Numbered from the stretch's first letter, positions 1-33,275 are shown. The stretch is DNA of 33,275 bases from Minisyncoccota bacterium (GCA_937936355.1 CALDDM010000011.1:1-33275); one strand, 5' to 3'. A program made the numbers and translations. Notes: generated from the sequence alone by a model not told the origin.

Positions 1-1
1 C

Positions 2-148
2 CTCTTTACAAAGCACTACAACTACCGCAAGAGACACAGAGGACTGGGAATGAATGGGCTAACGCCCATTAAGAAGCTGGAAGAGTGTGCTTTATCCAGA
101 GGGGGCGAGAGAAGTGTTACCTTGACGCTGCAATGTCACAAAGATTGA
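2..148 (+). CDS. Transposase C-terminus (IS481/IS3-like), 5'-truncated by window edge
   Basis: This is the last 48 codons of a DDE transposase of the retroviral-integrase type; the rest lies outside the window. The frame from base 2 reads HYNYRKRHRGLG then LTPIKKL and runs to TGA at 146-148. The Y-N-x-x-[RK]-x-H-x-x-L-G-x-x-[TL]-T-P signature is the conserved tail of the integrase core in IS481/IS3-type transposases. No upstream catalytic residues can be checked. The stop codon overlaps a consensus -35 box (145-150), so the insertion sequence may supply an outward promoter to the genes on its right. The exact family and the right inverted repeat are not determined. Confidence 0.75.
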   Translation, partial: LFTKHYNYRKRHRGLGMNGLTPIKKLEECALSRGGERSVTLTLQCHKD

Positions 149-173
149 CAAATTTAGTAAAAAAGAATATAGT
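145..173 (+). promoter_or_regulatory. Consensus sigma70-type promoter at the IS edge
   Basis: TTGACA (145-150), a 17-nt spacer and TATAGT (168-173) make a near-perfect promoter pointing away from the transposase. The start site would be near 180, just where a 23-nt hairpin begins (179-201). Confidence 0.7.
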
Positions 174-178
174 AAATA

Positions 179-235
179 TGTGGTAGATGGTCATCTCCAC
201 AATCGAAAGGATCAAAAACTGCTTTGCAGTTTTTT
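179..235 (+). ncRNA. Candidate short RNA or attenuated leader (two hairpins)
   Basis: A transcript from the 145-173 promoter would begin with a stem TGTGG/CCACA (179-183 with 197-201) enclosing AGATG/CATCT. It then meets a hairpin AAAAACTGC/GCAGTTTTT (214-222 with 226-234) followed by T residues, an intrinsic-terminator shape. The product would be about 55 nt. It is either a stand-alone small RNA or an attenuator ahead of the gene at 332. No other clear promoter for that gene is visible between 236 and 320. Confidence 0.4.
214..235 (+). terminator. Intrinsic terminator / attenuator hairpin
   Basis: AAAAACTGC, TTT loop, GCAGTTTTTT. The A-run on the left and the T-run on the right make it potentially bidirectional. 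Confidence 0.55.
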
Positions 236-331
236 CTTATGGTAACAACGCCGCGCAATCGCTCCCAGAGGCGAATCAGCGCGATATCCGTTTTTGTTAC
301 TTTACATTTTGTTCAACAACCAGGAGCAAGA

Positions 332-673
332 GTGAAAAATTTCATTTCATCTATTATAAGAAGAGATAAAGGTACTTCATTTACAGATCGCATCAGGGCG
401 ATACCAGTACGCGGGATTGGAAACAGGCTACTTCTTCGCCTGTCACCAGAGGAGCTTGCACGTCACAAATCTCGATACCAACAGTATTTTGATACAGCTG
501 GTGACTACGTCACCGCTATGGGTATTGATCATGCCGATATCATCGGTGCTCATGAAAGTCAAGTGATCAAAGCGTTACTGGACGATGGCACAATCTTGCC
601 ACATCCAGAAAATAGCAATGTGCAGTACAGCTGGCAAAAAAAATTCATCTGCGCAAAGCACGCTGTATCATAG
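332..673 (+). CDS. Orphan protein, 113 aa
   Basis: No family recognised. The frame is open from 224, but the GTG at 332 is chosen as start because AGGAG (322-326) sits 5 nt upstream. The region before it carries a terminator hairpin and is unlikely to be coding. The protein begins with a basic stretch (IIRRDKG), has a central Glu/Arg/His-rich helix-like segment (LSPEELARHKSRYQQYF) and is predicted soluble. A 52-aa membrane peptide gene follows after 8 nt, so the two are probably cotranscribed and end at the terminator at 855-882. Expression may depend on readthrough of the hairpin at 214-235. Confidence 0.55.
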   Translation: MKNFISSIIRRDKGTSFTDRIRAIPVRGIGNRLLLRLSPEELARHKSRYQQYFDTAGDYVTAMGIDHADIIGAHESQVIKALLDDGTILPHPENSNVQYSWQKKFICAKHAVS

Positions 674-681
674 GACGGAAA

Positions 682-840
682 ATGCTCGACAAAATGATTA
701 TAATTGAGCTTCTCTCAAAGGAGCCGCCTTATTCCATATTGTATCTCACCCCGTTTGTTGCAATCATCGCACTTACTTGGATTGCAATAAAAACCAAGGT
801 CCTATGGACAAAAAAACGTCTCGGCACCTTGCGACAATAA
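682..840 (+). CDS. Small single-span membrane protein, 52 aa
   Basis: ATG at 682 is preceded by an AGGACGGA ribosome-binding site (672-679). The product has a short N-terminal segment, one hydrophobic span (about residues 18-37, LYLTPFVAIIALTWIAI) and a basic tail (KTKVLWTKKRLGTLRQ). This is an N-out/C-in single-pass topology by the positive-inside rule. It starts 8 nt after the upstream orphan gene and is followed 14 nt after its stop by a strong terminator, which supports a two-gene unit. No homolog is recognised. Confidence 0.55.
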   Translation: MLDKMIIIELLSKEPPYSILYLTPFVAIIALTWIAIKTKVLWTKKRLGTLRQ

Positions 841-854
841 TTGTTGCATATGTG

Positions 855-882
855 AAGGCGCTACCATTGGTAGCGCCTTTTC
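855..882 (+). terminator. Intrinsic terminator
   Basis: An 11-bp perfect stem AAGGCGCTACC/GGTAGCGCCTT (855-865 with 869-879) with an ATT loop and following T residues. Confidence 0.85.
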
Positions 883-911
883 TACGGTCATTTTTGTCAT
901 ACCTCGTCTGA

Positions 912-941
912 TTGACACATTAAATACTGAGATGATATGGT
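912..941 (+). promoter_or_regulatory. Promoter for the 979 gene
   Basis: TTGACA (912-917), 18-nt spacer, TATGGT (936-941). The -10 box covers the more upstream potential start codon at 937, so that start can be ruled out. Confidence 0.6.
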
Positions 942-978
942 AAAAATGCACTTTTACATACTGGAGACCACATATACA

Positions 979-1209
979 ATGACATGTCTGACGGAAGTAC
1001 AGGAAAAAAATGTCGAAATCACAAAATCTGATGTCGACTATTCCACACTCTCACTCTTGCAAATTGGTTTTGTACGGATGATTCGCCGTGGCACACTATG
1101 TGTGCTCAGCCTTGTTGTCTGGGGGACGCGCGAAAGCGGCAAAAATGATGATACAGTTTTTGCCGAACTCTATTCCCTGGTAGAAAAAAAGATCATCACC
1201 ATCAACTGA
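979..1209 (+). CDS. Orphan protein, 76 aa
   Basis: The frame is open from 937, but ATG 979 is preferred: it lies downstream of the promoter's -10 box and has GGAG at 963-966 (12-nt spacing, the same wide spacing as the next gene). The protein has an acidic N-terminal part (MTCLTEVQEKNVEITKSDVD), a central segment with RMIRRG and a moderately hydrophobic LCVLSLVVW stretch, and a charged C-terminus. It is not long enough for a confident membrane span. It probably shares a transcript with the basic 44-aa gene at 1253. Confidence 0.5.
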   Translation: MTCLTEVQEKNVEITKSDVDYSTLSLLQIGFVRMIRRGTLCVLSLVVWGTRESGKNDDTVFAELYSLVEKKIITIN

Positions 1210-1252
1210 AACGTACCCCACACAAAAAACCAAAAAGAGGCGCACAACGTAC

Positions 1253-1387
1253 ATGGCAGCAACAAACAAAAAACCTGAATCTGAAACCTCCGAGGAGGCG
1301 CAGCGCAAACTTCCAGATTCACGTAAAAAAAAGAAGTTTCACAATCTTTCACGAGCACAAAGGAGAGGCCAAGGCCGCATCAAATAG
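1253..1387 (+). CDS. Small, very basic disordered protein, 44 aa
   Basis: ATG 1253 has an AGAGG site at 1236-1240 (12-nt spacing). The product is rich in Lys/Arg with KKKKFHNLSRAQRRGQGR near the end, so a nucleic-acid or ribosome-binding role is possible. That is inference from charge only. The ORF lies 43 nt after the 76-aa gene and is followed 23 nt after its stop by a 12-bp terminator stem, so it looks like the last gene of a two-gene unit. No family recognised. Confidence 0.5.
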   Translation: MAATNKKPESETSEEAQRKLPDSRKKKKFHNLSRAQRRGQGRIK

Positions 1388-1410
1388 GTGTCGCACACCA
1401 CAGCTCACGC

Positions 1411-1443
1411 TCAGCATGCTACATCGTAGCATGCTGATTTTTT
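1411..1443 (+). terminator. Intrinsic terminator
   Basis: 12-bp perfect stem TCAGCATGCTAC/GTAGCATGCTGA (1411-1422 with 1426-1437), ATC loop, then six T. Confidence 0.9.
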
Positions 1444-1465
1444 ATGCCGCACAATCAACGTGTAA

Positions 1466-1471
1466 TATAAT
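1466..1471 (+). promoter_or_regulatory. Lone consensus -10 box before the 1544 gene
   Basis: TATAAT at 1466-1471 without a recognisable -35 at 16-18 nt. It lies between the upstream terminator and the AGAAAAAG/GGAG leader of the 1544 gene. Confidence 0.35.
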
Positions 1472-1543
1472 CTAGACCAAACTCATCTAAAATGATAATC
1501 TGCACATAAAGCGTGTTCCTTACACAAATCACTGGAGAAAAAG

Positions 1544-2167
1544 ATGTTATCAGGTAAACAACTACTGCACAAAAGCCTCTTCATCGAATATGGTGCAAAC
1601 GAAGATTCCATGATTAGAAAGGTATTGCCAGAAGATTTATATATACACTTCCTGCTTCGTGCCAATGGAAAAAGCATTCACGAATCAGCACGAGAGACAT
1701 GTATTTCACGAAGCTGGGCAAGGAAACTGTGCACAAGAGTTTCACAAAAGCTCTGCCCACAACTTGTTCACAGCTATGGCGTCTCGACGATGCATATCGC
1801 ACACATGGCACTCGCCTCTGGAGACTTGAGAAATCATTATGACATGGTATCGCCTATGCATCAGAAGAAAAGCCTTGCAATACACAGAGAAATCGTCGCA
1901 CTGACACATCTCCGCGGCTTGATGTCATTTGATGCTTTGAAGCGCCGTGCGCAGGGACATGAGAGTTTATCCATTGCCAAAGCACTTGGCCTCCGTCCAC
2001 ATTTATTCAATGATCGTATCCATAAAGGTAAGCAAGCAATCTTTGGCGAGGGCTATGGACCCCATGCGAAGTTTCTAGTCAATCTCACACTTCTTATGTT
2101 GAGTCAGGAAGAGATTGTACCACTATACACCCCCGATAGCCTTGCTGCGTATTTAAAGAACCTGTGA
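1544..2167 (+). CDS. Helix-turn-helix-like protein, 207 aa
   Basis: Start ATG 1544 with GGAG at 1534-1537 (6-nt spacing). It is an all-helical protein with two segments that read like DNA-binding helix-turn-helix units. One is SIHESARETCISRSWARKL (about residues 44-62): Ala near the first helix, a turn, then Ser-Arg-Ser-Trp in the putative recognition helix. The other is ESLSIAKALGLRPHLFNDRI (about 140-159). The arrangement recalls sigma-region-4 or replication-type HTH proteins, but no family can be assigned. It is monocistronic between terminators at 1411-1443 and 2206-2230. A transcription regulator is the simplest reading; this is inference. Confidence 0.55.
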   Translation: MLSGKQLLHKSLFIEYGANEDSMIRKVLPEDLYIHFLLRANGKSIHESARETCISRSWARKLCTRVSQKLCPQLVHSYGVSTMHIAHMALASGDLRNHYDMVSPMHQKKSLAIHREIVALTHLRGLMSFDALKRRAQGHESLSIAKALGLRPHLFNDRIHKGKQAIFGEGYGPHAKFLVNLTLLMLSQEEIVPLYTPDSLAAYLKNL

Positions 2168-2205
2168 TTGCGAAGTGATGACCCCTCTTTGGACATACGA
2201 TTGAG

Positions 2206-2230
2206 AGCCCACAGATCCTGTGGGCTTCTT
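2206..2230 (+). terminator. Intrinsic terminator
   Basis: 9-bp stem AGCCCACAG/CTGTGGGCT (2206-2214 with 2218-2226), ATC loop, then TCTT. Confidence 0.75.
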
Positions 2231-2292
2231 AATATACTATGATCCAGTGTTATACATGATGCAATGAGCACCTCACTCTTGTATGTGATCAA

Positions 2293-2424
2293 ATGAAAAT
2301 CGCCCTCCGAACGATTTTCGGTTGGCGACCTCTGCTGTGGCGCGTGATTTATTTTTTTCGCCCTCTCTTCTTTTTTGTGTGCGGCTTGGCTTTTTTGCAC
2401 TCTGTGCAATTGCCTCTTCTATAG
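2293..2424 (+). CDS. Candidate small membrane peptide, 43 aa (uncertain)
   Basis: In the 490-nt gap between the HTH-like gene and the M50 gene, ATG 2293 opens a 43-codon frame. It begins with a basic amphipathic stretch (MKIALRTIFGWRPLLWR) and continues into a strongly hydrophobic segment (VIYFFRPLFFFVCGLAFL). No Shine-Dalgarno site is visible. The first codons overlap an 8-bp inverted repeat (GAAAATCG/CGATTTTC, 2295-2302 with 2312-2319) that could sequester the start. An extended -10-like box (TGTTATACA) lies near 2250. The frame could also be chance in T-rich DNA. Confidence 0.25.
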   Translation: MKIALRTIFGWRPLLWRVIYFFRPLFFFVCGLAFLHSVQLPLL

Positions 2425-2500
2425 ATCCCACTGCAGTTAGGATCTACACAATCGTCTGCGTTTTTTGTACTACCTCGTCCCATGTTCCCTCCTCTTGGTT

Positions 2501-2656
2501 ATGGCACATAAAAAAGATATAGCCTACATACTCTTTTGTCAAAATATTTCCAATCATATAAGAATAACATCCCCAGTTGTGATATTTGACGGGAAAAAAT
2601 GTACGTGCTATCACAGAAGAGGAAGAGAAAAAGTTTTTGACTATAAACGGAGGTAA
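2501..2656 (+). CDS. Candidate 51-aa ORF abutting the M50 gene (uncertain)
   Basis: ATG 2501 opens a 51-codon frame (MAHKKDIAYILF..., with CTCYHRRGR and a basic end). Its last codons CGG AGG TAA contain the ribosome-binding site of the next gene, and its stop lies 3 nt before that gene's ATG. That geometry is typical of translational coupling. Against it: no Shine-Dalgarno site, and a good promoter for the downstream gene lies inside the frame (2586-2614). Confidence 0.3.
   Translation: MAHKKDIAYILFCQNISNHIRITSPVVIFDGKKCTCYHRRGREKVFDYKRR
2586..2614 (+). promoter_or_regulatory. Promoter for the M50 gene
   Basis: TTGACG (2586-2591), 17-nt spacer, TATCAC (2609-2614). The leader would be about 40 nt, ending in a GGAGGT ribosome-binding site (2649-2654) 5 nt from ATG 2660. 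Confidence 0.5.
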
Positions 2657-2659
2657 TGA

Positions 2660-3166
2660 ATGTTCCTTACATACACACTTGGCGTCATTCTCGTGCTGAC
2701 CTATCCGATTTGCTGGATGATCTTGTGTCTTCATGAGCTCTCACATGCAGCCGCACTGCGCTACTACCGCGTAAAAATCTATGGCATTTATATCGGCACA
2801 ACACCTACCATAGCACCAAAGCATACCTTCATGGGGATACCCCTGGCCTTTGGCCCTGGTCTGGGTGGTGGCTATGCATGGCAAACAGATACCGAAACTG
2901 GAGAGATTCTCACACATGACGGACACACTGTCTCATCGCGTGAAATAATGCACATCGCCTCTGCGGGACTCTGTAGTCATGTCATCATGATTTTTGCTGC
3001 ATTAATCACGATTACTTTTGCTCACATATCATCTACGATAACGGTTGTCCTCGTGCTGAGTATTGTACTTAATGCACTTGCTTTGTGTCTTAATATAATG
3101 TCAAGGCATCCACAGGCTGATGGTGCGATGATCAGAAAGTGTCGAGCATATTCTCGCAAAGTCTAA
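2660..3166 (+). CDS. Mini site-2-protease-like (M50) membrane metalloprotease, 168 aa
   Basis: It carries HELSH (H25, E26, H29), the HExxH zinc motif of M50/site-2 proteases, inside the first hydrophobic region (residues 1-24 plus flanking). It also has a late NIMSRHPQADG (N145-G155), which matches the N-x-x-P-x-x-DG third-ligand motif of the family. A Gly-rich loop (FGPGLGGG) and SAGLCSH (101-107) sit where family members carry the A-G-P segment. The 168-aa length is short compared with the common 200-400 aa, and no PDZ domain is present. The GGAGGT ribosome-binding site is strong. Related proteins cleave transmembrane or signal peptides inside the membrane. The substrate is unknown; two small membrane proteins and lipoproteins lie nearby. 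Confidence 0.75.
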   Translation: MFLTYTLGVILVLTYPICWMILCLHELSHAAALRYYRVKIYGIYIGTTPTIAPKHTFMGIPLAFGPGLGGGYAWQTDTETGEILTHDGHTVSSREIMHIASAGLCSHVIMIFAALITITFAHISSTITVVLVLSIVLNALALCLNIMSRHPQADGAMIRKCRAYSRKV

Positions 3167-3217
3167 GGTTGATCCATACGTAGACCACTCCCTCCTCCCT
3201 TATCTCCATAAAAATAG

Positions 3218-3252
3218 CGCCCGCAATCGATTATTGCGGGCGTCTTACTTTT
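3218..3252. terminator. Bidirectional terminator between convergent genes
   Basis: 10-bp perfect stem CGCCCGCAAT/ATTGCGGGCG (3218-3227 with 3233-3242), loop CGATT. T-rich on the plus side and A-rich on the left, so it can serve both the M50 gene and the convergent lipoprotein gene. Confidence 0.8.
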
Positions 3253-3632
3253 TACTCCCAGGTGTTAGTATAGTCGCGTGCAGGAAGCTGGTTGATGTTG
3301 TAGAACGTGTCGGGCCTACCACTTATATCAGCTGACAGCACACCTTTATACAGTAATTCCGATTGAATCACCAGCCGATCAGAATAGAGCGTTCCCGATG
3401 TACCCCACGGGTCATCTGACTCCACGGTGCCGATATACTCAGTACCCCATACTGGAGAATGTGTATAGGCTTCGAGCCAACAGTCGCTTCTGCAGAGATA
3501 GCCACCCAGCTCTAAATGCACAAAAACTTTTGTTTCGTGTAGACGATCTGTGCTGCCACCTTCGAGGTCATTGATGCCCTCACAGCCAGATAACACAGCA
3601 AGTACGCCAATTATCACCAAAGAACGTAACAT
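3252..3632 (-). CDS. Predicted lipoprotein, 126 aa
   Basis: ATG 3632 is chosen over the upstream open frame because AGGGAG lies just before it and the product then starts with a classic lipoprotein signal: MLRSLVIIGVLAVLSGC, lipobox LSGC, lipidated Cys17. The mature part contains two further Cys in CRSDCW, which may form a disulfide, and is rich in Trp/Tyr/Asp with short beta-like repeats. A small secreted beta-sandwich domain is plausible. No family recognised. It has its own promoter at 3668-3695 and shares the bidirectional terminator at 3218-3252. Confidence 0.7.
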   Translation of the reverse strand: MLRSLVIIGVLAVLSGCEGINDLEGGSTDRLHETKVFVHLELGGYLCRSDCWLEAYTHSPVWGTEYIGTVESDDPWGTSGTLYSDRLVIQSELLYKGVLSADISGRPDTFYNINQLPARDYTNTWE

Positions 3633-3667
3633 TATCACTCCCTTTTTCTCTAATATGTGAGTAATTA

Positions 3668-3695
3668 TTATTACATATATATTTATTTTTGTCAA
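3668..3695 (-). promoter_or_regulatory. Promoter for the 3252-3632 lipoprotein
   Basis: On the minus strand: TTGACA (3690-3695), 16-nt AT-rich spacer, TAATAA (3668-3673). The -35 box is followed directly by AAAATA, a feature shared with three other minus-strand units in the window. Confidence 0.6.
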
Positions 3696-3735
3696 TATAT
3701 TTTCTTTATACCGATCTTTATCGCGTTCTTACTAA

Positions 3736-3764
3736 TTGACTTTATATAATATTTATGCTATACT
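3736..3764 (+). promoter_or_regulatory. Promoter for the 3795 gene
   Basis: TTGACT (3736-3741), 17-nt spacer, TATACT (3759-3764). Confidence 0.75.
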
Positions 3765-3794
3765 ATAATTTACATTTTTTGAGAGGACTTGCTC

Positions 3795-3971
3795 GTGAAC
3801 ACACAGACTACAGCTTGTACTATGTCAATCACAGCATCGTCTGCGATGAATGCATATCATCGCGACCAACAAGATGCAGAAGACTCAGAGCACGATCGCT
3901 CTGATGAAGAAACGGTTGAGCTAGATTGCCATGCAATGTGGAATCTGTATTTCCACGATCATCATCACTAA
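3795..3971 (+). CDS. Small acidic, His-tailed protein, 58 aa
   Basis: GTG 3795 follows AGAGGA (3782-3787) by 7 nt and lies about 30 nt after a strong promoter. The product is highly acidic in the middle (DQQDAEDSEHDRSDEETVELD) and ends in FHDHHH, a possible metal-binding tail. It has no membrane span and is probably disordered. A terminator starts at its stop codon, so it is a complete monocistronic unit. No family recognised; a metal-buffering role is only a suggestion from the His/Asp content. Confidence 0.55.
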   Translation: MNTQTTACTMSITASSAMNAYHRDQQDAEDSEHDRSDEETVELDCHAMWNLYFHDHHH

Positions 3972-4001
3972 CCGTCACCTGGAAAACCAGGGACGGTTTT
4001 T
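3971..4001 (+). terminator. Intrinsic terminator
   Basis: ACCGTC/GACGGT and CCTGG/CCAGG paired arms with an AAAA loop (3971-3997) followed by TTTTT. It begins at the stop codon of the preceding gene. Confidence 0.85.
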
Positions 4002-4051
4002 CATTTGCCACACAAGCACTCTCGCCACTTTCTTGATGCAAGATTGAAAAT

Positions 4052-4080
4052 TTGACAGCATTGCATTAATGCACTACTTT
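4052..4080 (+). promoter_or_regulatory. Promoter with a perfect palindrome in the spacer
   Basis: TTGACA (4052-4057), 17-nt spacer, TACTTT (4075-4080). The spacer contains the 10-bp palindrome GCATTAATGC (4063-4072), where a repressor could sit. Confidence 0.5.
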
Positions 4081-4123
4081 GTACGTATATGTTGATAAGC
4101 TAAGGTGGTGAAGCTCTCGCGAT

Positions 4124-4207
4124 ATGAGATACTGTCCTTACCTCAAAGAAATGACGATGAGCTCACCAGAAGCAAGACTCGAAGATAGACTTGCTGAAAA
4201 ACGCTGA
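4124..4207 (+). CDS. Candidate micro-ORF, 27 aa (uncertain)
   Basis: MRYCPYLKEMTMSS followed by PEARLEDRLAEKR and TGA. It is charged and helix-prone. Spacing to the nearest purine-rich site is long (15 nt). Listed only because it lies in an otherwise empty promoter-terminator unit. Confidence 0.2.
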   Translation: MRYCPYLKEMTMSSPEARLEDRLAEKR

Positions 4208-4350
4208 CATTATCATTTCATGGACGGGCTGGTATAGAAGGTTATGCTGTCCTCAAAAGTCGATGCACGAGAGAAGTTCCCTGAAACTGTCTCTCATGGT
4301 GGGATCCTTATGCACACATCAACAGCCCCACTCTTTATCGACTTAAATCT

Positions 4351-4387
4351 CGCCGCTACACGCATTGCGCGTTGGCGGCTTTTTTTA
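4351..4387 (+). terminator. Intrinsic terminator
   Basis: GCCGC/GCGGC outer arms with ACGC/GCGT inside (4352-4379), followed by a run of seven T. Confidence 0.75.
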
Positions 4388-4437
4388 TTGTTTGACGTTT
4401 GCTTACTCTGTGTCACACCATGGATATGCTAGCTTAA

Positions 4438-4466
4438 TTGACATAAGCAATCTGATATGATACATT
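4438..4466 (+). promoter_or_regulatory. Promoter for the 4494 gene
   Basis: TTGACA (4438-4443), 17-nt spacer, TACATT (4461-4466) with an upstream TGA extension (extended -10). Confidence 0.6.
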
Positions 4467-4493
4467 CCCCTCATCCACCAGCGGAGAAACGTA

Positions 4494-4787
4494 ATGGCAC
4501 AAAGCATACTGACGACATCTGGTGACTCACCAGTCATTGAGCGTCTCATGAGTACGCAACTACCAATCCCGAGACAACAGCTTTTTGATGAATTTCCGGA
4601 GCAGAGGTCGCACATCGCAGAACTCTCGCAAATCGGCGTTATAGCGCATGATCAGGAAATGCGATATCGTATACCACAGAACATCAAGAACGCAATTAAA
4701 GCAGACGGCTGGCGCAACATTGTCCGAGAGAAAAAAAGTGCGTATGAAAAGCATGTCAGATCAGAGAGCAAAAAGAGAAGCTTCTGA
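4494..4787 (+). CDS. Small winged-helix-like protein A, 97 aa
   Basis: ATG 4494 with CGGAG about 8 nt upstream. Residues 24-70 read like a winged-helix fold: PRQQLFDEFPEQRSHIAEL (two helices), then IGVIAHDQEMRYRIPQ (a beta-hairpin wing). The C-terminus is a basic helix ending in SESKKRSF. It is a paralog of the protein at 5927-6196: both have an I[PV].RQ.L....P... segment, an [IV]GV[IL] strand and a Y[RK][IM]PQ.[IV] segment. A terminator of the same design follows both. A DNA-binding regulator is likely; its target is unknown. Confidence 0.65.
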   Translation: MAQSILTTSGDSPVIERLMSTQLPIPRQQLFDEFPEQRSHIAELSQIGVIAHDQEMRYRIPQNIKNAIKADGWRNIVREKKSAYEKHVRSESKKRSF

Positions 4788-4799
4788 TCACAAGCTACA

Positions 4800-4833
4800 A
4801 AGAGTTCACAGGCAAATGCCGTGGGCTCTTTTA
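4800..4833 (+). terminator. Terminator of cassette A
   Basis: AAGAGTTCAC/GTGGGCTCTT arms with GGC/GCC inner stem (4800-4830), then TT. The same architecture and nearly the same bases recur at 6280-6310. Confidence 0.8.
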
Positions 4834-4854
4834 CCTTTTCACAATTTGAAGTAT

Positions 4855-4882
4855 TGACAAAAAACCTCTTTCGTGTACTATA
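4855..4882 (+). promoter_or_regulatory. Promoter for the 4946 lipoprotein
   Basis: TTGACA (4855-4860), 16-nt spacer, TACTAT (4877-4882). Confidence 0.6.
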
Positions 4883-4945
4883 CAAGCGAATGCATACGCA
4901 TTCCGTTGTTCTATAAAAATATAAATAAAAGGTTGTAACCCCGAA

Positions 4946-5134
4946 ATGAAACAAGGAAAATATACCATCCTCACATCTCTTGCCATCCTCCTAATCCTTA
5001 CAGGATGCTGCGAGAAAGATGATTATGAATGTATACAGCAGGAAGAAGCTGAAAAAGAAGCAAAGAAGCAGCAGCAAGCTACAGAGAATCTTCAAAAAGC
5101 ATGGGAGAAGGCACAAGAAGAGTTGCCCTACTAA
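4946..5134 (+). CDS. Small lipoprotein with charged coiled tail, 62 aa
   Basis: Signal MKQGKYTILTSLAILLILTGC with lipobox LTGC and lipidated Cys21 (a second Cys follows). The mature part is almost only E/K/Q/A (QQEEAEKEAKKQQQATENL), predicted as a single helix or coiled coil, similar in style to Lpp or small entericidin-like lipoproteins but without their specific motifs. Its own promoter (4855-4882) and terminators (5160-5212) make it monocistronic. The ribosome-binding site is weak (AAGG at 4928-4931, 14 nt away). A short GGTT/AACC inverted repeat lies just before the start. Confidence 0.7.
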   Translation: MKQGKYTILTSLAILLILTGCCEKDDYECIQQEEAEKEAKKQQQATENLQKAWEKAQEELPY

Positions 5135-5159
5135 GTAGATCTCCTGAGAAAAATTATGC

Positions 5160-5181
5160 GGGCCATGTGTACACATGGCCC
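5160..5181. repeat. Perfect 22-bp palindrome
   Basis: Two arms GGGCCATGTGT/ACACATGGCCC with no loop. It lies 25 nt after the lipoprotein stop. Only one T follows it, so it resembles a protein-binding site or stabilising hairpin more than a terminator. A true terminator follows at 5184-5212. Confidence 0.7.
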
Positions 5182-5183
5182 AT

Positions 5184-5212
5184 AAAAACCCACGGCATCG
5201 CCATGGGTTTTT
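5184..5212. terminator. Bidirectional terminator
   Basis: AAAAACCCA/TGGGTTTTT arms (5184-5192 with 5204-5212) with an inner GGC/GCC stem. Confidence 0.8.
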
Positions 5213-5281
5213 GACTATTCTGGGAGACGTGAATCGTGGATTGTGTGGAGGAATTGCATCACCCCGCACCTAGCTCCAATT

Positions 5282-5309
5282 AAAAAACCCGCAACCAATC
5301 TGGTTGCGG
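5282..5309 (-). terminator. Terminator of the 5331-5789 gene
   Basis: CCGCAACCA/TGGTTGCGG 9-bp stem (5289-5297 with 5301-5309); six A at 5282-5287 give the T-run on the minus strand. Confidence 0.85.
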
Positions 5310-5330
5310 CTCATCGTTATACTCCAGGAC

Positions 5331-5789
5331 CTATCTTTGACTTATTCGCACGTACTGCACTCGTTGTATGATAGTGTCGATTTCGGCATGTGTCAGGCAC
5401 GCTACCCTTTGGCCATCGCAGTAGAGACGCGCCAACTTGTGCGCGATGGCAAAGATGACAACATTTGCGTGTGCGTACTCCACCATTATTGACGAGAGTG
5501 TCATGCGCAAACCATTCTGCAGCACACTATGATTCATGTGTGCTTGGGGATGCGCCTTGTCACCATAGGTGTATGCCGCAATCATTGCATCAATCTTCCG
5601 CACTTGCACTTTGATCGGTACAGGATCTATGCCCAATCTCTTTTGGATTGCAGCAACAAGGACTGGCCACCGCTTCTGCTGATGCAGTGCATATAGTTCA
5701 CTGGGAAGCGTCATATCTTTTGTCCCACCAATTGCAGCACTTATCACGTAAATACCCTCATCCACGTGTTCTGTATGTAAAGTACTCAC
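5331..5789 (-). CDS. Orphan protein, 152 aa
   Basis: GTG 5789 has GAGGA about 9 nt upstream. The protein is mostly helical and soluble: an N-terminal acidic part, KRWPVLVAAIQKRLGID, a central KIDAMIAAYTYGDKAHPQAHMNHS segment rich in His/Met, and a C-terminal helical domain ending in a positively charged tail. No family recognised. It is a monocistronic unit with its own promoter (5820-5848) and a terminator 22 nt after the stop. I compared it with the Cys-family paralogs at 15-19 kb and found no convincing match. Confidence 0.6.
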   Translation of the reverse strand: MSTLHTEHVDEGIYVISAAIGGTKDMTLPSELYALHQQKRWPVLVAAIQKRLGIDPVPIKVQVRKIDAMIAAYTYGDKAHPQAHMNHSVLQNGLRMTLSSIMVEYAHANVVIFAIAHKLARLYCDGQRVACLTHAEIDTIIQRVQYVRISQR

Positions 5790-5819
5790 AGCTTATTTCC
5801 TCATATTCTCGATAGACAT

Positions 5820-5848
5820 AAATTAACATACTTGTGTATTTTTGTCTA
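5820..5848 (-). promoter_or_regulatory. Promoter for the 5331-5789 gene
   Basis: TAGACA (5843-5848), 17-nt spacer starting AAAATA, TAATTT (5820-5825) on the minus strand. Confidence 0.45.
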
Positions 5849-5867
5849 ATCTTACATTACCTGCGCA

Positions 5868-5896
5868 TTGACACCGTTGGATATCTTTGATATTTT
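5868..5896 (+). promoter_or_regulatory. Promoter for winged-helix cassette B
   Basis: TTGACA (5868-5873), 17-nt spacer, TATTTT (5891-5896) with a TGA extension, as in cassette A. It is divergent from the 5820-5848 promoter, with only 19 nt between the -35 boxes. Confidence 0.6.
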
Positions 5897-5926
5897 TCTT
5901 GCATCTCAAAGAAGAAAGAGATGTTC

Positions 5927-6196
5927 ATGGACAACATACTGCTAGACCCAGATACAGCCAAGATACTTGCGGAATTCGTACAAAAGCAAACACCAGTCAG
6001 CAGACAAGATCTCCTCGCGAGATATCCAGGATCTGTGGAGTATATCGGAAAGATGTGCGAAGTAGGAGTGCTCACGTATGGCACTCGCGGCTATAAGATG
6101 CCACAAAAAGTGCGAGAGATGATGCGCGATAACTATCCACTCGATGTACTGGGGCAACTCATCAAAGACGAGCATGCCCGTTACAAGACCTCATAG
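5927..6196 (+). CDS. Small winged-helix-like protein B, interrupted by TAG
   Basis: ATG 5927 is preferred over ATG 5921 because the purine-rich AAAGAG ends 6 nt before it. The product is an 89-aa paralog of protein A: PVSRQDLLARYPGSVEYI (helices), VGVLTYGTRGYKMPQ (wing). It stops at TAG (6194-6196). The same frame then continues for 20 codons to TGA at 6257-6259 and encodes a tail containing WWREIKRESKKRKLT, which matches the basic SESKKRSF tail of protein A. The conserved tail lies behind the stop, so this is either a recent nonsense truncation or a readthrough stop. A conserved-type terminator follows (6280-6314). Confidence 0.65.
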   Translation: MDNILLDPDTAKILAEFVQKQTPVSRQDLLARYPGSVEYIGKMCEVGVLTYGTRGYKMPQKVREMMRDNYPLDVLGQLIKDEHARYKTS

Positions 6197-6259
6197 CAGA
6201 TCCAACAAGACTGGTGGAGAGAGATCAAAAGAGAGAGTAAAAAAAGGAAGTTAACCTGA
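6197..6259 (+). other. In-frame continuation of protein B behind a TAG stop
   Basis: Twenty sense codons then TGA. The encoded sequence includes RESKKRK, aligned with RSESKKRS at the end of the intact paralog A. This supports homology of this stretch to the coding tail of A. Confidence 0.6.
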
Positions 6260-6279
6260 ATGATGAGAATCGTTTCCAT

Positions 6280-6314
6280 AAGAGTCCACAGGCATCCGCC
6301 GTGGACTCTTTGAT
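6280..6314 (+). terminator. Terminator of cassette B
   Basis: AAGAGTCCAC/GTGGACTCTT perfect 10-bp arms with GGC/GCC inner stem (6280-6310), then T-rich. Confidence 0.85.
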
Positions 6315-6356
6315 TTTGTTTGTCTCTTTTTTTTGATTAATCATTACCATTTCAAT

Positions 6357-6390
6357 GAAAAACCCAGAATGCAGCGCGTGCATTCTGGGT
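6357..6390 (-). terminator. Terminator of the 6404-6712 gene
   Basis: 12-bp perfect stem ACCCAGAATGCA/TGCATTCTGGGT (6362-6373 with 6379-6390); five A at 6357-6361 supply the minus-strand T-run. Confidence 0.9.
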
Positions 6391-6403
6391 GGGATATTTC
6401 CTC

Positions 6404-6712
6404 TTAGCGAGGAAACTGGGTTTTATGTTGTTCGTACGCGGTGAGCTGACCTGTGTCTGCATACTCACCATTTTCCTCGTCGAATGAGATGTAGCCCGCG
6501 CTGATCAGGTTCTGCGTTATCTCCTGCGCGACACCATGCGGCATCCCACACTGATCGATGATCCACGCCAACCGCATAGGTCTCAGCTTGATAAACCGTG
6601 CGACGCGGATCTCGTTGCCTGTCAGGTATTGTGGCAGATCTTCCTTGGATTGCGTGCCTACTTCCTGCAGTGCAAAAAGATTACTCTCATTTACTACGGC
6701 TGATACGCCCAT
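6404..6712 (-). CDS. Small winged-helix-like protein C, 102 aa
   Basis: ATG 6712 with GGAGAG about 8 nt upstream. Residues 35-90 have the same helix-helix-wing plan as proteins A and B: RFIKLRPMRLAWIIDQ, then VAQEITQNLISAGYISFDEENGEY. Here the last helix and hairpin (NLISAGYI) correspond to the ..L..IGVI/[CE]VGVL segments of A and B. The similarity is at fold level and weaker than A to B. It faces cassette B tail-to-tail and carries its own promoter (6776-6804) and terminator. Probably a DNA-binding regulator. Confidence 0.55.
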   Translation of the reverse strand: MGVSAVVNESNLFALQEVGTQSKEDLPQYLTGNEIRVARFIKLRPMRLAWIIDQCGMPHGVAQEITQNLISAGYISFDEENGEYADTGQLTAYEQHKTQFPR

Positions 6713-6775
6713 TGATTACTCTCCACGAAAAGTGCGATTGATATGCCAGTTCTAAACACATACTGGTTAGAATAT

Positions 6776-6804
6776 ATATTAACATAATATTTACATTAAG
6801 TCAA
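6776..6804 (-). promoter_or_regulatory. Promoter for winged-helix gene C
   Basis: Minus strand: TTGACT (6799-6804), 17-nt spacer, TAATAT (6776-6781). The 5' leader contains an inverted CCAGT/ACTGG pair (6746-6750 with 6762-6766) that could be an operator. Confidence 0.65.
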
Positions 6805-6917
6805 TATTATATCAAATATTACTATAGACCCTACCAATTTCTCTCTCTACTATCGTAGATTGCCACCTCTCTCTTTCTTTGTTTGGCAATCAAGTCCTCC
6901 CAGTGATGTAGATTATA

Positions 6918-9395
6918 TTACTTGTCACGCAAGGCCAATCTAAATGAGAAGACTAGATAAAATAAAATAATAATATTAATGACTATTGAAATGAGCGATA
7001 ACACGAGACCGCTATGCTTATGTCTTGACTTATAGATGTTTGTACGCGTTAAATCATCCTGATCAACATATACTCTCACGTCTGAACTCAGTGGAACATC
7101 ATTATATAAAATTGTCAGATTGTTTTTTGAAGTAAAATTAATACATGAGGAATCGCCTGAATAAATAAGACGTGCCATCTTTAAACTTTTATTAGAATAA
7201 CTTAGCTCACAATTATTAAAAACTATTGAATCTACAGCATTTTCATCACTCAATCCATCTATCTGGACAGTTAAGTTAAAATGCCTACTAACACCACTAT
7301 CATCAATAATCGTTTTCTGTACTATATCCCCGTTTGATTTTCCAAAAACAGCATAAGTTCTTTTTTTGGACATAGGACTACTTAAAATACTAATGTCATC
7401 TACCAAGATCGAACCTTTCGGATACTTTGCTTCTGCGATTTTTTCTTGATCTAAAGAAAAGACTACTTCCAGATATCGAGCCTTACTATTTTTAGACCTA
7501 AAATCGAACCACACCTGCCGCCAATCAGCTCCAATTGCAAATTCATCAAATAATATGTCAGAGCCAGATATCACCCTACCACTCTTATCTGCAAATCGTA
7601 CCTTTGCTTTAAGATAATTATTGTCACCCTCCAGAGATGCTACTGAGAATCCAAGAGAATAGTCAGTATCTGAATCAATAGGTATCAGATTTTTACTGCC
7701 GCTACCGCCCATACTAACCTCTCCAACATACTCAACGAGACCAAATTTTAAGTCCAGAGAGAATTCGCCTGGTAGCCGTTCAATTATACCTGCATATTGT
7801 TCGCCACCATTTGGATAAAAGCTCCATATATCAGATAGCTCTATACCTGATCTTGTAGGCTCACTGAAGCTATCAGAAAAAACTATATTAGTATGACTTT
7901 TATTGTCAACGCTACCCTCGTTAACAGCCTCTATCAATGTGCCAAAAACTAAGGTATTCTTACTTGCTCTCAAATTTTCTTGAAAAGATTGATTGAGAAA
8001 TGAGTTATAAGCCTTAAGTGTGGGGTATAAAAATAAAAGGTGTGAGATGATGCTTAAAAATAATATACTATACAAAGTAAAAGATATGCATTGGTTTTTT
8101 GTTGATTCATAAGCCGATCTATTTACTTTCTTTTGAATTTCAATCAAAAGAAAGAGGAGTAGGAGCATTACAGATGCACCTAAAAATGGCCCAATTAATT
8201 TGTCAGAATTAAACCAAAGATTTACTTCACCCCACTCTAGACTATCTATAAAAAATGTTGCTAAATTAGTTCTGCCAAGAGTTACAACCATTGGTATTAT
8301 CGACAAGGAAAAATAAATTAGTAGAATTACTCTATTCGCTTGTGCAAAAGCAAATATAAGGACAAGCGGCAGAATCCAAACCAGATAGTGAGACTGAAGC
8401 TTTCCAATGAATATTAAGAATAATAGCAAAACTGATAAAATGTGACGTATTAAATCAACTCTACTCATATATTCACCTCTAACAAAAAAAGATCTCAGCA
8501 GAAAAAGGTAGTAACAAATTACTGCACCCAGACCGAAGAAAGTGACCTTTGATATATCGTTAAAGAATGTCGGATTAGACAGGTTTGATGGGAAAAAATC
8601 ATTTACGAGATAGAATGGAACTTTGAAAAGCGAGTAGCTTGGTAGAAAAATTTCATTTGCAATCTTTGGCGCGTCTGGCTGCGTATGGTGCAATAAGCTA
8701 CCGAGTAAGCCATCGATATTTTTAGGAAAAAAAATGAATGAGCAAAAAAATAATAGTAGTGACAGAATAAAAACGAGGCCATATCTACAAGTAGTTTTTA
8801 TAAAGTATGAACTACTACCTGACTCCTGATATATATATAGTATAAATAGAGGGCATAAGATTATTGGATAATAGTATACAGATGTAGCTGCGGATAGTAG
8901 GATAAGTGCAGAAAAAAATCTTTTATTTATTAATGTATAGATACTTACCATGACCAATGCAGTTGCAAAAATTGCATATTTACCTTGTATCTCAACAACC
9001 CATGTAGCGAAAGGATTGAATAGCCATAGCAGGAGTATAGGATATTGAAATTTTTTCTGTACTCCCAATGCAACTGATATTTTGTAAATGAAAAGAGCGG
9101 TTATCAAATCAAATAGAAAAAATGGAAACTTAAATATAAGATGTAAAATACTCACATTTTCAGAATAACCAAATATCCAGATAATCAGATCATATAATGC
9201 ATACTGCATGAAAAATAGCAGATGCAATAACATACCCTTGTTCCAATAGAAAAGAGGGTCTATGCCATAGTCAAAAAACTGCCTTACCTGATAGACATAT
9301 GAAGCAAAGTCAAAGGGATAACTGGTGAGCGGTATCAACATCAGCTTTATAGCAACAGATATGCAAGCTAAGATGAGAAGTTTCTTCAGGCTCAT
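6918..9395 (-). CDS. GT-C-like integral membrane glycosyltransferase, 825 aa
   Basis: The start is ATG 9395, not the longer open frame, because it forms an ATGA overlap with the stop of the upstream GT2 gene. The N-terminal 430 residues contain about ten hydrophobic spans. The first external loop has FDFASY (D29), the acidic position typical of GT-C mannosyltransferase-like enzymes, and the YPIILCPLFILYIY pattern recurs in that superfamily. Residues of about 445-795 form a large polar extracytoplasmic part with beta-rich, carbohydrate-binding-like character (FSLDLKFGLVEYVGEV, YLEVVFSLDQEKI). A last membrane span lies near 800-820. It probably transfers a sugar from a polyprenyl-phosphate donor outside the membrane. 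AT-richer than its neighbours. Confidence 0.7.
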   Translation of the reverse strand: MSLKKLLILACISVAIKLMLIPLTSYPFDFASYVYQVRQFFDYGIDPLFYWNKGMLLHLLFFMQYALYDLIIWIFGYSENVSILHLIFKFPFFLFDLITALFIYKISVALGVQKKFQYPILLLWLFNPFATWVVEIQGKYAIFATALVMVSIYTLINKRFFSALILLSAATSVYYYPIILCPLFILYIYQESGSSSYFIKTTCRYGLVFILSLLLFFCSFIFFPKNIDGLLGSLLHHTQPDAPKIANEIFLPSYSLFKVPFYLVNDFFPSNLSNPTFFNDISKVTFFGLGAVICYYLFLLRSFFVRGEYMSRVDLIRHILSVLLLFLIFIGKLQSHYLVWILPLVLIFAFAQANRVILLIYFSLSIIPMVVTLGRTNLATFFIDSLEWGEVNLWFNSDKLIGPFLGASVMLLLLFLLIEIQKKVNRSAYESTKNQCISFTLYSILFLSIISHLLFLYPTLKAYNSFLNQSFQENLRASKNTLVFGTLIEAVNEGSVDNKSHTNIVFSDSFSEPTRSGIELSDIWSFYPNGGEQYAGIIERLPGEFSLDLKFGLVEYVGEVSMGGSGSKNLIPIDSDTDYSLGFSVASLEGDNNYLKAKVRFADKSGRVISGSDILFDEFAIGADWRQVWFDFRSKNSKARYLEVVFSLDQEKIAEAKYPKGSILVDDISILSSPMSKKRTYAVFGKSNGDIVQKTIIDDSGVSRHFNLTVQIDGLSDENAVDSIVFNNCELSYSNKSLKMARLIYSGDSSCINFTSKNNLTILYNDVPLSSDVRVYVDQDDLTRTNIYKSRHKHSGLVLSLISIVINIIILFYLVFSFRLALRDK

Positions 9396-10297
9396 AATTT
9401 TTTTGTTGTCTGAGACACATCCCACTTTCCAGACATCACATCACTTTCGTTACTTCGAAAAGACATCTCAATTTTCAATCGTAAAATATAGCAAAAATAT
9501 AATATTGTTTTAATAGGCATCCTCACAAAAGAACTCATTACAATCTTAACAGCCTTAAGCGTGCTAAGCTTATATTCATTCAAAGACCACTCGCCAAAAC
9601 TTGCAGCAATCATAGCCTGTGATTTCTGATATCGCAATGATTGCTTTTTAAAGTCTAAAAATGATGCCGGCATTCTATAGTAGGTAATTGCATTTTTGCA
9701 AAAATTATACTTATAGCCAAGGCTTTTATTTAAGTGATATATAAATGCATCATTACCGACTATATACTCGGGTATTTTAATTTTCTGACCAAGATCTCTG
9801 TGTACTGCAAGTATCCTTCCATGACATGTAAAAACACTTCTTGGCAATTCCTTCTTCACTCTTTCCTGAAAAAATGCGCTTACCTGCATAACTCCTTCAA
9901 AAAATGTTTCTGGCTTAAGTTGCTTTGGATTGCCAGATACCAACTTCACACCTTGAACGAAACAAGAATTAATTTTTTTTAGCAGATAACTATCAAGGCA
10001 TAGCGTATCTGCATCCAAAAAAAGTGCAAAATCAGTATCTGTCCAATCAATAAGACTTGAGCATATTTCGCTTATCCTTTGGGATTTGCCAGCACGCTTA
10101 TCGAAAGAAAAAATCTTCAATCTTGCATCTTCTATCCCTTCAAGAATAGAGACTGTTTTGTCTGTACTACCGTCTGAAACAACTATAACCTTAGCAAGGG
10201 ATAGATTATCTTCTTTTTGCGACAATGCTGACAAAACAATTTTTTTGATATTCAATTCTTCGTTTAGGGCTGGTATCGCTATAACGTATCGATTCAT
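9392..10297 (-). CDS. GT2 family glycosyltransferase, 301 aa
   Basis: GT-A fold: start MNRYVIAIPALNEELNIKKI, donor-binding SDGSTD (D42-G43-S44) and LFLDADT with DAD at 95-97 (metal-binding DXD). The conserved NDAFIYHLNKSLGY segment (about 200-215) fits the acceptor-side ED-like region. A weak hydrophobic segment near 255-270 may touch the membrane. The start overlaps the preceding methyltransferase stop (ATGA) and its own stop overlaps the next start, so translation is coupled. It probably adds a sugar to a lipid-linked glycan. Confidence 0.85.
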   Translation of the reverse strand: MNRYVIAIPALNEELNIKKIVLSALSQKEDNLSLAKVIVVSDGSTDKTVSILEGIEDARLKIFSFDKRAGKSQRISEICSSLIDWTDTDFALFLDADTLCLDSYLLKKINSCFVQGVKLVSGNPKQLKPETFFEGVMQVSAFFQERVKKELPRSVFTCHGRILAVHRDLGQKIKIPEYIVGNDAFIYHLNKSLGYKYNFCKNAITYYRMPASFLDFKKQSLRYQKSQAMIAASFGEWSLNEYKLSTLKAVKIVMSSFVRMPIKTILYFCYILRLKIEMSFRSNESDVMSGKWDVSQTTKKL

Positions 10298-10950
10298 TTT
10301 TTTACTGTTAATTCAAAGAATCTGTGCCACGGGTTTAAATTATCACTAAACTCCTGATTTATATCATAACTCTCAGATAAATCTTGTCTTAGTCGCTTTG
10401 GGGCATACCCCTTTGTTCCAAGCTCCCAATAGTGCTGACCATCAAACTTATGCTGAATGGGAAATGGTACGGAAAGCAAAAATGACACTGGCTTAATTAC
10501 TGACATTTTCAGTCGCATAGAAAAGTAGAGGCGGACATATGGAATAGAGAAAATAACATTGCCAGTAAGCTGAGCAATTTTATTCAGTGTTTTAATAGCA
10601 TCTTCATATTCCACATGCTCGAAAACCTCGAAAGCACAGATAATATCAAAACGTTCTTGAACGATCGCGTCAATTTGTGTCATATCCCCCAAGAAATCAG
10701 GTGATAAGTCCTCAGCAAGATCCATCACTTTATAATCAACTTGAGGATAGTTCGCACTAATATAACTTTTCAGAAAGGCAGAGCCAGATCCAATCTCCAA
10801 AATCTTGACTGAATTCGATTTCTGTAACAACAATTCTATTTTCTTACGCAACAATCTTTGCTGGTGAAAGTAGCTAGAAAATCTTGGCATGTTCTCGTAA
10901 TCCTCACTATCATAATGCTCTTTATTAACTTGTTTTGTGTAGTTGTCCAT
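10294..10950 (-). CDS. Class I SAM-dependent methyltransferase, 218 aa
   Basis: Motif I ILEIGSGSAFL (50-60), motif II acidic VMDLAED (about 75-81) and motif IV FDIICAFEVFEHVEY match methyltransferases of the UbiE/Methyltransf_11 type. Among glycan genes it may methylate a sugar or lipid head group. It lies 9 nt after the GT4 gene and overlaps the next GT2 gene by ATGA, so it belongs to the same operon. Confidence 0.85.
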   Translation of the reverse strand: MDNYTKQVNKEHYDSEDYENMPRFSSYFHQQRLLRKKIELLLQKSNSVKILEIGSGSAFLKSYISANYPQVDYKVMDLAEDLSPDFLGDMTQIDAIVQERFDIICAFEVFEHVEYEDAIKTLNKIAQLTGNVIFSIPYVRLYFSMRLKMSVIKPVSFLLSVPFPIQHKFDGQHYWELGTKGYAPKRLRQDLSESYDINQEFSDNLNPWHRFFELTVKK

Positions 10951-10959
10951 TGCAATATT

Positions 10960-12066
10960 TTATATAGTACTTAGAACCTCAAAGATTTCCTCATAACCTT
11001 TCTCAAATGTAACTCCCTTACTCCACTGCCACCCATTTTCCTGCACTGTACTGTAATAGCTTTTATCTGTAAGCATTTTTTCAATATTTCGAGCAAGGTC
11101 TTGGGGTGAATTCTCACCACAGATTAGTCCAGTGTCACCATGTCGCACGCTGTCACGCAGACCATCGACATTATAAACGACTGCTGGCGTGCCCTGACTC
11201 GCTGCTTCGGTCACGATCAACCCCCACCCTTCCTTGATTGATGTTACTGCGATCACATGTGATTGACGCATGAGAGAGATTTTTTCTTGTGTACTCACGC
11301 GGCCCTTGATGGTGATATCTACCTTGTACGGCGAGCGCTCTATATATGACCGCACCTTCTGTGCATATGCACCAGAATCATCCCCTGCAATGACAAGCCT
11401 TGCATCAGGAATACTTTTTTTTAGCAATTCAAATGCTTTCACAGTCTCCAGCGTCCGCTTCATCGCACGCATTGCGCCAAAGCAAAGCACGGTCGGCTTT
11501 TCACTTTTTGTCACGACACTCACATCGCCAACTGGCATCATCTCTATGCCCTCTGAAATGATCTGAATATCCTCTTCGTGGAAACCGTATCGCATGAGAT
11601 CGTCTTTGGTACTCTGAGAGACTGTGATCACTTTTTCACTCGACAGAATTCTCAAGTACAGAGGCTCAATCAAGTAACCAATAAGTGAGAGAGGAGAAAC
11701 CATTTGGTAAAACCAGATCTCACGACACAGCTGATGAATAAGCATCACACGCTTTTCCTGCACATAGAACTTTGCAAAAAAAGGAATTGTATTCATCTCA
11801 TCAATCACATAATCTGCCCATCCTATAAGGTTGCTCCTATAGTATCGATATGCGTGCCAGTACACACTATAGCGTCCGCCGACCCGTATGACGCGATATC
11901 CAGCCTCAACCACCTCTTCTGCACCAGCACCATGATACCCCCCCGTCAGGATCGTTACCTCATGACCATCTGCAACCAGTCTACTCGCAAGCTCATGCTG
12001 AACTACCTCAGCACCACCAGCGAGAGGATTCGACTGATCTTTCCATGTCATCCATAAAATTCTCAT
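10960..12066 (-). CDS. GT4 family glycosyltransferase, 368 aa
   Basis: GT-B fold. The N-terminal acceptor domain begins MRILWMTWKDQSNPLAGGAE; the GGAE loop is typical. The C-terminal donor domain starts near VLCFGAMRAMKRTLE (194-208) and has the EX7E motif EGWGLIVTE (E279, E287). First gene of the minus-strand glycosylation operon, with AGAGG about 7 nt before ATG 12066 and an extended -10 promoter at 12114-12122. Likely role: adding a hexose during assembly of a surface glycan or glycolipid. Confidence 0.9.
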   Translation of the reverse strand: MRILWMTWKDQSNPLAGGAEVVQHELASRLVADGHEVTILTGGYHGAGAEEVVEAGYRVIRVGGRYSVYWHAYRYYRSNLIGWADYVIDEMNTIPFFAKFYVQEKRVMLIHQLCREIWFYQMVSPLSLIGYLIEPLYLRILSSEKVITVSQSTKDDLMRYGFHEEDIQIISEGIEMMPVGDVSVVTKSEKPTVLCFGAMRAMKRTLETVKAFELLKKSIPDARLVIAGDDSGAYAQKVRSYIERSPYKVDITIKGRVSTQEKISLMRQSHVIAVTSIKEGWGLIVTEAASQGTPAVVYNVDGLRDSVRHGDTGLICGENSPQDLARNIEKMLTDKSYYSTVQENGWQWSKGVTFEKGYEEIFEVLSTI

Positions 12067-12113
12067 GAAAACCTCTAAAATATCTATTCAATAAATCCTT
12101 TCGCAGAATTAGC

Positions 12114-12122
12114 ATGATACCA
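12114..12122 (-). promoter_or_regulatory. Extended -10 promoter of the GT4 operon
   Basis: Minus strand TGG-TATCAT (TATCAT at 12114-12119). TTGCAT lies 17 nt upstream as a poor -35. Confidence 0.5.
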
Positions 12123-12225
12123 TTTTATAGTACTAAATGCAAGAAATAAATGGTACATAAACTTGAAGTAAGAATTAAGTATCTAGATCATAATCCATTA
12201 TCAGGCCAATTTACATTCACACTCA

Positions 12226-12810
12226 TTAGAATCCAAGATCATTGTAATCTACAGCGATATTGTATATAAGCGCAGGATCAGTGTGAAGACGAATTCTTCC
12301 ACAGTCAGCACCATCGCCCTTATCGACTGTGTCGTCAAGATACTCAAAAAAACCTGCATCTATACCTCCTGCATTCGCGTATATGAGATTAACGCCTCTA
12401 TTGTTTAAGATGCGAGAGCTGCTACAGGGAAATTGTACTTCTCCATCCATATCGTTATCATATGCATATTCGCCAGATGAGCCAGGCACATAAAGATCAT
12501 CCTGCAAATAGTCGCTAAGTGTCGCCATAGGTCCTACAGAGATCGTTCGCACATCATTTATTGGTATATTTCCTGTAGACCCTAACAATGCACTAAAACT
12601 ACTATCATTCTCATCCCACCATTCATCTAAGCCCTCGTCGAGGAGTGTGAGTTGTAGTGCTTTTTCGATGCCCTTCATTTCTGTCAGTGCTTTGGAGTAC
12701 TGCGCTTTTTGGCGGGCGCTGTTTAAGCTGACAATCACGATCGATGCCAGTATGCCGATGATCGCGATGACGATGAGGAGTTCTATGAGTGTAAATCCTT
12801 TCTTTTTCAT
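12226..12810 (-). CDS. Type IV pilin-like protein, 194 aa
   Basis: The start is set at ATG 12810 so that the product begins MKKKGFTLIELLIVIAIIG. This is a type III signal: prepilin peptidase cleavage after G5, methylated F6, E10 equivalent to Glu5 of the mature pilin. The hydrophobic helix continues to about residue 26 and is followed by SLNSARQKA, a tract frequent in Patescibacteria pilins. The C-terminal part is acidic with two Cys (CSSS and CGRIR) that may form the D-region disulfide. It would be a subunit of a pilus or pseudopilus. Its peptidase and ATPase partners are not in the window. Only an extended -10 (12855-12863) is visible upstream. Confidence 0.9.
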   Translation of the reverse strand: MKKKGFTLIELLIVIAIIGILASIVIVSLNSARQKAQYSKALTEMKGIEKALQLTLLDEGLDEWWDENDSSFSALLGSTGNIPINDVRTISVGPMATLSDYLQDDLYVPGSSGEYAYDNDMDGEVQFPCSSSRILNNRGVNLIYANAGGIDAGFFEYLDDTVDKGDGADCGRIRLHTDPALIYNIAVDYNDLGF

Positions 12811-12854
12811 ATCTTGTGCATAGTTTTGTATGTCGTAGAGCATCAAGTGATAAA

Positions 12855-12863
12855 AGTATATCA
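12855..12863 (-). promoter_or_regulatory. Extended -10 box for the pilin gene
   Basis: Minus strand TGA-TATACT (TATACT at 12855-12860) without a good -35. Confidence 0.4.
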
Positions 12864-12921
12864 CAACGCACAAGCGCATATTGCGGAGATAGTGCAATAA
12901 TTCTTTTTGTACTTTATTCCA

Positions 12922-12955
12922 TAAAAAGAAGCCCTACATGTAATCACGTAGGGCT
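12922..12955 (-). terminator. Terminator of the 13026-13589 gene
   Basis: AGCCCTAC/GTAGGGCT stem (12930-12937 with 12948-12955) with A-rich bases at 12922-12929, giving a minus-strand T-run. Confidence 0.75.
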
Positions 12956-13025
12956 CTTGCTATTTCTTGACTATCCGACTTTGCACCGCTTACAGATCAG
13001 CTATTGTGAGCCTGTTGCAGTTTTG

Positions 13026-13589
13026 TCAGAGCGTTACTCTCATCCTTTTTCCTTCTACTTCCTCTGGTTCGAGGAAAAAAAGCGGTAGCTGAATGTCGTT
13101 TATAAACGTTACTTCCTCAGCTGCTTGGCTGGCGCCGACTCTGTTTTTCCGTACAATCGCGAAACGATAGAGCTTGCTCGGGTTGTAATGCGCCTCCGTC
13201 TCTATCGTGCGGTCCTCGCCAACTGTCTGCCACTTCCAATCAAGGGAGTAATCGAGATTTTCTGCGTCTACCTGGATTGTGAAGACATTTCTTTGTCGGG
13301 CGTACTCCTGGGATACAATTTCCGGGATGTACGCTATAGCGTGGACTGTTTGCGTGCCGTCATCATATACACGTAGAAAGAGCGATAGGCTATAGAGATC
13401 GTTGGCCATTACGTAATCGCCAATATGCTCATCTCTAAAGCTCGTGCCATCTAAGACATCTTGCCCTACTTCGTCGGTTTCGCTCACATTGGATGTGGGA
13501 TTTTCTGTGTTGGTAGCGTCTTCGCTGCCACATGCAGAAAGCGCGAGGGTCAGTACAGCAGATATCACGAGGGGTTTTATAATTTTCAA
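13026..13589 (-). CDS. Predicted lipoprotein, 187 aa
   Basis: A TTG start at 13589 (AAGG about 9 nt upstream) gives MKIIKPLVISAVLTLALSAC, lipobox LSAC, lipidated Cys20. An Asn/Thr/Glu-rich linker follows (SEDATNTENPTSNVSETDE), then a beta-rich domain of about 140 residues (SLSLFLRVYDDGTQTVHAIAY, LDYSLDWKWQTVG, LYRFAIVRKNRVG). No family recognised. It is a separate transcription unit with a consensus promoter at 13674-13702 and terminator at 12922-12955. It lies next to the pilin and channel genes, but no shared operon is seen. Confidence 0.75.
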   Translation of the reverse strand: MKIIKPLVISAVLTLALSACGSEDATNTENPTSNVSETDEVGQDVLDGTSFRDEHIGDYVMANDLYSLSLFLRVYDDGTQTVHAIAYIPEIVSQEYARQRNVFTIQVDAENLDYSLDWKWQTVGEDRTIETEAHYNPSKLYRFAIVRKNRVGASQAAEEVTFINDIQLPLFFLEPEEVEGKRMRVTL

Positions 13590-13673
13590 CTGGGTATACC
13601 TTTTTTATATTTATATTGTAAATGTGCTGGCAAATAAAATAATTTAAAGAGACTATCTCATTTGCTGCGTAGC

Positions 13674-13702
13674 ATAATACTATATGTTGGTATTTTTGTC
13701 AA
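13674..13702 (-). promoter_or_regulatory. Promoter for the 13026-13589 lipoprotein
   Basis: Minus strand TTGACA (13697-13702), 17-nt spacer starting AAAATA, TATTAT (13674-13679). The -35 box touches the upstream gene's terminator. Confidence 0.75.
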
Positions 13703-13734
13703 TATAAAGCAGCATACCGTGATCGGTATGCTGC
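13703..13734 (-). terminator. Terminator of the channel gene
   Basis: 11-bp perfect stem GCAGCATACCG/CGGTATGCTGC (13709-13719 with 13724-13734), loop TGAT. A sister hairpin with the same left arm and loop lies at 14591-14616. Confidence 0.75.
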
Positions 13735-13809
13735 AACAATTCAACTAAAGCTACCATCAATTAATCTGACACATTACCTAGCTTCTCAGGGCTCTTTGAT
13801 AGCCGAGCA

Positions 13810-14496
13810 TTACTCTTTTTCCAGATTGTCTGCATCATCTGCATCATCGCTACCATCATTTTGATGCGATGCATCACTTGATTTTGCAAAGATGAGTGAG
13901 ATCACCAGTACGCCAGCATAAACCGTGATGAGCATATGAATGAGAGTAGGACCAGGTGCAATCTCATACATTTGCATCCAATTCCCCAGGTCTTCTGTGA
14001 GCCCCATGATGGTAGATGTAATCATCGACCGCCACAACTCACCAAACTGCTCTGGCATTGCACCAGCAAAAGCATAGTACCCTATCAATCCCTTGATGAA
14101 AATACTCATAAAAAAGATCGCCATCAAGGGCAATGTCATCTTGAGGGCTGCGCCCATATCCTCGACGGCATCGCGGAAGTAACTATGTCTTTCCACGATA
14201 CGATACAAACGGATTGCACGACATGGCTCAAAACCAGGCACAAAAGCCAAGAATGTTGTCACCACATCAAAGTAGAACCACCCACTGCGCCATGATTGTC
14301 GCGCAAGAAAAACAGCTCTCAGAAAGATATCGGCACACAAAATGCTCACCAACACTTTTTCCACCAACACAAAGGTGGGATTGCTCAGATAAAAATGAGC
14401 TGCATGTCCAGCCAATGCCAGGGCATACAATGCGATAACGATGTCTACAGCCCACCTATATAAACTACTTTTTAGATATCTAGCAAGTGCGTACAT
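13810..14496 (-). CDS. Voltage-gated cation-channel-like protein, 228 aa
   Basis: Six hydrophobic segments in the order of a single-domain ion-transport (BacNav-type) channel. S1 is about 13-36, S2 43-66 and S3 72-88. An S4 has Arg at every third position (R93, R96, R99, then R103). S5 is about 117-142, with a pore loop at 151-173 and S6 about 183-204. The pore region FGELWRSMITSTIMGLTEDL matches the FGxL..S...L....T[LE]E pattern of bacterial sodium channels, with T167-E168-D169 in the filter position. The C-terminus is strongly acidic and lacks an obvious long coiled coil. It should form a tetrameric Na+ or Ca2+ channel. GGGAGGCG ribosome-binding site before ATG 14496. Confidence 0.75.
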   Translation of the reverse strand: MYALARYLKSSLYRWAVDIVIALYALALAGHAAHFYLSNPTFVLVEKVLVSILCADIFLRAVFLARQSWRSGWFYFDVVTTFLAFVPGFEPCRAIRLYRIVERHSYFRDAVEDMGAALKMTLPLMAIFFMSIFIKGLIGYYAFAGAMPEQFGELWRSMITSTIMGLTEDLGNWMQMYEIAPGPTLIHMLITVYAGVLVISLIFAKSSDASHQNDGSDDADDADNLEKE

Positions 14497-14527
14497 GTGA
14501 CGCCTCCCAATTTAAGTAACTGCATGC

Positions 14528-14555
14528 ATCATACACAACTTTTTATTTTTGTCCA
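14528..14555 (-). promoter_or_regulatory. Promoter for the channel gene
   Basis: Minus strand TGGACA (14550-14555), 16-nt spacer starting AAAATA, TATGAT (14528-14533). Confidence 0.6.
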
Positions 14556-14583
14556 CTGTGAAGACAGCCTCATACCATACCAA

Positions 14584-14617
14584 TAAAAAAGCAGCATACC
14601 GTGATCGGTACACTGCT
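14584..14617 (-). terminator. Terminator of the GNAT-like gene
   Basis: AGCAG...CTGCT outer arms and CCG/CGG inner arms around TGAT (14590-14617); six A at 14585-14590 give the minus-strand T-run. Confidence 0.75.
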
Positions 14618-14630
14618 CCAGCATCGCCTC

Positions 14631-15017
14631 CTACGCGATATAATACTCGCCTGATTCGGCGCTCTCTAGAAAGCCAATTGACTCCCAAAAACTACGCGCA
14701 CTATCCTGCACATTGGAAGCTACGAGTCCCATATTATGCGATTCCGCGTAGTCCATAAGTGCACCAATCACATATGTGCCAAGGCCACCTCCCTCTTCAC
14801 GCACTGTGATATTTTTGATCTTGAGGTCATCTCCATCATCTGCAAATATAAGCGTGAGCTCATCTGCTTCTAGGTGCACAGCATCACCTATTTCTGCAAA
14901 TGTAGCGCTCTTACCCAAGATTTCACGCAAAACAATCTGTAATTGTTGATGCACGTTTTCATCAGATCTTTCTTCGATGCGATCTCCAGAATCGCCTTTT
15001 GAATCGTTCTCTCTCAC
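14631..15017 (-). CDS. GNAT-like acetyltransferase, 128 aa
   Basis: The C-terminal half reads as the GNAT core: a beta-strand LKIKNITV, then EEGGGLGTYVIGALMDYAE (about 75-93), which replaces the canonical Q/R-x-x-G-x-G/A acetyl-CoA loop with a Gly-rich GGGLG. A final ARSFWESIGFLE follows the typical A..FY...GF pattern. The N-terminal 30 residues are charged and probably disordered. The divergent pyrophosphate loop makes activity uncertain. GTG 15017 with AAGG about 10 nt upstream. Monocistronic. Substrate unknown. Confidence 0.65.
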   Translation of the reverse strand: MRENDSKGDSGDRIEERSDENVHQQLQIVLREILGKSATFAEIGDAVHLEADELTLIFADDGDDLKIKNITVREEGGGLGTYVIGALMDYAESHNMGLVASNVQDSARSFWESIGFLESAESGEYYIA

Positions 15018-15130
15018 TCTTTCATGCCTTTTATTATATTCTCATTTCAAAAAGTACAGCCCTCGCATTATGACACATTACAGATACTCCGTCAATGCTT
15101 GATTTATGTACGATAAATCGCAAATAATTA

Positions 15131-15164
15131 AAAAGCAGTGTATCAGATTCGATACACTGCTTTT
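15131..15164. terminator. Terminator of Cys-family gene 1
   Basis: 14-bp perfect stem AAAAGCAGTGTATC/GATACACTGCTTTT (15131-15144 with 15151-15164), loop AGATTC. Related hairpins follow the next paralogs. Confidence 0.9.
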
Positions 15165-15184
15165 GCTACTACCAGATCCTTTGG

Positions 15185-15631
15185 TCATGTTGGTCTGATC
15201 ATTCGCTTTTTGCCTTCTTTTGCTCGTACTTTTTTGATCCATCGCCGTAGAGACTTCACTTTTTTCCTGTGCTCGACTGGTGGATATGCCAAGAACTCAG
15301 ACAGTGAGTGCTCCAACTCTTCCACATCACACCGAGCAACAAGTGCAAATGCAACAGCTTTATCGAGGATGTAGACTTTTTCTGCGAAGTCCATCGTAAG
15401 ATTATCGTTAAGCAGGTCGAGACACTCTTTGATTACCTCTTCACCGATCTCGCGTACTTGTATTTGCTTTTTCCCCGACAAATGATCATATCGACGTACA
15501 GCGCCAAAGAGATTGTTGACTTGTGTTATGCACAAGAGCAATTCCCGTGTCCGCCGTTTTTGCACTGCAGTTCCAGACTTCATTCGTTTTGTATCTTCGT
15601 CTGTTGCACGCAAAACTTTATGTCGTGCCAT
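15185..15631 (-). CDS. Cys-core paralog 1, 148 aa, unknown function
   Basis: ATG 15631 is chosen because AAGGAG lies 5-6 nt upstream and the earlier open frame covers the promoter. It is a helical, strongly basic protein. The core KECLDLL, then EKVYILDKAVAFA and DVEELEHSLSEFL align by eye with the other five paralogs: x-C-x(3)-[LWI], [KP]-[IVL]-x-L-x-x-x-[AV]-x-x-F, then a Glu-rich helix. The C-terminus is Lys/Arg-rich (KKVKSLRRWIKKVRAKEGKKR), which suggests nucleic-acid binding. Promoter 15681-15709, terminator 15131-15164. Confidence 0.65.
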   Translation of the reverse strand: MARHKVLRATDEDTKRMKSGTAVQKRRTRELLLCITQVNNLFGAVRRYDHLSGKKQIQVREIGEEVIKECLDLLNDNLTMDFAEKVYILDKAVAFALVARCDVEELEHSLSEFLAYPPVEHRKKVKSLRRWIKKVRAKEGKKRMIRPT

Positions 15632-15680
15632 ATTCACTCCTTGCTCTGATGAGCGAAAAATGGAAAATTCTAACCTCCAC

Positions 15681-15709
15681 ATCATTGCATGAACGACATA
15701 GTCCGTCAA
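15681..15709 (-). promoter_or_regulatory. Promoter of Cys-family gene 1
   Basis: Minus strand TTGACG (15704-15709), 17-nt spacer ending CATGC, AATGAT (15681-15686). Same design as the promoters at 16885 and 17591. Confidence 0.6.
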
Positions 15710-15715
15710 TAAAGT

Positions 15716-15750
15716 GAAAAAGTAGTGCACCTGGTTCGGCATACTACTTT
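15716..15750 (-). terminator. Terminator of Cys-family gene 2
   Basis: AAAGTAGT/ACTACTTT arms (15719-15726 with 15743-15750) abutting the stop codon of gene 2. The promoter of gene 1 begins 6 nt later. Confidence 0.75.
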
Positions 15751-16128
15751 CTACTTTTCATCTTCACACATCCGCCGCACACTTGCTAGGACGATTTTTA
15801 TATCACGTCGGAATTCATAGGTAAATTCTGACTTCATAACGCTATAGATGACTCTTTCAAGATCGTCTACAGTATCTGGTGCATGTTGCACAAAAAAAAT
15901 TGCACTCTGTATCATCCATAGCTGCGCATCCACATGTGGATCACACTCGCTTTCCAGCCATCCGGCACATATATCGACAGCACGCGCTGCAATCACAGCT
16001 GCAGCAGCATGATTCAACCGGCGTAATTCTTCCTCTAAAGCTAGCTCATAGCCTGCAATTAACTCCATCCTCTGTGCTGACACCGCTCCATGTTGGACCT
16101 TGTGCCTCCTTTGCCTTTCCCGTTTCAT
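15751..16128 (-). CDS. Cys-core paralog 2, 125 aa, unknown function
   Basis: ATG 16128 with AGGAAGG about 6 nt upstream. Basic N-terminus (MKRERQRRHKVQHG), then SAQRMELIAGYELALEEEL, which aligns with the KMRAI..FE segment of paralogs 3 and 4. Core: VDICAGWLESE, then QLWMIQSAIFFVQHAPDTVDDLERVIYSV. Ends in a short helical segment. It lacks the long C-terminal extension of its neighbours. Its promoter differs from the others, with only an extended TGT-TATAAT (16209-16217) visible. The leader has two direct copies of ATGAAGGT. Confidence 0.65.
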   Translation of the reverse strand: MKRERQRRHKVQHGAVSAQRMELIAGYELALEEELRRLNHAAAAVIAARAVDICAGWLESECDPHVDAQLWMIQSAIFFVQHAPDTVDDLERVIYSVMKSEFTYEFRRDIKIVLASVRRMCEDEK

Positions 16129-16165
16129 TCTTACCTTCCTCTATATCTCATTTTTTTCATGATTG

Positions 16166-16183
16166 ACCTTCATTTACCTTCAT
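16166..16183 (-). repeat. Direct repeat in the leader of Cys-family gene 2
   Basis: Two copies of ATGAAGGT on the minus strand (16166-16173 and 16176-16183), 10-bp period. A further GGAAGGT-like sequence forms the actual ribosome-binding site. May be a regulatory site or decoy ribosome-binding sites. Confidence 0.5.
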
Positions 16184-16208
16184 TGGAAGGTACATCTTCT
16201 TTGCAGTC

Positions 16209-16217
16209 ATTATAACA
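16209..16217 (-). promoter_or_regulatory. Extended -10 promoter of Cys-family gene 2
   Basis: Minus strand TGT-TATAAT (TATAAT at 16209-16214), perfect -10 with TGn extension and no good -35. Confidence 0.6.
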
Positions 16218-16254
16218 CTACACGCGCAAATACTTTTCCCTTGCTTCGCGAAAA

Positions 16255-16290
16255 AGAAAAGCAGTGTATCACGTTTGATACACTACTTTT
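16255..16290. terminator. Terminator of Cys-family gene 3
   Basis: AAAAGCAGTGTATC/GATACACTACTTTT arms (16257-16270 with 16277-16290) with one mismatch, loop ACGTTT. Near-copy of the hairpin at 15131-15164. Confidence 0.85.
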
Positions 16291-16306
16291 TGTCGGCCCC
16301 TATCGC

Positions 16307-16807
16307 TTAGTAGCCAACCGCCTTCCTTTGACGATACTGCAAACGTTTTCCTACGTGCATCGCAAGCAACTTCATCCTCATTACAGAAGATATTTTCTGC
16401 TTAACATCGGCCTTTGCTTGCAAGATATTACCAAGAAGACGTGTGAATTCTCCTCTGAGTTCTGGCAAAAAATCCGCCTCGTCAATACTGATTACAACCT
16501 CTTCAACGCGCACCAGTGTCAGCGGCGCATAACTGATAAATTCCATTGCTTTTTGTAGTAGATAGATCTTACCGTGATGTGACTCACCTTCTATCCATCC
16601 CAAGCATATATCGACTGCTTCGGTTGCGATTACCTGTACCCCTAGGTACTCCAGAGATTTCTGCTCTTCGTTTTGTTCAAGATCTGCATACCTCAACTGA
16701 TCAGCTATGTCTTGCTCTACACGCCTAATCGCTCGCATCTTATCTTGTGCCACAGGATAGCCCACACTCTGTGGCGCTGGACCATTCCCAGTACCTTTTC
16801 CCATTCT
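16307..16807 (-). CDS. Cys-core paralog 3, 166 aa, unknown function
   Basis: ATG 16807 with AGGAGG about 7 nt upstream, giving an N-terminus MGKGTGNGPAP shared with paralog 4 (MGKGTGMSES). Domain plan: a Gly-rich N-terminal tail, a helix DKMRAIRRVEQDIADQL, and a core VDICLGWIEGESHHGKIYLL followed by QKAMEFISYAPLTLVRVEEVV. A segment ELRGEFTRLLGNI and a basic C-terminus (LQYRQRKAVGY) follow. The highest pairwise similarity is with paralog 4 (HGKI[YF]LLQKA). Soluble and helical. Promoter 16885-16913, terminator 16255-16290. Confidence 0.7.
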   Translation of the reverse strand, partial: RMGKGTGNGPAPQSVGYPVAQDKMRAIRRVEQDIADQLRYADLEQNEEQKSLEYLGVQVIATEAVDICLGWIEGESHHGKIYLLQKAMEFISYAPLTLVRVEEVVISIDEADFLPELRGEFTRLLGNILQAKADVKQKISSVMRMKLLAMHVGKRLQYRQRKAVGY

Positions 16808-16884
16808 TTTTCCTCCTGTCTGCTTATCACAGACTATCAAAAGTTACACGTCATATTCAAAGAACATATTCACACAACCATGAC

Positions 16885-16913
16885 ATCATTACACATGCGC
16901 TACATCACGTCAA
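16885..16913 (-). promoter_or_regulatory. Promoter of Cys-family gene 3
   Basis: Minus strand TTGACG (16908-16913), 17-nt spacer ending CATGTGT, AATGAT (16885-16890). Confidence 0.6.
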
Positions 16914-16922
16914 TATGAGACT

Positions 16923-16952
16923 TAAAAAGCAGTGTATCAGAATCGATACACC
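16923..16952 (-). terminator. Terminator of Cys-family gene 4
   Basis: GTGTATC/GATACAC arms (16932-16938 with 16945-16951), loop AGAATC; A-run at 16924-16928. Same core as the hairpins of genes 1 and 3. Confidence 0.75.
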
Positions 16953-16997
16953 ACCTCTGCATACTCACCTCCATTATTTATATTCGACTACTTCTCT

Positions 16998-17537
16998 CTA
17001 TTGTTCGTACCCGAGAGTATAGCGCCTTGGGTTACGACGTCGCAACTCACTCATCTCCATGCCAAGTAACGCGAGTCGCACACGTGGACTCATTGACGAT
17101 TCTGCCATAGCCGCTATTGTTGCATTGGCAACGGCATGCATAAGCTCTACAAACTCATCCTTACGCTCTTGCGAGATGTCTGTCACATCAATCTCGCGCA
17201 GAGCACTCTCGATCAGTGGAAGCTTACCCCTTGCGTTTGTCGCAAAACTGAAGGCCTTCTGAAGCAAAAAGATTTTGCCATGTGCTGACTCTTTATGTGC
17301 CCACGCTAGGCATACACCGATCGCTTTTGCAGCGATCGCACATGCCTTTGTGCGATTTCTTTCCATGACCTTTATCCCCACGTCAGACTGTGAACCTGTT
17401 TCAGTGCTTCGATCATTCAATAGCACATGCACACCTCGCTCAAAGTCTGCAATTGCTCGCATCTTTTGTGGTGATAGAGGACGATTGTGACCGTGCGATG
17501 CCGCATCACTCTCGCTCATACCAGTACCCTTACCCAT
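16998..17537 (-). CDS. Cys-core paralog 4, 179 aa, unknown function
   Basis: The second of two in-frame ATGs (17537) is chosen: GGAGGA lies 7 nt before it, whereas the first ATG abuts the ribosome-binding site, and the choice restores the MGKGTG start of paralog 3. Plan: a polar His/Ser tail, SPQKMRAIADFERGVHVLL, a core IGVCLAWAHKESAHGKIFLL followed by QKAFSFATNARGKLPLIES, a Glu/Lys helix, then LLGMEMSELRRRNPRRYTLGY. Helical and soluble. Promoter 17591-17619, terminator 16923-16952. Confidence 0.7.
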   Translation of the reverse strand: MGKGTGMSESDAASHGHNRPLSPQKMRAIADFERGVHVLLNDRSTETGSQSDVGIKVMERNRTKACAIAAKAIGVCLAWAHKESAHGKIFLLQKAFSFATNARGKLPLIESALREIDVTDISQERKDEFVELMHAVANATIAAMAESSMSPRVRLALLGMEMSELRRRNPRRYTLGYEQ

Positions 17538-17590
17538 TCTCATTCCTCCAGAAAAATTTATACAACGACTGTATTGTGTACAACGTTCTT

Positions 17591-17619
17591 ATCATGACAT
17601 GTACATACTTGCACGTCAA
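17591..17619 (-). promoter_or_regulatory. Promoter of Cys-family gene 4
   Basis: Minus strand TTGACG (17614-17619), 17-nt spacer ending CATGT, CATGAT (17591-17596). Confidence 0.6.
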
Positions 17620-17622
17620 TTG

Positions 17623-17651
17623 AAAAACAGTGTGTCAGATTCGACACGCTG
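17623..17651 (-). terminator. Terminator of Cys-family gene 5
   Basis: CAGTGTGTC/GACACGCTG arms (17628-17636 with 17643-17651), loop AGATTC as in gene 1; A-run at 17623-17627. Confidence 0.8.
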
Positions 17652-17711
17652 CACCGTACACCTATACGACCCACATTATCTACGATATTGCGGAGCGCGC
17701 ATTTTTGTCCT

Positions 17712-18185
17712 TCATTTTTGTGTGGCTCTTCCTGGATGGAGTTGCTCTCCGCACTGCGTCTCATAACGTGCTCGCGTGCTAATGATCTCATCAATCATCT
17801 GCCTGACAAGATCCTGCAAATCTTCTGGTATTTCTAGGTAGAGATTACGTAGAATTGTTTCTGCGTCACCGAGCCGCGATGGCACATGCGTTGCAAAGTA
17901 CACAACTTGCTCCATAAGCCAGATTTTGCTCGTGCTGTGCATTTCAGTCCCAGAATGTAGATGATATATACACATCTCAACGCCAGCATTCGCTCTTGCA
18001 CATATTGCAGGAGGTACAGATTTTACATTGTGCACATCGGAGACTTGCTCCAAACCACTTACCAACAGCTCCACTTCAAACTTGATCGAAATGACTGGCT
18101 TTATGACCCACTCTCTTTGCGGATCATTTAGCAGAATCTCATCTGTCAGATGATCCGACGATGTAGTTTTTTGCTTATCACTCAT
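17712..18185 (-). CDS. Cys-core paralog 5, 157 aa, unknown function
   Basis: ATG 18185; only a weak GGGG-type ribosome-binding site. Core GVEMCIYHLHSGTE, then STSKIWLMEQVVYFATHVP and LYLEIPEDLQDLVRQMI. The last part matches AEIPYEFKLII in paralog 6 on the opposite strand, so 5 and 6 link the two arms of the array. Acidic to neutral, helical, soluble. The promoter (18236-18263) belongs to the TTGACG...ATGAT class. Confidence 0.65.
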   Translation of the reverse strand: MSDKQKTTSSDHLTDEILLNDPQREWVIKPVISIKFEVELLVSGLEQVSDVHNVKSVPPAICARANAGVEMCIYHLHSGTEMHSTSKIWLMEQVVYFATHVPSRLGDAETILRNLYLEIPEDLQDLVRQMIDEIISTRARYETQCGEQLHPGRATQK

Positions 18186-18235
18186 AAACCGGACCCCAGT
18201 ATTGGTGCTTTTACATTGAAAAGTACAACTCTCAT

Positions 18236-18263
18236 ATCATATACCCTCATCCTTTCTCGTCAA
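18236..18263 (-). promoter_or_regulatory. Promoter of Cys-family gene 5
   Basis: Minus strand TTGACG (18258-18263), 16-nt spacer, TATGAT (18236-18241). Confidence 0.65.
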
Positions 18264-18311
18264 TACGTGACACTTTAGGCGTTGACAAAAAATCAATAGT
18301 ATCACATTCAC

Positions 18312-18327
18312 ATAATGCAATAATGCA
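18312..18327. repeat. Tandem 8-bp repeat
   Basis: ATAATGCA twice in direct contact, immediately before the hairpin at 18332. Confidence 0.6.
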
Positions 18328-18331
18328 ATGA

Positions 18332-18361
18332 AAAACCGATCACGTGATACGTGTCGGTTTT
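18332..18361. terminator. Bidirectional hairpin of unknown transcript
   Basis: AAAACCGA/TCGGTTTT (18332-18339 with 18354-18361) with CACG/CGTG inside. Terminator-like in both directions, but no gene precedes it on either side. Confidence 0.6.
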
Positions 18362-18484
18362 GCTGTGTGCTTTTGCACAAGAAAAAATCTGATGAATTTG
18401 TGGGAACTACTGGGACCCTTGTCGAATCTGTCCTGTGCATAACTCATACCATTTCCTCGCCTCACATCTTGCTGCATAGCGGAT

Positions 18485-18512
18485 TTGACTCTTGTATATG
18501 TCGGTGTATGAT
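18485..18512 (+). promoter_or_regulatory. Promoter of Cys-family gene 6
   Basis: TTGACT (18485-18490), 16-nt spacer, TATGAT (18507-18512), mirroring the promoter of gene 5. A second possible promoter is TTGCTA (18521-18526), 16 nt, TAATAT (18543-18548). Confidence 0.6.
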
Positions 18513-18620
18513 AGTCAGAGTTGCTATCATTACAACTACACATAATATAAAAATGATCTTTTAAAACATGTGCAACTATCAACTAGGTGCACGCATAACA
18601 AGAAACACAGGAGACGATCA

Positions 18621-19094
18621 ATGCGTACGATAAACTGGCGACAGTTTCCGGAGATCTACCAACGCTATGTCCAAGTAGCAACACGTGACTTTCCAGAGGG
18701 TCTGGAATTTCTTAACACGTGTTTGTACCTACACTTATCCGGAGGTATAGAGACCCTCGCACACGAGGATCCGCTGCGCATCACACTACGCGTTGTAGAC
18801 TTCCTTAACCGCAAACGTACTGAGGAGAATCATCCTGAGTACACCCTCTATGACGTCTCAGCTGAGATTCCATATGAGTTTAAACTCATTATCTGGCGTG
18901 AGTATCATGTGCCATCGGGAAACGTTGTGCCTGCCCACTACATCTCACCTCTTGCTGAGATTCTCTTTGGTGAAACAATTGATGAACCTGTCAACAAGTC
19001 TCTTGGCGATTCTGTCGATGATTCTGCCAACACATCTGACGATGCGGATATCGTAGAGGCGATTGAGAGCCTAACGAGAGATTCGATCACGTGA
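18621..19094 (+). CDS. Cys-core paralog 6, 157 aa, unknown function
   Basis: ATG 18621 with AGGAG (18609-18613) 7 nt upstream; the frame before it is not used. N-terminal helix (INWRQFPEIYQRYVQVATRDF), core LNTCLYLHLSGG, then PLRITLRVVDFLNRKR and SAEIPYEFKLIIWREY, aligned with paralog 5. The C-terminal 40 residues are an acidic Asp/Ser-rich tail (DSVDDSANTSDDADIVE) not seen in the other members. Only plus-strand member, divergent from the other five. Followed by a perfect 20-bp palindrome and a shared terminator. Confidence 0.65.
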   Translation: MRTINWRQFPEIYQRYVQVATRDFPEGLEFLNTCLYLHLSGGIETLAHEDPLRITLRVVDFLNRKRTEENHPEYTLYDVSAEIPYEFKLIIWREYHVPSGNVVPAHYISPLAEILFGETIDEPVNKSLGDSVDDSANTSDDADIVEAIESLTRDSIT

Positions 19095-19101
19095 CCACGA
19101 T

Positions 19102-19121
19102 AAGATGAGATCTCATCTTAC
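19102..19121. repeat. Perfect 20-bp palindrome
   Basis: TAAGATGAGA/TCTCATCTTA with no loop, 7 nt after the stop of paralog 6 and just before the bidirectional terminator. Could be a protein-binding site or part of the 3'-end structure. Confidence 0.7.
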
Positions 19122-19123
19122 CA

Positions 19124-19155
19124 AAAGGCCACCAGTAAACTGCTGGTGGCTTTTC
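19124..19155. terminator. Bidirectional terminator
   Basis: GCCACCAG/CTGGTGGC (19129-19136 with 19144-19151), flanked by AAAA and TTTT. Serves paralog 6 and the convergent GtrB-like gene. Confidence 0.85.
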
Positions 19156-19204
19156 ACATTCTCCAAAAACATAGCGCTCTTTTTCTGTACTATTTTTTGC
19201 TACG

Positions 19205-20218
19205 CTATTTCTTGCTACGTATGACATAGAGTTGTCTCCCTTGTGATTCGTGGTAAATATGCCCCACGTAAAAAGCAAGTAGGCCAATACAGATAAGTAC
19301 GATGCCAATCATAAACAATACAATTACCGCAAGGATTGCACTCCCTGTGAAGTCAAAACCCCAGTGGACTACATAACGATCAAGAAACATAAAGACTCCC
19401 AATGGGAAAGCGATTGTTACGATAATCATCCCAAGATACGCTGCAAGCTTGAGCGGGAAAAGGCTCATCGAGATCACACTTGTTACTGCGAGATTGGCAA
19501 GCTTTATGACGCTATAACCTGCTTCTCCTTGGGTACGCTCAGCAGCGTCAAAATGCACGAGAACACGCCGGAAGCCAAGCCAATCAATGAGTCCACGTGT
19601 AATACGATCTCTCTCTGGCAGCTCGTTGAAGGCGTCGACAACTTTGCGGTCGAGAAGTCTATAATCTGTTGCATGTGGCACAATCGGCACATTGCTAATG
19701 AGCCCGATGATGCGATAGAAAAACGCGCCACCGATTTTTTTGATCATGCTATCACTCTTGCTTTCACGGCGAACACCGATGACAACCTCATAGCCGTCAC
19801 GCCACTTCTGGATAAATTCTGGTAGTGCAGAAATTGGATGTTGCAGATCGGCATCAAGCATGAGGCACGCATCTCCACGTGCATCGTGTATGCCGGCTGT
19901 TGTTGCAATCTCTTTGCCAAAATTTCGTGAGAATTCAATATATCGCAGTGTGAGCCATGTGGGACTCTCCTCCCCTGCGATCTCCCTAATTCGTGCAAGT
20001 GAGTCATCATCGGAACCGTCATCGACAAAGATTACCTCTACATCATAGAGATCTGATAGTGATACTTTTTCCTTGCTGTCCTTGCGAGTGTCTTTTGCAC
20101 GCCACTGATCCGTGATCGCAGCTGTGAGTGGTCGTACATTTCCTGCCTCATTGTATACAGGTACGACAATCGAAATCAATTGTCTCTTCATGTCTTTTGT
20201 ATGATTTTTCTGACCCAT
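19205..20218 (-). CDS. GtrB/DPM1-like polyprenyl-phosphate sugar transferase (GT2), 337 aa
   Basis: GT-A domain: ISIVVPVYNEAGNV (16-29), VDDGSDDD (65-72) and LDADLQHP (121-128), the DXD motif with the LQHP extension typical of dolichol/undecaprenyl-phosphate glycosyltransferases. DRITRGLIDWLGF fits the conserved acceptor-loop region. Two hydrophobic C-terminal regions (about 250-278 and 290-320) anchor it. It makes a polyprenyl-phosphate-linked sugar, the donor for GT-C enzymes such as those at 6918 and 25263. ATG 20218 has no Shine-Dalgarno site; an extended -10 (TGG-TACAAT, 20236-20244) lies 17 nt away, so the leader may be about 10 nt. Confidence 0.9.
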   Translation of the reverse strand: MGQKNHTKDMKRQLISIVVPVYNEAGNVRPLTAAITDQWRAKDTRKDSKEKVSLSDLYDVEVIFVDDGSDDDSLARIREIAGEESPTWLTLRYIEFSRNFGKEIATTAGIHDARGDACLMLDADLQHPISALPEFIQKWRDGYEVVIGVRRESKSDSMIKKIGGAFFYRIIGLISNVPIVPHATDYRLLDRKVVDAFNELPERDRITRGLIDWLGFRRVLVHFDAAERTQGEAGYSVIKLANLAVTSVISMSLFPLKLAAYLGMIIVTIAFPLGVFMFLDRYVVHWGFDFTGSAILAVIVLFMIGIVLICIGLLAFYVGHIYHESQGRQLYVIRSKK

Positions 20219-20235
20219 AATAATTGTAGAGATTC

Positions 20236-20244
20236 ATTGTACCA
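20236..20244 (-). promoter_or_regulatory. Extended -10 close to the GtrB-like start
   Basis: Minus strand TGG-TACAAT (TACAAT at 20236-20241), 17 nt before ATG 20218. Confidence 0.4.
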
Positions 20245-20258
20245 TTAATCACTTGCAC

Positions 20259-21533
20259 TCACTTGCGCGTGAGAAAAAGTGTTGCGCATACTGTCATAAG
20301 AGCGCTTGCGAGATAGCTCCAGACAATCTGTATCTGTGTATCGTGAAAAATTCCGACAAGTAAGCATAACACAAAAAGACCAAAAAGGGAAGGCCACACA
20401 ATGCGACGATCACCCAAGGCTAGGAAGTACGTGTAGAGTAGATTCAGGATCGCGCAGAGCGCTACATAGGCCCCCGTTGGCAACAACAAATACGACGCTT
20501 GCGCATACTGCGTACCAATCAGCAGTGCTATCAGGAGCTTTGGCATCAGCGCAAAAAACCCCAGTGCGATAGCGCACAGGCTACACACAACCATCATTCC
20601 CTTGCGCAAGATTGTAAGATTTTTCTCGTGAGTTATACCTGTGCCGACTGATGCAAGGACTACACCAGCAACACTTGCCGTCGCAAAAAAGATCACCCGC
20701 GCAATTGTGGCTACACCACTATAGAGTCCTGCATCTTCTGGTGCAAAAAAATACTTCATCACGATCACGTCAGATGTGTAGAAAAATGTCACAAACCCAA
20801 GAGATACAAGAACGAGCCAGCCATGACGATAATACGTTGCTGTGTGACGTGTGGTTTCTTGACTCGCTTCTTTTGTGCCAACTTTACTCGCATCGTCACT
20901 CGCTCCAAGTGTGCGTCGCATATAACGCGCACCTGCGTACCCAAGTGCTACCACAGAGGCAATCACAAATGACAGCATGACTCCTAATACAGAGAGTCCC
21001 ATTGCTACCAGCACAACTGCAGCGATCAACTTCACACTTGCCATCACAGCGTTTACGACAGAAACACCCAAGAAGTCTTTCATGCCTTGTAAATGCGCAC
21101 TATAAAAATGCAGCGCCACACCAATGATTTGCGCAAGTACAAGTGGCATAAAATAGAACGCCGCACCCTCCCCTAACTGCAAATTCTGTGCAAGCATTGG
21201 CGACAGTGCCAGTAGCACGCTACCCAAAACGATCGACACAACAAGAAATGATTGTGCAAAGCGTGCAAGAGATCCTGGTGCCAAGTGAGAGAAAAGCCCA
21301 TATCCAGAACTCCCATTTTCATCTGCGTGCGCAACAAGCACTGTCCGATATGCAAGGGATAAGATACCTATGATGTATGTCACAGAGATCAATGCTTGCA
21401 CATCACCAAACTCAGCAACGCTGAGCATGCGACTGAGGATGGGGTGAAAAGCATAGTTCAAAACGGCCACGATTAGTGATCCTATAAAAAAAACGGCATT
21501 GTGACGTAAAAAGCGATCTTGCAAAATTCCCAT
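20259..21533 (-). CDS. Oligosaccharide flippase (Wzx/MOP-type), 424 aa
   Basis: About twelve membrane spans. The N-terminus LRHNAVFFIGSLIVAVLNYAF then HPILSRMLSVAEFGDVQALI contains the R.L....FG......L signature of polysaccharide biosynthesis/flippase proteins. A polar loop at about 200-225 divides the two halves. It moves lipid-linked glycan units across the membrane. It lies 40 nt upstream of the GtrB-like gene, so the pair is probably one operon. The ribosome-binding site is weak (TAGAG). A triple 11-bp repeat lies upstream at 21598-21630. Confidence 0.85.
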   Translation of the reverse strand: MGILQDRFLRHNAVFFIGSLIVAVLNYAFHPILSRMLSVAEFGDVQALISVTYIIGILSLAYRTVLVAHADENGSSGYGLFSHLAPGSLARFAQSFLVVSIVLGSVLLALSPMLAQNLQLGEGAAFYFMPLVLAQIIGVALHFYSAHLQGMKDFLGVSVVNAVMASVKLIAAVVLVAMGLSVLGVMLSFVIASVVALGYAGARYMRRTLGASDDASKVGTKEASQETTRHTATYYRHGWLVLVSLGFVTFFYTSDVIVMKYFFAPEDAGLYSGVATIARVIFFATASVAGVVLASVGTGITHEKNLTILRKGMMVVCSLCAIALGFFALMPKLLIALLIGTQYAQASYLLLPTGAYVALCAILNLLYTYFLALGDRRIVWPSLFGLFVLCLLVGIFHDTQIQIVWSYLASALMTVCATLFLTRK

Positions 21534-21579
21534 ACTCTAATTGCTTTACACCCAGAGATTTGCATCCATTGGATTACTT

Positions 21580-21585
21580 ATATTA
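21580..21585 (-). promoter_or_regulatory. -10 box for the flippase operon
   Basis: Minus strand TAATAT (21580-21585) without a consensus -35. The innermost repeat of the array at 21598-21630 covers the -35 position, as at activator-dependent promoters. Confidence 0.5.
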
Positions 21586-21597
21586 TCCCTTCTTCCA

Positions 21598-21630
21598 TTC
21601 TACAGTATTTCTTCAGCATTTCTACAGTAT
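21598..21630 (-). repeat. Triple 11-bp direct repeat (PHO/OmpR-box-like)
   Basis: On the minus strand, three contiguous 11-bp units ATACTGTAGAA, ATGCTGAAGAA, ATACTGTAGAA. In register, CTG[TA]AGAA recurs every 11 bp (one helical turn), ending 12 bp before the -10 box. PhoB/OmpR-family response regulators bind such 11-bp direct repeats in place of the -35. No regulator gene of this type is in the window. Confidence 0.65.
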
Positions 21631-21636
21631 TGCGAT

Positions 21637-21668
21637 AAAAAATTACCGCACAACAAATTGTTGCGCGG
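21637..21668 (-). terminator. Terminator of the 21700-22086 gene
   Basis: CCGC-CAACAA/TTGTTG-GCGG arms (21646-21668); six A at 21637-21642 give the minus-strand T-run. Confidence 0.8.
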
Positions 21669-21699
21669 CTATACCCGCATCGTAATGGCACATAATTGA

Positions 21700-22086
21700 T
21701 CATGCGACATCCCCCTGATCAAAGTCTTCCAATGAATTAACTGCTTCATCATAAGACCTCTGGACGTACGCCTCGATCGTCTGTGTGAGAACCCCTTTGT
21801 GGAGGGAGATTTTTACAGATGAACCTTTTTTGTGTGCGCGTAAAACACATATCTGCGATCCAACATTCTTTACTGCAGCAACACTTTTATTAGACGGCTT
21901 TATGCTCACAGAGAGCGCGATGCCATCCCGCGTTTTATCAGCAATGTCCCCGATGATTGTATCAAGACCCGCATCCTGAAAGTATTCTTGTAAAATCTCA
22001 AAATGCCGCTCTACAGTACCAAAATCTGAAGTATCGTACGCAAAAAAGTAATCAGCAGATGAGAATGCGTTTATGCTATTGCTCAT
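21700..22086 (-). CDS. Orphan protein, 128 aa
   Basis: ATG 22086; no Shine-Dalgarno site. Soluble, with an N-terminal helical half (FGTVERHFEILQEYFQDAGLD) and a C-terminal beta-rich half (IALSVSIKP, SQICVLRAHKKGSSVKISL), ending in an acidic helix (EAVNSLEDFDQGD). No family recognised. Monocistronic: promoter 22119-22147, terminator 21637-21668. Its promoter shares the TTGACGTG start with Cys-family genes 3 and 4. Confidence 0.6.
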   Translation of the reverse strand: MSNSINAFSSADYFFAYDTSDFGTVERHFEILQEYFQDAGLDTIIGDIADKTRDGIALSVSIKPSNKSVAAVKNVGSQICVLRAHKKGSSVKISLHKGVLTQTIEAYVQRSYDEAVNSLEDFDQGDVA

Positions 22087-22118
22087 AATAGCTTTATACC
22101 AAAAAAGAACGAGTTTCT

Positions 22119-22147
22119 ACTGTACACCAAAACACAAGTCACGTCAA
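22119..22147 (-). promoter_or_regulatory. Promoter for the 21700-22086 gene
   Basis: Minus strand TTGACG (22142-22147), 17-nt spacer, TACAGT (22119-22124). Confidence 0.6.
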
Positions 22148-22261
22148 TAATTGTACTACACATAAAGCGAGTTAGTCTTTGACGGAAAAACACTTTTTGC
22201 AATACCCCCTACCATACAATCAACCCTCTCACTATGTTACCTAGAACTTGACTAGTTTCTA

Positions 22262-22290
22262 TTGACAAAATCTGTATTGTATACTATAGT
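22262..22290 (+). promoter_or_regulatory. Promoter of the cold-shock gene
   Basis: TTGACA (22262-22267), 17-nt spacer, TATAGT (22285-22290). The leader is about 70 nt. Confidence 0.8.
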
Positions 22291-22366
22291 TTCTTTGCTT
22301 GTAGTTCAGCATAGTCGGTATCTGTCTCGATGCCAAAATAGTATCATATTACTCTAGGAGAAGATC

Positions 22367-22636
22367 GTGAGTAACAGAAAGAGCGGTACAGTAAAGTGGT
22401 TCAATACGGAAAAGAGCTATGGATTCATCCTCAGCCCTGAGGGCGAGGATGTTTTCGTCCATTATCGAGCAATCCAGGCCAAAGGCTTTAAAAACCTCCG
22501 TGAAGGCCAAAGCGTTACCTACTTGCAAGTCAAAAGCGATAAGGGTTGGCAAGCGGCAGAGGTTGAGATTGTAGCAGATGCAGATGTCGTAATGGATGGA
22601 GAGCGGTCAGCAACCGAAGAAGGTCACTACTGCTAG
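22367..22636 (+). CDS. Cold-shock domain protein, 89 aa
   Basis: GTG 22367 with AGGAG (22355-22359). The cold-shock domain covers residues 5-68: [15 protein letters not shown] contains RNP1 (KSYGFI) and DVFVHY is RNP2, both with the aromatic RNA-contacting residues. The family is usually 65-70 aa; the extra 20 acidic residues ([20 protein letters not shown]) are unusual. It acts as an RNA chaperone or single-stranded nucleic-acid binder. The strong promoter and about 70-nt leader resemble the layout of cspA-type genes, though no cold-box sequence could be confirmed. Monocistronic, terminator 22667-22696. Confidence 0.9.
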
Positions 22637-22666
22637 AAATCTGATTGACCAATGCGCGCATGCATC

Positions 22667-22696
22667 AAACGGCGATTATTGTATAATCGCCGTTTT
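22667..22696. terminator. Terminator of the cold-shock gene
   Basis: 13-bp stem AAACGGCGATTAT/ATAATCGCCGTTT (22667-22679 with 22683-22695), loop TGT, then TT. It may also stop the convergent operon ending at 22785. Confidence 0.85.
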
Positions 22697-22784
22697 CATA
22701 TACCCGACATACATTACATGCAATAATTCTGCTCATTCCTTTTTTCGCATACGAAATATTGCATATGTGGCATTTGGCACCAAC

Positions 22785-23969
22785 CTACAGTGCGCGAATC
22801 TTGTAATGATCAAAGCTGATATCCATGAAGTCACTGCGTATGCCGGCATTACTTGGCGCCACGTGGGCGCTGCCACCGTACGCGACACCATCATCATAGA
22901 CTTCTGCAACTTTTTCCCACTGATACGTCCTCCCCATATCTATAAATAGCTCAATCTTTACCCGTCCATCCTCAACGTTCTGTGTAATGGTTCGAATACC
23001 TACCCACTGATTTTCAGGGATGAGCGTTGGCGCGGTCTCTCGATCAAAGACACCTTCGAGAAATGGTCCTTTGTACAACGTGTGATATGTACCACCGATT
23101 TTTTTCTTGATCACGGCATTACCATCAACGCGTAACCCGCCATAATATAGATTATCATCATCAATATATCGACTGAAAAGTAGGAGGCCATTAGAAGCGC
23201 CACGATCATCTACTTGCACAGCATTGTATTGCAAAACTTTAAAGTAGACTTCTTGTGCAGTGTCTTGCCACGCACCTCGCTTGATCAGGCGAAGAACATT
23301 TTGCGGTTTGCGTCCATTATCAGTTTGTGCTGGCGCGCTCCGTGCATAGGAGTCAATCCATGAGGACCCTTCTGGGAGATCTCCCTCCACTGTATGTGCC
23401 ATGTCATTGCGACGAAAAATGAATGCACCTGAGTTGAGCCACCATTGATCGCTTGATGATTGATCTTGCGCGATCGCTTCTTCTATATATAAGTCTCCAG
23501 AGAATTGATCTTCAAAACTGCCCTGCTCCACCTCTTGCGGTGAAACAATTTGATTTGGTCCCGCGTCTTGGTCTGCATCCTTATCTGTGCTGAGATTTGG
23601 AACCTGATTTGGATCTTGCACAGCATCCTTGGTAGGACTCGCCCCGTCAGATGCAGCTCCTGTCGTAGCGCCTCCTTGCGACACATCCGGTACAATACCA
23701 ACTTCGACAGCTGCGTCTTGAGCAATTGACGTTAAACTTCGCGCAGTGATCGCGTAGCTTGACCAAAAACACACAAAGCCTCCAAGTATAAGAAAAGGCC
23801 ACACACGCCTTTTGATGATTGGTATATGTCCATATGATCTCGTACCCACCTGATCCTCTGGTTGCGGGTACATCGGATTCTCGTGTACATGATTTTGCGC
23901 ATCACTATGAGCTGGCACACGATAAGAGGTCTCACGATTTTTTGGTTTTTCTTGCGGTGCGTTGTCCAT
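22785..23969 (-). CDS. Membrane-anchored concanavalin-like protein 1, 394 aa
   Basis: ATG 23969 is chosen over GTG 23975. A cytoplasmic basic/polar N-terminus of about 55 residues, one signal anchor (about 56-74, VWPFLILGGFVCFWSSYAI), and a Gly/Asp/Gln-rich low-complexity linker (about 90-150). A C-terminal beta-sandwich domain of about 230 residues follows: SGAFIFRRNDMAH, LLLFSRYIDDDNLYYGGLRVDG, NQWVGIRTI, GIRSDFMDISFDHYKI. The G.R.DG..V.KKK.GGTYHTL pattern and the closing GIRSDFMD...D strand fit LamG/3-keto-glycoside-hydrolase-type concanavalin folds. It is 40-50% similar by eye to the next gene. It probably binds or modifies glycan outside the cell. Confidence 0.7.
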   Translation of the reverse strand: MDNAPQEKPKNRETSYRVPAHSDAQNHVHENPMYPQPEDQVGTRSYGHIPIIKRRVWPFLILGGFVCFWSSYAITARSLTSIAQDAAVEVGIVPDVSQGGATTGAASDGASPTKDAVQDPNQVPNLSTDKDADQDAGPNQIVSPQEVEQGSFEDQFSGDLYIEEAIAQDQSSSDQWWLNSGAFIFRRNDMAHTVEGDLPEGSSWIDSYARSAPAQTDNGRKPQNVLRLIKRGAWQDTAQEVYFKVLQYNAVQVDDRGASNGLLLFSRYIDDDNLYYGGLRVDGNAVIKKKIGGTYHTLYKGPFLEGVFDRETAPTLIPENQWVGIRTITQNVEDGRVKIELFIDMGRTYQWEKVAEVYDDGVAYGGSAHVAPSNAGIRSDFMDISFDHYKIRAL

Positions 23970-23979
23970 TGTCACTTAC

Positions 23980-23985
23980 ACTATA
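23980..23985 (-). promoter_or_regulatory. -10 box 10 nt before the start (short leader)
   Basis: Minus strand TATAGT (23980-23985), leaving a leader of about 4 nt before ATG 23969. No good -35. Confidence 0.35.
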
Positions 23986-24034
23986 CTAGTATGATAAACC
24001 TGGAATGGATTAAAGATATAGAATGATATTTCAC

Positions 24035-25075
24035 TTACTCTTTTTTCTCGACGGTATAGTCCTCAAACTGCACATCCATAAAGTCACTTCGTATACCTGT
24101 GTAGCCATCATTTGTAAATGGTGCGCCGCCATATGTCGCTCCATCGTCTGTTGTAGAGCCAACAATCTCCCAATTTCCCTTTCGATCACGATCGATTGCT
24201 ACAGCAATATCTACACGACCATCCAGTGTATTCTCTACAATTGTTCGTATGCCAATCCACTTGTCCAGAGGTAAAAGGCTCGCAGCACTGTCCCGATCAT
24301 AGGCACCGTCATATAGCTTCTTGGTAAAAAGTGTGTGGTATGCACCATCTTGTTTCTTTTTGATAACAATTGTGCCGTCAACGCGTATACCTGAATAGTA
24401 GAGATTTTCACTATCTACGTAACGACTCATGAGGAATACTCCATTTGCAGCATCACGTTGCTCATGCTCACTCTCTATGATACGAGCGATACGGAAATAT
24501 ACATCATGCTGGATATTGCCCCACAGCCCTCTTTGCACCACACGAAATGCGTTTTGCGGGTGCGCGCCATTATCTGTCACATCAGCCTGCTCTCCTTGTG
24601 CGTATTTCTGTTGCCACACATCACCTTCTTTTCGCGTTCCCTGCATTGTCTCTGCCATACCTGATCCCATGAGCATGTGTCCACCAGCACTTACCCACCA
24701 ATGCGGACTTGATGAGTCTGTTATATCTGACACCTCCTCAATCACTGCAATCGCTGAGAAATCATCATAAAAAGCCTTGTCGGCAAAGCGCTCTGCTGCA
24801 CTATTTGATGCTTCTCCTGCCTCACTAGCACCAAGCCCTACAGTCTCATCTGATGCTTGCACGCGCGCGGAAGCTGGCGCATAACCAACCCATCCACCAA
24901 AACGATCTAAGATGCCATCTGGTCGCAAACCCCGTGCAGTTTCTTGCTTTGCAAGAATTGCGTCACGCGTATTTAAAGTGCTTTTTTCCTGTGTTGGCAC
25001 AATACGTCCAAATAAAACGATTGGTATTGCAACGAGCAAGCCCGTTGCGAACAATATAAAAATAAAACGTAACAT
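24035..25075 (-). CDS. Membrane-anchored concanavalin-like protein 2, 346 aa
   Basis: An N-terminal signal anchor (MLRFIFILFATGLLVAIPIV), a polar stretch to about residue 100, then the same C-terminal domain as protein 1: SAGGHMLMGSGMAET, VFLMSRYVDSENLYYSGIRVDG, KWIGIRTI and GIRSDFMDVQFEDYTV. The shared RYVD..NLYY.G.RVDG...IKKK and IRSDFMD motifs mark a tandem duplication whose N-termini have diverged, with a long cytoplasmic tail only in protein 1. ATG 25075, no Shine-Dalgarno site. It lies 65 nt upstream of protein 1. The position beside deacetylase and synthase genes points to an exopolysaccharide role. Confidence 0.7.
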   Translation of the reverse strand: MLRFIFILFATGLLVAIPIVLFGRIVPTQEKSTLNTRDAILAKQETARGLRPDGILDRFGGWVGYAPASARVQASDETVGLGASEAGEASNSAAERFADKAFYDDFSAIAVIEEVSDITDSSSPHWWVSAGGHMLMGSGMAETMQGTRKEGDVWQQKYAQGEQADVTDNGAHPQNAFRVVQRGLWGNIQHDVYFRIARIIESEHEQRDAANGVFLMSRYVDSENLYYSGIRVDGTIVIKKKQDGAYHTLFTKKLYDGAYDRDSAASLLPLDKWIGIRTIVENTLDGRVDIAVAIDRDRKGNWEIVGSTTDDGATYGGAPFTNDGYTGIRSDFMDVQFEDYTVEKKE

Positions 25076-25192
25076 AGCAAAAAAGTAAATGAAAAGTATC
25101 TTTATTGTGCTGATTATTTTTGCAGAAAAGCAACAAAAGCAACAAATATTACTGTACTGTACATTAGACTACCGTAAAAATGTCTTTTCGTC

Positions 25193-25218
25193 AAAAAGAG
25201 CCCTCACATGAGGACTCT
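25193..25218 (-). terminator. Terminator of the synthase-deacetylase-GT-C operon
   Basis: AGAGCCCTCA/TGAGGACTCT arms (25197-25206 with 25209-25218, one mismatch); five A at 25193-25197 give the minus-strand T-run. Confidence 0.8.
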
Positions 25219-25262
25219 TGGTTCAACCGGCAATTGATGCTTTTTGTTTGTAAGGCTTTTCC

Positions 25263-26969
25263 TTATTTATGCCCTTTTTCGTCGTGGTCGTGTAGTCGAC
25301 GCTCGCCACCATCTCCTGCATAGAAAAGACGATATACTTGCGCACGATCATATGCGTCATCACTACCCTGCGCAGAAACTGGATACGCCACAACACCACG
25401 CTCAGCAAGCTTTGTGAGCTCTGGCTGCACCTTATCGCTATCTGGAAAAATAGTAAGGTAGGCAGCATCATCACGATGAATATTTAGCTGCTCTAGTACA
25501 AGAGCGTCATTGTACGTGATTGCATGACATGCAGAATATAGTGAGATTTGTGGCTCGGCTGTTGTCCAGACAAAGCACCGATCACTCATATTTCCAGCAT
25601 TATTATTGTCTGTTGCTATCATCTGCGCTGCAGTGACATACATATTGCGATATGTATCTTGCACAGCATACAGCGCTTCGACGCGATGCATATTGTGTGG
25701 CAACGACCAAGCACTCCACCCGATTACAGCTACCATTGCAAAGAGTGCAATTTGTGGGTGAAATTGGCGTGCTGTACGATCTGTAAACCACAATGCAAAA
25801 ATTGTTAGGAGAAAAAACGGAAAAAAGATATAGCGCTGCTCTGCATGTGTCAGAAGTCCAGTCATGAAAACAGACGAGAGCGCAATACATGCAATCCAGT
25901 ACAGTGCGCGATACTCCTGCGCAGAAATATTGAAAAGATTTTTCCGTTGGATGAAGAAGAGGCCTATAGCACCCACAATAGAAATCACCATCAATAATCC
26001 GATTAGCGGACTTCCAAATCCGCTCGGCATAATAAAAGCATAGTCAATAAGCCCTTCCCCAAGATACTCACGCTCTGCGGCGCGGCCTGCGAAACGTAGA
26101 ATGCCTAAAGGGTCTCTCTGAAAGAGCGTCGCAGAATGTAAAAAATGCGGTATGAGAAAAAGAGTAAACAATGATAGCGCCTTGAGGCTCTGGTTAAAGA
26201 AGAACTGCTTTGTTGTGTCCGCAGAGCTCCTTTCTGTGCGCTTTTCTTCTTGCGCATCTTTTGTATGAGTATATGCACGTGACATATACAAAATAACTGT
26301 CGCACAAAAGATTATAAGAAGGTATAGCGCTACACCGTATCGTACATAAAAAGCAAGTGCTGCGAGTATAGCAGCTGCGTAAAGCGACATGTCGCGACCA
26401 TTGCTGAGATAATGTCGCCACAAGCACCACATAACACCAACAAGGAGTCCTGCGGCTGCGATGTCATTGGAAAGCAGTGGCGTAAACGATAGGAAGAAAA
26501 ATGAGCTTACAACAACTCCACATGCAGCGAGTGCGATTATGATACTGGTTGTGCGCGCTGCTAGCAAAAAAAGGAACATTGCAGCAGTTGCGGCAAAGAA
26601 AATACCAAAAAAGCGCATGAGTGGCACGTATGTTGTGACTGCTTGATCGTGCGAGATACTGCTGAGAAAAGCTGCACCATCACCACTTGCAAAGAATGCA
26701 AATACCCACGCGATCGCAGAGACGCCGATTGGTCGGTATACATAAAAACTATCTGCAGGCGATCCATACACCCAACTCAACGCCTTTACCGCGTAGACGC
26801 TCTCATCCCAATCAAAAGGCTGTGGAGCAAGTATAGCCTGTCCGATCGCAAGTGTTGCAATGAATATTATACTAGCACCAGTGAGTGTCACTACACGACG
26901 TAGACGACGTATCTTTGTAGGTATCCGGAGATGCCCATCATCAAATTGTATTTTTAACCCTCTTTTCAT
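25263..26969 (-). CDS. GT-C membrane glycosyltransferase (PMT_2/ArnT-like), 568 aa
   Basis: ATG 26969 is chosen; the longer frame overlaps the previous gene and has no ribosome-binding site. N-terminal basic segment, first span at about 28-47, then the external loop PFDWDESVYAVKALSW (D53, D55, E56), the catalytic acidic motif of GT39/GT83-type enzymes. YRPIGVSAI (78-86) takes the place of the H/R-P-P loop. About eleven further spans are followed by a soluble external domain from about residue 450. It should use a polyprenyl-phosphate sugar donor, such as the product of the GtrB-like enzyme at 19205. Third gene of the operon starting at 30497. Confidence 0.85.
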   Translation of the reverse strand: MKRGLKIQFDDGHLRIPTKIRRLRRVVTLTGASIIFIATLAIGQAILAPQPFDWDESVYAVKALSWVYGSPADSFYVYRPIGVSAIAWVFAFFASGDGAAFLSSISHDQAVTTYVPLMRFFGIFFAATAAMFLFLLAARTTSIIIALAACGVVVSSFFFLSFTPLLSNDIAAAGLLVGVMWCLWRHYLSNGRDMSLYAAAILAALAFYVRYGVALYLLIIFCATVILYMSRAYTHTKDAQEEKRTERSSADTTKQFFFNQSLKALSLFTLFLIPHFLHSATLFQRDPLGILRFAGRAAEREYLGEGLIDYAFIMPSGFGSPLIGLLMVISIVGAIGLFFIQRKNLFNISAQEYRALYWIACIALSSVFMTGLLTHAEQRYIFFPFFLLTIFALWFTDRTARQFHPQIALFAMVAVIGWSAWSLPHNMHRVEALYAVQDTYRNMYVTAAQMIATDNNNAGNMSDRCFVWTTAEPQISLYSACHAITYNDALVLEQLNIHRDDAAYLTIFPDSDKVQPELTKLAERGVVAYPVSAQGSDDAYDRAQVYRLFYAGDGGERRLHDHDEKGHK

Positions 26970-26983
26970 AACAATAAAATAAA

Positions 26984-26989
26984 TGTATA
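26984..26989 (-). promoter_or_regulatory. -10-like box 14 nt before the GT-C start
   Basis: Minus strand TATACA (26984-26989), no Shine-Dalgarno site between it and ATG 26969. Possible short-leader internal promoter. Confidence 0.3.
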
Positions 26990-27007
26990 GAATGTGGTAC
27001 CTTCGTA

Positions 27008-28633
27008 TTACTGTGCCCACGGCTTAGATGATGATACGCGTACGTGTACCAAACGTACCTGCGAACGCTCCGCCACATCCTGTGTTGAAACACGCACATG
27101 CACAGTGCCACTTCGCAGTACGCTTTGTATATTTTCTGTTGCGCCCGTAGCACTCCCCACCTCTTGGCCGTCAAGTAAACAAACTATGCCATTACCCTGC
27201 TGCTTGAGAGCAAAAGTATGCGCCAACAACTCTGATTCAGAAGGTATGTCACTGCGCGCAAACACACAGCTTACAGGCGCTTCATCTGCTTGATCAAATG
27301 CGATGATCTCAAATGCATCTCCCGCCTCCCACACTGCATCAATTGCAACATCATAGTTGGACCACAGAAGCCCGCCATCGAGAAAAGCATTCACGTCCTT
27401 GTGTGTTCCATCTGATTCCAAAACAATATGTCCGCCCAGTGCTGTATCAGATGCATGTCGCGCAATACCAGAAGGCACAACCCACCCGATGAACCTATCC
27501 ATGGACTGATCAAATGGCAGCGATTGATCGCGACTCGCCTCGAGGACTGCAATCAAATCACTTCCTTGCCACCGCGGATTTACATCAATCCGACGAATGA
27601 GAAATTCAGAAGAAGGATGATTGGCGCTTATGCCATGGCCACGAAAAACTCCATTGCGCACCTGCGCAAAACCACGGTCGTGTAGCAATCGTGATTCTTC
27701 AAGAACGATTGAACTTGCTTGCTCAAAGTTGTACTTTGTTTGCCCATAATTCCCAAAAGGAAATGCGATTGACGTCGTTTTCTTGCCTGTCAGTGCTTTG
27801 ACGCTTTTATCAGCTAGCAAGAGATCTTCGCGCACACGTGTGCGAAACTCACCTACTGTCTCTCGCCGATTCTCCTGTTGATTCCAGAGCAAATTTGCCA
27901 AAAAGATCCCCTCTGGCGTACCTTCTCCTGCCTGTTGTGCGCTGGTAGGAAAGTAAGAATGCCCATCCCAGGTATGTGATTCAATGTCCCAGCGACCAGA
28001 TTCGTACATCTCTTGGATCTGATCACGATTCAAATAATATGGAGACTCTACCACATGATCTATAGAGTACTGTGGAAGCACAAACATCGTTGCACTATAT
28101 CCGTAGCGCTCCAAAAGCGGATCAACTGGATAATAGCTATCCTTCCGGCCATCATCAAATGTCAAAAGGAATGATCGATCAGGGAGGTCTCCATCATTTG
28201 CCATAAATGCACGAAATTGATCCATTGTAATCGTATTCCATCCAGCCTCCTTGAGGGAGCGCATATGATCCTCGAAGACATCTCCGCCAATGTTGTACGA
28301 GTCAGGGCGACGCATTACTCCATGGTACATAAGGACTGGCACGCCTTTCGCCTTTGCAAGCACAGTCGCATCTCCCGCAGGTGTACTAACCTCATCACGT
28401 AGCATGAATGCATTTGCAATTTTGCCTTGGTAGAACTGCGCGAGCATCGAAATAGGGGCACTTGCACGTGCACTATGGCGATACGGAAAAACAGTCACAA
28501 GCAGGAGCGCCACAGCACCCACAATCACAACACGACGGATTGTTGCTTGAGAAACATCGACAACTGCAATGCGTATTGCTTCTTGACCTGTCTCTTGCGT
28601 TGCTTTTACCGCTTTTTTCTTTTTTGTGCTCAT
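27008..28633 (-). CDS. Membrane-anchored polysaccharide deacetylase (CE4), 541 aa
   Basis: Lys-rich N-terminus, one signal anchor (about 33-50), then the NodB domain (about 97-330): VPVLMYHGVM opens it as in PgaB/IcaB-type enzymes, TFDDG (158-162) holds the catalytic Asp, and SHTWDGH (219-225) is the zinc-binding H-x3-H-type motif. FPFGNYG (about 295) is the usual R/P-x-P-x-G loop. The C-terminal 150 residues form a beta-sandwich resembling the concanavalin-like domains of the two proteins downstream. It would remove N-acetyl groups from an extracellular hexosamine polymer. Second gene of the operon. Confidence 0.9.
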   Translation of the reverse strand: MSTKKKKAVKATQETGQEAIRIAVVDVSQATIRRVVIVGAVALLLVTVFPYRHSARASAPISMLAQFYQGKIANAFMLRDEVSTPAGDATVLAKAKGVPVLMYHGVMRRPDSYNIGGDVFEDHMRSLKEAGWNTITMDQFRAFMANDGDLPDRSFLLTFDDGRKDSYYPVDPLLERYGYSATMFVLPQYSIDHVVESPYYLNRDQIQEMYESGRWDIESHTWDGHSYFPTSAQQAGEGTPEGIFLANLLWNQQENRRETVGEFRTRVREDLLLADKSVKALTGKKTTSIAFPFGNYGQTKYNFEQASSIVLEESRLLHDRGFAQVRNGVFRGHGISANHPSSEFLIRRIDVNPRWQGSDLIAVLEASRDQSLPFDQSMDRFIGWVVPSGIARHASDTALGGHIVLESDGTHKDVNAFLDGGLLWSNYDVAIDAVWEAGDAFEIIAFDQADEAPVSCVFARSDIPSESELLAHTFALKQQGNGIVCLLDGQEVGSATGATENIQSVLRSGTVHVRVSTQDVAERSQVRLVHVRVSSSKPWAQ

Positions 28634-28639
28634 AAGATT

Positions 28640-28645
28640 ATAATA
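28640..28645 (-). promoter_or_regulatory. -10 box placed for leaderless start of the deacetylase
   Basis: Minus strand TATTAT (28640-28645), exactly 6 nt before ATG 28633, so transcription would begin at or beside the A of ATG. No Shine-Dalgarno site. No consensus -35. Confidence 0.35.
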
Positions 28646-28691
28646 ATTGGCTCATTGTATAGAGAGTATGCATTGTACGGGAGAAAATCTG

Positions 28692-30497
28692 CTACCGCGT
28701 TCCCCACTTTGGATCGCGGATGTTTAGTATGGCCCACGGCAGCTGCCATACCAATAAAAATGTATAGAAGATACTAAAGATCACACCATAAATCCACTTG
28801 TTGTCCCGCATGTAGATGTAGTAATACAAGCCATACACAAATGACATAATTACAATCCCGAAGAAATAGTAATATGGTGGCGCTTGGTTGTTGAGTGGAT
28901 AGATGATCAATGCACGAAATACAACAAATGGTGCTGCAAGTGGCAGTAAAAATCCAACAAAATGAGAAATGGCGAGGAATGGATGCTTCTTCCACATGAA
29001 CTTTGACGATACGAATGTCTCGCGTGTCCATGATTTTTTCCACCGCAGCTGCTGCTTGAGGAACTGACGCATATTATCTGGTGCAAATGTATGCGATATT
29101 GCATCTGGTGCAAATAGTGCCTTGTGGCCGTTTTTGAGGACAATATTTGTCAGAGATCGGTCATCACCATATGTGCAGCGCACGCCAAGAAAATACTGAT
29201 TCAAAAATGCGTCCATGTGGTCAACAATATATGACCGTCGATATGCAGCACAACAACCACTGCAGCAACTTACACCACCAAAAATTGCCTCCGCTGATTT
29301 GTATGCTTTAAATGCTACGAAATACTTCACCTCTTGCATCTTTGTCAGGAAATTCTCCTCTGCATTGGCGACATATGCCTGACCTGCAACAGCACCAACA
29401 TCAGGATCAACGAAATACTTCACGAGATTACGTAATGTATCTTTTTCTACGAAACTGTCGGAATCGATAAAGACAAGGATTTCATGACTACTCTCACGCA
29501 CACTTTCAGCCATACCATCACGCTTACCGCGATTTTGCTTCCAATCAATCACTCGTACGTTCACATTGTATTTTTCTTTTGCTATAGCTTTACCACGTTT
29601 CATCTCGCTCAAAGTATCGTCTTCTGATCCATCGTTAATTACGATAATATCAAATTTCTCCTTTGGGTAATCTGATGCTGCGATGCGCTCGATTGTTTCA
29701 CAAATATTCTCCTCCTCGTCCTTGCACGGGATGCCAAATGTTACCGTTGGCAATTCTTTGTCACTCTGCGTCGCATGCTCTGGTATCTGTGGCTTATAAA
29801 AGTATGCAATCAATAATCGCGAAAGCACATAAAATGTCACAGCAAAGCTGTAGATCAAGAAAAACCACCCCTCACCATTAAATGATTGGATATTTTCAAC
29901 TTTCACGATGAGAATAATATAAATTAGAATAGCAAAAATACACACAATAAAAATGGTTCTAAAGCGTGAGTCTTTTTCTAGATCATTTCCACCTAAATCT
30001 GCTACCTCTTTTTTGCGTGCGAGAAATGGCAATTCTGTAAGGGGCATTGCTAGAGATCCTCCTACTTTTTTTGTGAGGGACTGCGCCTTTGTTTTTGCCT
30101 GCTTACGCGCATGCGTAATCCGATGAGAAACATACTCAACTTTCTCATTCACACGGTTCGACCGCTTTGAAGCATCATCATTTTTCTGAATGACATTTTT
30201 CTTGGGCAGATTTGTTTTCTGTTTCTTTATCACACGCGACGATAGTACCGCAAATAGCCTCCGACTGCTATGCCGAAGTCCGAGAGCTGTCATCGCTCGC
30301 TTGTAATGCACAGAAGGGGCATCGCCAGAAACTGTATGAGGCTGTGAGCTTGTAGAGACCGTCGTACGACCAAAAGCCTTGAGTGCTGTGACATCAGTGA
30401 AGCCAATGACGGCATCCTGGTCAGCTTTCTCAAAAACAAAGGGAAAGCGAGAAATCATTCGCTTCCATAGCTTTTGTAAGTGTGTCACAATTTTCAT
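28692..30497 (-). CDS. Hyaluronan/chitin-synthase-like GT2 polymerase, 601 aa
   Basis: ATG 30497 is chosen because GGAGGT lies directly upstream. N-terminal cytoplasmic extension of about 175 residues, Lys/Arg-rich and probably disordered. Spans at about 180-200 and 211-234. The GT2 domain has VINDGSEDD (about 286-294), FIDSDSF (DSD at 345-347), CCSGCCAAYRR, YGDDRSLTN (about 443-451) and QQLRWKKSW (QxxRW at 482-486). Four further spans close the channel region. The GDDR.LTN plus Q..RW.KS..RE pattern is closer to hyaluronan synthase/NodC/chitin synthase than to cellulose synthase. It should polymerise and export a hexosamine-containing polysaccharide. Leads the deacetylase and GT-C operon. Confidence 0.9.
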   Translation of the reverse strand: MKIVTHLQKLWKRMISRFPFVFEKADQDAVIGFTDVTALKAFGRTTVSTSSQPHTVSGDAPSVHYKRAMTALGLRHSSRRLFAVLSSRVIKKQKTNLPKKNVIQKNDDASKRSNRVNEKVEYVSHRITHARKQAKTKAQSLTKKVGGSLAMPLTELPFLARKKEVADLGGNDLEKDSRFRTIFIVCIFAILIYIILIVKVENIQSFNGEGWFFLIYSFAVTFYVLSRLLIAYFYKPQIPEHATQSDKELPTVTFGIPCKDEEENICETIERIAASDYPKEKFDIIVINDGSEDDTLSEMKRGKAIAKEKYNVNVRVIDWKQNRGKRDGMAESVRESSHEILVFIDSDSFVEKDTLRNLVKYFVDPDVGAVAGQAYVANAEENFLTKMQEVKYFVAFKAYKSAEAIFGGVSCCSGCCAAYRRSYIVDHMDAFLNQYFLGVRCTYGDDRSLTNIVLKNGHKALFAPDAISHTFAPDNMRQFLKQQLRWKKSWTRETFVSSKFMWKKHPFLAISHFVGFLLPLAAPFVVFRALIIYPLNNQAPPYYYFFGIVIMSFVYGLYYYIYMRDNKWIYGVIFSIFYTFLLVWQLPWAILNIRDPKWGTR

Positions 30498-30555
30498 ATA
30501 CCTCCAAATATTACGAATATGCGGCGTGGTGAAGCTGTTCACCAACTGACAGATG

Positions 30556-30584
30556 AATATAGCACTCTATTGCATATTTGTCAA
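30556..30584 (-). promoter_or_regulatory. Promoter of the synthase operon
   Basis: Minus strand TTGACA (30579-30584), 17-nt spacer, TATATT (30556-30561). The leader is about 50 nt. Confidence 0.8.
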
Positions 30585-30740
30585 TATTATATCATTTTAT
30601 ATCTCAGAATTGATTCTTTTGCGCGGATCGGGAAATTTACAAACATCCATCATAATGATACAGTTCTTGTACTGAATTAAGATCTAAATATATAGAATTT
30701 CGCAATAATATATTTAAATAAAACACATTAAATCACTATT

Positions 30741-32012
30741 ATGGAAAAAGTTGCAGTAATTGGTCTCGGGTATGTTGGCCTTCCACTTGCAGTTCGCGCC
30801 AAAGAGAAGGGTTACGATGTAATCGGCGTTGACCTCGATGAGTCGAAGTTAAAGAGCATTGCGGATGGTGTCTCGCCTGTTGTCGATGGATTTGTCGAAG
30901 AATACTTTCTGACCAATCCAATTGACGCAACGAGTGATTTCACCCAGATTGCCGATGCTGATATCGTTCTGATCTGTGTACCAACACCTGTTGATGACAA
31001 TTTCGTCCCCAACCTTGGCCCCGTCAAAGGTGCATGTGCATCTGTTGCTAAGCATGTAAAAAAAGAGGCGCTTGTCGTACTGGAGTCAACAGTTAATCCT
31101 GGTGTAAGCGAAGAAATCGTTAAGCCGATTTTTGAAGAGGCTGGATTTACTGTTGGTACAGATATCTATGTTGCGCATTGTCCAGAGCGTATTAACCCAG
31201 GTGATCCAAAGTGGAATGTTACCAATATTCCACGTGTTGTGGGGGCATTCTCTGCAAAGGGTCTTGCAAAAGCTGTGGCTTTTTATGAGAAAGTTGTCGA
31301 TGGAGAAATCCGACCAATGAAATCAATCCGTGAGGCGGAGGCTGTCAAGATTGTAGAGAACTCTTTCCGTGATATCAATATTGCTTTTGTGAACGAGCTT
31401 GCACAATCTTTTGATCGACTTGGGATTGATATCAAGGATGTTATCGATGGTGCGTCAACAAAGCCGTTTGCATTTATGCCACACTATCCGGCATGTGGTA
31501 TTGGCGGACATTGCATCCCTGTCGATCCCTACTACCTCATTGAGCATGCTCACAAAAAAGTTGGCTTTAATCATGTATTTATGCGACGCGCACGTGCGAT
31601 CAATAACTACATGCCGCACTATACCGTCGAAAAGCTACAAGATGCCCTCAACGATATCAAAATGCCAATGAACGGCACGACCGTAGCCGTACTTGGCCTT
31701 GCCTACAAGGCAAATGTTGACGACGTGCGAGAATCGCCATCCTACAAGATCATCAAGCACTTGGAAAAGCAGCACGCGACAGTCATCACCTATGATCCAT
31801 TTGTTCTGGAGGAATCAACAGAGAAAACACTTGAGAATACACTCAAGGAAGCAGATGCAATCATCGTTGCAACTAACCATGATGCATTTACAGATATGGA
31901 CCTTGGACTCCTCGCGTCGCATGATGTAAAAATTGTCATCGATGGCAAAAACTGTCTCGATAAAGATGCTATAGAGAAGCATGGCATCGCCTATCATGGT
32001 ATTGGTCGATAA
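30741..32012 (+). CDS. UDP-N-acetylhexosamine dehydrogenase (WecC/WbpA-type), 423 aa
   Basis: Rossmann motif VIGLGYVGLPLA (6-17), the CVPTP motif (79-83), ESTVNPG (115-121) and HCPERINPGDP (146-156). The catalytic-Cys segment is GIGGHCIPVDPYYL (C258). The HCIPVDP form, as opposed to CFPKD, points to UDP-GlcNAc or UDP-ManNAc oxidation rather than UDP-glucose. The GLAYKANVDDVRESPS segment in the third domain is also typical. It makes a UDP-hexosaminuronic acid, a possible substrate for the divergently encoded synthase. No Shine-Dalgarno site before ATG 30741; the upstream region is very AT-rich. Confidence 0.9.
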   Translation: MEKVAVIGLGYVGLPLAVRAKEKGYDVIGVDLDESKLKSIADGVSPVVDGFVEEYFLTNPIDATSDFTQIADADIVLICVPTPVDDNFVPNLGPVKGACASVAKHVKKEALVVLESTVNPGVSEEIVKPIFEEAGFTVGTDIYVAHCPERINPGDPKWNVTNIPRVVGAFSAKGLAKAVAFYEKVVDGEIRPMKSIREAEAVKIVENSFRDINIAFVNELAQSFDRLGIDIKDVIDGASTKPFAFMPHYPACGIGGHCIPVDPYYLIEHAHKKVGFNHVFMRRARAINNYMPHYTVEKLQDALNDIKMPMNGTTVAVLGLAYKANVDDVRESPSYKIIKHLEKQHATVITYDPFVLEESTEKTLENTLKEADAIIVATNHDAFTDMDLGLLASHDVKIVIDGKNCLDKDAIEKHGIAYHGIGR

Positions 32013-32019
32013 TCATATA

Positions 32020-32048
32020 AACTCACGGCAAACCACTGTGAGTTTTTT
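32020..32048 (+). terminator. Terminator of the dehydrogenase gene
   Basis: AACTCAC/GTGAGTT arms (32020-32026 with 32038-32044), then T6. Confidence 0.85.
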
Positions 32049-32082
32049 GTTTCAAGGCTTCGCACCTCTCCCTGCCAAAAAG

Positions 32083-32135
32083 AAAAACCCTGGAGATTTG
32101 CATATATTTATATACAATAATCTCCAGGATTTATT
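32083..32135. terminator. Terminator of the 32175-33044 gene
   Basis: CCTGGAGATT/AATCTCCAGG (32089-32098 with 32119-32128) with a 20-nt AT-rich loop; A5 at 32083-32087 gives the minus-strand T-run. Confidence 0.75.
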
Positions 32136-32174
32136 TTGTCATTAGTTTATAGGGATGTAATACACTCAGGCACT

Positions 32175-33044
32175 TTAGGGTACGTTCATATTCCCTCCAC
32201 CTTTACTTTTATCCAAGACAGCAAAGCTGTTACCATCTGTGCACGAAACCAGTGGATGCGACGTACGATCAAAATGCCGTTGCGCGTAAGCTGGCCAAAA
32301 ATCATACATTCCTCTTGGCGCCCAAAACTTAATGCGAAACTCTAAATGTCCCTTGAATACACTAAATACAAAATTGCATCCCAGCCCCCGAATGATCCAA
32401 GGTTGGGCAATGTCACTCTCAGCAACAGGAGCAAAGTGCTCTAGATCATCATATGAATAGACACGTTTCATAATTACTCCATCGGGCTCAAACTCTTCGA
32501 TCCGTGCGTAATATTGCCACTTAAGATCTTGATTATATGCATCAACGCTGAGAGGACTTCCTTTAACAGTCACTTCTAGAGGATTCAAAAAGTCTAACGA
32601 TGAATCTGGGTCACATCCGTATGACATGTGGACCCTATCGAAATAGAGATAGGCAAAAAAATCATGCAGATCGTAAGCTCCCTGCACACTACCTCCATGG
32701 TCATGCAAGGCAAAGTAAATATCAAATTCTTCTTCTGTTTCTTTTCGAATTCGTACCTTTACATAGCATGCATCACCTTGAACGCGCCAGAAATAGCGAT
32801 CTTTTGCATTATCTGCATCAAGAGGGATCTGCACAAATTCTCCATCATAATCAATTGAAGAGGCAACATCAACATCTCCAGGCTTAAATCGCAAGGACCA
32901 TATGTACGCATCAATCTCAGATGCTGTAATTCCTTTCTTGCCGTGATACCCCACATTAAGATCAGGACCGAAAATAAAGAAAATTACACTTGCAATAATA
33001 CACAGAGGCACTAAAATGCCTTTTTTCGTTATGTTTTCAAACAC
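32175..33044 (-). CDS. Membrane-anchored orphan protein, 289 aa
   Basis: GTG 33044 with GAGGA about 7 nt upstream. One N-terminal signal anchor (about 9-27, GILVPLCIIASVIFFIFG), then an extracellular, aromatic- and Asp-rich beta-type domain (DAYIWSLRFKPGDVDV, FDIYFALHDHGGSVQGAYDL, LEFRIKFWAPRGMYDFW). Two Cys in the C-terminal third may pair. No family recognised. Its own promoter (33097-33125) and terminator separate it from the polysaccharide locus, although its topology suggests an envelope role. Confidence 0.65.
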   Translation of the reverse strand: MFENITKKGILVPLCIIASVIFFIFGPDLNVGYHGKKGITASEIDAYIWSLRFKPGDVDVASSIDYDGEFVQIPLDADNAKDRYFWRVQGDACYVKVRIRKETEEEFDIYFALHDHGGSVQGAYDLHDFFAYLYFDRVHMSYGCDPDSSLDFLNPLEVTVKGSPLSVDAYNQDLKWQYYARIEEFEPDGVIMKRVYSYDDLEHFAPVAESDIAQPWIIRGLGCNFVFSVFKGHLEFRIKFWAPRGMYDFWPAYAQRHFDRTSHPLVSCTDGNSFAVLDKSKGGGNMNVP

Positions 33045-33096
33045 TATTTTTCCTCGATTTTTTAAAAAACAACATAGCTTTTTGGGCTACGACAAA

Positions 33097-33125
33097 AAAT
33101 TAACATAAAAATAAATTTATGTCAA
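33097..33125 (-). promoter_or_regulatory. Promoter of the 32175-33044 gene
   Basis: Minus strand TTGACA (33120-33125), 17-nt spacer, TAATTT (33097-33102). An inverted repeat ACATAAA/TTTATGT (33103-33109 with 33116-33122) fills the spacer and could be an operator. Confidence 0.65.
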
Positions 33126-33224
33126 TAATCTAGTCCTACATTCTCACCCCAATCGCAACATCAAAAAGACACCCTCTCAGGTACAATGAAGGATGCATTA
33201 CCATCATCATTAACCATAGAAAGG

Positions 33225-33275
33225 ATGTCTCATACCCATATTACGCCAGATCAGCGTAATGAGCTATCTGTTTTG
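33225..33275 (+). CDS. IS30-family transposase N-terminus, truncated by window edge
   Basis: MSHTHITPDQRNELSVL matches the N-terminus of IS30-type transposases (H-[LI]-T-x-[ED]-[QE]-R-x-x-[IL]), the start of the N-terminal HTH domain. ATG 33225 gives the family-typical length but has GAAAGG directly against it. An in-frame ATG at 33186, with AGG about 4 nt upstream, would add 13 residues. The rest, including the DDE core, lies outside the window. Confidence 0.8.
   Translation, partial: MSHTHITPDQRNELSVL

Follow-up and report, generated by a model that had tools for sequence, protein, structure and literature searches.

Within a 33,275-nucleotide stretch of DNA from Minisyncoccota bacterium (GCA_937936355.1 CALDDM010000011.1:1-33275; the whole stretch is called the window below), sequence comparison identified a tandem array of five paralogous genes on the minus strand, accompanied by repeated hairpins and promoter-like sites, with no relatives in the collections searched and with a different gene arrangement at this locus in related genomes. 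The initial annotation had described six paralogs sharing one invariant cysteine. All six open reading frames were present in the sequence. Profile comparison supported kinship for genes 1–5 (25–59 bits, with shuffled sequences below 13), but not for gene 6 (3.4–5.1 bits).

Each gene was scored against a profile built without it, with 3,000 shuffles per test. Gene 1 (15185–15631, 148 aa), gene 2 (15751–16128, 125 aa), gene 3 (16307–16804, 165 aa), gene 4 (16998–17537, 179 aa), and gene 5 (17712–18185, 157 aa) scored 25.1, 47.2, 54.7, 58.9, and 30.9 bits, respectively, and the best shuffle score in any test was 12.9 bits. When about 1,500 unrelated ORFs were scored as background, gene 1, the most divergent confirmed paralog, ranked first with 24.9 bits versus 12.5 for the best background ORF, and gene 5 ranked first with 31.0 bits versus 15.1. 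Pairwise identity among the five proteins was 17–35%. On these profile scores, genes 1–5 are true, deeply diverged paralogs. Gene 1 was absent from the list when the genome itself was searched with a four-gene profile; explicit leave-one-out scoring gave 25 bits, and the omission was probably a search miss.

In codon alignments of genes 1–5, all ten pairs showed the fewest differences at position 2 and the most at position 3, and the frames are therefore real coding sequence. The third positions differed at 63–76% of sites, which is near saturation, so that either the duplications are old or divergence has been fast. This supports the earlier suggestion of repeated duplication followed by strong divergence as far as genes 1–5 are concerned; strong divergence alone is no demonstration of positive selection. 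On the basis of Shine–Dalgarno placement, the start of gene 1 was moved to 15631, that of gene 3 to 16804, and that of gene 4 to 17537. Gene 1 starts with MARHKV at a position that follows the terminator of gene 2 and gene 1's own promoter. The MGKGTG start described earlier for genes 3 and 4 was retained, with AGGAGG and GGAGG upstream, respectively.

Gene 6 (18621–19094, on the plus strand, opposite to genes 1–5) was dropped from the family on its profile scores and on an hhalign probability of 1.3%. Its 3.4–5.1 bits ranked 11–15 among the background ORFs, with ten or more unrelated ORFs above it, and the five-gene profile gave no match to it at E≤0.05 in a search of its own genome. The single-sequence model of its product had a pLDDT of 38 and was uninformative. 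It is true that a Cys and EIP-like positions are shared by hand alignment and that just 8 of 3,000 shuffles reached the real score of gene 6. Its rank among unrelated ORFs, its strand, and the lack of both a hairpin and a promoter module nevertheless make it distinctly unlikely that all six genes form one family. The ‘[LA]EIP’ resemblance between genes 5 and 6, noted in the initial annotation, is compatible with chance. Gene 6 is thus not a demonstrable member on the sequence comparisons, and we treat it as a separate orphan until demonstrated otherwise.

The assembly analyzed comprises 1.2 Mb in 37 contigs and is 89.7% complete. Searches with the array proteins found no relative in the family (17 genomes), none in 131 genomes of the order, and no credible one in a class sample of 384 genomes. 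No member was detectable in two genomes of the same genus. Eleven weak class-level matches of 12–19 bits, a single match each and mostly to fragments of long proteins, were read as noise. There was likewise no relative in the genome contig collection or among viral contigs, phages, or plasmids, and no Pfam, NCBIfam, or PHROG family scored above chance. PADLOC gave no convincing match for the array genes or three neighbours; weak matches to Csx21 (E=0.0025) and SspF (E=0.006), covering short stretches of single members only, were treated as chance. The designation of these proteins as orphans holds within the collections searched, and the family therefore represents new sequence space.

When AlphaFold was given the five paralogs as the sole alignment, it returned an all-helical structure with six helices (pLDDT 81, pTM 0.69), the block-mean pLDDT being 87–95 over residues 21–130 of the gene 3 product. 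The shared all-helical core of the family is thereby confidently predicted; the model represents one member, gene 3, with a five-sequence alignment and cannot show function. Foldseek searches of the PDB and viral models gave no match at E≤0.001. The best VIA-align Z scores, 11.7 to a designed helical toroid and about 9 to 14-3-3, lie within the range to be expected of any helical protein. Apart from the start Met, the columns invariant across genes 1–5 comprise the Cys (Cys72 in gene 5), one Phe, and one Glu. The claim of an invariant Cys in all six proteins was narrowed to genes 1–5; by hand alignment, a Cys of gene 6 falls in the corresponding position, but this does not count as evidence of homology. 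In all five paralogs, the hydrophobic moment of the helix carrying the Cys points to within 46 degrees of this residue. Since the hydrophobic side of the helix carries the Cys in each case, this residue is probably a buried core residue rather than a catalytic or redox thiol.

On its 3' side, each paralog has a 34-base hairpin and then a T-rich run; the hairpins are related to one another, and all copies lie on the minus strand. These putative terminators are located at 15131–15164 after gene 1 (with a perfect 15-bp stem), 15718–15751 after gene 2 (the last base touching the gene 2 stop codon), 16257–16290 after gene 3, 16925–16958 after gene 4, and 17623–17656 after gene 5. Two further copies, at 14587–14620 and 13705–13738, follow a GNAT-like acetyltransferase gene (14631–15017, minus strand; weak, sub-threshold GNAT and RimI matches) and a small Ion_trans-type channel gene (13810–14496, minus strand; Pfam PF00520, E=2.4e-8), respectively, both of which are unrelated in sequence to the array paralogs. 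The hairpin consensus had seven coding-strand matches in the whole 1.2 Mb genome, all of them at 13706–17652, within 4 kb: five after genes 1–5 and two after the unrelated genes. The reversed pattern, used as a control, had no match in the genome. The consensus was absent from 16 relatives, and Rfam gave nothing at 12000–22500.

Five pairs of the stem had changed on both sides. Stem positions paired in 97.1% of cases on the coding strand versus 88.6% on the other strand, because several changes give G–U pairs only in the coding-strand RNA. As the changes in the stem favor such pairs, the results support RNA hairpins, most simply intrinsic terminators; for the same reason, a role of the hairpins as operators is less likely.

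A promoter-like module, TTGACG-N17-ATRAT-N6-GNT, was found upstream of gene 5 (18227–18263, with the form TTGACG-N16-TATGAT-N6-GTTGTAC), gene 4 (17582–17619), gene 3 (16876–16913), gene 1 (15672–15709), and the GNAT-like gene (15058–15095), in each case on the minus strand. Five of the eight matches to this module in the genome were at these units, and the control gave none. From this arrangement, each array copy appears to be expressed and terminated separately, as a monocistronic unit.

The hairpins after genes 1–5 differed on average at 27% of sites, compared with 63–76% at third codon positions, and are therefore constrained or homogenised by recombination. The copies behind the channel and GNAT-like genes differed from each other at only 8% of core sites. 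The possibility that the array proteins are nucleic-acid-binding regulators that recognise the repeated hairpin or the promoter module, which would make the array and the two neighbouring genes a self-regulating group, draws on this conservation, in that hairpin loops and stems are far better kept than synonymous sites, on the extension of the promoter module past the −10 box, and on the pI values above 9 of the gene 1 and gene 4 products. However, the products of genes 2, 3, and 5 have pI values of 5.3–6.8, the array proteins had no DNA- or RNA-binding domain match, and a terminator combined with recent homogenisation accounts for the hairpins without any binder. We consider self-regulation of this kind unlikely.

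Two observations concern the sequence that separates gene 5 from gene 6. There may be a decayed eighth hairpin copy near 18290–18320, upstream of gene 5, which would suggest a lost array unit. A near-perfect further hairpin is present at 18331–18362 (AAAACCGACACGTATCACGTGATCGGTTTTTC, minus strand), where there is no clear gene for it to terminate.

The seven hairpins could alternatively be the sites at which mobile gene cassettes recombine, with the GNAT-like gene, the channel gene, and the paralogs as cassettes of one array. Such a system would explain one hairpin per gene, including two unrelated genes, in a single orientation and unique to the locus, as well as the absence of the island from relatives. 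Integron cassette arrays are similarly made up of small genes with a hairpin-forming element after each. Unlike integrons, the array has no IntI and no attC core pattern, and its units have their own promoters, which typical cassettes do not: the core motifs RYYYAAC/GTTRRRY were absent at six of the seven hairpins, and isolated matches near the remaining one were the only ones in hairpins and flanks. No local recombinase was found at the island. The single PF00589 gene in the 89.7% complete assembly, and thus the only tyrosine recombinase found, lies on another contig (C2) and is XerC/D-like; it scored 135 bits against TIGR02249, for which the cut-off is 265, and higher against XerD and XerC (244 and 240 bits). 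The stem changes favoring coding-strand G–U pairs also point to RNA. Taken with these findings, a cassette system is very unlikely.

The array lies in an extra segment of 7.1 kb (12067–19204) between a GT2 (19205) and a GT4 (10960) glycosyltransferase gene that are neighbours in relatives. The segment contains a pilin-like gene, a possible lipoprotein, the channel gene, the GNAT-like gene, the array, and gene 6. In two relatives (L020 and L021), the GT2 and GT4 homologs are adjacent, 35 and 73 bp apart; in a third (L022), the GT4 homolog is beside a flippase, with no GT2 homolog within the stretch examined. The simplest reading of this comparison, which covers three relatives of two genera, is that the segment is an insertion, the alternative being its loss in the relatives. 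The G+C content of the island was similar to that of its surroundings. Its edge regions shared no direct repeat of at least 8 bases and just one 10-base inverted match.

As the surrounding cluster encodes glycosyltransferases, a flippase, and a deacetylase, the possibility exists that the array encodes accessory envelope or polysaccharide proteins, or a lineage-specific housekeeping family, duplicated without any arms race. The position of the island inside a polysaccharide cluster agrees with this, as does the hairpin common to the array, the ion channel gene, and the GNAT-like gene. Against it, the relatives hold the polysaccharide cluster without the array, and the array is therefore not needed for the polysaccharide pathway; moreover, the divergence among the five paralogs greatly exceeds that of dosage duplicates. 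We regard an accessory or housekeeping role as possible but doubtful.

The reading that we prefer, although we would give it somewhat less than an even chance, is that of a species-specific island that grew by the duplication of promoter–gene–terminator units and that now encodes a set of proteins for binding or immunity. The island, of about 7 kb, lies within the polysaccharide gene cluster, and one of its transcription units, consisting of a promoter, a gene, and a hairpin terminator, would have undergone at least four tandem duplications. The resulting five genes encode soluble, all-helical proteins, presumably cytoplasmic, which have diverged to 17–35% identity but retain a small hydrophobic core, the invariant Cys among its residues. 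Each copy would be transcribed and terminated independently. Unequal recombination would have a natural site in the hairpin–promoter stretch that recurs between the genes, and the array could grow and shrink in this way. Each protein would neutralise a separate toxin or phage factor entering from outside.

The functional part of this proposal draws on analogy with known systems. Homogeneous polyimmunity loci consist of tandem, co-oriented, distantly related small paralogs at one locus (Zhang et al. 2012, PMC3482391); extended loci of this type have been reported only in certain proteobacteria, bacteroidetes, firmicutes, and actinobacteria (PMC3482391). Genes 1–5 resemble them in being tandem, co-oriented, and distantly related, with no adjacent toxin gene, at one locus. 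They differ in that the array proteins have no known immunity domain (Pfam, NCBIfam, and PHROG gave nothing above chance) and in that a hairpin and a promoter-like site lie between successive genes, whereas polyimmunity loci have short gaps that suggest one polycistronic message. Recombinase-associated acquired interbacterial defence (rAID) arrays contain co-oriented short genes of 100–300 codons with conserved intergenic motifs (PMC12247911), and the present array shares the co-oriented short genes and the conserved motifs between them, but it has no adjacent tyrosine recombinase or recognised immunity homology and does not, as far as can be told, come from Bacteroidales. In the esaG arrays of Staphylococcus aureus, a homology block is present in the downstream intergenic region and copy number changes by recombination (PMC9484751). 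Tandem diverged copies with such a downstream block are found here as well; in contrast to esaG, the array has no EsaG homology, no type VII secretion locus was recognised nearby, and the divergence is much deeper.

Given the lack of a recognised immunity domain and of an adjacent recombinase, together with the monocistronic layout, we do not assign the array to the polyimmunity or rAID classes. Since these are the closest known layouts, with small, co-oriented, diverged genes and no adjacent toxin, our leading guess at the function of the array proteins, a tentative one, is nevertheless that they form an intracellular set for binding or immunity. The role in recognition, immunity, or defence decoy suggested by the initial annotation is retained as an analogy: a sequence test gave no match of the array proteins to a known immunity family, Pfam recognised no toxin, secretion, or recombinase family in those genes of the window that were scanned, and PADLOC gave no convincing defence match for the array genes and three neighbours. 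Should the proteins serve in immunity or defence, a type of array known from bacteria with larger genomes would extend to a reduced one.

A layout in which hairpins confined to one locus join paralogs and unrelated genes as independent units is unusual, and it leads to a testable prediction on how such islands grow. A further-reaching interpretation would be that this small-genome bacterium carries a new type of expandable array for immunity or recognition. In such an array, paralogs and unrelated genes would be carried as alike promoter–gene–hairpin units, the locus-specific hairpin would both end transcripts and serve exchange, and a new family of all-helical binding proteins would be the main content; we rate this as rather improbable.

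Outside the island, Pfam gave no match for two large genes (22785–23975 and 24035–25075), whose products have 44–50% identity to a flippase-adjacent protein of the same-genus relative L021. Between the flippase and 22785, the window has a segment (21700–22636) with a small orphan gene (21700–22086) and a cold-shock domain gene (22367–22636). In L021, the homologs of both neighbours of this segment are adjacent, and it may be a second extra segment.
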